In this document: one piece after another, positions 1 through 47,351 of the stretch
Layout of the letters: each line of letters begins with the position of its first letter
Position numbering within the stretch: the first letter of the stretch is position 1
Virus record (IMG/VR): IMGVR_UViG_3300025168_013630
Span: 1 to 47,351 of that record
Source: a virus
DNA length: 47,351 nucleotides
Strand: one strand, 5' to 3'
The notes under the pieces: model-generated
Database searches by the model: none
Seen by the model: the letters and a program-made list of their open reading frames with translations, nothing else
Told to the model about the DNA's origin: nothing
Translations under genes and position numbers: made by a program

Positions 1-1645
1 CTTCAGTTAGTTTGCCTTCATTTTGTAGATTATATCTTACATCTTCTAACCAATCAGACACATCAAATTCTCCATAGTCTTTAACAAATGTTCCTGGATT
101 TTTTCTTGCAATTTTCTCCATAGATTTGAGGTAGTCTTTAACATATCCTTTATCTAGTTTTCTACCACCTAATGTTTTCATTAAAGCATTGATAGCGTTT
201 GTCAAAGTTTGTTTTGCAGTTGTTTCATTTAATTTGCCTTCGAATATAAATGAGTGAGTACCGCCTCCTGAACTGTTAACGCTCCAGCCTTTGTGTTTTA
301 TTTTGATTGAAGGTTCAAGTTTATTTAAAGATTTAATTACATCTTTTGGATTTACTTTATATCCATAAAATACAGTTATACCTTTTTTATTAAACTTTGT
401 TATCTTAGGCTTAGTATTACCTGAATAATCTATTGAAAGCTGGTAGTTTACATCTTTCTTATTAAGTGTAGCTGTAGCTTCAGTTAAGCCATCCTTCTTC
501 ATTTCTTTCTGTAAACTGAATATAGCTTGATGTAATGAATCTACCTTTTTCTTTAACTTCATGTCCTTGTTAGTCAACGTTTTTATTCCCATTGAATGTC
601 TAAAGTTGAACATCGCATCGTTTATTTCTTTGAATGCCTTTGAAGTATAACCTTTATATTTTGCAGCTTTAGCGTTGTCATTATGTAATGTAGTCCAGCT
701 TATGTTTGCTTCATTTACTGATTCTGAATATAGATCTTTACCTTTATGTTTACCTTTATATTTTACTGAAGATACTAGAATTGGATGAAAACTTTTAGGG
801 TTTGAATCAAATTTAACGTATGCTACTTGACCTTTAACCTTGTTTACAATACCGATTTCTCCCATTGATTCCACGTGATCGCCCTTTTTAAGTTTGGCTT
901 CATTTACTACACTTTCTTTCAATCCTTTAATAGCTTTTTTAACATCTTTATTGAATTGCTTTAGATGTTTATCAGCTGATTTTATATAGCTATAGTATTC
1001 TTTGTCTTTTACTACATTGTTTTTACCAGGTTCACCAGCATCTTGTACAAGTTCTATTGCAGCAAATAATGGATCTACTAAGTCATCATACTTATCATCA
1101 TTATCAACGTTCCAATCTTCCCAAGCTTGTGAAAGCTTATATAATTTATCTTCACCATCTTTAACAGATGCCTTTAGAGATTGCTGAAATAGTTTAGCTA
1201 ATTTTCTATCCTTGGCTTCAGTTAATTTGCCTTCTTTTACGCATTTGTCTTTACCATTTTTTGTACCTGCATATCTGTATCCTTTCCAGCAAGCTTTGCC
1301 ATCTGCACCTTTGATTTTCTCCATCTGCAATTCAGCATCTGCATATAATCCTCCGATAGCCTTGTCTAGATCTGATTCTAATTTTTTCTTGGCTTTCGTG
1401 AGCAAAAGTGCAGATTTCTTATACTTTTCAGTATCCTTTTCATTGCCTGAGTCTTTTGCCTTTTTGTATAAAACAAGATTCTTCTTTAACGCATCTATTG
1501 CTTTTAACAAGTCGTTTTTAACTTTATCTACGCTAGCCTCTGTTAGAGAATCATATTCTTCTCCAATTATTGCTAGTAAAGCAACCTCGTCTTCAGAAAG
1601 CTTTTTGATTTCTTCCATCACAATTTTATTTAATTTTGTCGTCAT
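1..1645 (-). CDS. Lysine-rich virion polyprotein-like protein (3' end beyond window)
   Basis: I translated this frame by hand. It runs open for 548 codons from ATG at 1645 (AAGGAG about 10 bases upstream) to the left edge. The protein is Lys/Glu-rich and mostly helical-looking, without membrane segments. A short motif recurs: LTE/A after residues 36, 143 and 389, LNE/T after 474, VNE/A after 249 and 312, and LTE again at 548 on the edge. The motifs cut the chain into pieces of 36, 107, 106, 63, 77, 85 and 74 residues with unrelated sequences. Piece 37-143 ends in a two-Cys segment (C119, C135); piece 250-312 looks like a small beta-barrel. The LTE sites match the L/I-x-E rule of T4 prohead protease gp21. 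I infer internal-head or scaffold precursor material cut during maturation. A fibre-type modular protein is the alternative. Confidence 0.7.
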   Translation of the reverse strand, partial: MTTKLNKIVMEEIKKLSEDEVALLAIIGEEYDSLTEASVDKVKNDLLKAIDALKKNLVLYKKAKDSGNEKDTEKYKKSALLLTKAKKKLESDLDKAIGGLYADAELQMEKIKGADGKACWKGYRYAGTKNGKDKCVKEGKLTEAKDRKLAKLFQQSLKASVKDGEDKLYKLSQAWEDWNVDNDDKYDDLVDPLFAAIELVQDAGEPGKNNVVKDKEYYSYIKSADKHLKQFNKDVKKAIKGLKESVVNEAKLKKGDHVESMGEIGIVNKVKGQVAYVKFDSNPKSFHPILVSSVKYKGKHKGKDLYSESVNEANISWTTLHNDNAKAAKYKGYTSKAFKEINDAMFNFRHSMGIKTLTNKDMKLKKKVDSLHQAIFSLQKEMKKDGLTEATATLNKKDVNYQLSIDYSGNTKPKITKFNKKGITVFYGYKVNPKDVIKSLNKLEPSIKIKHKGWSVNSSGGGTHSFIFEGKLNETTAKQTLTNAINALMKTLGGRKLDKGYVKDYLKSMEKIARKNPGTFVKDYGEFDVSDWLEDVRYNLQNEGKLTE

Positions 1646-1676
1646 CTACTTGTCTCCTTGTACTATAATACTATAT

Positions 1677-1690
1677 GATATAAATATCAA
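1677..1690 (-). promoter_or_regulatory. ATATTTATA promoter-like box before the polyprotein gene
   Basis: On the coding strand this reads TTGATATTTATATC, about 32 bases upstream of the ATG at 1645 and ahead of its AAGGAG. Near-identical boxes precede the genes starting at 15162, 34557 and about 40993. It may be a phage late-promoter element or a host-type TAnnTTTG -7 box. This is inference from recurrence and position. Confidence 0.35.
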
Positions 1691-1918
1691 CTAAGAAATT
1701 AAAATGTCGTGTGTACCAACCCAGAATTCTCTTCCAGCATTGTCCCTAACAACTATATTCTTCTCGCCGTGTGTACATGAACATTTTATATCTATAACCT
1801 GTATTTCTGTATTCTTGTGCAACATACCTTCTGATGTTTGTATATCTTTTGTTGCTATTGCGCTTGATCCTTTCATAATAACCTTTCCAGCGTTTTTCCC
1901 GTTATATATCCTCATCAA
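1691..1918 (-). CDS. Hypothetical 75-aa protein
   Basis: A small protein I do not recognise. It has a beta-rich pattern: an N-terminal stretch with Gly and Lys, then IQVIDIKCSCTHGEKNIVVRD, in which Cys-Ser-Cys-Thr-His could bind a metal, and a C-terminal strand containing FWVGTHDIL. The composition is compatible with a compact SH3/OB-like barrel. It lies 10 bases below the preceding 83-aa gene, is followed by the promoter-like box of the polyprotein gene, and is therefore probably the last gene of the upstream unit. No function is assigned. Confidence 0.5.
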   Translation of the reverse strand: MMRIYNGKNAGKVIMKGSSAIATKDIQTSEGMLHKNTEIQVIDIKCSCTHGEKNIVVRDNAGREFWVGTHDILIS

Positions 1919-1928
1919 CGCTTACGTT

Positions 1929-2180
1929 TTACTTCTTGTTTTTATTAAACTTATAACCTTCTGTTAACAATGTTTCTGCAGATTTTATAGCTTCTGAGTG
2001 TGAGTTAAAAGGGCCTGAAGCTTTATTCTTTCCATGATATACAAACACTTCTACTTTTCCAGATATTGTTTGTATCTCTCCGTTATTTAGTCTTCGTTTT
2101 TTTGGCATATCTATTTTCTGCCTTATGTCTAAATAACCTATTTTGAATAGATAACTTCCGTATTTTTCTTTTTTCCCCAT
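1929..2180 (-). CDS. Hypothetical basic protein, 83 aa (or 59 aa)
   Basis: A basic protein with no recognised family. The C-terminal half (KVEVFVYHGKNKASGPFNSH, then a short helix and a Lys-rich tail) looks like a small beta-beta-alpha unit. The start is uncertain. The ATG at 2180 has no ribosome-binding site and sits directly under an ATATATTTATATA box (about 2185-2197), which would put a transcript start almost on the ATG. The internal ATG at 2108, giving MPKKRR, is a reasonable alternative that would leave a normal leader. Confidence 0.45.
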   Translation of the reverse strand: MGKKEKYGSYLFKIGYLDIRQKIDMPKKRRLNNGEIQTISGKVEVFVYHGKNKASGPFNSHSEAIKSAETLLTEGYKFNKNKK

Positions 2181-2205
2181 AGTATATATAAATATATGCT
2201 TATTG

Positions 2206-2352
2206 TTATTTATTTTGTTTTTTCAATAGCTTTCTTTGTAGATTTTTTAATTCTTCTTTCATACCTACAATAAACCAATTACTTTCATCGCCTAGCTTTT
2301 TTACTTCAGCTGATAAATTTTTGATTTTTTCTTCTAATTGTGCTTCTGACAT
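2206..2352 (-). CDS. Short coiled-coil-like protein, 48 aa
   Basis: An ORF of 48 codons that fills the gap between its neighbours. The translation begins MSEAQLEEKIKNLSAEVKKL and ends KLLKKQNK. It is rich in Glu, Lys and Leu with a heptad-like spacing of hydrophobics, so a helical or coiled-coil peptide is expected. The start codon lies one base from the stop of the upstream 81-aa gene, as expected for translational coupling. There is no strong Shine-Dalgarno sequence. The function is unknown; reality is supported by exact fit, codon usage and the absence of other content here. Confidence 0.45.
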   Translation of the reverse strand: MSEAQLEEKIKNLSAEVKKLGDESNWFIVGMKEELKNLQRKLLKKQNK

Positions 2353-2353
2353 T

Positions 2354-2599
2354 TTAGTTTGTTCTTACTTTTAGTTTTTGTATTTGAGTCAAGAACTGTT
2401 CAACAGTCAGTTCCTTGCCTTTATCTGTTTTTATTCTTACATCAGGTAGTATCTCGGGTTTTTTGTCTACTATCTTCATCAGCACCTTAAGTCCACTTCC
2501 AGCCCAAAACACACCAAAGCCTGTATTTTCACCTAATTCGTTTGATTCGAACATTGCAGATTCATCTGTGTCACCTGGTAGCATTACAAAGTATTTCAT
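2354..2599 (-). CDS. Hypothetical 81-aa protein
   Basis: Not recognised. The sequence begins MKYFVMLPGDTDESAMFESN and includes a Gly/Phe-rich turn (GENTGFGVFWAGSGLK) followed by a C-terminal helix. It may be a small phage accessory or virion protein. Its ATG overlaps the stop of the GDP-mannose dehydratase gene by 4 bases, so it is translated with the sugar operon although it shows no sugar-enzyme motif. Confidence 0.5.
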   Translation of the reverse strand: MKYFVMLPGDTDESAMFESNELGENTGFGVFWAGSGLKVLMKIVDKKPEILPDVRIKTDKGKELTVEQFLTQIQKLKVRTN

Positions 2600-3573
2600 A
2601 TACTAAACTCTTTCAGCCAATGATCTATCATCTCGTCAAGCATCGTTTCAAATGTATATTTTTTATCCCACTTTAATTTATTTACTGCCTTACTGCAGTC
2701 GCCTTTTAAGTGTGACAGCTCCTCAGGTCTTAGAAATTTTGGGTCGCTACCTACATGATTTCTCCAATCTAAACCAAGTCTGTCAAATACATATACTACT
2801 AAATCCCTTACTGTATGTGATGTTCCAGTTGAGCATACAAAGTCATCAGGCTGGTTCTGCTGAAGCATTAGCCACATAGCTTCTACATAATCTTTAGCAT
2901 GTCCCCAATCTCTACTAGCATCCAAATTACCAAGCTTTAATTTCTTAGATAGACCTAGTTTTATTTTTACTGCTTCTTTACATACTTTGTTTGTTACAAA
3001 ATTACTTCCTCGTCTTGGAGATTCATGATTAAACAAAATACCGTTGCTTACAAACATGCCATATGAATTTCTATAATTTCTACTTATATTATACGCATAT
3101 ACTTTTGCACAGCCATAAGGAGATACTGGAGTCATTGGTGTTGTTTCTCTTTGATATCCATCTTCATCTATATTGTTACCAAACATTTCAGATGAACTTG
3201 CTTGATATACTTTCGACTTAGGGCTTATGATTCTTATTGCTTCTAATAAGTTTAAAGTACCTGTAGCTATTGAGTGTGTTGTATAAATTGGCATATCAAA
3301 ACTAATTCTAACATGTGATTGAGCTGCAAGATTGTATATTTCATCTGGGTTGCAGAGCTGGAGTACTCTAATCAAAGAAGACATATCAAGCATGTCAGCA
3401 TATTCAAGATTTAATTGCTTGAATATATTATCAGGTATTCTTGCAGTTTGATTTTCTGCAACTGAATTACGCTTGAGTATTCCCCAGACTTCGTATCCTT
3501 TTTCTAACAATAGTTCTGCAAGGTATGAACCATCTTGTCCATTGATGCCTGTTATTAGTGCGGTTTTTTTCAT
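2596..3573 (-). CDS. gmd: GDP-D-mannose 4,6-dehydratase
   Basis: This converts GDP-mannose to GDP-4-keto-6-deoxy-mannose, the entry step to GDP-fucose, GDP-rhamnose and GDP-perosamine. It is an extended SDR enzyme with the NADP motif TGINGQDG at residues 8-15, typical of GMD, the SSSEMFG segment with catalytic Ser/Glu, YGCAK (YxxxK) near residue 150, then ESPRRG and GNLDASRDWGHAKDYV as in GMD proteins. Its 325 aa is slightly shorter than the 345-370 of cellular enzymes but spans both domains. The ATG overlaps the stop of the fucose synthase gene by 4 bases, so the two are co-translated. Confidence 0.95.
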   Translation of the reverse strand: MKKTALITGINGQDGSYLAELLLEKGYEVWGILKRNSVAENQTARIPDNIFKQLNLEYADMLDMSSLIRVLQLCNPDEIYNLAAQSHVRISFDMPIYTTHSIATGTLNLLEAIRIISPKSKVYQASSSEMFGNNIDEDGYQRETTPMTPVSPYGCAKVYAYNISRNYRNSYGMFVSNGILFNHESPRRGSNFVTNKVCKEAVKIKLGLSKKLKLGNLDASRDWGHAKDYVEAMWLMLQQNQPDDFVCSTGTSHTVRDLVVYVFDRLGLDWRNHVGSDPKFLRPEELSHLKGDCSKAVNKLKWDKKYTFETMLDEMIDHWLKEFSI

Positions 3574-4508
3574 TTTCTTATATCCTTATAGTTTTCTACG
3601 AACCATGAAACTGTCTCCTGTATTCCATCTTCTATAGACTTAAATTCATAATTGGGCAAGTATTTTCTTAGTTTAGAATTATCACTTGGCTTTCTATATT
3701 GACCATCAGGTTTTTCTTTTTCAAATAAAATTCTATCTTCGTAGCCAAACTCTCTTGCTATTAACTCAGCAACATACTTTATTGATACTTCTTTTGAGTT
3801 TGAAAATATAATAGGCTCTTGTTCTTCATAGTTTTCAAGTGCCCACACCGCCAGCTTTGCAACGTCGCTAGAATGTATAAACTCTCTTAATGGTTTACCT
3901 GTACCCCATATTCTAAAATCTTCATTTTTCTGCTTTGCTAAATAACATTTATGTATTAGAGATGGTATTACGTGGCCGTTTTTAAGATCAAAGTTGTCGC
4001 CTGGTCCATATATGTTTGTAGGTATTACTGAGATGTATTCTAGGCCATATTGTTCTTTATAAGATCTTAGCTGAATATCTACCATTCTCTTTGAATAAGC
4101 GTATGAATAGTTAGAGTCATGAGGTTCACCTAAGTGTATTTTCTTTTCAGTCAATGGATATTCAACATCATCAGGGAATATGCAAGTTGACAAAAAGCAT
4201 ACAAGTTTTTTTACATTGTTTACTCTACATGATTCAATTATATTAGTGTTCATCATTATATTTTCATAATAAAACTGACCTTTATAATTCATGTTGCCTC
4301 CTATACCACCTACTTTAGCAGCTGTATGTATTACGTATTTTGGATTGATATCGTTAAATAACTTTCTTGTATTTTCTGAGTTTACAAGGTTGTATTCGTG
4401 TGATTTAAAACGTGAGCATTCACCTGCCCATTTTGTTCTAACCTCTTTCCAAATAGCGTCTCCAACCAATCCCCATCCACCTGTAATTAAAAGATCTTTA
4501 TTGTTCAT
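3570..4508 (-). CDS. fcl: GDP-L-fucose synthase (epimerase/reductase)
   Basis: It would turn GDP-4-keto-6-deoxymannose into GDP-L-fucose by 3,5-epimerisation and NADPH reduction. Visible features: an N-terminal Rossmann motif TGGWGLVG, FLSTCIFPDD with the family Cys, YAYSKRM (YxxxK) near residue 137, and PTNIYGPGDNFDLKNGHVIP, which is the signature of this enzyme family. At 312 aa it is the normal length. It is the first gene of a leftward pair with gmd, with a strong copy of the 25-bp promoter motif 22 bases upstream of its ATG. Together the pair gives a complete two-step GDP-fucose pathway from GDP-mannose. Confidence 0.93.
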   Translation of the reverse strand: MNNKDLLITGGWGLVGDAIWKEVRTKWAGECSRFKSHEYNLVNSENTRKLFNDINPKYVIHTAAKVGGIGGNMNYKGQFYYENIMMNTNIIESCRVNNVKKLVCFLSTCIFPDDVEYPLTEKKIHLGEPHDSNYSYAYSKRMVDIQLRSYKEQYGLEYISVIPTNIYGPGDNFDLKNGHVIPSLIHKCYLAKQKNEDFRIWGTGKPLREFIHSSDVAKLAVWALENYEEQEPIIFSNSKEVSIKYVAELIAREFGYEDRILFEKEKPDGQYRKPSDNSKLRKYLPNYEFKSIEDGIQETVSWFVENYKDIRK

Positions 4509-4529
4509 ACTTTTTTATATCCATGTATC

Positions 4530-4554
4530 TAATATAACAAATTATTCCGATATA
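4530..4554 (-). promoter_or_regulatory. CGGAA-class promoter motif before fcl-gmd
   Basis: The coding strand reads TATATCGGAA, 6 bases, GTTATATTA. It lies in the 54-bp gap between the formyltransferase stop and the fcl ATG. This is one of ten copies in the window, all in front of leftward genes. Confidence 0.65.
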
Positions 4555-4562
4555 ATAAAATT

Positions 4563-5195
4563 TTATGAATTATATATTTTTATTATATACTTAATGCCGT
4601 CTTTATAAAAAAACGCAGGGTATCTATTATTATCGACTACTCTTAGTAAATTAAAGTTTTCTTCTATACTTTTATTTATATCTAGTTCGCTAGAATCTAA
4701 ACCTCTTCTTTCATAATATGTACTTTCAGAATCTTCCTGTGGCTTTCCAATCATAGGCCAATTAGATATGTAAGCAACAGCCATGTCAACAGTCTTCACT
4801 CCTTGAAGATGCTTTATTTCTTCATTAAGCTCTTTTCCTTGTAATTCAATATAGTCAACAATATACACATCACCAGAATCAACTTTAGATGTGGCCTCGA
4901 AAAGACTTACGGGTATCCAATTTTTGTTTTCTAGTATCTGCCATGCAACTGGAGACCAACCTCTTCCTTTTGGAAGCCGGGAAGGATGTATTACTATATT
5001 ATTTTTACATATATCTAATTGCTTTTGAGTTATAATCTTTTCGCAAGAAAGAAGAAACAACACATCAGATTCTTCTACATCTTCTATATCATACACATGA
5101 GAAACAGTGTGACTTTTAGAAAGCTTATCATGTATTGTTTTAGCGTACGGTAGTACCCAACTTTTCTTATTGTCTGTAAGTATTGTTACGATCAT
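4563..5195 (-). CDS. Sugar-nucleotide N-formyltransferase
   Basis: Predicted to transfer a formyl group from N10-formyl-tetrahydrofolate to an amino group on a nucleotide sugar. The diagnostic block NIVIHPSRLPKGRGWSP near residues 66-82 contains the family Asn/His, and VDSGDVY supplies the conserved Asp. The C-terminal part INKSIEENFNLLRVVDNN resembles the ending of sugar formyltransferases such as the perosamine and Qui3N/Fuc3N formyltransferases. At 210 aa it lacks the extra C-terminal domain of methionyl-tRNA formyltransferase, which argues against a tRNA substrate. It is overlapped by an aminotransferase gene that would make the amino sugar it needs. Confidence 0.8.
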   Translation of the reverse strand: MIVTILTDNKKSWVLPYAKTIHDKLSKSHTVSHVYDIEDVEESDVLFLLSCEKIITQKQLDICKNNIVIHPSRLPKGRGWSPVAWQILENKNWIPVSLFEATSKVDSGDVYIVDYIELQGKELNEEIKHLQGVKTVDMAVAYISNWPMIGKPQEDSESTYYERRGLDSSELDINKSIEENFNLLRVVDNNRYPAFFYKDGIKYIIKIYNS

Positions 5196-5818
5196 CCGAT
5201 TGTCTCATTATCTTTGAATACAGTGAACTCCGTCAGATCTCTATAACCATTTACTTCCTGCAAGTCTTCTTTATGTTCAGGGTAATTTTGCATCATAGCT
5301 AGACCTTGTGCTGCTTGTTGAGGGGTCATATACATATTCCAACCTAAGAATGTTATATCATCTTCTTTATAGTATTTTTCACTTCTACCCTCATATCTAG
5401 CTTTTTTAAACCATTCATATGCTTCCTTGTTGTCACATAGTATAGCTCCACCTTTCCATATAGGTAATTGTTTTTTAATATGAAATGACAAGCACATATA
5501 AGAATCTTTTATATACATGTTTGTAGTAAGTCTTTTAGCAGCATCATATACAGGATAAGGTTTTAATTGATAGATACCTTTCCAATGATTTGTTTTAGGT
5601 GTTTTATCAAATATAACTTCCCCACCTGCGTGAATGATAGATTGTGGTACAGAAAGATATGTTTGTGATGGTATAGTAACACTACCAACTTGTAGATATT
5701 TGCACACTAAAAATAAAGCATTGGTACAACTATCAACTGAAACTACATACTTAGCTCCAGTGTAGTACTCTAGTTCTTCTTCGAACATTCTAACTATTTT
5801 GTATGGGTTATTTTTCAT
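5192..5818 (-). CDS. Short DegT/DnrJ/EryC1-type PLP aminotransferase
   Basis: Sugar aminotransferase fold. The N-terminal part (YTGAKYVVSVDSCTNALFL, then the TIPSQTYLSVPQ segment) is the typical DegT cofactor region. SFHIKKQLPIWKGGAI carries the PLP-binding lysine and following Gly-Gly. The protein stops at 208 residues, whereas family members have about 370, so the whole C-terminal domain that completes the dimer active site is missing, with no frameshift visible in the neighbouring sequence. It may act as a heterodimer with the 314-aa paralogue at 6890-7834, or be a reduced viral form. Start and stop overlap both neighbours. Confidence 0.75.
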   Translation of the reverse strand: MKNNPYKIVRMFEEELEYYTGAKYVVSVDSCTNALFLVCKYLQVGSVTIPSQTYLSVPQSIIHAGGEVIFDKTPKTNHWKGIYQLKPYPVYDAAKRLTTNMYIKDSYMCLSFHIKKQLPIWKGGAILCDNKEAYEWFKKARYEGRSEKYYKEDDITFLGWNMYMTPQQAAQGLAMMQNYPEHKEDLQEVNGYRDLTEFTVFKDNETIG

Positions 5819-6495
5819 ATATTCTTCTCCATGTACTCTTTCATTAGTAGCTCCCTGTCATTCATGTGATCTACCTCTTTCCAAGCTGAATTATTATCAG
5901 TTGAATATGATGTGTCTTTATACGTACCAAATAGTTTAGGTGAGCTAAATAAAGTACTTCCTGATGATCTCAGTTGAGAACAAAGTGCAATCTCCCAGTG
6001 GTGGAATTCATCATAATCGGTATTGAAAAATGACAAATTTAACGATGTGATTTGATCTCTATTGAATATCATCAATCTACCTTTTATCAAATCTACTTCA
6101 CCACTTGGATTTGATAGTGTACTGGAGAACAATTCAGCATCTCTACCAATAACTATATCGCCATACTTAGATTCTAATTCTCGTATAATATCGTACGTAT
6201 CCTGAATGGCGGTGTCTGATGGGACGAGATCATCATCCATCTTTATTATATACCTACTAAATGAAAACATCATCATTGCAACTGCTGCGCCGCACCTGAA
6301 GTTTGTTGACGTGTTAATAACTACATCAGCATTTTCGTCTGCATACACTATATCTGGGTTATTATTCCAAACAACTACATTACATCCCATTTCTTGAGAC
6401 TTAAGTATTTTGGTATTCATTCTTACTTGATCCTCACGCTGCCAATTCATCATCACGTATGTAATTTCATGATCAAATTTATTTGTTATATTCAA
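5815..6495 (-). CDS. GT-A fold glycosyltransferase
   Basis: A 226-aa inverting or retaining glycosyltransferase of the GT-A class. The N-terminal strand YVMMNWQRED, the segment VVVWNNNPD and the metal-binding IIKMDDDLVPSD (DxD, about residue 83) are visible, with a later acceptor-side region containing DEFHHWEIAL. The VWNNNPD segment resembles exostosin/GT64-like enzymes, but I cannot fix the family. It sits between the ketoisomerase and short aminotransferase genes with 4-base overlaps, so it may transfer the amino sugar made here onto phage or host glycan. Confidence 0.75.
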   Translation of the reverse strand: MNITNKFDHEITYVMMNWQREDQVRMNTKILKSQEMGCNVVVWNNNPDIVYADENADVVINTSTNFRCGAAVAMMMFSFSRYIIKMDDDLVPSDTAIQDTYDIIRELESKYGDIVIGRDAELFSSTLSNPSGEVDLIKGRLMIFNRDQITSLNLSFFNTDYDEFHHWEIALCSQLRSSGSTLFSSPKLFGTYKDTSYSTDNNSAWKEVDHMNDRELLMKEYMEKNI

Positions 6496-6875
6496 TTGTT
6501 TACTCCATTTGTTGATGTGAATTTGTTATAGTCTACAATATAGTCATCAACATTATATTCTGTAGAGCACATCACTAATAATTTAGAGTCATCTGTTTTG
6601 TATACCTGTTTATCCCAAACCATATTAGGTATGTGTACAGAATCTCCTTTTTCAAGCTGTATAACACTTTGTTTTCCGTCTTTAGTCGTTAAGTACATAT
6701 CGATCTTTCCTTCTAAACATATTGCAAATTGCTCTGTTACATGGTGAGCGTGGCCGCCTCTTTCTGTCTGCTCCGAATGTACGTCTGCTATGAATATCCT
6801 TTTACATTCAAACGTAAGATCTTTAAGATCAAATGGTATTAGTGTACCTCTACTGTCGCTATAACACTGTGGCAT
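6492..6875 (-). CDS. FdtA/WxcM-type sugar 3,4-ketoisomerase (cupin)
   Basis: A single-domain cupin of the FdtA/WxcM family, which moves the keto group of a nucleotide-4-keto-6-deoxysugar from C4 to C3 before 3-amination. RGTLIPFD, then ERGGHAHHVTEQFAICLEG with the catalytic His residues, and the C-terminal YIVDYNKF match the family well. At 127 aa it has normal length. In known pathways the product goes to a DegT aminotransferase (FdtB/QdtB) and sometimes a formyltransferase, exactly the neighbours found here. The substrate may be GDP- or dTDP-linked; only GDP-sugar dehydratase (gmd) is encoded in this window. Confidence 0.82.
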   Translation of the reverse strand: MPQCYSDSRGTLIPFDLKDLTFECKRIFIADVHSEQTERGGHAHHVTEQFAICLEGKIDMYLTTKDGKQSVIQLEKGDSVHIPNMVWDKQVYKTDDSKLLVMCSTEYNVDDYIVDYNKFTSTNGVNN

Positions 6876-6889
6876 ATTTTCTTACTCCT

Positions 6890-7834
6890 TTATAAAGATG
6901 GGAGAGTTCCCTCTATTACTCTATTTATTTCTTCGTCGCTTAGTTTTTCATGAAAAGGTATACTTAATACTCTACCAGCAGCTGCATCCGATTTAGGTAG
7001 TGAGTTATGAGTATATCCAAATTCAAATTTTTCTCTTGCATATGTAGCGTGTTTATGCAGACATTCATAGTGTATACCTGACGCTATATTTAATTCTCTA
7101 AGTGCTGCGGATTTTTCTGATGCAGTACTATCTATAATAGGCACTCTATATAGATGATTGCTTGTATTGCTTAGACCAAATTCGGAATTATATATCTTTC
7201 TAATTCTATTTAAGTTTGCTAGCTTGCTTTCATATTTTTTAAAATTCTCATTTGCAACGTAAGCCTGTACTGAATTTAGATACATTTTATACCCTGGGAA
7301 TTTTATTTTTCTTTCCCAGTTATCTGTTGCGAATGACATTCCATTTAAAGTTGCTTCTCTAAACCAATTGATTTTTTCTTCATCGTTGCTTACAACCATG
7401 CCTCCATCAATACTACCTATTGGCTTTGTGGGATAAAAACTAAATATCATTATATCACTATCATTTGCTTCATTTTTATACTGGTCTTTCTCAATTTTTT
7501 GAGCAGAATCAATTATCTTGTAGTCACCAAAGTCGTGTAATGTATAAGAATCACCTACCCATTCAGTATCATCGATAAAATTTATACTGTTGCCTGAAGT
7601 TAAAAGTGCATTAGGTACTACAGCTGGTATCATACTTGGTATGTTAACAGTCACATCTTTATTCAGCATTGATAAGAATATAGCATTTGTTGCGCTATTA
7701 ACACCACAAGCGTATTTTGCTCCAACATAATCTGCAATAGTATTTTCAAATTTTGTAACGCACTCATCGTGTAGTATGTGACTAAATTTTTTCATATCTA
7801 TATTATAGTTTTCTATGTTAAACAGCTTTATCAT
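6890..7834 (-). CDS. DegT/DnrJ/EryC1-type PLP sugar aminotransferase
   Basis: A 314-aa PLP enzyme predicted to aminate a keto-sugar nucleotide using glutamate. DYVGAKYACGVNSATNAIFL forms the cofactor-phosphate region, MIFSFYPTKPIGSIDGG carries the Schiff-base lysine, and the C-terminal domain is present (HYECLHKHATY, LPKSDAAAGRVLSIPFHEKL). It is compact for the family (usually near 370) but complete, unlike the short paralogue at 5192-5818. An SD-like AAAGGAG lies in the 14-base gap to the ketoisomerase gene downstream, and its own start overlaps the upstream glycosyltransferase by 17 bases. Confidence 0.85.
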   Translation of the reverse strand: MIKLFNIENYNIDMKKFSHILHDECVTKFENTIADYVGAKYACGVNSATNAIFLSMLNKDVTVNIPSMIPAVVPNALLTSGNSINFIDDTEWVGDSYTLHDFGDYKIIDSAQKIEKDQYKNEANDSDIMIFSFYPTKPIGSIDGGMVVSNDEEKINWFREATLNGMSFATDNWERKIKFPGYKMYLNSVQAYVANENFKKYESKLANLNRIRKIYNSEFGLSNTSNHLYRVPIIDSTASEKSAALRELNIASGIHYECLHKHATYAREKFEFGYTHNSLPKSDAAAGRVLSIPFHEKLSDEEINRVIEGTLPSL

Positions 7835-8711
7835 GATACCTTTTTAGTTGATTTTTAAAATTGCTTTTTAATTCCTTAATGTCTCGTTGAATAGCTTCAG
7901 GGTGCTCCGCTGTAAATTTGTCAGTAAAACATTCGCCTCTTATATGTTGCTTGAACTCATGTACGCCTAGGAATTCGTTTTCGACCTCTTCACGCCTACC
8001 ATTTACCCAAGGAAGCCATACCTTATTAAAATAATCATCAATACAATTTTGTTTGCTAACGCTATCTTTATAATAACTTACTTTTTTATATACCTGGTCT
8101 GGGAATGTGTATGAGTAGTGATACATTTGTATGCCTGCTTTCTCCCAAAGAAGATTACTATTGATGTGTATCTTATTTTTATTAAATTCAGAACCTTCTA
8201 TGTATTTTATTGTAGGAGGCCTATGCGTTAACCACGTAGCGCCTTTTTCGTATCTAAAGATTCTTAAGAAATTATCTCTATTAAGCTCAAAGCCTGTAAG
8301 ATAGTTATCGAACCCTCCAAAAAATGAGCAGCTTCTAACGCCTACGCTTGTAGGTTTTTCAACATCAAGTATCTTTATCATCTTCTCTATATCTTTGGAC
8401 TTATAAACCTCATCAGAATCTAGATTCCATATATAATCTATGTCATCATTTATGTGTTCCATATATGCTTTACATTGGTCGTCTTTCTCTGAATACTGTC
8501 CATGTACGACTACTATCTTATTTTCAGGATCTGGAAATTCTGATAATATCTTGTTTGTATTGTCTAGAGATGTTGTTCTACCTTGCCTTTGCCAATATGA
8601 TACTGGGCCTTCTGCAATTAAAATCTGTTCTGCGTATGGATATACTTGTTCTAAGCATTGCTTTAAAACATAGTCACCTTCAAATACTATCATTCCAAAT
8701 GCTATCTTCAT
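7818..8711 (-). CDS. GT2-like glycosyltransferase
   Basis: A 297-aa GT-A enzyme. The N-terminus MKIAFGMIVFEGDYVLKQCL and EQILIAEGP are the nucleotide-sugar side, and IWNLDSDEVY near residue 95 holds the DxD metal motif followed by Glu. The remainder (FLRIFRYEKGATWLTHRPP, a Tyr/His-rich stretch) resembles the acceptor region of viral and bacterial GT2/GT92-like proteins. It begins 4 bases inside the preceding 71-aa gene and leads into the aminotransferase gene, so it belongs to the sugar operon. The donor and acceptor cannot be read from sequence. Confidence 0.75.
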   Translation of the reverse strand: MKIAFGMIVFEGDYVLKQCLEQVYPYAEQILIAEGPVSYWQRQGRTTSLDNTNKILSEFPDPENKIVVVHGQYSEKDDQCKAYMEHINDDIDYIWNLDSDEVYKSKDIEKMIKILDVEKPTSVGVRSCSFFGGFDNYLTGFELNRDNFLRIFRYEKGATWLTHRPPTIKYIEGSEFNKNKIHINSNLLWEKAGIQMYHYSYTFPDQVYKKVSYYKDSVSKQNCIDDYFNKVWLPWVNGRREEVENEFLGVHEFKQHIRGECFTDKFTAEHPEAIQRDIKELKSNFKNQLKRYHDKAV

Positions 8712-8923
8712 TTTACATCACTCTCGCTAAATACTTCTATCATTAAAACATTTTTATCGTTAATCATCACGTAACTTCCATCTAAAAGTTCGAACTTTGT
8801 AAATTGGCCTTGTTTTACAGTCTTTGTAATTATACCTTCTATAGTTCGTTTTTCCCCTGTTATAAAATGTATAATCTGAGTTACAGTCTTACCTTTTATT
8901 TTTATTGCTGATTCTAAATCCAT
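8708..8923 (-). CDS. Small beta-barrel-like protein, 71 aa
   Basis: Not recognised. After a short helix the sequence alternates strands (KTVTQIIHFITGEKRTIEGI, GQFTKFELLDGSYVMIND, NVLMIEVF), a pattern like Sm/Hfq or SH3 barrels with a Gly-Asp-like turn before the last strands. An AAGGTTA-type ribosome-binding site lies before the ATG. It is sandwiched between two glycosyltransferase genes, overlapping the downstream one by 4 bases. Function unknown. Confidence 0.5.
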   Translation of the reverse strand: MDLESAIKIKGKTVTQIIHFITGEKRTIEGIITKTVKQGQFTKFELLDGSYVMINDKNVLMIEVFSESDVK

Positions 8924-8925
8924 TG

Positions 8926-11394
8926 TTAACCTTCTATTTCTTTTATGTGATTGTAATAATTTTCGTATATCAAATTTAAGTTTTTGTTTTCTTTATACAT
9001 TTCTTCTGGTGTATAGCAGTGATGCATAGTAGATGGATCGTAACCTGTCTCATTTATCTTGAATTTTGAAAAGTGAGTGAATACTAAAGGCTGCTCGTTT
9101 CCTTCCCATATTATATTGCCATTAGATAGAATATCATACATCTGCCACTGCCAAGGAGCTCCATGTCCGATGTTTTCGTCTATGTATATATTTTTGCATA
9201 TTTCAGGGAAATAATCTAGATACTTCTGGTCTCCACAGGTAGCAAGCATAGGATACTTTTTGTTCATCACAGCATCTGTCCACCAAGAAAGAGTTTCTTT
9301 ACCTTTAGCAGTATTTTTAAAGTGTACTACCCCAACATTAAAATATCCTTCAGGTTTAGGATTATCTAAAGGAAACTGTCTATGTCTAAATATACCAACA
9401 TCTCTATTGCCGATTTCTTCAAATACAATGTCTATATTTTTATGAAAGTATATATCGCTGTCTATATATGTAATACTTTCAAAACCATTTATTAGTTTTT
9501 CTGAAAAATATGATGCAAGAGCAAAACAAAAATAGCTATAGTCACTATTTTTTAATTTTAATAATTTGTTGTCGTTTTTGATTAAATCATCTATATGATA
9601 TACCTTGATGTTTTTTTCTATTTTTGACAACTTTTCATAAGTAGTGTTATCTAAGCATAGATAGTGTAATGTAAAGTCTTTTGAAGTTGCTAGTAAAGAT
9701 TCATAAAGAGCTATACCTTGAGAAAGATAGTTTTTATCAGATATCGTACACATGTTTTTTGTTCTATTAAAATAGTCTGTGTATTGCTGGTAGTTTTCTA
9801 AGCCTATTATTTCTTTATAGGTGTTGAACACCTTAGATTCTTCTTGCCATTTTTCTTTTTCAGTTTTAGCATTTGTTGACAAGCCAGTAGGATTGTGATA
9901 ATATATTCCATACACACCTTCTATCTTTTCAAACACAGATCCATTTCTTACAAACCTAAGCCACATCTCCCAATCACCTGCCATCGAATATGACTCATCA
10001 AACATTTCTTGTAAGTTTTTATGACAACTTGATCTCCATACTGGCATACACCCTGGTAAACATTTTATCATATTTTCATTGGCAAAATTCATAGTCGACG
10101 TAACTCTTCCCTGAGCTGTATTTTCATAGTAGTCTTCAAAATCTCTGCCTGTTATGTAGCATTCGCTGTATGCTAGGTCTATATTTTTATTTTCTTCTAA
10201 AAATCTTACGTGGTGTTCGATATGAGTGTGAGCTCTTCTGTCATCTAAGTTTGCATTTGTAATATATTTACCTTTTGACAATTTAATTGCTTTATTCCAA
10301 CAACCATATATTCCCGGATCCTCTTCGATCTTATCATATATTATATTGCTATATTCTTTTTTATATTCTAAGATAGTCTTGCACGGAGGTCCTGGTGTTG
10401 GATCAACAATTATAAGCTCACATGAATCAAATGCTGTCTGCTTTGTTATATTTTCTAGAAAAGGCTTTATGTGATCATCTCCTTTAAATTTCGAAGTTAT
10501 GATCGAAATCAAAGGTAATTGGCGTTTATATAACTTTGGTTCACTAATAAAGTTGTCTATAAAGCTCTCTTTCGATGCTCTAATGAAGTCTATCAATTCC
10601 TTACCTTTCAGTCTAGAAAACCACTCTTCTGATGTACAACCATTCCGATTATCAGTTACAACCTTGCAGTTAAGCATCCTTGCTTCTACTAAAAATCTAT
10701 TGAATGTTTCCAACACACCTGGTAAAATTAAAACCTTTTCGTATTTACCTAGAATGTGCATCAGATCTTCATACTGAGAAGGGCCTATCAAATCATATTT
10801 TATATTTTTGCTTTCACAATACTCTATACATAAATTTGTATTTTTTATTGGATTGTTAGAATTAAGTATTGCAGTTTTAGTTATCTTCTTTTTCGTATTT
10901 ACACCTTCGATTATATCAAGGTGGCTGTCTGACCAAATACTTGTAGATAGATTTACAACATTAGAAAGTCCTATGTTTTTACTAACTATGTCGCTATGAA
11001 GTTTAGATTGACAGTATACGTATTTTGCATTTTTATAAAAATCTCTATTGATTATCTTGTCAGGAGATACTGCATAGCCTTTATACATTGTTACGTCACG
11101 CTGCTGGACATATTTGTGATCATGTTCTATTATAGAATATGTATGTCTAGGTAATTTTTCTAACTCGATCTGTTTGGAATTTTTCAAAATAAAAACAATT
11201 TTAGGAGGTAGTTGTACAAAATTTGCAATAAGGATTTCTCCTTCTAGATCCCAAGCTTGAACATCCTTACACTTTATTTTACGTACAGTATATCCTTTTG
11301 ATTCCAAGCCGAGAATAATCTCTTCATTAACCAGCTCCCCTCCACCGAATACTTCATCGACAAAAAAGTCTGCTATAAACTTTATTTCTTTCAT
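8926..11394 (-). CDS. Three-domain glycosyltransferase fusion (GT4-like, GT2, GT8-like)
   Basis: An 822-aa protein made of three transferase modules. Residues 1 to about 290 look like a GT-B/GT4 domain (FVDEVFGGGELVNEE at the start, VLILPGVLETFNRFLVEARM near the end with the E-x7-E pattern). About 293-550 is a GT2 domain beginning LPLISIITSKFKGDD, with NLDDRRAH as its DxD-like site. About 555-815 is GT8-like (TISDKNYLSQGIALYESLL, YIDSDIYFHK near 645, then GYFNVGVVHFK and a late GHGAPWQW). Such fusions build short oligosaccharides in one protein. There is no membrane anchor. It starts 3 bases below the hypothetical gene upstream. Confidence 0.85.
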   Translation of the reverse strand: MKEIKFIADFFVDEVFGGGELVNEEIILGLESKGYTVRKIKCKDVQAWDLEGEILIANFVQLPPKIVFILKNSKQIELEKLPRHTYSIIEHDHKYVQQRDVTMYKGYAVSPDKIINRDFYKNAKYVYCQSKLHSDIVSKNIGLSNVVNLSTSIWSDSHLDIIEGVNTKKKITKTAILNSNNPIKNTNLCIEYCESKNIKYDLIGPSQYEDLMHILGKYEKVLILPGVLETFNRFLVEARMLNCKVVTDNRNGCTSEEWFSRLKGKELIDFIRASKESFIDNFISEPKLYKRQLPLISIITSKFKGDDHIKPFLENITKQTAFDSCELIIVDPTPGPPCKTILEYKKEYSNIIYDKIEEDPGIYGCWNKAIKLSKGKYITNANLDDRRAHTHIEHHVRFLEENKNIDLAYSECYITGRDFEDYYENTAQGRVTSTMNFANENMIKCLPGCMPVWRSSCHKNLQEMFDESYSMAGDWEMWLRFVRNGSVFEKIEGVYGIYYHNPTGLSTNAKTEKEKWQEESKVFNTYKEIIGLENYQQYTDYFNRTKNMCTISDKNYLSQGIALYESLLATSKDFTLHYLCLDNTTYEKLSKIEKNIKVYHIDDLIKNDNKLLKLKNSDYSYFCFALASYFSEKLINGFESITYIDSDIYFHKNIDIVFEEIGNRDVGIFRHRQFPLDNPKPEGYFNVGVVHFKNTAKGKETLSWWTDAVMNKKYPMLATCGDQKYLDYFPEICKNIYIDENIGHGAPWQWQMYDILSNGNIIWEGNEQPLVFTHFSKFKINETGYDPSTMHHCYTPEEMYKENKNLNLIYENYYNHIKEIEG

Positions 11395-11397
11395 ATA

Positions 11398-11853
11398 TTA
11401 TAAAACCTTTATGTTGTCACCGAAGTCATAGTCTATTAACTGGCATAGTGCTAGCTTATTACTAAATAATGTTCGATAACTATTATTGTATAACCTTTCC
11501 ATATCTCCGCCTCTCATAAGCTTAGAATGATAAAACCTCTGAGCTGATTCGTTCATTATAAGCTTTGGGATATCCAAGCCTCTTTGTCTAAATCTAGGTA
11601 TCAATCTTATACCGGTTGACGCTGCTAGTTCTTTGAATCTAGACACTGTGAATTCGTTTAGGCTAAGTGTATGTATCTTTCCTTTAAAACCTGGCTGTAG
11701 AACAAGAAAGATATAGTCACTTGTTTCATTTTCAAGATTTTTATATCTTGTCTGTATAACCATACCCTTTTCCAATCCACTTTTAGGTACGATCGCAGCT
11801 GACAGCTTATTTGTTAAATGTTGTGCAAAGTAATTAGGTCTAACTGATGCCAT
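11398..11853 (-). CDS. Conserved phage-type hypothetical, 151 aa
   Basis: A basic protein with a recognisable phage-type pattern but no known function: an N-terminal MASVRPNYFAQ, then a strand pair with YIFLVLQPGFKGKIHTLSLN and a C-terminal FYHSKLM...NNSYRTLFSNKLALCQLIDYDF. The last part (SYRTL followed by a Leu/Ile-rich strand) recurs in marine T4-like phage proteins as far as I recall. Its ATG overlaps the stop of the upstream gene by one base (TAATG), and the three-domain glycosyltransferase follows after 3 bases. Confidence 0.55.
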   Translation of the reverse strand: MASVRPNYFAQHLTNKLSAAIVPKSGLEKGMVIQTRYKNLENETSDYIFLVLQPGFKGKIHTLSLNEFTVSRFKELAASTGIRLIPRFRQRGLDIPKLIMNESAQRFYHSKLMRGGDMERLYNNSYRTLFSNKLALCQLIDYDFGDNIKVL

Positions 11854-12335
11854 TATATATCACCTAAGCCAAATCCTTTAACTTTCTTACACGCATCTAT
11901 ATAGTTTATAAAGTATTCTGCTTTCTCCATGTTGGCTTTATCTTCAAACGATCCTACTTGTTCTTCTTCAGCAAGCTTTTCAATAGGAGCCCAACACCAT
12001 TTAAGTCTTTCTTCCTTTATAGTCTCTACACCATCTTTAACTGACACACCTTGTAGGATTCCAGAAGGGAACACTAAGCACTCCGCAGTTTGAATTGTAC
12101 ATGGGTACCAAAAGCTTTCTCCATCATCATATTTATTATCTTTAATTATTTCAGGCATTGATTCTTCATATTTCTTGATATCAAAATCAGGGTGCTTTTT
12201 ATAATTAAGTGGATATTCGTTTGTAAAATAACCTGTACTCAAATCCATTTTAGAAACACCGTTCGTCTCGTCAAATTCTTGAAGTACCATTTCTTTTCCT
12301 GTTATAGGACTTTTAGTCCAGCTTTCGTTATTCAT
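11853..12335 (-). CDS. Hypothetical acidic protein, 160 aa
   Basis: An acidic protein with no enzyme motif that I can name. The first 45 residues (KSPITGKEMVLQEFDETNGV, then STGYFTNEYPLNY) look like a beta-hairpin repeat seen in phage proteins of unknown role. The middle holds ESFWYPCTIQTAECLVFPSG with two Cys, and the C-terminus is helical. It overlaps the glycosyltransferase gene upstream by 8 bases and the next gene by 1, so it is co-translated with the sugar block. Confidence 0.5.
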   Translation of the reverse strand: MNNESWTKSPITGKEMVLQEFDETNGVSKMDLSTGYFTNEYPLNYKKHPDFDIKKYEESMPEIIKDNKYDDGESFWYPCTIQTAECLVFPSGILQGVSVKDGVETIKEERLKWCWAPIEKLAEEEQVGSFEDKANMEKAEYFINYIDACKKVKGFGLGDI

Positions 12336-13593
12336 AAGTCTGTAGCTCCGTTAATTCTTTAGTTTTAGTTTCAAAGCCAGGAGATGAAAGTACTGAATTC
12401 ATAATATCCTGAAATTGATTTTTCATTATCTCTAATGAGAAATTTTCTTTTATATATTGAGTTTGTTTTCTTGATTTTTCTAGATATTTCTTATAGTTTT
12501 TATGTACATCTGCCATTATATTTGAAGCGTATGCATAATCAACAGTAAACCATTGTGATTCTTTTACAATTACATTTTCCCAAACAACCGATTGATGTAC
12601 AGGATTGAGCTTACCTGGAAGCATTACTCCGTATGCAGACATAAAATCTATGTGGCCTGACCAATTAGATACCAAGACAGGCTTTCCTGTATTTGAAAAT
12701 TCTAATAAAGGTCTACCAAATCCCTCACCTTTCGTAAACGATACCATTGCTTTTATTTTTGGATGGTTATATAAACCGTTCATTTCTTCGATAGATAAAC
12801 CTCCGTGTAGTAAATATATTTTAGGTAGCTTTTTATCTCTACCTAACTGAGATTTTATTGCATCTATTCTATTAAGAACTTGTTGTCTATCTTCTACTGA
12901 AAATGTAGCTTGAGATGTTTTTATTACCAATGCTGGCATATTCTTTTCAGATTTGTTTTTGAAAGTATCAAGAAAAGTTTTTAAAGTTTGAGCAATATCT
13001 TTTCTATCTTCACCTTGCGCACCGTTAAGCCAGTGGCCACATACCAAGAAGCAAAAATCTTCTTTTATATTATCAAGAGTGTTTTTTATACTAGCAGGAA
13101 TTTCTTTTGATTTCCCAAATACTTCAAGATCCAAGCCTTCAAAAAGAACTTCAACGTCTGTAGTTAATGACAGCTTGTCTACAACGTTTTCTGTACCTTC
13201 TTGTTTTTTATCATAACTCGATGCTTTAAATACATATTTCGAATGTTCAGAAGGCACGATTACTTTATCCATTCTATTACATCCTTCTAACCATGTAGGT
13301 GATGTAAGTGTTGTTTCAATTCCAGCTGTTATACCTATATTGTATCTACCTACTGGGTTAAATTCGTTAGGCACAGTTATCTGAATCCATATATCAGGCT
13401 GTTCTGATAATCCTTGCACCATCAAGTGTTTTAAATCATCACCTTCTGTTTGAGGACATGCTCCCCACATCTGATCTACGATTTTGATTGTAAATCTGTC
13501 CATCTTAATTAAACTTTTAATAAGATCTCTTGAGTGATCTCCATATCCAGATCTTGATGTTGCTGGACAACTAATTGCTAATACTGGCTTCAT
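12328..13593 (-). CDS. GT4-family (GT-B) glycosyltransferase
   Basis: A 421-aa GT-B enzyme. The N-terminal domain begins VLAISCPATSRSGYGDHSRD, typical of the acceptor domain with the SGYG loop. The C-terminal domain has IYLLHGGLSIEEMNGLYNHP and the E-x7-E donor-binding motif in FTKGEGFGRPLLEFSNTGKP, so it is probably retaining. No transmembrane segment is seen, so it would work in the cytoplasm on nucleotide sugars. Its ATG overlaps the stop of the second GT4 gene by 4 bases, and the pair likely acts one after the other. Confidence 0.85.
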   Translation of the reverse strand: MKPVLAISCPATSRSGYGDHSRDLIKSLIKMDRFTIKIVDQMWGACPQTEGDDLKHLMVQGLSEQPDIWIQITVPNEFNPVGRYNIGITAGIETTLTSPTWLEGCNRMDKVIVPSEHSKYVFKASSYDKKQEGTENVVDKLSLTTDVEVLFEGLDLEVFGKSKEIPASIKNTLDNIKEDFCFLVCGHWLNGAQGEDRKDIAQTLKTFLDTFKNKSEKNMPALVIKTSQATFSVEDRQQVLNRIDAIKSQLGRDKKLPKIYLLHGGLSIEEMNGLYNHPKIKAMVSFTKGEGFGRPLLEFSNTGKPVLVSNWSGHIDFMSAYGVMLPGKLNPVHQSVVWENVIVKESQWFTVDYAYASNIMADVHKNYKKYLEKSRKQTQYIKENFSLEIMKNQFQDIMNSVLSSPGFETKTKELTELQTYE

Positions 13594-14993
13594 AATAATA
13601 CTCCTGATGTATATACAGGCTTCGGTGAGCTTGTATCAATAAGTTCATAATTCTTTCTTGGCTTGAACGTAGCTAAGCATACATCAATTCCGTTTATCAT
13701 TTCTTGACACATACCTACTTGAGTAAATCCGTTTTCAATAGACCATTTCCGTCCTGATAAACCTCTCTTAGTTCTTTCTTCACCTCCTAATTTGTACCAA
13801 TACTTCATACCGTCTGCTATATCTGCAATTGTTGGTCTACTATCGTAAATATATGGAGTTGGTGGTGATCCTTGTAAACTTGGATTCGGCCACAAAGGAT
13901 ATACCCATTCTCCATGTTCTTCAGATATTAACTTTGTACTATTACTAGGCTTTTCTTCTGTAAAGTCAGTAACATTTATATCTCTGCCTTTTATCTTGAA
14001 TCCCATTTGATCTTGTAGACCTCCTACGACTGTAGCTATAGTTGGCTTACCAGCCATTAACGCTTCCATATGAGATAATCCAAAGCCTTCTGCTGAAGAT
14101 GGCTGCAATACTACATCAGACATATTGTACAGGTAGTTTAAAGCAGTTGCTGGTACTTTGTTATTGCTAAATATAACATTTCGCTTAGGTGTAATTATTT
14201 TAGCAACCGCAGGTAGATCAGTACCATTTTCATCAATAGGATCTGTGTGAAGTAAAAGTGCAATTTTGCTTGTCTCTTCAGGTGGCATATCTTTTGTAAA
14301 TAATGCGTAAGCACTTAATATATCTGATATACCTTTCCTTCTTATATTTCTACTGTTGAAAAATAAAACATAATCAAATTGCTTTCCTTTAAATACATCG
14401 CTTTTGAATTTTGTAAATTCTTCAGATTCTGAATCAACTGGTGTGAATTGGTTTTCATTTATTCCATGAGGTACATAAAATAAATCTTTACCTTCTATAC
14501 GAGGCTTTCTTTTACAAACATGCTTGTTTATATTATATGTCTGCTTTGAAATTGCCATAAGAGCATCGCAAGATTCATATGCGTTTTCATTCCAATGTGG
14601 GAATGGAAGATCGTCCCATATATTATAATACATAATAGGAACTTCCTGTCTAATTTCATGTTCCATTTGGTATAACCATCCCCAGAATCTTGGATCTGTA
14701 AAGTGCATGATTGCATCTGGTTTTTCCACTTTAATTACATGACGTAGTGTTTGTTGATCACCATAACCATTTACAGGGTATAGTTTTAAGCTTGCATCTT
14801 CTACTCCAGTAAATTTCTTTACTTCTTCGCTTAAGTCAGCAATCTTTCCGATTTCTGGGTGTTGTATTGCACCAGCCATCTGTACCCAATCATATTTGTG
14901 CATTGTACCCATCACAAATGAATTTGACATTGTTCCTATACCTGAATGGATTCTTAGATCATCTGATAATAGTAGTATTTTCTTTTTTGCCAT
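13590..14993 (-). CDS. GT4-family (GT-B) glycosyltransferase
   Basis: A 467-aa GT-B enzyme. KKILLLSDDLRIHSGIGTMS forms the first Rossmann loop, LFFNSRNIRRKGISDILSAY the linker to the donor domain, and VVLQPSSAEGFGLSHMEALM carries the E-x7-E pair, followed by GKPTIATVVGG. It is only distantly similar to its neighbour at 12328-13593, so not a recent duplication. An AAAGGTT-type ribosome-binding site precedes the ATG, inside the C-terminal codons of the overlapping RHH gene. It is the first glycosyltransferase of the surface-sugar block in transcription order. Confidence 0.87.
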   Translation of the reverse strand: MAKKKILLLSDDLRIHSGIGTMSNSFVMGTMHKYDWVQMAGAIQHPEIGKIADLSEEVKKFTGVEDASLKLYPVNGYGDQQTLRHVIKVEKPDAIMHFTDPRFWGWLYQMEHEIRQEVPIMYYNIWDDLPFPHWNENAYESCDALMAISKQTYNINKHVCKRKPRIEGKDLFYVPHGINENQFTPVDSESEEFTKFKSDVFKGKQFDYVLFFNSRNIRRKGISDILSAYALFTKDMPPEETSKIALLLHTDPIDENGTDLPAVAKIITPKRNVIFSNNKVPATALNYLYNMSDVVLQPSSAEGFGLSHMEALMAGKPTIATVVGGLQDQMGFKIKGRDINVTDFTEEKPSNSTKLISEEHGEWVYPLWPNPSLQGSPPTPYIYDSRPTIADIADGMKYWYKLGGEERTKRGLSGRKWSIENGFTQVGMCQEMINGIDVCLATFKPRKNYELIDTSSPKPVYTSGVLL

Positions 14994-15162
14994 TTTTTAT
15001 AACCTTTTTTATTGTTTTTCTAAAACTTTTGTTGTTAACGAATTCATCGATTGAAAAGCTCACAAGTTGTCTGAATGTTATATTCTCGTCTATTGATAAT
15101 TTCTTAAAATCATTCCAAGATAACTCATCTACTTTAACCGATGTTAATTTTTGTTTGCTCAT
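14959..15162 (-). CDS. Ribbon-helix-helix-like DNA-binding protein, 67 aa
   Basis: A small basic protein. A short beta-strand (KLTSVKVDEL) is followed by two helices (SWNDFKKLSIDENITFRQLV and SFSIDEFVNN), the order expected for an RHH (Arc/MetJ-type) repressor, and a Lys-rich tail ends it. It has an excellent AAGGAG site 8 bases before ATG and an ATATATTTATATA box about 20-35 bases upstream, so it likely starts a transcription unit that runs into the glycosyltransferases. The last 35 bases overlap the start of the GT4 gene. It may regulate this block, possibly its own promoter. Confidence 0.6.
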   Translation of the reverse strand: MSKQKLTSVKVDELSWNDFKKLSIDENITFRQLVSFSIDEFVNNKSFRKTIKKVIKNGKKENTTIIR

Positions 15163-15180
15163 AACTTTTCTCCTTGTTCA

Positions 15181-15196
15181 ATATATAAATATATAC
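15181..15196 (-). promoter_or_regulatory. ATATTTATA promoter-like box before the RHH gene
   Basis: The coding strand reads GTATATATTTATATAT, followed by AAGGAG and the RHH ATG at 15162. It lies in the 45-bp gap after the SLOG gene. It is of the same class as the boxes at 1677, 34612 and 41008. Confidence 0.35.
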
Positions 15197-15207
15197 TTAT
15201 ATATTTT

Positions 15208-15615
15208 TTATGAGATAATTACGATCTTTTTTTTCATTTTTTTTGCCTCGTTTATAGTGTTTGTTGTTCCACTCGCTGCGCCGTCTTGAGGTATGAATGC
15301 AATTATACAATCAACATAGTTGGCTAGCATTTTATTTCTATGGAAGAAATTCTTAGGCTGATACATTTTTCCATAGTAGTTTTCGTGCAATGCAGAATAA
15401 AGATTCTTAGGTGTGTGTGCAGGGTTAAACTCCATATATGTGCAACCTAATTCTATTGCAAACTTTTTTGCAAATCTATCTGCACCGTCCAGACAGCCTC
15501 CTGAAACTATTACGAGGTCGTCTTTGAATTTATTCTTAAGTTTAAAGACTGTGTCTTTAACTTTTCTAAAATTCTGATATTCTCTGCTTCCTACAATTCC
15601 TATCTTCATAGACAA
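15208..15615 (-). CDS. SLOG-fold protein, YspA/DUF2493-like
   Basis: A 135-aa Rossmann-like protein of the SLOG superfamily (relatives of DprA and YspA), thought to bind nucleotides or nucleotide-derived ligands. Motifs visible: KIGIVGSREYQNF at the N-terminus, VIVSGGCLDGADRFAKKFA (the GG-x-GAD loop) and FFHRNKMLANYVDCIIAFI, then GAASGTTNTINEAKK near the end. This is the whole single domain. The first 8 bases of the coding sequence lie inside the cysteine synthase gene. In bacteria SLOG proteins often sense signals in defence or stress systems; the role in a phage is unknown. Confidence 0.75.
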   Translation of the reverse strand: MSMKIGIVGSREYQNFRKVKDTVFKLKNKFKDDLVIVSGGCLDGADRFAKKFAIELGCTYMEFNPAHTPKNLYSALHENYYGKMYQPKNFFHRNKMLANYVDCIIAFIPQDGAASGTTNTINEAKKMKKKIVIIS

Positions 15616-16499
15616 CTCAAATATCTTTCTCCTCTATCGCAAAGGATTGTTATTACATTTTTAGCATTATTATCTCGCATCCATTCGAATGAAGCTTTTA
15701 CATTTGCTCCTGCTGATATCCCAATAAATAAGCCATGCCTCAAAGCCATGTGTCTTGCTATTTTTTTAGCACACACTGTATGAACTGTCCGGACTTCTTC
15801 TATTCTATTCATTTCGACTAAGAATTTGCTTCCGTCTCCTATTCCCTGTATACCATGTAAACCTGGTTCGTATCCACTCATGACTGCACTTTCTTCTGGC
15901 TCAACAGCTATCAGCTTCATACCTGGAAACTTAGTTTGCAAATATCTTCCAGCTCCCATAATAGTTCCACCTGTACCTGTTCCTGCAATAAATGCTTCTG
16001 GCCAGATATGTTCTTCTGAATTATGCTTTCTAAATTGACTGTTTATTTCTGGCCCTGTGTTTTTATAGTGAGCTTCGATATTTAATGAGTTGTGGAATTG
16101 ATTGCAATTGAAATATCCTAATTTTTCAGACATTTCATCTCTTACTCTTATCGCTTCATCAAAATCACCTGCATCGACTTCTACTAACCTTGCACCATAA
16201 AACTTTAACATCTGCTTTCTTTCATCAGACATGTTTGATGGCATAACTATATAGATCTTATAACCTCTTTCTGCTGCTAACATTGCAAATGAAATACCAG
16301 TATTGCCTGATGTTGCTTCGACTAGTGTGTCTCCTCGCTTTATCAAACCTTTTCTTTCTGCATTATCAATTATGTATGTTGCCATCCTATCTTTAACACT
16401 GCCACCTGGATTCATGAATTCACACTTGCCCCATACAGTTAAGCCTGCAAACTCAATTGGTATAAGAGGTGTATTTCCTACATAGCTTGATAGTCTCAT
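15606..16499 (-). CDS. cysM: Cysteine synthase (O-acetylserine sulfhydrylase, CysM-like)
   Basis: A PLP enzyme that makes cysteine from O-acetylserine and sulfide or thiosulfate. The N-terminus YVGNTPLIPI is followed by NPGGSVKDRMA, in which K36 is the Schiff-base lysine. EATSGNTGISFA is the substrate loop, GTGTGGTIMGAGRYL binds the cofactor phosphate, and GISAGAN lies near the end. At 297 aa it has normal CysM length and no missing key residue, so it is probably active. It is a metabolic gene rarely reported in phages. It overlaps the PD-(D/E)XK nuclease gene by 4 bases and the SLOG gene by 10, which ties the three together. Confidence 0.92.
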   Translation of the reverse strand: MRLSSYVGNTPLIPIEFAGLTVWGKCEFMNPGGSVKDRMATYIIDNAERKGLIKRGDTLVEATSGNTGISFAMLAAERGYKIYIVMPSNMSDERKQMLKFYGARLVEVDAGDFDEAIRVRDEMSEKLGYFNCNQFHNSLNIEAHYKNTGPEINSQFRKHNSEEHIWPEAFIAGTGTGGTIMGAGRYLQTKFPGMKLIAVEPEESAVMSGYEPGLHGIQGIGDGSKFLVEMNRIEEVRTVHTVCAKKIARHMALRHGLFIGISAGANVKASFEWMRDNNAKNVITILCDRGERYLSCL

Positions 16500-17413
16500 G
16501 GGTTTGTTCTTTCTTTAGGATTACACAAATCATGTCTAGTTTTAAATGCACAATATGTACATCCTGTTCTATACGCTGGATAATTACCATCCTTGTTTCG
16601 CTTGCCGTCATCTGTAAAAGAGTTAGCAATGAAAGATTCCATTAACTTTTTTGTCTTATTCATTGAAGGCTTGCCTGCTGGTGGGTTATATATCTGTATT
16701 CGTTTTTGAGGAAAGTCGCAATTTTGATATAGCTTTCGTTTAACTATAAAGTATTCTAAATCTATATTTGATTCAGGTACATCATATTGTTTTGAAAAGT
16801 ACTGTTTGTATATTCTTAACTGATCACCTTCGTTTTTCTTTTTCTTAGCCTTCCAACCATATATAGAAGTTTTTATATCATATATCTTTATTCGATCACC
16901 TTCCTTCATAACTATGTCTGCAAATCCCATTACCATAAGCTTGTCGTTGCCGTCGACTTCGCAAAGTATAGGTATTTCTACACCTAGTAATTCCGTGTAT
17001 TTTTTATTGAAGTAAGCTCCACGCTTTTTTATAAAATAGTCTATAATTTCTACACCGTCTGAATAAAAATCTGACATTTCCTCAGTAGAACTAAAGTGTT
17101 TATTGTCAAATTCTTTTACTCTAAGTTGGTATTCTGATTTCATAGTATCTGAAAGCATTTTGTGTAGATCTAAAGAATCTGCCTTTACGATCGTATCAGT
17201 ATACATTGTTGTCAGATATGTTTGTAGTACCTCATGCATTGCAGTACCGAATACTAAGAACATATTCGGTGTAAATTCTTTTATGCCATCTAGATAAGTA
17301 AGCTTCCATTGTTTAGGACAGCCTTTATACATGTTGAGTTGACTATATGATATAGTCTTCTTCCCCATTTTTCGTGCTTTTATTGCCAAGTCTTTTGGTG
17401 TTTTTAGTTCCAT
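16496..17413 (-). CDS. PD-(D/E)XK nuclease, RecB/Cas4-like
   Basis: A 305-aa nuclease of the RecB-C/Cas4 family. ISYSQLNMYKGCPKQWKLTY is the characteristic start with its Cys, GTAMHEVLQ is the helix with catalytic His, and GFADIVMK followed by KIYDIKTS gives the D and D-x-K catalytic set. The C-terminus has TGCTYCAFKTRHDLC, three Cys which with the N-terminal Cys suit a 4Fe-4S cluster as in AddB/Cas4. It probably trims DNA ends in recombination or host DNA degradation. A copy of the 25-bp promoter motif ends 9 bases before the ATG, so the mRNA may be nearly leaderless. An internal ATG (MGKK) is an alternative start. Confidence 0.85.
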   Translation of the reverse strand: MELKTPKDLAIKARKMGKKTISYSQLNMYKGCPKQWKLTYLDGIKEFTPNMFLVFGTAMHEVLQTYLTTMYTDTIVKADSLDLHKMLSDTMKSEYQLRVKEFDNKHFSSTEEMSDFYSDGVEIIDYFIKKRGAYFNKKYTELLGVEIPILCEVDGNDKLMVMGFADIVMKEGDRIKIYDIKTSIYGWKAKKKKNEGDQLRIYKQYFSKQYDVPESNIDLEYFIVKRKLYQNCDFPQKRIQIYNPPAGKPSMNKTKKLMESFIANSFTDDGKRNKDGNYPAYRTGCTYCAFKTRHDLCNPKERTNP

Positions 17414-17422
17414 ATTATACTA

Positions 17423-17447
17423 CTAATATACGCAATTTTTCCGAGAT
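17423..17447 (-). promoter_or_regulatory. CGGAA-class promoter motif before the nuclease-cysM-SLOG unit
   Basis: The coding strand reads TATCTCGGAA, 6 bases, CGTATATTA, ending 9 bases before the ATG at 17413. If TATATT is the -10 box, transcription begins about 3 bases before the ATG. Confidence 0.6.
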
Positions 17448-17458
17448 AAAAAAATTTT

Positions 17459-17659
17459 TCAGCGATTATTTTCAATCAATTTATCTAGGTATTGCTTTGC
17501 TTTTAATAAATCTTCCATACCATTTTTGTGACGCCATCTTGTAATATACTTGATTATATTTCCTTCGAAAAAATCAAGGCCTTGAGAGTGAGCATATTCC
17601 CACATCTCTATCCCTTTAGTGTAATGATTGGGATGTTTTATATTATCTACCTTAGGCAC
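17459..17659 (-). CDS. DUF3310 protein
   Basis: A 66-aa single-domain DUF3310 protein. The signature is clear: IKHPNHYTKGIEMWEY near the start, FFEGNIIKYITRWRHKNGMEDLLKAKQYLDKL at the end (the GN-x-x-KY-x-x-R, K, DL, KA, YL pattern). The family is common in phages and has been annotated as nucleotide-kinase-like without firm proof. It overlaps the zinc-ribbon gene by 8 bases and is the last gene of the chaperonin unit before the next promoter motif. Confidence 0.85.
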   Translation of the reverse strand: MPKVDNIKHPNHYTKGIEMWEYAHSQGLDFFEGNIIKYITRWRHKNGMEDLLKAKQYLDKLIENNR

Positions 17660-17927
17660 CAGGCTGATCTTTCGGTAAGAATTCTGAATTCATGTGGCCG
17701 CATTCTGTACATTTATACGTTTGAAGAGGCACCATAGTATCTTTTCCTGTAGGTGATAACACCGCTGATAGTTTTTTAAATAAAAATACCTGAGTGAATG
17801 TTTGACATTCGCACTTTTCACATAAAACGTCCACCAAGTCACTTGGATTGATATTTATGTTTTGCTTTGGTTGTTGTTGAGTTTGATTCATACCTATTAC
17901 TTTTCCTTTATTATAATTTTTTGCCAT
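17652..17927 (-). CDS. Zinc-ribbon protein, 91 aa
   Basis: Contains two Cys pairs, CEKC near residue 36 and CTEC near residue 75, separated by FTQVFLFKKLSAVLSPTGKD, the layout of a zinc ribbon. A Gln/Asn-rich N-terminal 30 residues is probably disordered. Similar FKKLSA...SPTGK proteins occur in T4-like marine phages, as far as I recall, with unknown function. An SD-like AAGG lies at the end of GroEL, 3 bases upstream, so translation is coupled to groEL. Confidence 0.7.
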   Translation of the reverse strand: MAKNYNKGKVIGMNQTQQQPKQNININPSDLVDVLCEKCECQTFTQVFLFKKLSAVLSPTGKDTMVPLQTYKCTECGHMNSEFLPKDQPGA

Positions 17928-17929
17928 TA

Positions 17930-19825
<1,896 letters not shown>

Positions 19826-19826
<1 letters not shown>

Positions 19827-20542
19827 TACTTATTCTCCTTTTCTAATTCTAATTCGTATTCTGATTTTGTGCACGTGACACCGGTCTGTTCAAGTACCAA
19901 TTCTGGTGTTGTACATGATTGATTGAATGATGCAAATTCTGTATGTGATTTCCATCTTCCACAGCCAGCAAATAGGCAACCAAACGCGTTTGATAGATAA
20001 TCTGCTTTAGCATATTCACATTTCTTTGTGACATCGCACATAGGCTTAAATCCATTTGCCATGCTTATTCCCATATCTATCATTTTCTTTCTTAATAGCC
20101 AGTGTAAGCCTACAATAAACTCTTCTTCGCAAAATTGTAGCCTTCGTGCCATTTGGCCTCTTAAAGATCCTATGTTTTGTTCAACAACATAACTACATTC
20201 TCTTGACATAAGATTAAATGTTGACATATCTAAGCTAGATAATATCATAGAATCATTTTCGTTTCTTATTTCTTCTAGCTCTTGAAGAGTTTCCATTACT
20301 TCTTTTTTGAATTCAGGATCTTTCTCCATAGTATCCCAAACTTGTGTATACACAACGTAATTTGGCTCTTCACTTACTTCGTAGTCTTTAAATTTTATAC
20401 CTACCCTTGCTCTTGAATGTTGATCATATTGACATACAGGTGTTCCTGTAATTTTATACGATATCATTTGAGAATCTGGATTCCAACTTAGGATTTCTAC
20501 ATCGAGGCATTCAATACCTTTTTTTATATTAACTTTATTCAT
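19826..20542 (-). CDS. Cys-rich protein next to the ThyX-like gene, 238 aa
   Basis: Function not recognised. I prefer ATG at 20542 (MNKVNIKKG); a longer frame needs a GTG inside the previous gene. Residues about 80-150 are helical (LEEIRNENDSMI, SLRGQMARRLQFCEEEFIVG). The C-terminal 70 residues hold a cluster of Cys in CDVTKKCEYAKADYL, FGCLFAGCGRW, SCTTPEL and TCTKSEYEL that could bind Zn or an iron-sulfur cluster. It overlaps the ThyX-like gene by 8 bases and groES by 1, so a partnership with the ThyX-like protein is possible. There is no strong Shine-Dalgarno site. Confidence 0.5.
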
Positions 20543-21350
20543 CTTTAAACAATTTTTTATCTGATTCACTTAGATCTTCGAATTTAATGTTAGTAATATA
20601 TTCTAATACATCTTCTGTGTCTTTATAAATTACCTTTAAGTATTCTCCTATTAAAGGGAATTTTTTGGCAACTGATTCGATTACTTTTAAATATAATTCA
20701 CTCATTGCCCATTCTTTATTATCTTCAAGCTTAAACTTACCTGATGCATTAAAACCTCTCATGCTTACAAGTGATAATAGGTTTTGTCCAAAATGATATG
20801 AGTGCTGATAACTTTGAGGTAAGAAAGATCGCGCTGATTGCCAAGACGCTTGATCTGTATCTAGTGCTTTTGCGTAAAGACCTTTAAGTCTTTTAAATAC
20901 TTTTTCATGCTTGTCATCCAAACCTCCAAGCGTTACGATGTCGACATCAGACTTATTATTGTCTCTACATCCTATACTCATAAAGCTGGTGAAAGGAGTT
21001 TGTGTGTGATAATCAAATAGCCATCTTGGCACACCTCTAACTCTAAAGATGAACTGTACCATTTCTCTTGCCTGAGGCAATGTGTTATGTGTTAATACAG
21101 CTTTAACAACTTCAAGCTTGCCTTCCGGAGAAGTGATAGGCCATTTTCGTTTGAATTCGTTATCACCCCAAGTTGAAGTACTCGTTACAAACATAGATTT
21201 ATAAGGATTTGACATATGATCTTCCAATGTCACCTCAACCTCATCTTTTAATAATTTGAATTCTGTTTTTAATAACGGCTGTTCCTCAGGTAATGTTCCC
21301 ATTACTATTCGGAGGTTTTCAACCACATCATAACTTAATTTTTCTTGCAT
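20535..21350 (-). CDS. ThyX-like (flavin-dependent thymidylate synthase fold) protein
   Basis: A 271-aa protein with the general pattern of ThyX. FIFRVRGVPRWLFDYHTQTPFTSFMSIGCRDN aligns with the region that in ThyX holds the RHR-x7-S flavin/dUMP motif, but the usual RHR is replaced by HTQT, so activity may be altered. The second half has SARSFLPQSYQHSYHFGQNLLSLVSMR, like the ARxxLP...NLRSL segment. Methylation of dUMP is a guess. An alternative role in making a modified pyrimidine is possible. It has its own promoter copy (21376-21400) and leads a unit that includes groES-groEL. Confidence 0.5.
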   Translation of the reverse strand: MQEKLSYDVVENLRIVMGTLPEEQPLLKTEFKLLKDEVEVTLEDHMSNPYKSMFVTSTSTWGDNEFKRKWPITSPEGKLEVVKAVLTHNTLPQAREMVQFIFRVRGVPRWLFDYHTQTPFTSFMSIGCRDNNKSDVDIVTLGGLDDKHEKVFKRLKGLYAKALDTDQASWQSARSFLPQSYQHSYHFGQNLLSLVSMRGFNASGKFKLEDNKEWAMSELYLKVIESVAKKFPLIGEYLKVIYKDTEDVLEYITNIKFEDLSESDKKLFKDE

Positions 21351-21375
21351 ATTCTATAACCTTTTTATTATATAT

Positions 21376-21400
21376 AAATATAACAAATCTTTTTAACATA
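21376..21400 (-). promoter_or_regulatory. CGGAA-class promoter motif (divergent box) before the ThyX-like/groES-groEL unit
   Basis: The coding strand reads TATGTTAAAA, 6 bases, GTTATATTT, and the core continues as TATATAATAA. CGG is replaced by TAA, but the spacing and the right half match the other copies. The ATG follows 25 bases on. Confidence 0.5.
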
Positions 21401-21406
21401 GGGAAA

Positions 21407-24400
21407 TTATATCAGCTTTTTTATTGAAGAATTTTTAGATTTTGTAAATCCAAATTTATTCTTAGATGAAGGAATACATACGAATTCACCTTCCTTTAAG
21501 TCTGCTATATCTCTTGTATTAAAGATTGTTATATATAATTGCTTGACGTCATCTTCTAATGCTATTTTGTAGAATTCACGTCCTGTCTTTTTAGATTTCT
21601 TAATGATTATTTTATTTATAATACCATAAAGTTGAAACTGACCTTTTTCTAAACCATCAGGTATATCTTTAGGACTAGTGAGCTGAGTAATGATATCGGG
21701 TGCGTGATCATAGAAAAATGATTTATATTTTGTAAACGGGTGTTCATTAAAATAAAAATCGAAGTATTTCTTTTCCCATTCAAACTTCTGTGTCTTGTCC
21801 CAATCCTTTTCACCTATATTGTCATCTAATATCTGCTGTATAATACCATCTATAGTTTGAGCTTTTTTCTTGTTTCTACAAGCTGATATGATTTCTTCTA
21901 ATATCCTAGAATTGTCAAAGATATTTTTGAAATAACCTAATCTACATAAAGGTTCATATGTACGCTTTGTAATTTTATTACCAAGTATAAATTCTATAAG
22001 CTGAGGTATTGTGTTAACATCCTTAGCTGTGTTGATAATTGCAGCGTCTTTATCTGGAACACCTTTTACAAGATTGAGTCCAAATTTAATAGTATTCTTG
22101 TCGTAGTCAATTTCAAACCTGTCGCCTGTTTGGCCTAATTCGAATTCATTAAACTTTATATTCTTATTCTTTATCTGTTTTATAAACCAACTTAATTCGT
22201 CGTTTGTAGAATGATTAAGAAGAGAAGCATAGTATTCTCTAGGGAAGTGTACCTTTTGCCACATAGATATATAAGCATTCATAGCGTATGCTAGAGAGTG
22301 AGACTTGTTAAATGAGTATTCTGAGTATTTACCTAGAACATCAAGTAGCTCATCAATATCTCTGTCCTTCATACCTTTTGCTCTAGCTCCTTTTTTGAAT
22401 CTATCAAGCATATCATAGAAATTTCCTTTTTTAGCTTGGTTTCCTTTATGAAGGAGTTTTAATATCTTTCTACCACCATCTGCTTCAGCTAATGTAAATC
22501 CGCCTATCTGCTGCAGGATAAACATAATCTGTTCTTGAAATATAGGTACACCTAATGATTCACCTAGTATATCCCAAAGAATTGGTGATTTTTCGTCTAG
22601 AAGCTTTTTTGCTGCTTCTGGATTTTGCTTGTTTTTGAGATATTCATCAATTCCTCCGGCCTGGATTATGGCAGGGCGGAACATAGCATTGATAGACGAT
22701 AAGTCAATTATGTTTTTAGGCTTGATTGTCCTAATTAAATTGATCATATTGTCTGAGCCGAATTGAAAGATGTCTTTACAGTTACCAGTTTCGAACTCAT
22801 CATATACCTTTTTGTCATCAAAGTCAGATTTAAGAATGCGTTGCTCAAGTCCAAAAAGCTTGTGCTCTTTTTCAATGAGTTTGAAGGTGTCGTTAATTAC
22901 AGACGCTGCTTTTAATCCTAGTATGTCTAGCTTACAATAACCAAGATCACTTACTTCACGTTCGTCTCCACCTTCCTGTACGCCTGTAACGACCTCACCT
23001 TTAAGTCTTAAAAGTGGTATCTCTGAACAGCTAAGATCTTTATTACTTACCAATATACCAGAAGCATGACGGCCAGTTTGTCTTACCATACCTACCATCT
23101 TAGGTGCTACTTTCAAGAACAGTTCTTTGTTATCCTTGATAAAAGCCATAAGGTCTTTTTCACCTTTTTTCTGTGCTATATTAAATGCGTTTTTAATTTC
23201 AAGCTCGATAGGTGAGTTAGGATCTTCGCCAAAATAACCTGTAAGTTTATTTGATAATACAAAGTCTAGCTCATGTATTCTACATAAATCTTTTACTGTA
23301 GTTTTAGCACCGAACTTGCCAAAGTTTGCAATGTGACACACTCGTTCAGTGCCGAACTTTTCCTTTAGATAACCTTCACATAACTTTTGAGTGTCTGAAT
23401 CAATGTCTAAATCCACATCGGCAGGATCAATTCTAGCGGGGTTTAAGAACCTTTCGAAAATTAGATTATGTCTAATCGGATCGATCTTTGTAATATCTAG
23501 TACAAATAAAACAAGAGAACCACCTGCTGAACCTCTACCTGCACCTGTTGCACCACCTACTTTATATACAAAGTTGTTTAACAGATCATCTAAAATAAGG
23601 AAGTAGTCAATAAATCCTTTTGATTTTATAATATCTAATTCATACTTAAGTCGATCTGTATATTCTTTGTTATTGTCAGGTAGTAAACCATTGCCTATTT
23701 TCTCTACCCATTTAGCTTTAAGCTTTTGCATAAATTCAGATTCACTTTGTGATTTATCTTCATGATACTTAGGGAAGTTGTCTGGATATTTTGGCATTTC
23801 GATTGCAACTTTATCATTTATTTCAAACGTAGAGTCGATAGATAATTCAAGGAATTTTTTATCTAAACCATACTTATCTGCCTCTGCATAGATTTCATCA
23901 ATCTGTTTTATGTAAAGAGAATGTACGGTATAGAACCAGTCATCGGGTGTATATGATTGTACAGTTTCACGCTGTCTAATTACATAAAGTAGATACTGTA
24001 TATACCAATCGTCTTTGTTTGCGTAGTGATAGTCCAAAGCGAACACAGGTTTTATACCTGTTTTCTCATATACTTTGTGATAGAAATTATTACATTTAGC
24101 TTGTATATCTAGATTATTTAATTGTATTTCAAGGTAAAAATCATCACCAAACTTTTCATGATATTTCTTTATAAGCTTAAGTGCCTCATCCTCTCTACCA
24201 GCTAACACATACTGATTCCACTTAGACTGTAAGCAGCCTGTGGTTATTATGTTGTTATCATTAAGAGTGTTGAATACTTTATCCATGCTTGACAAAGGCT
24301 TTCTATAGAATGTATCAAAGCTTTCATTAGAAACATTAAGGATATTCTTTACACCATCATAATTCTTAGCATAAACTAATGTATGATTGTTTGCAGCAGC

Positions 24401-24754
24401 TGATTTATCTAAGTGTTCACCGGCATCGCCTATTACATCTGTTGATCCTTTTTTAAGATCTAAAAACTTTGAGTGATCGTTGTGATATAAGTCGTTAGTA
24501 TACAATTCACATCCTACAATTGGATTTATTCCAGCCTCCTTTGCATGGTTATAAAATTTAAAGAAAGACGACATATTACCATGTTCAGTTAGTGATATAC
24601 CTTTGGCACCAACTTCTTTTGCACGCGTCATTATGTCTTCAATTTTAGTTACACCATCTCCTTGTGAATAAGTGGAGTGGCCATGCAGAGGAATATAACT
24701 GGTGTATTTATTACCTTGTTTATATTTTAATTTGTAGTCGCATTTTACACACAT
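21407..24754 (-). CDS. dnaE: DNA polymerase III alpha subunit (DnaE, family C)
   Basis: The catalytic replicative polymerase, 1115 aa. The PHP domain starts at about residue 22 (PLHGHSTYSQGDGV, keeping the HxH metal pair; LTEHGNM). The palm has GAGRGSAGGSLVLFVLDIT and PADVDLDIDSD near 446, holding the catalytic aspartates. Later come the DnaE helix-hairpin-helix region and a C-terminal OB-like part (GQFQLYGIINK). Unusual: an N-terminal CVKC pair before the PHP domain, and the use of a bacterial-type polymerase in a phage with T4-like UvsX/SSB/helicase. No proofreading exonuclease, clamp or loader is seen in the window. Confidence 0.95.
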   Translation of the reverse strand: MCVKCDYKLKYKQGNKYTSYIPLHGHSTYSQGDGVTKIEDIMTRAKEVGAKGISLTEHGNMSSFFKFYNHAKEAGINPIVGCELYTNDLYHNDHSKFLDLKKGSTDVIGDAGEHLDKSAAANNHTLVYAKNYDGVKNILNVSNESFDTFYRKPLSSMDKVFNTLNDNNIITTGCLQSKWNQYVLAGREDEALKLIKKYHEKFGDDFYLEIQLNNLDIQAKCNNFYHKVYEKTGIKPVFALDYHYANKDDWYIQYLLYVIRQRETVQSYTPDDWFYTVHSLYIKQIDEIYAEADKYGLDKKFLELSIDSTFEINDKVAIEMPKYPDNFPKYHEDKSQSESEFMQKLKAKWVEKIGNGLLPDNNKEYTDRLKYELDIIKSKGFIDYFLILDDLLNNFVYKVGGATGAGRGSAGGSLVLFVLDITKIDPIRHNLIFERFLNPARIDPADVDLDIDSDTQKLCEGYLKEKFGTERVCHIANFGKFGAKTTVKDLCRIHELDFVLSNKLTGYFGEDPNSPIELEIKNAFNIAQKKGEKDLMAFIKDNKELFLKVAPKMVGMVRQTGRHASGILVSNKDLSCSEIPLLRLKGEVVTGVQEGGDEREVSDLGYCKLDILGLKAASVINDTFKLIEKEHKLFGLEQRILKSDFDDKKVYDEFETGNCKDIFQFGSDNMINLIRTIKPKNIIDLSSINAMFRPAIIQAGGIDEYLKNKQNPEAAKKLLDEKSPILWDILGESLGVPIFQEQIMFILQQIGGFTLAEADGGRKILKLLHKGNQAKKGNFYDMLDRFKKGARAKGMKDRDIDELLDVLGKYSEYSFNKSHSLAYAMNAYISMWQKVHFPREYYASLLNHSTNDELSWFIKQIKNKNIKFNEFELGQTGDRFEIDYDKNTIKFGLNLVKGVPDKDAAIINTAKDVNTIPQLIEFILGNKITKRTYEPLCRLGYFKNIFDNSRILEEIISACRNKKKAQTIDGIIQQILDDNIGEKDWDKTQKFEWEKKYFDFYFNEHPFTKYKSFFYDHAPDIITQLTSPKDIPDGLEKGQFQLYGIINKIIIKKSKKTGREFYKIALEDDVKQLYITIFNTRDIADLKEGEFVCIPSSKNKFGFTKSKNSSIKKLI

Positions 24755-24787
24755 ATAGGTTCTTTTTTAATGTTTTATATTATATAC

Positions 24788-24812
24788 TAATATAACAAAT
24801 CTTTTTGATATA
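24788..24812 (-). promoter_or_regulatory. CGGAA-class promoter motif (variant) before dnaE
   Basis: The coding strand reads TATATCAAAA, 6 bases, GTTATATTA, followed by a GTATATAATAT run and the ATG 33 bases on. The CGG is AAA here, as in the copy before the ThyX-like gene, so the two may form a subclass. Confidence 0.55.
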
Positions 24813-24836
24813 TGAAAGGATTTTGGTGAAAAGTTA

Positions 24837-25313
24837 TTAACAATATCTGTGCAAGGAAGTTACGTGAACGTGTATATTTCTAGGCTTTATATCTGTAAAG
24901 TTTTCTAGATGCTTAAGTATTGTCATATATGTTTGGTTGTCATAGTCAAAGTTGTTGTCGTAGTTTTGACTTCTTGCGAATACAAATAAATCTAATCTAT
25001 TATCTCGTATAGCAAATTGTATTGTTGACAAACATGCTGCTAGCTCAGGTCTATCTTGATAAGACTTATGTATAACAAACTGCCTAGATTCCAAGCCTGT
25101 ATCTTGCTTAAATCTTTCAAAAGTTTTTACAGCTTCTAAACATAGCTCAACTCTTTCTTTCAAGTCGCCTCTTAAATTGGGCTTTATATCTTCTTCAACA
25201 AACTCACTATCATATTCGATACTGTAGTTAAAGTTATATAGCTCTCTATATTTATCGCCTTTTACTCTTTGAAGCTCCATGTCTATGTCATATTTTATTT
25301 CGTTAATTGTCAT
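24837..25313 (-). CDS. Thymidylate synthase (ThyA)-fold protein, short
   Basis: 158 aa, about the second half of a ThyA-type enzyme. ACLSTIQFAIRDNRLDLFVFARSQNYD aligns with the catalytic Cys motif (C-x4-QF), the following R-x-x-x-L strand and the RS phosphate-binding pair. The C-terminal HVHVTSLHRY resembles the D/G-x-HxY ending. The N-terminal folate-side domain is largely missing compared with 264-aa ThyA, so it may be a reduced enzyme, a hydroxymethylase relative or inactive. It overlaps the dTDP-sugar reductase-like gene by 11 bases. Confidence 0.45.
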   Translation of the reverse strand: MTINEIKYDIDMELQRVKGDKYRELYNFNYSIEYDSEFVEEDIKPNLRGDLKERVELCLEAVKTFERFKQDTGLESRQFVIHKSYQDRPELAACLSTIQFAIRDNRLDLFVFARSQNYDNNFDYDNQTYMTILKHLENFTDIKPRNIHVHVTSLHRYC

Positions 25314-26310
25314 AAAGTCTCACAATTGATTCGTATGTTTTTCGTATACCTAGCTCATTATTAAGCGACCCTACAGGTAGCATAAAGTGAGGGTATAAAG
25401 AATAGAAGTTTTTAGACTTACCGTTATGCCTTGCGAGGTAGTCACCTGAAGGTATTAGATTGATATGATCTAGCAAATCATCTGTACCTGTTATCTTTTC
25501 TATAGTATGTAGATATTGAAGAAACGGTACTGGCTTATCTTTACTTATTATAAAGTCCTGTCCCCATCCATTGTCCATCATAAGAATTTGATAAAACATA
25601 TCTGCAAAGTATTCATATCGCATATAGTCTTTTTCAATTTCAGGATCTAGCAAGACATCGAGCTTGCCTTGTTCGTTCAATGGAGATATAGTATAAGGTA
25701 TCCCGTGATTATCGCAGTATACTTTTTCAGATATCTTTCTAATCATAGATGAATTATCAAATGGTGCATCGCCATAAATAAATACAGGTTTTATAACCAT
25801 CATCTTATCAAATTCCATCGCTTGCTTTACTGCAACCTCACCTGACCATTTTGAAAGACCGTAAAGAGTTTTTGGATCTATAGGTGCTGTTTCATCAAAC
25901 TCTCCATTGTTTTTCATATACTCATCAGGATTGAATACTGCAGTTGTTGAAAAATAAATAAGCTTGCATCCTATACTATTTGCTAGGTCAATAAGATATT
26001 GAGTACTCAATATATTCGAGTTAACTGCTTCGTAAGAAAAGTCATCGCATTTATCTGTATTTACGTATGCTGCAGTATGGATTATAATATCGTCAGGTGT
26101 TAATCTTTTACCTACTTTTTTTAGTACTTTCTTATCAGTTACGTCTACCTCTTTGTTTTTTACTAGCTTGCCATCTAAATAACTAAACTGATTTGTATAT
26201 GTGGCTAGATCTGAATTGTCTAGTACTTCATATCTATGGTTTTCTTTCATAGAATTTATTATTGATGTTGCAAGCATTCCACTTTCGCCTGTAATAAATA
26301 ACTTTCTCAT
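25303..26310 (-). CDS. dTDP-4-dehydrorhamnose reductase-like SDR protein
   Basis: A 335-aa extended SDR. KLFITGESGMLATSII is the Rossmann motif, HTAAYVNTDKCDD matches RfbD-family H-x-AAYT, YFSTTAVF supplies the Ser/Thr, and TLYGLSKWSGEV has the YxxxK pair near 165. It would reduce a keto-deoxysugar nucleotide with NADPH. The sequence is closer to RfbD than to the GDP-sugar enzymes in the left arm, and it stands among nucleotide-metabolism genes, not in the sugar block. The exact substrate is uncertain; no rfbA/B/C partner is visible. Confidence 0.75.
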   Translation of the reverse strand: MRKLFITGESGMLATSIINSMKENHRYEVLDNSDLATYTNQFSYLDGKLVKNKEVDVTDKKVLKKVGKRLTPDDIIIHTAAYVNTDKCDDFSYEAVNSNILSTQYLIDLANSIGCKLIYFSTTAVFNPDEYMKNNGEFDETAPIDPKTLYGLSKWSGEVAVKQAMEFDKMMVIKPVFIYGDAPFDNSSMIRKISEKVYCDNHGIPYTISPLNEQGKLDVLLDPEIEKDYMRYEYFADMFYQILMMDNGWGQDFIISKDKPVPFLQYLHTIEKITGTDDLLDHINLIPSGDYLARHNGKSKNFYSLYPHFMLPVGSLNNELGIRKTYESIVRLYDN

Positions 26311-26735
26311 AATTTCTCCATAATTTTTGCAGCTGATTGTTTAACTGTGTCTTTTGTTGTGTCTATTCTGTTTACTTCTATATCATATTGTTCGCTTGCA
26401 TGCTTAAGTACATCGTAAAATACTCGTCTATGATCTTTCCAATCTTTTATATCTAAATCATCTTCGCTATGCTTTATGAATCTCTGCTTTATTAACTCAT
26501 AAGAACAATCAACGAAGAAAAATCTTTCACCTCTAACTATCGCATCAGCCCATGATATAAAAAATGAATCCTCATCTATCTTTCTATTATATAATCTACT
26601 ATATACTATTTGTGATAGAAAAGATCTGACGTATACTAAGCCATTTCCTTTGGTGCCTTTTACGACTTCACGTCTTACAGAGTCTTTGCCTGTCTTATCA
26701 GGGCCATCAATATGTATTATTCGTGTCATTTCCAT
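26307..26735 (-). CDS. P-loop (deoxy)nucleotide kinase-like protein
   Basis: A 142-aa P-loop kinase. IIHIDGPDKTGKDSVRRE contains the Walker A (G-x4-GKDS), resembling thymidylate/deoxynucleoside kinases. A central ERFFFVDCSYELIKQRF has a strand with Asp that may be Walker B, then a Lys/Arg-rich lid-like region. It is small for thymidylate kinase (about 210), so it is either a compact kinase or a DNA-base kinase of the type found in phages that modify thymidine. It lies between the SDR gene (4-base overlap) and a small gene upstream. Confidence 0.65.
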   Translation of the reverse strand: MEMTRIIHIDGPDKTGKDSVRREVVKGTKGNGLVYVRSFLSQIVYSRLYNRKIDEDSFFISWADAIVRGERFFFVDCSYELIKQRFIKHSEDDLDIKDWKDHRRVFYDVLKHASEQYDIEVNRIDTTKDTVKQSAAKIMEKL

Positions 26736-27085
26736 TTTCCTTTACTCATTAAACTTATCATTGTAGATATAAACTTAAGTTGTTCTTCCTGAACCTGTCC
26801 GAATACAAGAGTCTTATGATACTTTAGCTTTCCTGAATCTAATTTATGTAAGTCAAATTCGTTGTCTGCTATTGTTGATACTGACGATATGCTTCTAAAT
26901 GATTCTGTTAGATCAATAGGTATACATACAACAAGTTCGTTTTCATTGCCGTCTTTTAAGTGATAACTCCATATATCATTGATGTATGACTTTGATTGAA
27001 TTTTATCTTTTACTAAGCCTTCCCAAAACACAAGCTCTTGTTTTGCAGCAGGATTTTCATAAAAACAAAGCGTTAATTTTACCAT
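26726..27085 (-). CDS. Hypothetical 119-aa protein
   Basis: Not recognised. A start at 27085 (MVKLTLCFYENPAAKQELVF) is better than the frame's first ATG at 27136, because the latter lies inside the last dUTPase motif of the neighbouring gene. Alternating strands and helices with a basic C-terminus (ISLMSKGKWK) suggest a small alpha/beta protein. It overlaps the kinase gene by 10 bases. No function can be assigned. Confidence 0.5.
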   Translation of the reverse strand: MVKLTLCFYENPAAKQELVFWEGLVKDKIQSKSYINDIWSYHLKDGNENELVVCIPIDLTESFRSISSVSTIADNEFDLHKLDSGKLKYHKTLVFGQVQEEQLKFISTMISLMSKGKWK

Positions 27086-27107
27086 GTTCTTTCTCTTAAA
27101 TGTTATT

Positions 27108-27530
27108 TTAATTTCCGGTTGATCCAAAGCCACCATCTCCTCTACTAGTATCTGTTAATTCTTCTACCTCTTCAAATTCAAAATGAGGTATTGGCATCAC
27201 AATAATTTGGCCTACTCTGTCGCCTGTCTTGTATCTTCCACCTGGAGGGCCTGAGAGTTCTTTAAATCTAAGTTTTACAGGACCTCTGTATCCTGAGTCA
27301 ACAACACCAACACAGTTTGCAAGTACTAAATTTGTTTTTGACACAGAGCTTCTTGGGAATAAAAATCCAACGTGCCCTTCAGGTATTTCCATAGATAAAC
27401 CTGTATCATATTCTACATAGGTCTCTGATATACCCCAATCTACACATGTTAAATCCATACCTGCATCACCTGCTTTAGCGTATGATGGTACTACGGCATC
27501 ATCATGTAATTTTTTAATTTTTATTTTCAT
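27108..27530 (-). CDS. dut: dUTPase (trimeric)
   Basis: Hydrolyses dUTP to dUMP and PPi, keeping uracil out of DNA and supplying dUMP for thymidylate. 140 aa with all five motifs: AGDAGMDL (I), PRSSVSKTN (II), GVVDSGYRGPVKL (III), GDRVGQIIV (IV) and RGDGGFGSTG (V) at the C-terminus. It is a normal single-domain enzyme. It overlaps the MazG-HAD fusion gene by 17 bases, and both act on pyrimidine nucleotides. Confidence 0.95.
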   Translation of the reverse strand: MKIKIKKLHDDAVVPSYAKAGDAGMDLTCVDWGISETYVEYDTGLSMEIPEGHVGFLFPRSSVSKTNLVLANCVGVVDSGYRGPVKLRFKELSGPPGGRYKTGDRVGQIIVMPIPHFEFEEVEELTDTSRGDGGFGSTGN

Positions 27531-28482
27531 TGTATATTACCTCTCTTATATTTCCATTCCCTAATAACCAAGGGATTCCTTTAATTATTTCTATTCCTTC
27601 GTTAAGCTTTCTTCCAAGTGTTTCTTCTGAATATATACCTAAGTTCTTTTTAAGATAAACTTTGAATCCACTATCATGTAGTTTGTTTGCATTGCTTATA
27701 TCATCATCAATACAAAATGCAACCTGCTTAGGATCAAAGTTATTTATGATATACTTCTCCTTCTCTTCGTCAAATACAATTGCATCATAACATATATCAT
27801 TATCATGAAGCCATTTTAGAGTATCTGAATATATTCTAAAGTATTTTTTATAAGGTCGAGCTGTAAGTAATACTACGTTATATTCTTCGCATGTTTTTTT
27901 CATGAATTTCTTAACTCCATCTAGTACATCAAGCTTAGATTTTATACCGCACGTTCTATATTCAGATTTTATCCTGTATTGTTCTTTCTTATCTACATTT
28001 TTCTTAAAATCGTCTAGTGATTTGTAGCCTGCCCATTTTAAAAAACCACCTGGCCAATCTGCTAGTACACCGTCTATATCTATAAAAGCTATTTGTTTTT
28101 CTGAAGCTTTAATTTTCTCCATTACTTCTTCCTGGTTAAACTTTGCTTCAACAACTTTAGATTTATCTATAAATTTTTCATGTAAATCATTTACGTTAAA
28201 TCCATTTAGCTGTATTATACCAAACAAGTATTTTAGTACGTCAACACATTCTTCTAATACATTATCATTAACATCTTCTGTATTCTTAGAGGTGTGCATT
28301 TTCCAATCTATCTCATCGAGTACTTCATATACTTCTTTGGATAATGCAAGTACGTATTCCTTGTTCCACTTGATTTTTAATTCTTTATTGTTTCTTACAT
28401 CTTCAACTGTAAGACCTTGTTTAGCAAAAAACTTTTTTGTAAACTCTTCCTGTATTTCAAAGATTTCTTTTAGTTTGTCCAT
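27514..28482 (-). CDS. MazG/dimeric-dUTPase-like plus HAD-phosphatase fusion
   Basis: A 322-aa two-domain protein. Residues 1 to about 110 are an all-alpha NTP-pyrophosphohydrolase (KEVYEVLDEIDW with Glu-rich helices, then VLEECVDVLKYLFG giving EExxD). From about 125 there is a HAD phosphatase: FIDIDGVLADW holds the nucleophile Asp pair, VVLLTARPYKKY is motif II and FCIDDDISNANKL motif IV, close to 5'(3')-deoxyribonucleotidases. A fused dNTP pyrophosphatase and nucleotidase would take a dNTP to a nucleoside, useful for removing a competing base. The combination is a good biochemical target. Confidence 0.75.
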   Translation of the reverse strand: MDKLKEIFEIQEEFTKKFFAKQGLTVEDVRNNKELKIKWNKEYVLALSKEVYEVLDEIDWKMHTSKNTEDVNDNVLEECVDVLKYLFGIIQLNGFNVNDLHEKFIDKSKVVEAKFNQEEVMEKIKASEKQIAFIDIDGVLADWPGGFLKWAGYKSLDDFKKNVDKKEQYRIKSEYRTCGIKSKLDVLDGVKKFMKKTCEEYNVVLLTARPYKKYFRIYSDTLKWLHDNDICYDAIVFDEEKEKYIINNFDPKQVAFCIDDDISNANKLHDSGFKVYLKKNLGIYSEETLGRKLNEGIEIIKGIPWLLGNGNIREVIYNENKN

Positions 28483-29414
28483 TCTTTAACTCTGTCTAAT
28501 ACTTCATTTGCTTTCATTTTATGGCTCCATTGTGCAAACCTACCTAATAGGTCTATGTTGTCCATTCTTTCTATATTTTGGCTTTGTTTTATCTGAATTG
28601 GTAAATTTTCAAATTTCATTAAAATCTTATTACCTTCGATTTTATCATCTGTTATAGGATCTACAGATTCATATACTATATAATCTCTAAAGAATGTCTG
28701 TCTTGTCCAGATTGTATCTACTGAATATACATAATCAAAGTACAATGAAGGATGATTCATTTTTGCACTCATATCTTCTATTGATTGGCTATATTCTGTT
28801 TTATAGAAACATTTTTTAGAAGTAGATAGATCAAATGGAATGTCTTCAACATCTAACATACAATTTAGTTTGTATAAAATGTTTAAATTTAGTGTTGATA
28901 TTATATGGTGGTACTCGCCTTCAACTCCATCTGTAAATTTTATGTTCCTTGTGAATGCGTTTAAACTTTCTACTGATGTATTCATTAACTGACCTCGATC
29001 TTTTATTATCTTAAGCAGTTCGGTAAAGAAAAACTTATAACTGTCTTCTCCTAAGCCATCAATTTCGATATGCTTTATCTCAGTCATACCTTCTGATAAA
29101 AAACTAGATTCTGATTGTTCTACGCCACGTGTAGTTTTTGCGTATTTCTTTTTAAATTCTTTTGTAGGAGAATCAACAACTTCTCCATCTACATTGTACC
29201 CTATGCAGCATAACTCTATTTGTATTTCGCTATTCGGTAGAACATCTTTTACAAACTGCTCCATATTTTCAGTCCACTGTAATAACCTTGGGCCTGGTAT
29301 AAAGGGTATGTTTAACTGACCTAGTGGTTTTTCATCTACTAACCAATGATCTTTTAAATAGTATGCAGCTATCAGTCCTGCAGGACCAGCTCCTAAAATA
29401 TAATTGTTTTCCAT
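28470..29414 (-). CDS. FAD/NAD(P)-binding oxidoreductase-like protein
   Basis: A 314-aa protein with a clear N-terminal dinucleotide-binding fold (YILGAGPAGLIAAYYL, GxGxxG) and a C-terminal NIDLLGRFAQWSH segment that resembles the flavin-binding end of UDP-galactopyranose mutase and amine-oxidase-like enzymes. The middle part is not assignable. Its substrate is unknown: a sugar nucleotide (mutase-like) or a nucleobase both fit the surrounding genes. A strong CGGAA-class promoter lies 24 bases upstream, with an AAGGTTA-type ribosome-binding site. It overlaps the MazG-HAD gene by 13 bases. Confidence 0.65.
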   Translation of the reverse strand: MENNYILGAGPAGLIAAYYLKDHWLVDEKPLGQLNIPFIPGPRLLQWTENMEQFVKDVLPNSEIQIELCCIGYNVDGEVVDSPTKEFKKKYAKTTRGVEQSESSFLSEGMTEIKHIEIDGLGEDSYKFFFTELLKIIKDRGQLMNTSVESLNAFTRNIKFTDGVEGEYHHIISTLNLNILYKLNCMLDVEDIPFDLSTSKKCFYKTEYSQSIEDMSAKMNHPSLYFDYVYSVDTIWTRQTFFRDYIVYESVDPITDDKIEGNKILMKFENLPIQIKQSQNIERMDNIDLLGRFAQWSHKMKANEVLDRVKEWTN

Positions 29415-29437
29415 TTGTAACCTTTTCTTAATTTATA

Positions 29438-29462
29438 TAATATAACAATAATTTCCGATATA
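29438..29462 (-). promoter_or_regulatory. CGGAA-class promoter motif before the FAD-MazG-dut unit
   Basis: The coding strand reads TATATCGGAA, 6 bases, GTTATATTA, preceded by a run of seven T. It is one of the best consensus copies. The downstream ATG at 29414 has an AAAAGGTTA ribosome-binding site in between. Confidence 0.7.
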
Positions 29463-29468
29463 AAAAAA

Positions 29469-29663
29469 CTATTTATCGAAAAAATTCTTTAATTCTTCTT
29501 GAGTTGGATACGATGTTATAGCTTTGCATAAAATACAAATCCATTTTACAGATCCTTTTTCGTCCATCTCTATTTTTTCATCTTTATGCCCACATTCATC
29601 TTGAATCTTTTTTATTTCTTTCTGCATATTTCTTATTTTTTCGTTTAACTTGCTCACATCCAT
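29469..29663 (-). CDS. Small helical plus Cys/His protein, 64 aa
   Basis: A coiled-coil-like N-terminus (SKLNEKIRNMQKEIKKIQDE) is followed by CGH and a later ICILC, so four ligands (C, H, C, C) could form a zinc finger in the short C-terminal half. There is a good CAGGAG ribosome-binding site 6 bases before ATG. It lies between nrdJ and the next promoter, so it ends the nrdJ unit. Function unknown. Confidence 0.6.
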   Translation of the reverse strand: MDVSKLNEKIRNMQKEIKKIQDECGHKDEKIEMDEKGSVKWICILCKAITSYPTQEELKNFFDK

Positions 29664-29734
29664 CAGTTTTCTCCTGATTTTTATTACTGTTAACCAAAGT
29701 TTGTTCGAAATATAACTTTTCTATCCAATCCATC

Positions 29735-31594
29735 TTATGTAATTTCACAACTACCTCCTGCACATGCTAACTCGCCGGATAGATTTGTTTCGTCTTCAAG
29801 CTCTACAATCATTGTTAGATCTATGTCGCTTAGCGATTTCATCATTTCATTGTATTGCTTTTTTGTAATATCTTCAAATGGAGCTTGTGTATAAGTTCCT
29901 CCATTATAAGGCAAAACAGACAGTCCGTTATAAGAATCTCTGTTTTCCCACATCCACTCACCAGCTAAATCCCATTCGTCTTCTTTGAGACTAATCGTAG
30001 CTGATACATTATGAGTGTTTGAACCGTTTCTGTGTCCGGATTTTACCCAATCAGTTGCAACCTTCTTTACTCTATCTAAAATCTGAAAAGGTGATTCAGT
30101 TCTCAGGATGGATCCTTCGGGAGCCTTTTGAGGTATCTGAATTACTGCAGTGTCGTGAGCTCTAAAAAACTCATCTTCAACTAAAGCTGGATGGTTGTCT
30201 CTAAGATAAGGATATATTGATTCGTTTTTACCTACTCTAATTCTTCTGATATAATAATCATTGTGCCATGCATGAATTCCTGAAGAAGTACCTAATACTA
30301 ACGAAGTAGTTCCTGCAGGTTTAACTGTAGTTGTTCTTGCTGACTTGTTTATACCTATAAGCTTTGCAACTCTTGAGTTTTCTCTCTTTACTTTGTCAGC
30401 TGCTTGATTCATATCGTATCCTAATACTACACCTGAGCCTATACCGGTCATTGAAACTCCAATAAGTGCATCCTTCTCTGTAGTCTCTCTCCAAATATCT
30501 CTTAAATAATGAAATTCTGTGTATCCTGCTTGAAGTGTTCCAATAAATGCGGCTGCCTTAACTCTTTCGTTTAAGTCTTCTTGTGATTCGATATCACTTG
30601 CATTGACTTCACATAGATTACAAAACTGAAAAGGTCTTAAAGCAATCTCACAACAAGGGTTTGTTCCCCAATCTTTATCATTGTTAAAATAAATACCGGG
30701 TTCGCCTGCACCTGATAGTTCAACACGCTTCCACAAATCCATAAAGAATTCTTTTGTTATTTTGTGACGCATTAAAACTGCAGAGTTGTTAGCCCTACCT
30801 CTCTGTGCGTTTAACTCCCACCAATTACCTGATTTACAACCAATCATTTGGTCATCATCTGCATTAAATAACGAGATCAGTGCAGCTCGTCTAATACCAC
30901 CAGCCAATACAGCATCAGCTATGTGACATATCATATCGTGGGCTTCAAGAGTTGAAAGGTGATCACCTGATTGTTTTGCATCAAGCATTCCTGTAAGTTT
31001 TAGTATACATTCTTTAAGCGGTTGTGGACCTGGAGCTTTACCACCTGATGTAACCAGCTGAGCGCCTTTTGCTCTAATATCTGAGAAGTCGAATTCGACT
31101 CTAGATCCGCCACCGTTCATATATGATTTCATAAGAACCTTGATTGCATCTGCCCAACCTTCTATCGAATCACCAATTAAAAATCTTCTTTTTCTTTTTG
31201 GATATGGCTTTTGAATAACAGGTAATTTTGCAACGTGATGTCGCTGTACAGAATAACCTACTCCAGTACCACCTAGCAATAAAAACATTGTCTCACTAAA
31301 AGCATCGATGTGATCTATAGGAAGATATGCGCAATTGTAAATTCTGTTTGGTGATATTTCAATTGGCTTGCCACCGAATTGTAAACTTCGCATAGAAGGA
31401 AGGATTTTTTTATCATAAACAAGTTTATATTTTTCTTCTATCTCGTCATGTAAATTAGGAAAAGATTTTTGATGCATCTTTTTATTTCTCGTTACTAATT
31501 CTTCCCATGTCTCTCGCCTATTAAGTTCTTTATCGAACTTTGCGTACTTCATATAGACTGTTATGTCTGATAAAATTTTATTTGATATTTCCAT
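29735..31594 (-). CDS. nrdJ: B12-dependent (class II) ribonucleotide reductase, monomeric RTPR type
   Basis: Reduces ribonucleotides to deoxyribonucleotides using adenosylcobalamin. 619 aa, close to but shorter than the 739 of Lactobacillus-type RTPR. GGTGVGYSVQRHHVA, NPCCEIALRPFQFCNLCEVN near 316 (the active-site CxE and the redox Cys pair), VKPAGTTSLVLGTSSGIHAW and a C-terminal CAGGSCEIT with the CxxxxC reductant pair are all present. A phage with this enzyme depends on host cobalamin, and needs no oxygen or small subunit. A hairpin lies in its leader at 31631-31651. Confidence 0.95.
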   Translation of the reverse strand: MEISNKILSDITVYMKYAKFDKELNRRETWEELVTRNKKMHQKSFPNLHDEIEEKYKLVYDKKILPSMRSLQFGGKPIEISPNRIYNCAYLPIDHIDAFSETMFLLLGGTGVGYSVQRHHVAKLPVIQKPYPKRKRRFLIGDSIEGWADAIKVLMKSYMNGGGSRVEFDFSDIRAKGAQLVTSGGKAPGPQPLKECILKLTGMLDAKQSGDHLSTLEAHDMICHIADAVLAGGIRRAALISLFNADDDQMIGCKSGNWWELNAQRGRANNSAVLMRHKITKEFFMDLWKRVELSGAGEPGIYFNNDKDWGTNPCCEIALRPFQFCNLCEVNASDIESQEDLNERVKAAAFIGTLQAGYTEFHYLRDIWRETTEKDALIGVSMTGIGSGVVLGYDMNQAADKVKRENSRVAKLIGINKSARTTTVKPAGTTSLVLGTSSGIHAWHNDYYIRRIRVGKNESIYPYLRDNHPALVEDEFFRAHDTAVIQIPQKAPEGSILRTESPFQILDRVKKVATDWVKSGHRNGSNTHNVSATISLKEDEWDLAGEWMWENRDSYNGLSVLPYNGGTYTQAPFEDITKKQYNEMMKSLSDIDLTMIVELEDETNLSGELACAGGSCEIT

Positions 31595-31630
31595 TGATTT
31601 CCTTTATTGCGTGTTATTGTTGAAAAAATA

Positions 31631-31651
31631 AGCCGGTCCGTTAGACCAGCT
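31631..31651 (-). terminator. Hairpin with U-tract between dnaB and nrdJ
   Basis: The coding strand has an 8-bp stem AGCTGGTC / GACCGGCT (one T-G pair), a 5-base TAACG loop and then TATTTTTTC, the shape of an intrinsic terminator ending the dnaB transcript. It lies only 37 bases before the nrdJ ATG. An ATATTTATAG box (31659-31671) sits just upstream, so it could alternatively be a 5' hairpin or attenuator in a separate nrdJ leader. Confidence 0.65.
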
Positions 31652-31670
31652 ATATGCTACTATAAATATA

Positions 31671-33020
31671 CTAATCGTCTAATTCTTCAAACCTTTTTTT
31701 CATTTCTTTTCTTAAGTATTCTTCGTGATTTGCCATCTGGCCTTTTAACTCAGCACCTCTTACAGATGACTCATCATATATTTGAAAGCTACCATTATTT
31801 GTATCTATTTGGCTTGGAAAAGTAATTCCATCTGGGCCAAATCTATTTTTTACAACATGTATTCTTCCTGTACCACCAACTTTATCTTCTATCTTTCTTG
31901 ATAACGACATAACAAAATCTGCAGTCATAATTTTTGAGTATGATTCTGCAATTTTGTCTGCCTGTATCACATCTTCTTGAAGTGCAGATCTGTTTGCTTG
32001 AGATGCTGTCCATACTGGAACTTCTAGTGTTCCTGCTAAACCTCTTAATTCTTCATAGATATTACCTAGCTCTAATCTATAATCTTTCTGTCCACCATTA
32101 CCTCGTAATAGATCTGCATAATCTAAAATGATCATGTCAGGTTCTTTTCCTAGCATTCTATATCTTTCAACATGAGAAGCTATTGTAGAAATTGCTGCTG
32201 TTTTTGTTGGATAGTACTTTACAATAAGATTACCTGGTATCTTTTCAACTGTTTCCTTTACTGCATCGATATTGTATTTAAGTTCTTGATTTGCAATACC
32301 TGTAATTACTGAGTCATATCTTAGTCCTACGTAAGCCTCATTTAATTCTAGTGTGTAGTGAAGTACATTCTTTCCTTGCTTTATAACATTAGCACCTAAG
32401 TTTACAAGTAAGAAAGATTTACCAATACCAGCTGGAGCAACAACAACACCTAGCTCACCTTTACCTAAGCCACCATCCATAAGATTATCTATAACATCCC
32501 AACCTGTTGGTAGTATGTGTCTAGTTGCTTGATTATATCTATCATCTACAGACGCAACATAATCATGGCCGACATTTCTTTCAGCACCCGCTGTCATAGC
32601 TGAATCTATCTTTGCTTTTATTGCATCGTATTTACCTGCACTTAGTAATTCAACAGAATCCATAATTGCGTTTTTCAATACTTTGTTTTTGCAAAAATCA
32701 AGAGTCTGCTCCATTACAAATTCTAAATCTTCTGAGTCAATATGTCGATAAGCATCTTTTATATTTGACACAACGCTTGTCTTCAATACATCGTCTGTTA
32801 TCTCAGATATCTTTACCTTCATAACCTCAGCTGTTGGCTGGGATTTATATTTCCTAAAGTATTCGTGTATTGCACCAACCAAAAATTGATTTGATTCGTT
32901 TTCAAAATATGATACCTCAAGTATATCTTGAATTTGCTGTAGGAAGTTCTTGTCCTTAAGAAGACACGTAATTATTTTTATTTGAAACGTATAACCAAAT
33001 TCACTTAATCTATCACTCAT
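31671..33020 (-). CDS. dnaB: Replicative DNA helicase (DnaB/gp41 family)
   Basis: The hexameric helicase that unwinds DNA ahead of the polymerase. 449 aa: an N-terminal helical domain (to about 125, YTFQIKIITCLLKDKNFLQQ), a linker, then the RecA-like ATPase with GVVVAPAGIGKSFLLVNLG (Walker A near 195-202), MIILDYADLL (Walker B), WTASQANRSAL (Q/R motif) and HVVKNRFGPDG. The start overlaps the nuclease gene by 8 bases. No primase is seen in the window. Confidence 0.93.
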   Translation of the reverse strand: MSDRLSEFGYTFQIKIITCLLKDKNFLQQIQDILEVSYFENESNQFLVGAIHEYFRKYKSQPTAEVMKVKISEITDDVLKTSVVSNIKDAYRHIDSEDLEFVMEQTLDFCKNKVLKNAIMDSVELLSAGKYDAIKAKIDSAMTAGAERNVGHDYVASVDDRYNQATRHILPTGWDVIDNLMDGGLGKGELGVVVAPAGIGKSFLLVNLGANVIKQGKNVLHYTLELNEAYVGLRYDSVITGIANQELKYNIDAVKETVEKIPGNLIVKYYPTKTAAISTIASHVERYRMLGKEPDMIILDYADLLRGNGGQKDYRLELGNIYEELRGLAGTLEVPVWTASQANRSALQEDVIQADKIAESYSKIMTADFVMSLSRKIEDKVGGTGRIHVVKNRFGPDGITFPSQIDTNNGSFQIYDESSVRGAELKGQMANHEEYLRKEMKKRFEELDD

Positions 33021-34059
33021 AACTTTTCGCTGCCATTACATCTAAATGAAAAAAGCAATTTCTTAACCACAGATCAGGATTTCTGATTGCAGCATTTAGC
33101 TTGTCTTCTAACATCATTTTTTGAAATTGAAACTTAACCAATCTATTAACTGGTTGCTTTACTATATCTATAATTTTTGACTTTATAGCACCGCCAATAT
33201 CTACATCTGCCAATTGCATAAGCTTATAATTCATAGCTATCAAATCTTCGCTTTGTGAAATTGTTTTTATAATCTTTGATGTATCATCAGAATTTTTTGT
33301 AAAATCTAAAATATCTTGTGTTGTTAATTTTTTATCTTCAAATAATATAGGTAGTCGCTTTGCAAGAGTCTTTACACCTACACCTTTTATACCTGGTATG
33401 TTATCTGAGTTGTCGCCTGTTAGGGTTCTGTATAATAGAAAGTTATGTGCTGGCACTTCAAAGTCTTCCTTCACTGTGTCTTTAAAATAATACTTTTTCT
33501 TTGTTGGCGACCATACTGTCACTCTATCATCAACTAGTTGTAGAAAATCCTTATCAGTCGACATAATATAAAACTGACTTTTAGGATATATCTGTTGAGA
33601 TATGTATGCCATTGCATCATCTGCTTCAATATCGGGAGGTGATAGAACCGTCACAGGTAGTACATCAAGATATTGCACAAGTCTTGATATTTGTTGTGAC
33701 ATTGATATTGATTCATCTTCCTGTGAGTGGAATGAGTTTAGACGGGTTAATCGCTTTCGAACTTTTCTATTAGCTTTGTACTCAGGGAAGAGTTTTCGCC
33801 TTTTATTAGAACCACCTTTGCCATCAAAGCAAATGATTACTCGAGTTGGTTTGATGTTTTTAATTGCATAACCTATCGATTGCAAAAAACCCGTCATCCC
33901 TCCAATATGTGTGCCGTTATCATTAGTACTAGGGTTTACGGCAAAGGCCCTAATAAATGTGTTTAATCCATCAATCAATAAAATTCTATCATTGGTTGTC
34001 TGACTCTTTGAATTGTCTTCATTGAGATTTTTGAGAATGTCTATATAACTTTGTTTCAT
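33013..34059 (-). CDS. 5'-3' exonuclease / flap nuclease (PolI N-domain / RNase H-like)
   Basis: Removes Okazaki primers and flaps. 348 aa with the FEN/5' nuclease motifs: ILLIDGLNTFIRAF with the first Asp, VIICFDGKGGSNKRRKLFPEYKANRK (arch/helix and metal Asp), PPDIEADDAMAY, YIMSTDKDFLQLV and TGDNSDNIPGIKGVGVKTLAK (H3TH). The free 5' nuclease and the separate PolA-palm protein at 41024-42031 look like the two halves of DNA polymerase I. A CGGAA-class promoter ends 6 bases before the ATG, so the message would start at about the ATG itself. Confidence 0.92.
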   Translation of the reverse strand: MKQSYIDILKNLNEDNSKSQTTNDRILLIDGLNTFIRAFAVNPSTNDNGTHIGGMTGFLQSIGYAIKNIKPTRVIICFDGKGGSNKRRKLFPEYKANRKVRKRLTRLNSFHSQEDESISMSQQISRLVQYLDVLPVTVLSPPDIEADDAMAYISQQIYPKSQFYIMSTDKDFLQLVDDRVTVWSPTKKKYYFKDTVKEDFEVPAHNFLLYRTLTGDNSDNIPGIKGVGVKTLAKRLPILFEDKKLTTQDILDFTKNSDDTSKIIKTISQSEDLIAMNYKLMQLADVDIGGAIKSKIIDIVKQPVNRLVKFQFQKMMLEDKLNAAIRNPDLWLRNCFFHLDVMAAKSYE

Positions 34060-34064
34060 ATATC

Positions 34065-34089
34065 TAATATAACTAATTTTTCCGACATA
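34065..34089 (-). promoter_or_regulatory. CGGAA-class promoter motif, leaderless configuration, before the 5' nuclease-dnaB unit
   Basis: The coding strand reads TATGTCGGAA, 6 bases, GTTATATTA, and the ATG at 34059 follows after 5 bases. A start 6-7 bases below TATATT falls on the ATG, giving an mRNA without leader. There is no ribosome-binding site. Confidence 0.65.
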
Positions 34090-34102
34090 AAAAAATAAAA
34101 AA

Positions 34103-34605
34103 CGTACTAAGTGGGCTGGTTTTTATTTTATTTTTATAAACTTGGCTTTTGCTTCATCAGATTTCGGTACTGATATTTGAAGTAAACCGTTTTTCATTTG
34201 TGCATCCAGATTCTGTAAGTTATAATCCGGACTAACTTTCCATCCCATGTCAAAGCTACGTCTAGCTATACCTCGGTGGATATAGTTTGGCGCTACTTCA
34301 GATGATGGGTTGGATTCTATATTTGGTTTGTTGTAAGCAACCTTTAAAGTGTTGCCTTCGACGCTAACCATAACGTCATCTTTTTCCAAACCTACGCATG
34401 CAATATCAAAGCAAAGTGTTTCATCGTTAATGAACACATCGACTGGATAATCTGGCTTTGAATCCATTACTGAACCAAATCCTACGGTTGTATCGAAAAA
34501 ATTTTTGAAAAGTAAATCGGTGGAGAAGAGTCTCTCACCTAAAAAATGTTTTGTCATAATTAAATCTCCTTAAATAATTTTAATGTTAAACGCCCACTTA
34601 GTACG
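34103..34605. repeat. 14-bp inverted repeat flanking hsp20
   Basis: CGTACTAAGTGGGC at 34103-34116 is the exact reverse complement of GCCCACTTAGTACG at 34592-34605. One arm lies in the hsp20 leader, the other just after its stop codon (34123), followed on the coding strand by a T-rich run. The hsp20 mRNA could therefore close into a circle-like structure of 5' leader with 3' trailer. There is no mismatch over 14 bases. Confidence 0.85.
34123..34557 (-). CDS. Small heat-shock protein Hsp20 (alpha-crystallin family)
   Basis: An ATP-independent chaperone that holds unfolding proteins. 144 aa: the N-terminal FSTDLLFKNFFDTTVGF is the usual flexible part. The alpha-crystallin domain starts at YPVDVFINDETLCFDIACVG, has a central IHRGIARRSFDMGWKV (family FxRsf) and ends with NGLLQISVPKSDEAK, which carries the NGxL motif. 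The last residues IKIK give only a minimal I-x-I C-terminal tail. It has its own ATATTTATA box and AAGGAG site and is flanked by a 14-bp inverted repeat, so it is probably a monocistronic, separately controlled gene. Confidence 0.9.
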   Translation of the reverse strand: MTKHFLGERLFSTDLLFKNFFDTTVGFGSVMDSKPDYPVDVFINDETLCFDIACVGLEKDDVMVSVEGNTLKVAYNKPNIESNPSSEVAPNYIHRGIARRSFDMGWKVSPDYNLQNLDAQMKNGLLQISVPKSDEAKAKFIKIK

Positions 34606-34611
34606 CTTTAC

Positions 34612-34625
34612 ATATATAAATATCA
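34612..34625 (-). promoter_or_regulatory. ATATTTATA promoter-like box before hsp20
   Basis: The coding strand reads TGATATTTATATAT, about 55 bases upstream of the hsp20 ATG and just before the upstream arm of its inverted repeat. It is of the same class as the boxes at 1677, 15181 and 41008. Confidence 0.35.
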
Positions 34626-34640
34626 TGTAGTTAAATAAAA

Positions 34641-34736
34641 AAAAGGCTCTTGGTTGGTTAAATAAATCTTTATCGTAGTGAGGATTTTTAACTCTTAACA
34701 TTCTGTACCACGGGAAGGTGGCCTTTTATCACAGAA
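34641..34736 (-). ncRNA. Structured RNA candidate upstream of hsp20
   Basis: On the coding strand a hairpin is formed by TTCTGT (34736-34731) and ACAGAA (34706-34701), enclosing an inner CCAC/GTGG stem-loop and a GATAAAAGG bulge. A second stem GTTAAAAATC / GATTTATTTAAC (2-base bulge) follows. Then GCCTTTTTTTT (34647-34640) can pair with AAAAGGC in the bulge, making a pseudoknot-like fold ending in a U-run. It sits between the DUF4494-like gene and hsp20, without coding capacity. It could be a terminator with control, or a regulatory leader. Confidence 0.4.
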
Positions 34737-34747
34737 CAAGGTGTATA

Positions 34748-34945
34748 TTACAACACCTTTATTACATCAGATTTTTTAACTTCAACAACTTCAAACTCTA
34801 CTGAGTCGTTTGCAAAATCTTTGTTAACAATTGCTTCTGCATCTGTTACTGATACTGCTGAAACTAAATAAGCTTCTTTTTTCCATGTGACTTTGTTGCC
34901 TGTGTCTGTTGCAACTTTCACTCTTGCTAAATAATACATGTCCAT
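34748..34945 (-). CDS. DUF4494-like protein, 65 aa
   Basis: Matches the pattern of DUF4494, a family found in Bacteroidetes and their phages: YYLARVKVATDTG at the start, KEAYLVSAVSVTDAEAIVNKDF (the YLVxAxS...TEAE pattern) and a terminal FEVVEVKKSD. The function is unknown. It has an AGGAG site placed in the end of the secreted-protein gene 11 bases upstream. It is a taxonomic clue toward a Bacteroidetes host. Confidence 0.6.
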   Translation of the reverse strand: MDMYYLARVKVATDTGNKVTWKKEAYLVSAVSVTDAEAIVNKDFANDSVEFEVVEVKKSDVIKVL

Positions 34946-34956
34946 AACTTTTTCTC

Positions 34957-35442
34957 CTAATTTAATTTATAATACTTAATTCCATTTTTAACTGATATAC
35001 CATCAGGTACTGTAGTATGGCTTCTGCCAAATATATCTACATACAAACCAGATTCTACGATAGTGTGTTCTTCTATTGAAACAAATCCTATCCCATCTAA
35101 ATATGATTCGCAATCTCCTCCTTCAAAACCAGTAAATGCTCCAGGTAGTCCTGGTGTAGATGCTACCTTGCAACAACAATCATATGAATCAAATATCATC
35201 ACTCCTGGCCATAATGCATCTAACATTGCTTGGCTTGGATTGAAACAGTCTTGAATGTTTCCACTGAATGCCCAGCTATCTAATGCATCTTCTATTGATT
35301 CTGATGTGTCGCAATACTTAGGTGAGTAATATATTGAATCACCTGTTTGTGGTATTATCTGAGCGTTAACTGATATTGCTATTAGCATTGTAGTAAAAAA
35401 TACTAATGCAAAAATTAAAAATGTTTTTGTGCTATTTTTCAT
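34957..35442 (-). CDS. Secreted or exported Cys-rich protein with signal peptide, 161 aa
   Basis: The N-terminus has a Lys-bearing n-region, a hydrophobic core (FLIFALVFFTTMLIAI) and a cleavage-like site SVNA/Q near residue 28, as in Bacteroidetes signal peptides. The mature part holds several Cys (YCDTSES, DCFNPSQ, DCCCKVAS, GGDCESY) and a C-terminal GRSHTTVPDGISVKNGIKYYKL. Export to the periplasm with disulfides is expected; it could alter the host envelope during infection. Function not recognised. It lies between the tRNA-ended RNA and the DUF4494-like gene. Confidence 0.65.
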   Translation of the reverse strand: MKNSTKTFLIFALVFFTTMLIAISVNAQIIPQTGDSIYYSPKYCDTSESIEDALDSWAFSGNIQDCFNPSQAMLDALWPGVMIFDSYDCCCKVASTPGLPGAFTGFEGGDCESYLDGIGFVSIEEHTIVESGLYVDIFGRSHTTVPDGISVKNGIKYYKLN

Positions 35443-35468
35443 AACCTTTCTTTTATATATTTAATAAA

Positions 35469-35748
35469 TAGTAATTTGTGAGAGTGGTTGGATTCGAACC
35501 AACAGTTTTTCAAGTACCAACTGGGTTGGCTAAAAACTTTAAAAAAGCCTATCAAACGAATCCAGTACTCTTTTGAATTCGGAGTTTGGTGCTACCTCCC
35601 CCTTAATGTTCCTCCTTAAAAAAACCTAAATAAATCTAAGTTTTTTAGTGGAGTCGTGTATTCCGTGGAGAAGCGCAAGAAATAAATTTCTTTGGGGATT
35701 TTATATATCCCTGCTTTTTCCTTTCCACCACACTCTCTCAAATTACTA
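35469..35748 (-). ncRNA. Roughly 260-nt RNA with tRNA-like ends (tmRNA-like or interrupted tRNA)
   Basis: On the coding strand, GAGAGTG (35737-35731) pairs with CACTCTC (35486-35480), a 7-bp acceptor-like stem. Just inside the 3' arm is a perfect T-arm: GTTGG, loop TTCGAAT, CCAAC (B-box GGTTCGAATCC). The 5' end reads TGGTGGAAAGG, a near-perfect A-box with G18G19-like GG. The flanks extend the stem by ten more pairs (TAGTAATTTG / CAAATTACTA), 17 of 18 positions in all. The outer TAG is the recA stop. About 165 bases of extra stem-loops sit between the variable-region-like part and the T-arm. No CCA is encoded, and the acceptor lacks the G3-U70 pair of alanyl tmRNA. No ORF explains it. Confidence 0.55.
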
Positions 35749-36876
35749 ACCTATTGGTACATCATCTTCACCGATTTCGATATCATCGATACCAATATCA
35801 TCAGTTTTGTATGACATAACCATTGTTTCACAAATCTTTTTGTATAAACTTTCTTTCCTTTCAGGGTTCGAAAGTATTTTAGATTCGAAATCTTTAGATA
35901 AAAACTTAATGTCTTCACCTGTGACATCACAACTATAAGTATACCAAGATCCTCCTTGCTTAACTAAACTGTAGTCCTTCATTACTTGCAGCCAAGATCC
36001 TGTATCATCTACTCCTGATTCGAAGAAGATGTTGAATTCTGCTGTACGTAATGGTGGGCCCATTCTATTTTTTACAACGATACATTTTGTTTTAATACCT
36101 ATAGTTTGTTCCTTGCCTGCAATCTTTGCTTTAATTTGGCCTGCTGCCTTCAATCTCAATCTGCATGATGCGTGGAATTGAATTGCTTTTCCACCACTTG
36201 TTGTCCAAGGGTCTCCAAACATAACTCCTAACTTCTGTCTTAATTGATTTGTAAAGAACAGTGCTACTCTTTCTCTACCAATAAGCTGAGTAATTTTTCT
36301 CATACCTTTTGATAGCACTATGGCCTTTGATGTTGCCCAACCTTCTTTGTCATAATCCTGAGCCTGTTCTACTTTAGTGGTTGCTGCCGCAACAGAATCC
36401 ACTGCAATAGACACAAGTCTGTTTTTATCACTTTCTTTAACTTTTAGAATTATATTTTCAATTACTTCAAAAATATCTTCTACAGTTTCAAGTTGTATAT
36501 ACAACATCTTAGTCATATCCATACCTATCGCTGTTAAGAACTCTTCGTTCATAGCGTTTTCAGTATCTATGTATACAGCCAAACCTCCCATTTTCTGAGT
36601 GTTTGCTAGTAAGTGAGCAGCTAATAGTGATTTACCGGAGGCTTCCATTCCAGTAATTTCTGTAATTCTACCTACAGGTAAACCACCATTTGGCCTATTA
36701 GAAATAGCAAGGTCAAGAATTGATGAACCAGTGCTTATCCACTCTGTCAGATCTGTCGGTGTTTCTTCTGCTCCATCTAAGAAGTATGCAACTTTCATAC
36801 CTTTGAACTGCTTGTTCAGAGAGTCAGCTAATACTGACGCTAATTCATCTCGTTTGTTTTTCTTTGCCTTTGCCAT
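35746..36876 (-). CDS. uvsX: RecA/UvsX recombinase
   Basis: Strand-exchange ATPase for repair and recombination-dependent replication. 376 aa: Walker A GMEASGKS at 76-83 follows a short N-terminal helix region, AVYIDTENAMNEEF and VSIAVDSVAAA hold the Walker B region, FFTNQLRQK is the L2-like loop and GGKAIQFHASCRLRL the following core. The acidic C-terminus (IGIDDIEIGEDDVPIG) is like bacterial RecA. It is closer to RecA than to classical T4 UvsX. It overlaps the outer stem of the tRNA-ended RNA by 3 bases and lies next to the SSB gene, as in T4-type modules. Confidence 0.93.
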   Translation of the reverse strand: MAKAKKNKRDELASVLADSLNKQFKGMKVAYFLDGAEETPTDLTEWISTGSSILDLAISNRPNGGLPVGRITEITGMEASGKSLLAAHLLANTQKMGGLAVYIDTENAMNEEFLTAIGMDMTKMLYIQLETVEDIFEVIENIILKVKESDKNRLVSIAVDSVAAATTKVEQAQDYDKEGWATSKAIVLSKGMRKITQLIGRERVALFFTNQLRQKLGVMFGDPWTTSGGKAIQFHASCRLRLKAAGQIKAKIAGKEQTIGIKTKCIVVKNRMGPPLRTAEFNIFFESGVDDTGSWLQVMKDYSLVKQGGSWYTYSCDVTGEDIKFLSKDFESKILSNPERKESLYKKICETMVMSYKTDDIGIDDIEIGEDDVPIG

Positions 36877-36887
36877 ATTATTTCCTC

Positions 36888-37649
36888 TTACTCATTAAAT
36901 AAATCATCGAATGCAGATTCGATATTTGCTGTTGATTTTACACCTGTCTTTGATTCAGTTGATACTGCAGCTTGTTCAGGTGCTGTTCCAGATTCTCCAT
37001 CAGGATTCAACCATTCTTCCAATACACCTTTTAAAGTGTCATACTCATTCTTTTTGAAAATTTCAAAAATATCTTTCTGACCACTTACAACTTTATCTGC
37101 TATGTTTGCATCATCTGTTGCAGCTGTTTGGTTAGGCTTTACTCTGATTGTAGTTTTAGGATAGTTTCCTACACCTTCTGCTGGAGTAAATTCTACTGAT
37201 ACATCTCTACCAGCTTTAACATCTGTGATGTCACCATAATCTGGATCTGAAATAAATCCTAGTAATTCAGTATATACTTGTTTACCGAATCCCCAAAGCT
37301 TAACACCTTCAGATTCTTTACCTCTAACTAATACTGGAGCATAAACTCTCATCTTAGGTGTTAGTTTTTTAGCCAAGTTAAAGTCATCTGATTTTCCAGT
37401 TGCTCTTAACTTTTGTGCAAATTCTTCTACAGGATCTGCTTCTCCATACGTCACTGGTGATAGGTAGTTCTTTTTACCTAAGTCATAGTGAAAGTACATT
37501 TCGATAAACGGGTTATCTTTGTTGAATTGATAAGGTACGATTCTAATCTGATTCTTACCTGGTTCTGGTTTCCACAGGTTATCCTGTCTTCCAGTTTGTG
37601 ATTGTAAGTTGTTTAACTTACGTCTGATTGCATCTAAATCTATTGCCAT
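36888..37649 (-). CDS. Single-stranded DNA-binding protein (gp32-like)
   Basis: Coats ssDNA and organises replication and recombination. 253 aa: the N-terminal 25 residues (LDAIRRKLNNLQSQTGRQ) resemble the cooperativity B-domain of T4 gp32. The core holds LWKPEPGKNQIRIVPYQ and PFIEMYFHYDLGKKNYLSP, then VRGKESEGVKLWGFGKQVY. The end is acidic (IESAFDDLFNE), the protein-docking tail. Zinc-binding residues of gp32 are not obvious. It has a good AAGGAG site and is placed with recA as expected. Confidence 0.85.
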   Translation of the reverse strand: MAIDLDAIRRKLNNLQSQTGRQDNLWKPEPGKNQIRIVPYQFNKDNPFIEMYFHYDLGKKNYLSPVTYGEADPVEEFAQKLRATGKSDDFNLAKKLTPKMRVYAPVLVRGKESEGVKLWGFGKQVYTELLGFISDPDYGDITDVKAGRDVSVEFTPAEGVGNYPKTTIRVKPNQTAATDDANIADKVVSGQKDIFEIFKKNEYDTLKGVLEEWLNPDGESGTAPEQAAVSTESKTGVKSTANIESAFDDLFNE

Positions 37650-37668
37650 CTTTTTCTCCTTTTAATTA

Positions 37669-37845
37669 TTATTTACTATTCTTAATGGTTTGCACGTTTA
37701 ATCTTAACTCTTGTGCTTGAGCTTTTACTTCCTGCATTGCTTTTCTAATTCTAGTTCCAGCTGACATGTTACCGCCGTTGAATTTTTCAACATCTGTTTT
37801 GATGTCTTCTAAAATAGTTTGCAATTCTGTAATTGATACTGCCAT
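37669..37845 (-). CDS. Histone H1/Hc1-like DNA-binding protein, 58 aa
   Basis: An ORF of 58 codons with a clean CAGGAG site before ATG. After a helix (MAVSITELQTILEDIKTDVE), FNGGNMSAGTRIRKAMQEVK follows, close to the GNKAAGTRARKAL core of Bacteroidetes/Chlamydia Hc1-like proteins. The rest is a basic helix ending in TIKNSK. Probably DNA condensation or nucleoid remodelling during infection or packaging. A 25-bp promoter-type motif lies 33 bases upstream, so it likely leads a unit with SSB and recA. Confidence 0.7.
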   Translation of the reverse strand: MAVSITELQTILEDIKTDVEKFNGGNMSAGTRIRKAMQEVKAQAQELRLNVQTIKNSK

Positions 37846-37877
37846 ATTATTTTCTCCTGTTTTAGTTATTACTTAGT

Positions 37878-37902
37878 TAATATAACAAAAATTTTTTAAT
37901 CT
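37878..37902 (-). promoter_or_regulatory. CGGAA-class promoter motif (poor box) before the Hc1-SSB-recA unit
   Basis: Only the right half (TTGTTATATTA) is well kept; the CGGAA box is replaced by an A/T-rich stretch. The motif lies in the 55-bp gap after the UV endonuclease gene, and its first two bases overlap that gene's stop codon. Confidence 0.5.
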
Positions 37903-38917
37903 ATAAAACTTCTGCATGTTTATTTTCAAATTTATTTAGATATCCTTGCACTGCCAATTCCTTGTGCTTTGCTTCGACAACTACATCGATATCCAAGCCA
38001 TAGTCTTGTATTTCATCTACTATTAAATCTGAGTGGGCTTGTACTTTTATTTTTTGAGATTCAGTATACAACTTTTCCATAGTAGGGAATTCACCTATAT
38101 TGTTCAATGTGATATTACTATTTTTAAGAAAATTTTCTACTATCAAGCCTTGCTCACGTCTACGTGATTCGGAATAATGTGTACATGGTTTTATATCACT
38201 CCATGTTGATGCTGCTAATTTCAAAGCTTGTTCCTCCGTGAGACCACCTGTGCAAAATTGGTGGTGGTGATAGTCAAACACAATTGGTATACCTACACGA
38301 TTGTATACACCTTCGTATAGATCTACTACAGAATACATGCTTGCCTTGTCATCGTTTTCCACTGTAAGTCTAGACTTTGCAGATTCTGATAGTTTTTCAA
38401 AGTTATTGCAAAATCTAACCAGTGCAGTTTCCTTGTTTCCATAAGCGCCGCCAACGTGGATATTGATTTTTGCCATTCGTGTGCGTGGCAAACCCATAAG
38501 GTCCATAATCTGGCCTGATTTGTTTAATTCATTCCAAGCGCCATCTACAACTTTTTGCGTTGGTGAAGCTAGCACTGTAAATTGTCCTGGATGGAATGAT
38601 AATCGTTGACCATAACCTTGTGCAAGATCGCCGGCCTGTCGAAGTAGCTTGCATAATTCTTCGTAGCCAGGTAGATCTACAAATTCATATTCAGACATCC
38701 AAGGGTATATTTCACTTGACATCCTAAACACCTTGATGCCATTGTCTTCGTTCCATTGTATAATCTTAATAAGATCTTTGGTATTTGCTATACATAATTC
38801 AGATACATAGTCTAAGCCTTTTGCATCGAATGTTCGACGTATCATTGACCTACCTGTGTATATATTTTGTTTGCGTAAGTGCATGTTAATACATGCATAT
38901 CCTAATTGTTTTGCCAT
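37901..38917 (-). CDS. uvdE: UV damage endonuclease (UvdE/UVDE family)
   Basis: Nicks DNA 5' of UV photoproducts and other lesions. 338-aa TIM-barrel enzyme: LGYACINMHLR is the usual start, IKVFRMSSEIYPW, QRLSFHPGQFTVL and KINIHVGGAYGNKETAL carry the metal His and Glu/Asp sites, LTVENDDKA and VFDYHHHQF follow, and a C-terminal KVQAHSDLIVDEI closes the fold. All main metal ligands appear to be present. Few phages carry this; light-exposed marine water would favour it. The promoter motif ends 6 bases before the ATG. Confidence 0.93.
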   Translation of the reverse strand: MAKQLGYACINMHLRKQNIYTGRSMIRRTFDAKGLDYVSELCIANTKDLIKIIQWNEDNGIKVFRMSSEIYPWMSEYEFVDLPGYEELCKLLRQAGDLAQGYGQRLSFHPGQFTVLASPTQKVVDGAWNELNKSGQIMDLMGLPRTRMAKINIHVGGAYGNKETALVRFCNNFEKLSESAKSRLTVENDDKASMYSVVDLYEGVYNRVGIPIVFDYHHHQFCTGGLTEEQALKLAASTWSDIKPCTHYSESRRREQGLIVENFLKNSNITLNNIGEFPTMEKLYTESQKIKVQAHSDLIVDEIQDYGLDIDVVVEAKHKELAVQGYLNKFENKHAEVL

Positions 38918-38923
38918 ATTCTA

Positions 38924-38948
38924 TAATATAATAAATTTAATTGACATA
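38924..38948 (-). promoter_or_regulatory. CGGAA-class promoter motif (variant) before uvdE, leaderless-like
   Basis: The coding strand reads TATGTCAATT, 6 bases, ATTATATTA, then TATAGA and the ATG at 38917. The predicted start lies on the ATG. No ribosome-binding site is present. Confidence 0.5.
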
Positions 38949-38954
38949 GAGAAA

Positions 38955-39299
38955 TTATTTCCATAGTATTTGTATGCAGACTAATGTTGTTGCCAACACA
39001 AGTGATATTGCAGTCTTTGTTGTTATACCCTCACCCATAAAGAACCAAGTTAATAATACAAATGATATCATACCTGTACCAAAGCCTATAAATCTACCTG
39101 GCCATAGCAGGCCATCAAAGTGACCTACAACATGCTTTGTTGCAAGTATGAACATATAAGAAATTATTGTTCCAAATGATATCGATAAAAGTAAGGGATT
39201 TTTGTCAAACCATTTCCAAAGAAACTGGCCGTTGGTTTGTATCCAGATCAGTGTCTGGCCTGCGAAGAATAGTACTATCGCTAGTGTCAATTGTTTCAT
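38955..39299 (-). CDS. Small integral membrane protein, 114 aa
   Basis: Four hydrophobic segments can be seen: LTLAIVLFFAGQTLIW, LLLSISFGTIISYMFIL, FIGFGTGMISFVLLTWFF and AISLVLATTLVCIQIL, so it is an inner-membrane protein. The TNGQFLWKWF, LWPGRFIGF and MGEGITTKT loops look conserved, of the kind seen in marine T4-like phages. It resembles half of a drug/metabolite-type transporter, but the function is unknown; holin activity or envelope change are possible. Its leader holds one of the 25-bp promoter copies. Confidence 0.65.
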   Translation of the reverse strand: MKQLTLAIVLFFAGQTLIWIQTNGQFLWKWFDKNPLLLSISFGTIISYMFILATKHVVGHFDGLLWPGRFIGFGTGMISFVLLTWFFMGEGITTKTAISLVLATTLVCIQILWK

Positions 39300-39342
39300 T
39301 CGTTATTGTGCTTTTATTATTGAGTAATTTTTAATTATATAT

Positions 39343-39367
39343 AAATATAACAAAACTTTCCGATATA
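39343..39367 (-). promoter_or_regulatory. CGGAA-class promoter motif before the membrane-protein gene
   Basis: The coding strand reads TATATCGGAA, 6 bases, GTTATATTT, followed by the ATATATAAT run. The ATG is 44 bases on, the longest leader among the copies. Confidence 0.6.
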
Positions 39368-39407
39368 ATGAAATTATATCAGCATTTTTTTAAAAAGTTA
39401 TTAACAA

Positions 39408-39809
39408 TTATCTTTTTATTTTTATGTGAACTACTTCTTTTATAGAAGTGTCAATTCTTCTCATCCCATCTTCATTTGTAACCAATATGGAATTTCTGTA
39501 ATTGTCCCAGTTAAGTTGGAATGTTGTGTCTAGAACTCCGTTGTTTGAATTTTTAATACATTCATTCAAAGCGTTAATTGTGTATAGGGTGTTTGTTTGT
39601 TTTTTTCGATGAAGTGATATAGTGTCAGGTAGTATTTCTACATCCTTTGACGAGTCTATGTTGTATGTGCACATTAACTCAGATTTGTTTCCTTCATCAT
39701 TTAATACAAATATCTTGTTATAAAGAATATCATAGGTCTGTATAATTCTATCCACTGTTCGTGTGAGCATTTTATATTTAGTAAATGTACATAGTAATTG
39801 AGTTTTCAT
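39408..39809 (-). CDS. Hypothetical 133-aa protein
   Basis: Not recognised. A mix of helix and strand: TKYKMLTRTVDRIIQTYDIL at the N-terminus and IFVLNDEGNKSELMCTYN in the first third suggest a glycosyltransferase-like Rossmann beginning, but the rest (TLYTINALNECIKNSN, FQLNWDNYRNSILVTN) gives no catalytic motif, so I make no claim. It overlaps the end of the 394-aa gene by 1 base and ends upstream of the membrane-protein promoter. Confidence 0.5.
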   Translation of the reverse strand: MKTQLLCTFTKYKMLTRTVDRIIQTYDILYNKIFVLNDEGNKSELMCTYNIDSSKDVEILPDTISLHRKKQTNTLYTINALNECIKNSNNGVLDTTFQLNWDNYRNSILVTNEDGMRRIDTSIKEVVHIKIKR

Positions 39810-40993
39810 TATTTAATCCCGAAGTAAGCCTTCCATTTAACTGTCACATCCCAATTGCCATTCTTGTCTTTAGAATAACATGCTCCATTTCCATCTGAAC
39901 CATATCCTCTTGTAGCATAACCTGCAGTTTTAATTGCTGCTCCAATAGGTTTTAGATTTGAGATTAGTGTTGTAATATCTTTAGGTACGCCTCCTTTGAA
40001 GAAACAGTTTGATGCAGCTGGTGAAGATTTTCCAAATTTCTTCTCACCAGAACCTGCTTCATATTTTGCAGATGTAGAAAGTTCAGGTCCATTATAAGAT
40101 CTGTCTTTAACGAACCAATACATAAACGGACTTCTAACGCCAACCTCACCACTTTGTATTTTTTTAAGCATATCTTCAATTATTTTTTTAGCACCTGATT
40201 TTCCTGCTAAAGCCTCAAATCTTTGTGGCAACATCCAGCTATCAATAAATACAGCGTTATCTTGTTTTAGACTTATCTTTAATTCTGTTCCAAATGGTGA
40301 AACACCTTTGTCAAGTCTTACATAGATATCTGTCTTAGGCATACCTCTACCTTTCCATGCAGGATCACCTAACTCTTCAACATGATATTCTTTTCCTTTA
40401 TGTTCGAATTCCCAATTTCCACCAGATCCTTCTATAAACAACATTACAATCTGCTTTTCATGTACAATACCTGGCTTGAAGTCTCTGAATACTCCACCTT
40501 TAATTTTTTGAGATAGATCAGCTTTAATGAAGTCTACCTGTTTACCTGTAGGTTTTAATATAGCATTGGTTGCCATTAAGTAAGTTTTGCCTTTTAGCTT
40601 TATTTTGCAATAATATGTCCTACCTACCTTTAACAGGTCTTTTTCTGTTTTTGTCAATATATTAAATGTAGTACCTTTTTTAATATCTATTGATTTTGAT
40701 TGAGTATTGATATCTAAAAGCACGGAATTCTTTTCAGCTTTGAATTCTTGGTCACGTTTAGGATTCATTTCAACATACTTGTAAAACGATCCTGTTGGTT
40801 GTTTATAATTTGTAGTCCTACCTGCCAAGTTAGCTTCTGCTATACTTTCGATATAAGACGTTATAAATTCTTCTGAATACTTGTGAGCCCTAAGCACATC
40901 TTCTAATAACTGAAGATGATTTCGGTTTTTTGGATCAGGTAGTCCATCGTTAGTGCGCCAGGCCCAATCTCTTAATAATTGATTAAAATTCAT
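39809..40993 (-). CDS. Phage protein with possible PD-(D/E)XK nuclease centre, 394 aa
   Basis: The ATG at 40993 is chosen because GAGGAG sits just before it; the longer frame from 41005 includes that site as codons. The N-terminal 50 residues (LLRDWAWRTNDGLPDPKNRN, then a helix) are of a type I recall from marine T4-like proteins. In the middle, KTDIYVRLDKGVSPFGTELKIS gives a D and, 14 residues on, E-L-K, the D...ExK pattern of restriction-like nucleases, followed by a Lys/Gln-rich strand. The C-terminus ends GNWDVTVKWKAYFG. A nuclease is possible but not shown; a structural protein is the other option. Confidence 0.5.
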   Translation of the reverse strand: MNFNQLLRDWAWRTNDGLPDPKNRNHLQLLEDVLRAHKYSEEFITSYIESIAEANLAGRTTNYKQPTGSFYKYVEMNPKRDQEFKAEKNSVLLDINTQSKSIDIKKGTTFNILTKTEKDLLKVGRTYYCKIKLKGKTYLMATNAILKPTGKQVDFIKADLSQKIKGGVFRDFKPGIVHEKQIVMLFIEGSGGNWEFEHKGKEYHVEELGDPAWKGRGMPKTDIYVRLDKGVSPFGTELKISLKQDNAVFIDSWMLPQRFEALAGKSGAKKIIEDMLKKIQSGEVGVRSPFMYWFVKDRSYNGPELSTSAKYEAGSGEKKFGKSSPAASNCFFKGGVPKDITTLISNLKPIGAAIKTAGYATRGYGSDGNGACYSKDKNGNWDVTVKWKAYFGIK

Positions 40994-41007
40994 AATACTC
41001 CTCATGT

Positions 41008-41022
41008 TTATATAAATATCAA
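41008..41022 (-). promoter_or_regulatory. ATATTTATA promoter-like box before the 394-aa gene
   Basis: The coding strand reads TTGATATTTATATAA, about 15 bases before the preferred ATG at 40993. It has the same TTGATATTTATAT core as the box at 1677 before the polyprotein gene, so both genes may be expressed in the same phase. Confidence 0.4.
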
Positions 41023-41023
41023 A

Positions 41024-42031
41024 TTAGAGGTCCAAAGACCTCATATTGTGATAGTCACGGCCTATCTTTGCTTTAGAAGGGAATACCATAAGATCATGTA
41101 TCTTTTTTATAAGTATTTTTTCATCAGGATCAATGTCAAATACAAATGCATCATATACATACAATATCATCTTACTAGAATAATTATCTAAAAGATCCAA
41201 TATATTTTTTAAAGCTTGTGAATTCATTTCTGTTTCATAAGCTTGGATCATATAATTAAATAATTTTTGTGGATTCATATTGTCCAGATTCTTTTTGTAT
41301 AACTTTCTTTTTAAAATTGGTGTTTCGATATAACCTTTACTATTATAAATATCCCAAAGTTTAGAAATATATGATGATGTCTTATTGAAATAATCAATTC
41401 GCATAAATTCTTTTGGTATGCCGCCATAAAGTATTTGAAAGCTTATTTTTTTTGATTCGCTATACTGCTCTTTTGTTAAAGTATCTGAGTCGAAATATAG
41501 TTTGCCTAAATATCTATGAAAACTACCTTCTGGCTGAACTGTTCCTATTAAATTTGCAATCAATCTTAGATGGTACGCATCGTAATCAAACTCTATAAGC
41601 TTTCCGTTTTCAAATCTGCTTATATATTTTTCTCTAGTACCATCGTCTTTGTTTAGAGCTGCATAGTTGATTCCGTTGTTTGAGTTTGCAGGCCTACCGG
41701 TTGTTGTGAATACGTTATATTTTGTATATTCGTAGCCTTTTTCAGTGTATAAACCATTTTGTTCAATTTTTGAAAAGGTTTGTACTATATTTCTATCATA
41801 CTCATGAATTGCATTATCGGATACGCCCTCTAATCCATGCGAGAGAGAGTCTATATGATCTGATTCTTCTGATAACTTGTTTTTTGGAATGATATCATAG
41901 ATGTTATATCTATCGCCATACAACCTTTTATAGAAACGGTTTATCGTAGGCTCTATAGCACTGTCATCTAATACCTTATTGTTTTTAAGGTAGTATTTTA
42001 TTTTAAGATTTGCTTTATTTTGACTTAACAT
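41024..42031 (-). CDS. Minimal PolA-family DNA polymerase palm protein
   Basis: 335 aa without the 3'-5' exonuclease or 5' nuclease domain of DNA polymerase I. Motif A is LIEFDYDAYHLRLIAN near 145, motif B SKKISFQILYGGIPKEF near 194, and motif C LYVYDAFVFDID near 291. The catalytic Asp of motifs A and C is kept, but motif C reads YDA, not the usual HDE, so the second acidic residue is lost or moved. It could be a repair or gap-filling polymerase, working with the separate 5' nuclease, while DnaE replicates. The promoter motif lies 5 bases before the ATG, which predicts a leaderless mRNA. Confidence 0.75.
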   Translation of the reverse strand: MLSQNKANLKIKYYLKNNKVLDDSAIEPTINRFYKRLYGDRYNIYDIIPKNKLSEESDHIDSLSHGLEGVSDNAIHEYDRNIVQTFSKIEQNGLYTEKGYEYTKYNVFTTTGRPANSNNGINYAALNKDDGTREKYISRFENGKLIEFDYDAYHLRLIANLIGTVQPEGSFHRYLGKLYFDSDTLTKEQYSESKKISFQILYGGIPKEFMRIDYFNKTSSYISKLWDIYNSKGYIETPILKRKLYKKNLDNMNPQKLFNYMIQAYETEMNSQALKNILDLLDNYSSKMILYVYDAFVFDIDPDEKILIKKIHDLMVFPSKAKIGRDYHNMRSLDL

Positions 42032-42036
42032 AAGAC

Positions 42037-42061
42037 CAATATAACAATAATTTCCGATATA
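42037..42061 (-). promoter_or_regulatory. CGGAA-class promoter motif, leaderless configuration, before the PolA-like gene
   Basis: The coding strand reads TATATCGGAA, 6 bases, GTTATATTG, preceded by a T-run, and the ATG at 42031 follows after only 5 bases (GTCTT). Confidence 0.7.
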
Positions 42062-42071
42062 AAAAAATAAA

Positions 42072-42809
42072 TTATACTAAACCTTTAGGTCTATAATTCT
42101 GCTTTTCAGACCAATACAGATAAGAATGTTTTGTTGATGTATGCACAGGACCTGCCATCGGACCTTGTACAGGATGTATATGATATTCGCCTACATAACC
42201 ATCTCCATTTTCATATTCTAGTTGGTCACCAGAAGTATGTAGAAATTCTTTTATTTCCATAAAATCGTGAGGTCGAAGTACTTCTAATATATCAGGCATA
42301 AATTCAGCAACTTCGTTTATTGCAATTCTGTTTTGGTCAGTTCCCATTATATCCAAGCTCATTGGAACTTCTGCAACTTTTGGTACGACATGATATGCTG
42401 TTGTTGTTTTTTTATAATACTTGTAAGCCTTCTTAGATATTTCAACTATACTACCATTCCACTCTGCAAAGTATCTTGTATATTTTCCTTTTTTAAGATC
42501 CATAGCTGATAGTACAAACTGATGTAATTTAGGGAAGCGAAATGTTTTTGCATATTTAGGTTTCAATTTGTCATACACAAGATGTCTTTCCTCATCAAGA
42601 ACTCCTCCATCTTCAGTAGCTGGTGGCTTAGGTATTATCTCCCACTTCTTTTCAACCTCAGCTGTCATTATTTCCCCTGCAAATACTAAGCCTCTAAAAA
42701 ATATAATAGGGCCATTGTATGTTATTCCTTGCTGAGGGCCCTTCTTAAAGATATACTCGCTTTTGGTGTTAAATTCATATCGTAGATGTCGTTCTTTATA
42801 TACTTTCAT
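42072..42809 (-). CDS. Putative structural protein with His-rich YHxH motif, 245 aa
   Basis: It lies at the end of the baseplate gene row and its C-terminus has YVGEYHIHPVQGPMAGPVH, a Gly/His motif that recurs in phage tail-fibre and adhesion proteins (G-x-YHxH...G-x-M-x-G-x-H). The first 200 residues (RLVYDKLKPKYAKTFRF and others) are strand-rich, no enzyme motif is seen, and there is no signal peptide. A tail or baseplate attachment protein is the most likely role. It is separated by 3 bases from the M23 gene, so it belongs to the same unit. Confidence 0.55.
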   Translation of the reverse strand: MKVYKERHLRYEFNTKSEYIFKKGPQQGITYNGPIIFFRGLVFAGEIMTAEVEKKWEIIPKPPATEDGGVLDEERHLVYDKLKPKYAKTFRFPKLHQFVLSAMDLKKGKYTRYFAEWNGSIVEISKKAYKYYKKTTTAYHVVPKVAEVPMSLDIMGTDQNRIAINEVAEFMPDILEVLRPHDFMEIKEFLHTSGDQLEYENGDGYVGEYHIHPVQGPMAGPVHTSTKHSYLYWSEKQNYRPKGLV

Positions 42810-42812
42810 TTA

Positions 42813-44699
42813 TTAAGCCTCCCAATTGATATCACCAGTTCCTAATGAAGGATCTAGTTTTTCACCGTTCTTTCTTATTGATACATGCACGTGATCACCT
42901 ACATTCTCTGGATAATCTACAGATAGATCTCCTTGTGTTGCAACGGGATCTCCTTTTTTAACTTTAGTACCATTTGAGACATCTTGCTTTGCATAAAATA
43001 AATATGCAGTGTAGCCTTCATAATCACCTGTACCTTCAATTTTTGTACCTGGCATACCGCCTGTTTTAGCTGCAGTATATTTTACTTTACCGTCCATAGG
43101 TGCAACAAGAGTTGACCCTGCAGATGACATTAAGTCAACGCCTTTGTGTTGTCTACCTCCACGAGGTGCTAGCCATCTTCCATCACCACCTGAATCACTT
43201 CTGATCGCCCATGTGTCTGTTGGGATCTTGAATGTTAATTCTGGATCTTCTGCATCTTCGTTAGGTACGATATCCATTGGTGTATCTTCATAAACTTGTA
43301 CATTTGTTGGATTCTCTTCTGCTATTGCAATATCAGATGATCCTTGTGTAAATGATGCTGCTGTTGCTTTGGACATTACAGTAGGTAAAATAAGTCTAGT
43401 TTCAATTGATGTTGTCCAATCTTTCTGACCTATCTCCTGCTTTATATCTGTTATCATGAATTTGTGGCCACTTGGTAATATATTTGAATTATCTATTTGT
43501 TTAACAGAAAATGACATACCCCATTGAAGAGAACCTATTCCATCAAATACACCATCAAAGCTTATAGGTATTGTTACGTCTTGACCTTCTCTAGTCTCAT
43601 TCTGCTTGTCTGCCCAATATGCTCTCATAGCTGTCTTGGCAGAATCTACTTCCTCGTCACCAACATTATCTAATAAGTCTTTACATGCTGTTTGAAAATC
43701 TTTAAGAGTATCTGCTTTCTCACCTTGTGTACCTGAGCAGTCATTGTTTGATTTTGGCGTTGTATCGTCATGGCAATTATTATCTGTCTGCATACCATTG
43801 TATAAAACATCTTCAACACCCTGTCCATATATTTGCCAAACCTTTGTTGGCTCGTGAGTATTTTGTAGTTTTTCATCAGAGCTATTAGAACCCATCATGA
43901 TAGAGTGCTTTAATGCTTCAGGTATATCCGTACTCATACCCCAACTTCTAGCTATTGATTTTGTAGATCCTAAATCGAGCTGTGGTGGTGTTGCAGCGTT
44001 ATTCTCTACTGCTTTAACATCTACTATCATAAGCTGTGATGGATCATAAGGATTTGTAACTAGCTTTAAATCCCAATAGCCTCCGCATGCATCATTTATT
44101 CCAGTACACACTTTCATTATAAAATCGCTTATAGTATCAGAGTCGATATAGCAATCCCAAATATATCGTGTATTAACAAGTATGTCTTTTATGTTTCCAT
44201 CCCATGTAGGAAGATCGTTAAGCTGTTCATAGTTCTGTATATTTGTGTCTCCAAACATACCTTGCTTACCTAGCTTTGCACCTTTTGCAACTTCCCAATG
44301 AAACATACCTGGAAGTAAGCATACCCAAGGATTAACTGAACAGAAATTTGAATCAGGTCTTGCAAGCTTTACGTTTGAACTATCAAGTCTCCATACATTA
44401 GATGAAAATCTATCATCTGCTTGCAAGTGGCCTGCTGAGGAATTTAGCTTTCCTGAAGCATCATATTTTTCACCTATTGTAGATAAGCCATCAGTTATGA
44501 CTATTGTTTCAAACCAATCAAAAGTTACATAGAAATTCTGTGTTGGCCAACCTAACATGGCCATTGCTTTTGCTATCGCAGTCTGAATAAAGTCTGTCAC
44601 AGCATCAGTAACAGATGATATTCCTGCAATTGCTTTTTTAATCTGCTTGTTAACCCAAGCTTTTATGCCGTCTATAGACCAATCATCCCACCATGCCAT
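42813..44699 (-). CDS. Baseplate/tail protein with C-terminal M23 endopeptidase domain
   Basis: 628 aa. An amphipathic N-terminal helix region (IKAWVNKQIKKAIAGISSVT) leads to a large, strand-rich body resembling tail-hub proteins. From about residue 500 a complete M23 peptidase follows: HKGVDLMSSAGSTLVAPMDG gives the first His and Asp near 515, and GDHVHVSIRKNG the HxH near 602, with GTKVKKGDPVATQG between. It would cleave peptide crosslinks in peptidoglycan as the tail penetrates. Its stop-start region overlaps the next structural gene by one base. Phage tail lysozymes are common; the M23 type in the hub is less usual. Confidence 0.8.
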   Translation of the reverse strand: MAWWDDWSIDGIKAWVNKQIKKAIAGISSVTDAVTDFIQTAIAKAMAMLGWPTQNFYVTFDWFETIVITDGLSTIGEKYDASGKLNSSAGHLQADDRFSSNVWRLDSSNVKLARPDSNFCSVNPWVCLLPGMFHWEVAKGAKLGKQGMFGDTNIQNYEQLNDLPTWDGNIKDILVNTRYIWDCYIDSDTISDFIMKVCTGINDACGGYWDLKLVTNPYDPSQLMIVDVKAVENNAATPPQLDLGSTKSIARSWGMSTDIPEALKHSIMMGSNSSDEKLQNTHEPTKVWQIYGQGVEDVLYNGMQTDNNCHDDTTPKSNNDCSGTQGEKADTLKDFQTACKDLLDNVGDEEVDSAKTAMRAYWADKQNETREGQDVTIPISFDGVFDGIGSLQWGMSFSVKQIDNSNILPSGHKFMITDIKQEIGQKDWTTSIETRLILPTVMSKATAASFTQGSSDIAIAEENPTNVQVYEDTPMDIVPNEDAEDPELTFKIPTDTWAIRSDSGGDGRWLAPRGGRQHKGVDLMSSAGSTLVAPMDGKVKYTAAKTGGMPGTKIEGTGDYEGYTAYLFYAKQDVSNGTKVKKGDPVATQGDLSVDYPENVGDHVHVSIRKNGEKLDPSLGTGDINWEA

Positions 44700-45556
44700 T
44701 AGTCGTCGTCTCCTTTATAATCTGCATCGAATTCGATTGCAGTTCCCATTACAACTCCACTTGAGCTTTTCCATAATTTACCTAACATGTCATCTTGAGA
44801 TAGCTCTGATTCAGCTTGATCTTTTAATGCTTGCTTAACCCAACCTCCTGCAGTTTCTTTATCATCACCTTCGTCTTCACTTCCTTCAGGGCATCCACAA
44901 AGCTTTCCGCTTGGAGGGTCTGCAGGTTGTTCTAAAAATCCTTTTGATGGAGATTCTACTGTTATGCTACAATCAAAGCCTTGCGAGTCTGCACCACCTG
45001 AAAGTGATTTTGACCAATTAAAATCTGATACCAATCCACATATACCATCAACGCATCCATCGTTTTGAGCTACCCAAGATTCAAACTTTTGATATACTTC
45101 AGTTAGCGATGAGCTTTCTTGTAAAGATTTTATCTTTGTGTTTACAGGGCCTCCATCTTGTTTTATTGTCCACCCCCACATAGCTATAACTGATATACCT
45201 GGAATGAAATATGCTAGCTGAGCAGCCTTTAATTGATTATATGAATATACCTTAAAAGATATTTCAGCTTTTCTCATTGTACCTGCAGTACCTGTTGTTG
45301 AAATGCTTATTTTTTGTATAGCTGGGACTGCAGATATTTTACCTGATGTTTCTTCGTACATTCCTTTACGTGACCAAAAAGAAGTGTTGTTATCTATTGT
45401 TAGTCCCATCTTCCCTTTGACTTGAGCATTTGTCATTAACCTCATCCAAGTTCGTTTTTCGTGCCTCCACTTGTGAGACTGTTTTGCGTCTCGCCTTTGG
45501 TTGAGATAACCTAATACTTTTGTTTTAAGTAATGTTCCTTTGAACCATTCTGACAT
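44699..45556 (-). CDS. Putative baseplate hub/tail structural protein, 285 aa
   Basis: A strand-rich protein located between the M23 gene and the gp53-like gene. It has no enzymatic motif. The region KISISTTGTAGTMRKAEIS, then AYFIPGISVIAMWGW with Trp repeats, is of the kind found in hub or VgrG-like barrels. A Cys pair occurs in CVDGICG and a CGCPEG turn, the rest is Gly/Asp-rich, and the C-terminus is acidic (FDADYKGDDD). A structural role is inferred from its place and composition. Confidence 0.6.
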   Translation of the reverse strand: MSEWFKGTLLKTKVLGYLNQRRDAKQSHKWRHEKRTWMRLMTNAQVKGKMGLTIDNNTSFWSRKGMYEETSGKISAVPAIQKISISTTGTAGTMRKAEISFKVYSYNQLKAAQLAYFIPGISVIAMWGWTIKQDGGPVNTKIKSLQESSSLTEVYQKFESWVAQNDGCVDGICGLVSDFNWSKSLSGGADSQGFDCSITVESPSKGFLEQPADPPSGKLCGCPEGSEDEGDDKETAGGWVKQALKDQAESELSQDDMLGKLWKSSSGVVMGTAIEFDADYKGDDD

Positions 45557-45558
45557 AA

Positions 45559-45885
45559 CTATCTCCTGTGTTTTTGTATTTCATATAACTCATCAACTAT
45601 ATCGAATACTCTTTCTATATGAGGTATACGTATTTGCTGTGCTGCTGTAATATACATGCTTCCTTTCCCTATATGGTTTGCTTGAGCAAGTACCCACCAA
45701 AGTGTGACATCTTGATAATAACTATATGCCAAGTTATCTAATCTATCACCTGATCTTGCATGAATATATACATCTGTTTCATGTCTAGGTATTTTAGGAA
45801 ATATATTTGTTTTATACACGTGCTTTCTTTCATCATTATGATTACGTGTTATCTGTGACTTATTAAATTCTTCGTGTCTTCTCAT
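45559..45885 (-). CDS. Baseplate wedge/LysM-like protein (gp53/tail-X type)
   Basis: 108 aa. HARSGDRLDNLAYSYYQDVTLWWVLAQAN is the LysM-like repeat pattern (GDRLDxLA...YY-D...WWVLAxAN) of tail protein X and T4 gp53, and a helix with IRIPHIERVFD follows. It would sit in the baseplate wedge or tail-terminus hub, helping assembly. It is compact and complete, with an AAGACA-like leader. Tail genes flank it on both sides. Confidence 0.75.
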   Translation of the reverse strand: MRRHEEFNKSQITRNHNDERKHVYKTNIFPKIPRHETDVYIHARSGDRLDNLAYSYYQDVTLWWVLAQANHIGKGSMYITAAQQIRIPHIERVFDIVDELYEIQKHRR

Positions 45886-45886
45886 T

Positions 45887-47351
45887 TTATTCCCCTGTTA
45901 TGTCTGCCCATATTTCTTTATTAAAGAAAGTACCTTCTGCATTCCATATTGAACCATCAGCGTTTTCTAAGAATTTACCTCCCATCGTTACTTCGTAGTG
46001 CATTGGAAGTTCAAATTTACTTGTTTCATGTCCTTCACCAAATGCTATATCCCATTGATCATCCATAAATCCATATTCAAATGAATCTATGATAATTGGC
46101 AAGTCATCCCATAGATTACCTACCGTTAATTTTAATATGTTACCACTTGCGTAATTTGCAACAATTTTTGGAGATGCAAGTCTCATAAGATTGTTGAGTC
46201 TTAAGTAATTCCTTTTAAGCTCTTGAGAACTAAAAGAAGGTACAGCAAATTTAAGTTGCCAAGATCTACCTATCTTATCAAATATATGTGATTCAGCTGG
46301 ATTACCAGCATATGATACAGAAGAGTAAGAAGGTGATAGTTTATCAGATACTTCTAAATTATATGCTCTTGCCCTAACAGTTAAATCAGGAGTCTCAGAT
46401 ACAATTTTGATATTTACAAAATCGTTGTCATCATCAGGTTCATCACCAAACATATCTTGTTGTTCAGACGCAGCGCCGGGAGTAAGACCATAATCTGTAG
46501 TTTTAAGCCTTGATAGTGCTGTTTTTTTATACTCCATTTCATCAGGAGTTCTAAAATCTAAAAATCCACCTTTACCTATGTTTTGCTTTCTATAACTAGT
46601 TAGCTGATCATAATCTAATACTTTAAAACTACCTACAACTTCTTCTTTAGGATCTACAGAACCTTCTACTTTTGGAAAGCCGTGTGCAGCTTTAGTAGGC
46701 AGAGTTAAAGGATCACCGTCACCTAGTTTTTTAACTTTCTTGTCCCAGTACTCATCAAACTCACCTTCACCTCTACCGTGACCTCCTGGGAATGAAGTAA
46801 GTTCTGGATCGCTTGTTCCTTGATTAGCATCGGATCCTGGTTTTGCTTCCATATGAGCATAAGGTACTTCTGGATTGAAATTAGAAGATTCTATTCCTGC
46901 TCCACCTTGAAATGCCGGCTTACTTGTTTTGTGATCTGTTCTTCCAATAATTCCAAATAAAGAATTAGGCCCCATCTTTCCTGATAGAGAATCTATTACT
47001 GCTCCTGGTGTATTTCCTGTATAATTTATACCTACACCTAGCTCTCCTATAAGACCAACCAATCTATTATTGTCTGGATCGTGCTTGAGTTTAGCATACT
47101 CTATATCAAATTGACTATTAAACGGACCTAAGTTATGTCTATCAATATGTATACCTAAAATGTTTGCAGGTACTTGAAGTGCAAATGCAAGTGGATTAAA
47201 TATCCTGTTCGCGTGTAATGCTCGTTTGAACTGAGACTTAGGATTTGTCATCTGAAGACCTTGCTGCTTTAACATAAATAAGAGTCCATCAGGGCTAACA
47301 AGATATTTAGAAATTCTTACTAGATCTATAACAGGAGCTGTTAACACGTTT
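45887..47351 (-). CDS. Baseplate/tail structural protein (5' end beyond window)
   Basis: The frame is open to the right edge, so the true start may lie outside; a GTG at 47347 would give 486 aa. The visible N-terminal part (VIDLVRISKYLVSPDGLLFML, then NPLAFALQVPANILGIH) resembles large tail-associated proteins of T4-like phages. The middle is Gly/Asp-rich, and the end has Trp-rich strands (NLWDDLPIIIDSFEYGFMDD). No enzyme motif is seen. A tail-sheath initiator, wedge or fibre-connector is possible; I call it structural from context. Confidence 0.65.
   Translation of the reverse strand, partial: NVLTAPVIDLVRISKYLVSPDGLLFMLKQQGLQMTNPKSQFKRALHANRIFNPLAFALQVPANILGIHIDRHNLGPFNSQFDIEYAKLKHDPDNNRLVGLIGELGVGINYTGNTPGAVIDSLSGKMGPNSLFGIIGRTDHKTSKPAFQGGAGIESSNFNPEVPYAHMEAKPGSDANQGTSDPELTSFPGGHGRGEGEFDEYWDKKVKKLGDGDPLTLPTKAAHGFPKVEGSVDPKEEVVGSFKVLDYDQLTSYRKQNIGKGGFLDFRTPDEMEYKKTALSRLKTTDYGLTPGAASEQQDMFGDEPDDDNDFVNIKIVSETPDLTVRARAYNLEVSDKLSPSYSSVSYAGNPAESHIFDKIGRSWQLKFAVPSFSSQELKRNYLRLNNLMRLASPKIVANYASGNILKLTVGNLWDDLPIIIDSFEYGFMDDQWDIAFGEGHETSKFELPMHYEVTMGGKFLENADGSIWNAEGTFFNKEIWADITGE

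Follow-up and report, generated by a model that had tools for sequence, protein, structure and literature searches.

A phage gene predicted to encode a modular polyprotein of internal head proteins

Eukaryotic RNA viruses are well known for polyproteins that a viral protease cuts apart, a strategy that is no hallmark of tailed phages. A gene at the end of a 47,351-base virus record (the window, meaning the whole stretch of DNA analysed here), whose source is a T4-like marine phage, raises the question of whether one phage gene could supply several internal head proteins through the same kind of processing.

Seven predicted cleavage sites in a lysine-rich protein

The open reading frame in question (2..1645, minus strand) starts with ATG and meets no stop codon up to the contig end, giving 548 residues with the 3′ end missing. 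It is annotated here as a predicted gp21-processed internal-head polyprotein on the basis of syntenic homologues in L010, L098, L099, L100, and L101. Charged residues are abundant, with lysine making up 18% of the chain. Family searches with the whole protein against Pfam, PHROGs, NCBIfam, and PDB sequences gave only weak matches, none of them useful.

The last residues of the seven [LV][TN]E motifs are 36, 143, 249, 312, 389, 474, and 548, exactly where a sequence-only reading of the window had placed them. With a slash for the predicted cut, and all on the minus strand, they are LTE/A at residues 34–36 (1538..1546), LTE/A at 141–143 (1217..1225), VNE/A at 247–249 (899..907), VNE/A at 310–312 (710..718), LTE/A at 387–389 (479..487), LNE/T at 472–474 (224..232), and LTE/ at 546–548, at the contig end (2..10). 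They divide the chain into units of 36, 107, 106, 63, 77, 85, and 74 residues, the number of units being a lower bound because the reading frame is incomplete. The units are dissimilar to one another, as that reading had held (best off-diagonal E = 0.096 in blastp among units). The T4 head protease gp21 cuts after L/I-x-E (PMC9026906). Five of the seven sites fit this rule, again as claimed; the other two are V-x-E (VNE), with a P3 residue outside the T4 rule, although the capsid site of one relative reads VSE/A. A further proposal, that the first base of the window begins an Ala codon after the last site, held in part: the base is G, which fits Ala, but other codons starting with G fit too.

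The motif [LV][TN]E occurs 7 times in the polyprotein against 0.59 expected, and none of 20,000 composition-preserving shuffles reached 7. The narrower [LV][TN]E[AT] is found six times, compared with once in the remaining window ORFs of 100 aa or more, which total 14,052 residues. In the same shuffling test, strict sites were not enriched in the L098 polyprotein or in the 952-aa L006 protein taken singly.

Module homology and module boundaries

Relatives were gathered by searches with the modules and by a module-independent search with a conserved neighbouring gene of 81 aa (2354..2599, minus strand), through which syntenic polyproteins were found independently of the modules. A second conserved neighbour of 83 aa (1929..2180, minus strand) is a synteny anchor. 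Syntenic or related genes are present in L010 (549 aa), L098 (710), L099 (678), L101 (572), and L100 (cut off), and L006 holds a cluster of three (952, 777, and 652 aa). In these polyproteins, sites resembling E-G-K-L-[TN]-E set apart units of ~45–130 residues. When IMG/VR was scanned with site-coding DNA, further such genes (L108, L115, L117, L118, L124, L130, L135, L136, L138, and L146) came up together with unrelated chance matches, and three other polyproteins used as tblastn queries had almost no matches among cultured phages. Profile searches with 28 module queries, which represent 27 families because L and X are a single one, gave matches in about 70 proteins. At least three of the 27 families occur in each of 16 proteins, in an order that differs between proteins, and most families have several different neighbours.

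Every unit of the window protein was found again elsewhere, in other proteins, other orders, and other contexts. The chain opens with an acidic N-terminal leader or propeptide (residues 1–36; 1538..1645, minus strand; pI 4.4) that ends in DSLTE/A. Module A (residues 37–143; 1217..1537, minus strand; pI 9.5) has two parts, A1, present in 16 proteins, and A2, "DGKACWKGYRYAGTKNGKDKC", present in cyanophages as well. Module B (residues 144–249; 899..1216, minus strand) also occurs in L007, inserted in the protein just before gp21, and module C (residues 250–312; 710..898, minus strand) in L029, inserted in the same pre-gp21 protein. Module D (residues 313–389; 479..709, minus strand) recurs in the L006, L115, and L135 polyproteins. 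Module E (residues 390–474; 224..478, minus strand) exists as a stand-alone 88-aa protein in L098 (12937-13203) that begins MIKLKNILSE/IKLNKKD..., and module F (residues 475–548; 2..223, minus strand) is both the C-terminal module of a head-cluster protein in L028 and a stand-alone 86-aa head-cluster gene in L069 and L079. Module B is modelled as a four-helix domain (pLDDT 89.9, pTM 0.82) in which the site residues fall in the end modelled with less certainty; a fold search against the PDB gave no significant match (best E 1.4, to FAT-domain four-helix bundles). The model of module F is of low confidence (pLDDT 61).

The isoelectric point exceeds 8 for 24 of the 28 module queries; the other window ORFs have a median of 5.95, and the T4 internal proteins without their first 10 residues range from 7.9 to 9.7. 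In the profile searches, family L/X is the last module of nearly all polyproteins that contain it, and for this reason the incomplete window gene probably ends in such a module too. Many homologues terminate in a conserved module, "...MEQEAEPEGG...EQY", whose equivalent would fall outside the window.

For the boundary test, modules were cut at the sites in one source protein and homologues were found by sequence profile alone. Since the scan with site-coding DNA selects for sites, its loci were excluded from the first profile-based statistics. There, outside the source protein, [LIVM]xE stood at 53 of 59 N-ends (17.5 expected) and 38 of 50 C-ends (14.3 expected), counts matched in none of 3000 randomisations, with the expectation taken from random positions of the same proteins. 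The enlarged homologue set had sites at 95/108 N-ends and 73/96 C-ends. Its non-redundant form had them at 73 of 85 N-boundaries and 59 of 76 C-boundaries, where 24.6 and 21.1 were expected; the excess (z about 11 and 10, respectively) is indicative, the copies being partly related by descent. When a small P1′ residue was required as well, 56/85 N- and 44/76 C-boundaries of this set qualified (13.0 and 10.7 expected), and the canonical site was absent from 12/85 and 17/76. None of the control motifs [LIVM]xK, [LIVM]xD, [LIVM]xQ, [KR]xE, and [AG]xE was enriched at module boundaries. The check proposed in the sequence-only reading, whether the motifs are the conserved points among homologues, thus comes out in its favour: sites persist where modules meet, and what lies between the sites is exchanged. 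The first boundary test, based on gapped BLAST ends, gave a weaker signal (42% of ends no more than 3 residues from a site vs. 15%), as did a test on ungapped ends, because alignments bridge or overrun modules; the profile-based test supersedes both. Aligning every module fragment jointly to the full protein gave a misaligned result, which was discarded.

Individual junctions can be read directly from pairs of genes. The L098 and L099 polyprotein genes share blocks that are 95–97% identical and are interrupted by module swaps. With ^ for the block edge, these edges lie at "EEEYESYI^[NT]E", "^EGQLDE", and "^TE[AG]KVT", and a one-sided edge falls directly after "GKLNE"; another, "YEI[KR]KG^D", lies a few residues into the next module, whose start is similar in both genes. 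The head-cluster protein encoded before gp21 has a slot that is without an insert in L016–L028, holds module B in L007 ("QLTE/A...EIGE/AN"), and holds module C in L029 ("KLNE/A...EIDE/AN"). Between the cultured cyanophages S-H9-1 and S-WAM2, an insertion of ~105 aa is bounded by "ELT^E/" and "L^GE/". Judged from such sequence comparisons, the modules are mobile between genes and genomes.

The site-coding sequences are the top direct repeats in the window ORF and in L101, and are among the top ones in L098. In the window the leading repeat family is GAAGGCAAATTAACTGAA (encoding EGKLTE; 1217..1234, with further copies at 224-241 and 2-19, minus strand). Across eight polyprotein genes, the site glycine is encoded by GGC in 10/20 cases vs. 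35/389 elsewhere (p = 8e-6), and the site leucine by TTA in 16/18 vs. 167/400 (p = 9e-5). With this codon bias, the site DNA is more alike than the protein needs, a likeness that points either to copying in the recent past or to a role as recombination handles.

Leaders, head protease and head genes

T4 IPII and IPIII, read from the T4 genome, start MKTYQEFIAE/A. Ten residues suffice for T4 capsid targeting, with residues 4 and 7 of the capsid-targeting sequence (CTS) important for targeting and 8 and 10 for processing (PMC9026906). MIKLKNILSE/ has hydrophobic residues at T4 positions 4, 7, and 8 and E at 10. This leader, MIKLKDILTE/, MARLKDLLNE/, and similar ones precede single modules P, E, and Q, and the core protein encoded after gp21 has a leader too, MKLKKILxE. 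The register is the same in stand-alone and polyprotein copies: module P reads MKLADVISE/KKKGLW when alone and QLDE/KGKGLW within a polyprotein, and a stand-alone MKLKKIIE/ANPDG corresponds to SITE/ANPDG. In L033 and L034 a leader-like "KIKLK[NS]VLE/ANPDG" is found within a head protein, as would be expected had a stand-alone gene been joined to it. The window polyprotein itself starts with MTTKLNKIVME (residues 1–11; 1613..1645, minus strand), which has the hydrophobic-x-x-hydrophobic-hydrophobic-x-E spacing of MKTYQEFIAE in IPII and IPIII and so resembles a T4-type CTS as a sequence feature, by a loose motif. This loose CTS-like motif was found in 35 of 61 module-bearing proteins vs. 158 of 1476 other ORFs (p = 1e-17); many of the 158 are head or stand-alone cluster genes, and some are not (e.g., terminase).

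Leaders of this type also precede recognisable domains. L118 (2228-2932) and L124 (4134-4838) encode a CTS-like leader, MIKLKDILNE/, followed by a zeta-toxin/P-loop kinase domain, in L118 above the Pfam cut-off; the product is a possible head-packaged enzyme. HAD-like proteins ("FDFDDT") with the same leader type are encoded in L006 (936-1454), L118 (8285-8809), and L136 (11742-12278), their HAD-phosphatase-type matches being weak and below threshold. From these stand-alone, leader-bearing genes, some of the cargo may be enzymes that act on the host.

A gp21-type protease, which the sequence-only reading had expected in the genome, is absent from the 47-kb window fragment. In two sister genomes, a Peptidase_S77 gp21 lies on the same contig as a syntenic polyprotein (G002, E 6e-33; G003, E 8e-31) and within a T4-order head cluster; L010 and L028 are one contig, as are L099 and L034, so protease and polyprotein occur together in both genomes. 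The gp21 of this clade scores 115.7 bits in L007 and 109.6 bits in L028 (8001-8633) against Peptidase_S77 (cut-off 27) and belongs to PHROG 207, head maturation protease. A PF03420 search of the L006 contig (G001) did not find the protease, and head genes were not seen on that fragment.

The order in L007, L028, and other loci is terminase, portal, small proteins, gp21, core proteins, a scaffold-like acidic protein, and capsid protein, which resembles T4. Modules B, C, F, M, P, Q, and S lie inside proteins of the head cluster, at distances of up to 0.8 kb before gp21 and up to 2.8 kb after it, a clustering that is indicative only, as these loci were fetched around gp21. Nearly all of 26 capsid protein homologues carry ENQAKQL-I[SDT]E/[AS] near residue 60, and the one in the cultured Flavobacterium phage immuto has VSE/A. 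T4 gp23 reads LTE/A at its known processing position. In immuto (L095), site-rich proteins are encoded at 13579-14661 and 4007-6532, near gp21 and the terminase gene.

Competing explanations and known systems

The sites at module boundaries, the gp21 of relatives, the modules in head-cluster proteins, and the CTS-type leaders support the proposal that one gene could yield several internal head proteins. We place the probability at roughly 80% that the gene encodes a modular, gp21-processed polyprotein of internal head proteins whose site codons double as recombination junctions. By analogy with T4, the N-terminal leader with its T4-type capsid-targeting motif would carry the chain into the prohead core, where a gp21-type serine protease (Peptidase_S77) would cut after the Glu of each L/I/V-x-E during prohead maturation, freeing six or more domains of 60–110 residues within the head. 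Because most are basic, the freed domains would stay with the DNA, and they might enter the next host on infection, as do T4 IPI, IPII, and IPIII. At the DNA level, in-frame exchange at the site codons GAAGGCAAATTAAMTGAAG, of which the junctions are seen and the mechanism is proposed, would renew the module set; modules could be gained, lost, or swapped in frame since any site-flanked module would be released intact at any position.

Might the chain instead remain whole, a multidomain protein working intact in the head or host, with "EGKLNEA" as only a flexible linker into which domains can be inserted? Repeated linker DNA could by itself account for the shuffling, and short E-containing linkers could stay uncut. 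We consider this unlikely. The boundary motif resembles what gp21 recognises, with a hydrophobic residue at P3, Glu at P1, and in many cases a small residue at P1′, and no enrichment was seen for other linker-like motifs. Comparable sites also come before modules in the stand-alone proteins that have CTS-like leaders, and the major capsid protein has one where its processing is expected.

Improbable to much the same degree is a scaffold or core protein like T4 gp22, gp67, and gp68, chopped at L-x-E into functionless fragments that leave the prohead. In T4, core proteins are indeed cut several times, and most of the resulting fragments exit the head (PMC9026906); modules also occur in the core-region genes around gp21. 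The sites nevertheless lie between homologous, separately moving domains and are not scattered; module B is predicted to be compact; modules exist as stand-alone genes with leaders; and most module queries are basic, like T4 IPII and IPIII.

A third alternative is a polyvalent injected protein as understood by Iyer et al. (2017), which would be cut by an embedded peptidase of its own or act whole in the host. Multiple domains, their variability, and plausible delivery with the DNA recall that class (PMC5512222), but Pfam, PHROGs, and NCBIfam searches gave no peptidase, nuclease, or other polyvalent-protein domain, so that an embedded peptidase was rejected, and the processing sites fit gp21 acting in trans; this reading is very improbable. 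The abundance of charged residues suggests chance or a compositional artefact of a lysine/glutamate-rich chain, which the shuffling, boundary, and control-motif tests and the DNA-level junctions reject for the pattern as a whole.

The predicted polyprotein thus compares with several known systems. Like T4 IPI, IPII, and IPIII (and Alt), its products would be small, basic, and fast-evolving, with a 10-residue leader ending in hydrophobic-x-E/ and a gp21-type protease. T4 internal proteins give one mature protein per gene, whereas seven sites and six or more predicted domains lie here in one chain, and the modules move between genes. T4 gp22, gp67, and gp68 receive several gp21 cuts per chain, as predicted here, and the T4 core genes lie beside gp21, but their fragments mostly leave the head, while the pieces here are conserved, separately mobile domains. 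In the giant phages phiKZ, 201phi2-1, and SPN3US, as far as the available passages go, a gp21-like protease cleaves many head proteins after Glu, with several cuts in some of the propeptides, and 13 of 14 SPN3US sites remove N-terminal propeptides (PMC10052503, PMC9026906); unlike here, these passages report neither a multi-product cargo chain nor module swapping.

Polyvalent proteins of phages and plasmids (PMC5512222) and DarA/DdrB of phage P1 are likewise multidomain, variable, and probably delivered with DNA, and some are processed. They typically have an embedded metallopeptidase and recognisable enzyme domains, in contrast to the in-trans processing by the head protease predicted here. 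GC842 proteins of T4-like cyanophages (S-RSM4, S-WAM2, and S-H9-1) have module A2 in common with the window protein and show module insertion between sites, but consist of few units only and are annotated as hypothetical. A literature search for phage polyproteins released by a head protease gave no match, most subscription papers and all bioRxiv preprints lying outside its scope. Against that literature, internal proteins of the T4 type are the established kind, and the novelty lies in the polyprotein architecture and its shuffling.

More tentatively, at somewhat below even odds, such genes may form an evolvable cargo-loading system: polyproteins of small, packaged, probably injected proteins, whose protease-site codons serve as DNA recombination handles, with modules moving in frame among polyproteins, genes of the head core, and stand-alone genes with a CTS to give a fast-changing delivered set. 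If the polyprotein is processed as predicted, the T4-type capsid protease would serve generally to release packaged proteins strung together in one chain, one targeting signal could load many different proteins into the head, and protein processing and module shuffling would be joined at the same codons. The packaged, probably host-acting proteins of uncultured marine phages could then be listed directly from sequence, by taking whatever lies between two L-x-E sites or follows a MIKLKxILxE leader.

Several other genes of the window and its relatives are of interest in their own right. In several relatives a conserved gene, by eye staphylococcal-type nuclease-like, lies just downstream of the polyprotein region (L010 9549-9938, L098 12284-12673, L101 6753-7142, and L011 1806-2195). 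Two genes from the polyprotein, L101 encodes a secreted-looking repeat protein (7425-10880) whose T9SS type A sorting domain (PF18962, TIGR04183) points to Bacteroidota hosts and to a phage protein that would use host type IX secretion; an incomplete gene in L098 (13363-16242) resembles it. The window itself encodes a homologue of bacterial DNA polymerase III alpha with PHP, polymerase, and finger domains, together with a short family-A polymerase match (21407-24754 and 41024-42031), a cysteine-synthase-like PLP enzyme and a UvdE UV-damage endonuclease (15606-16499 and 37901-38917), and a GroEL and GroES pair (17930-19826).
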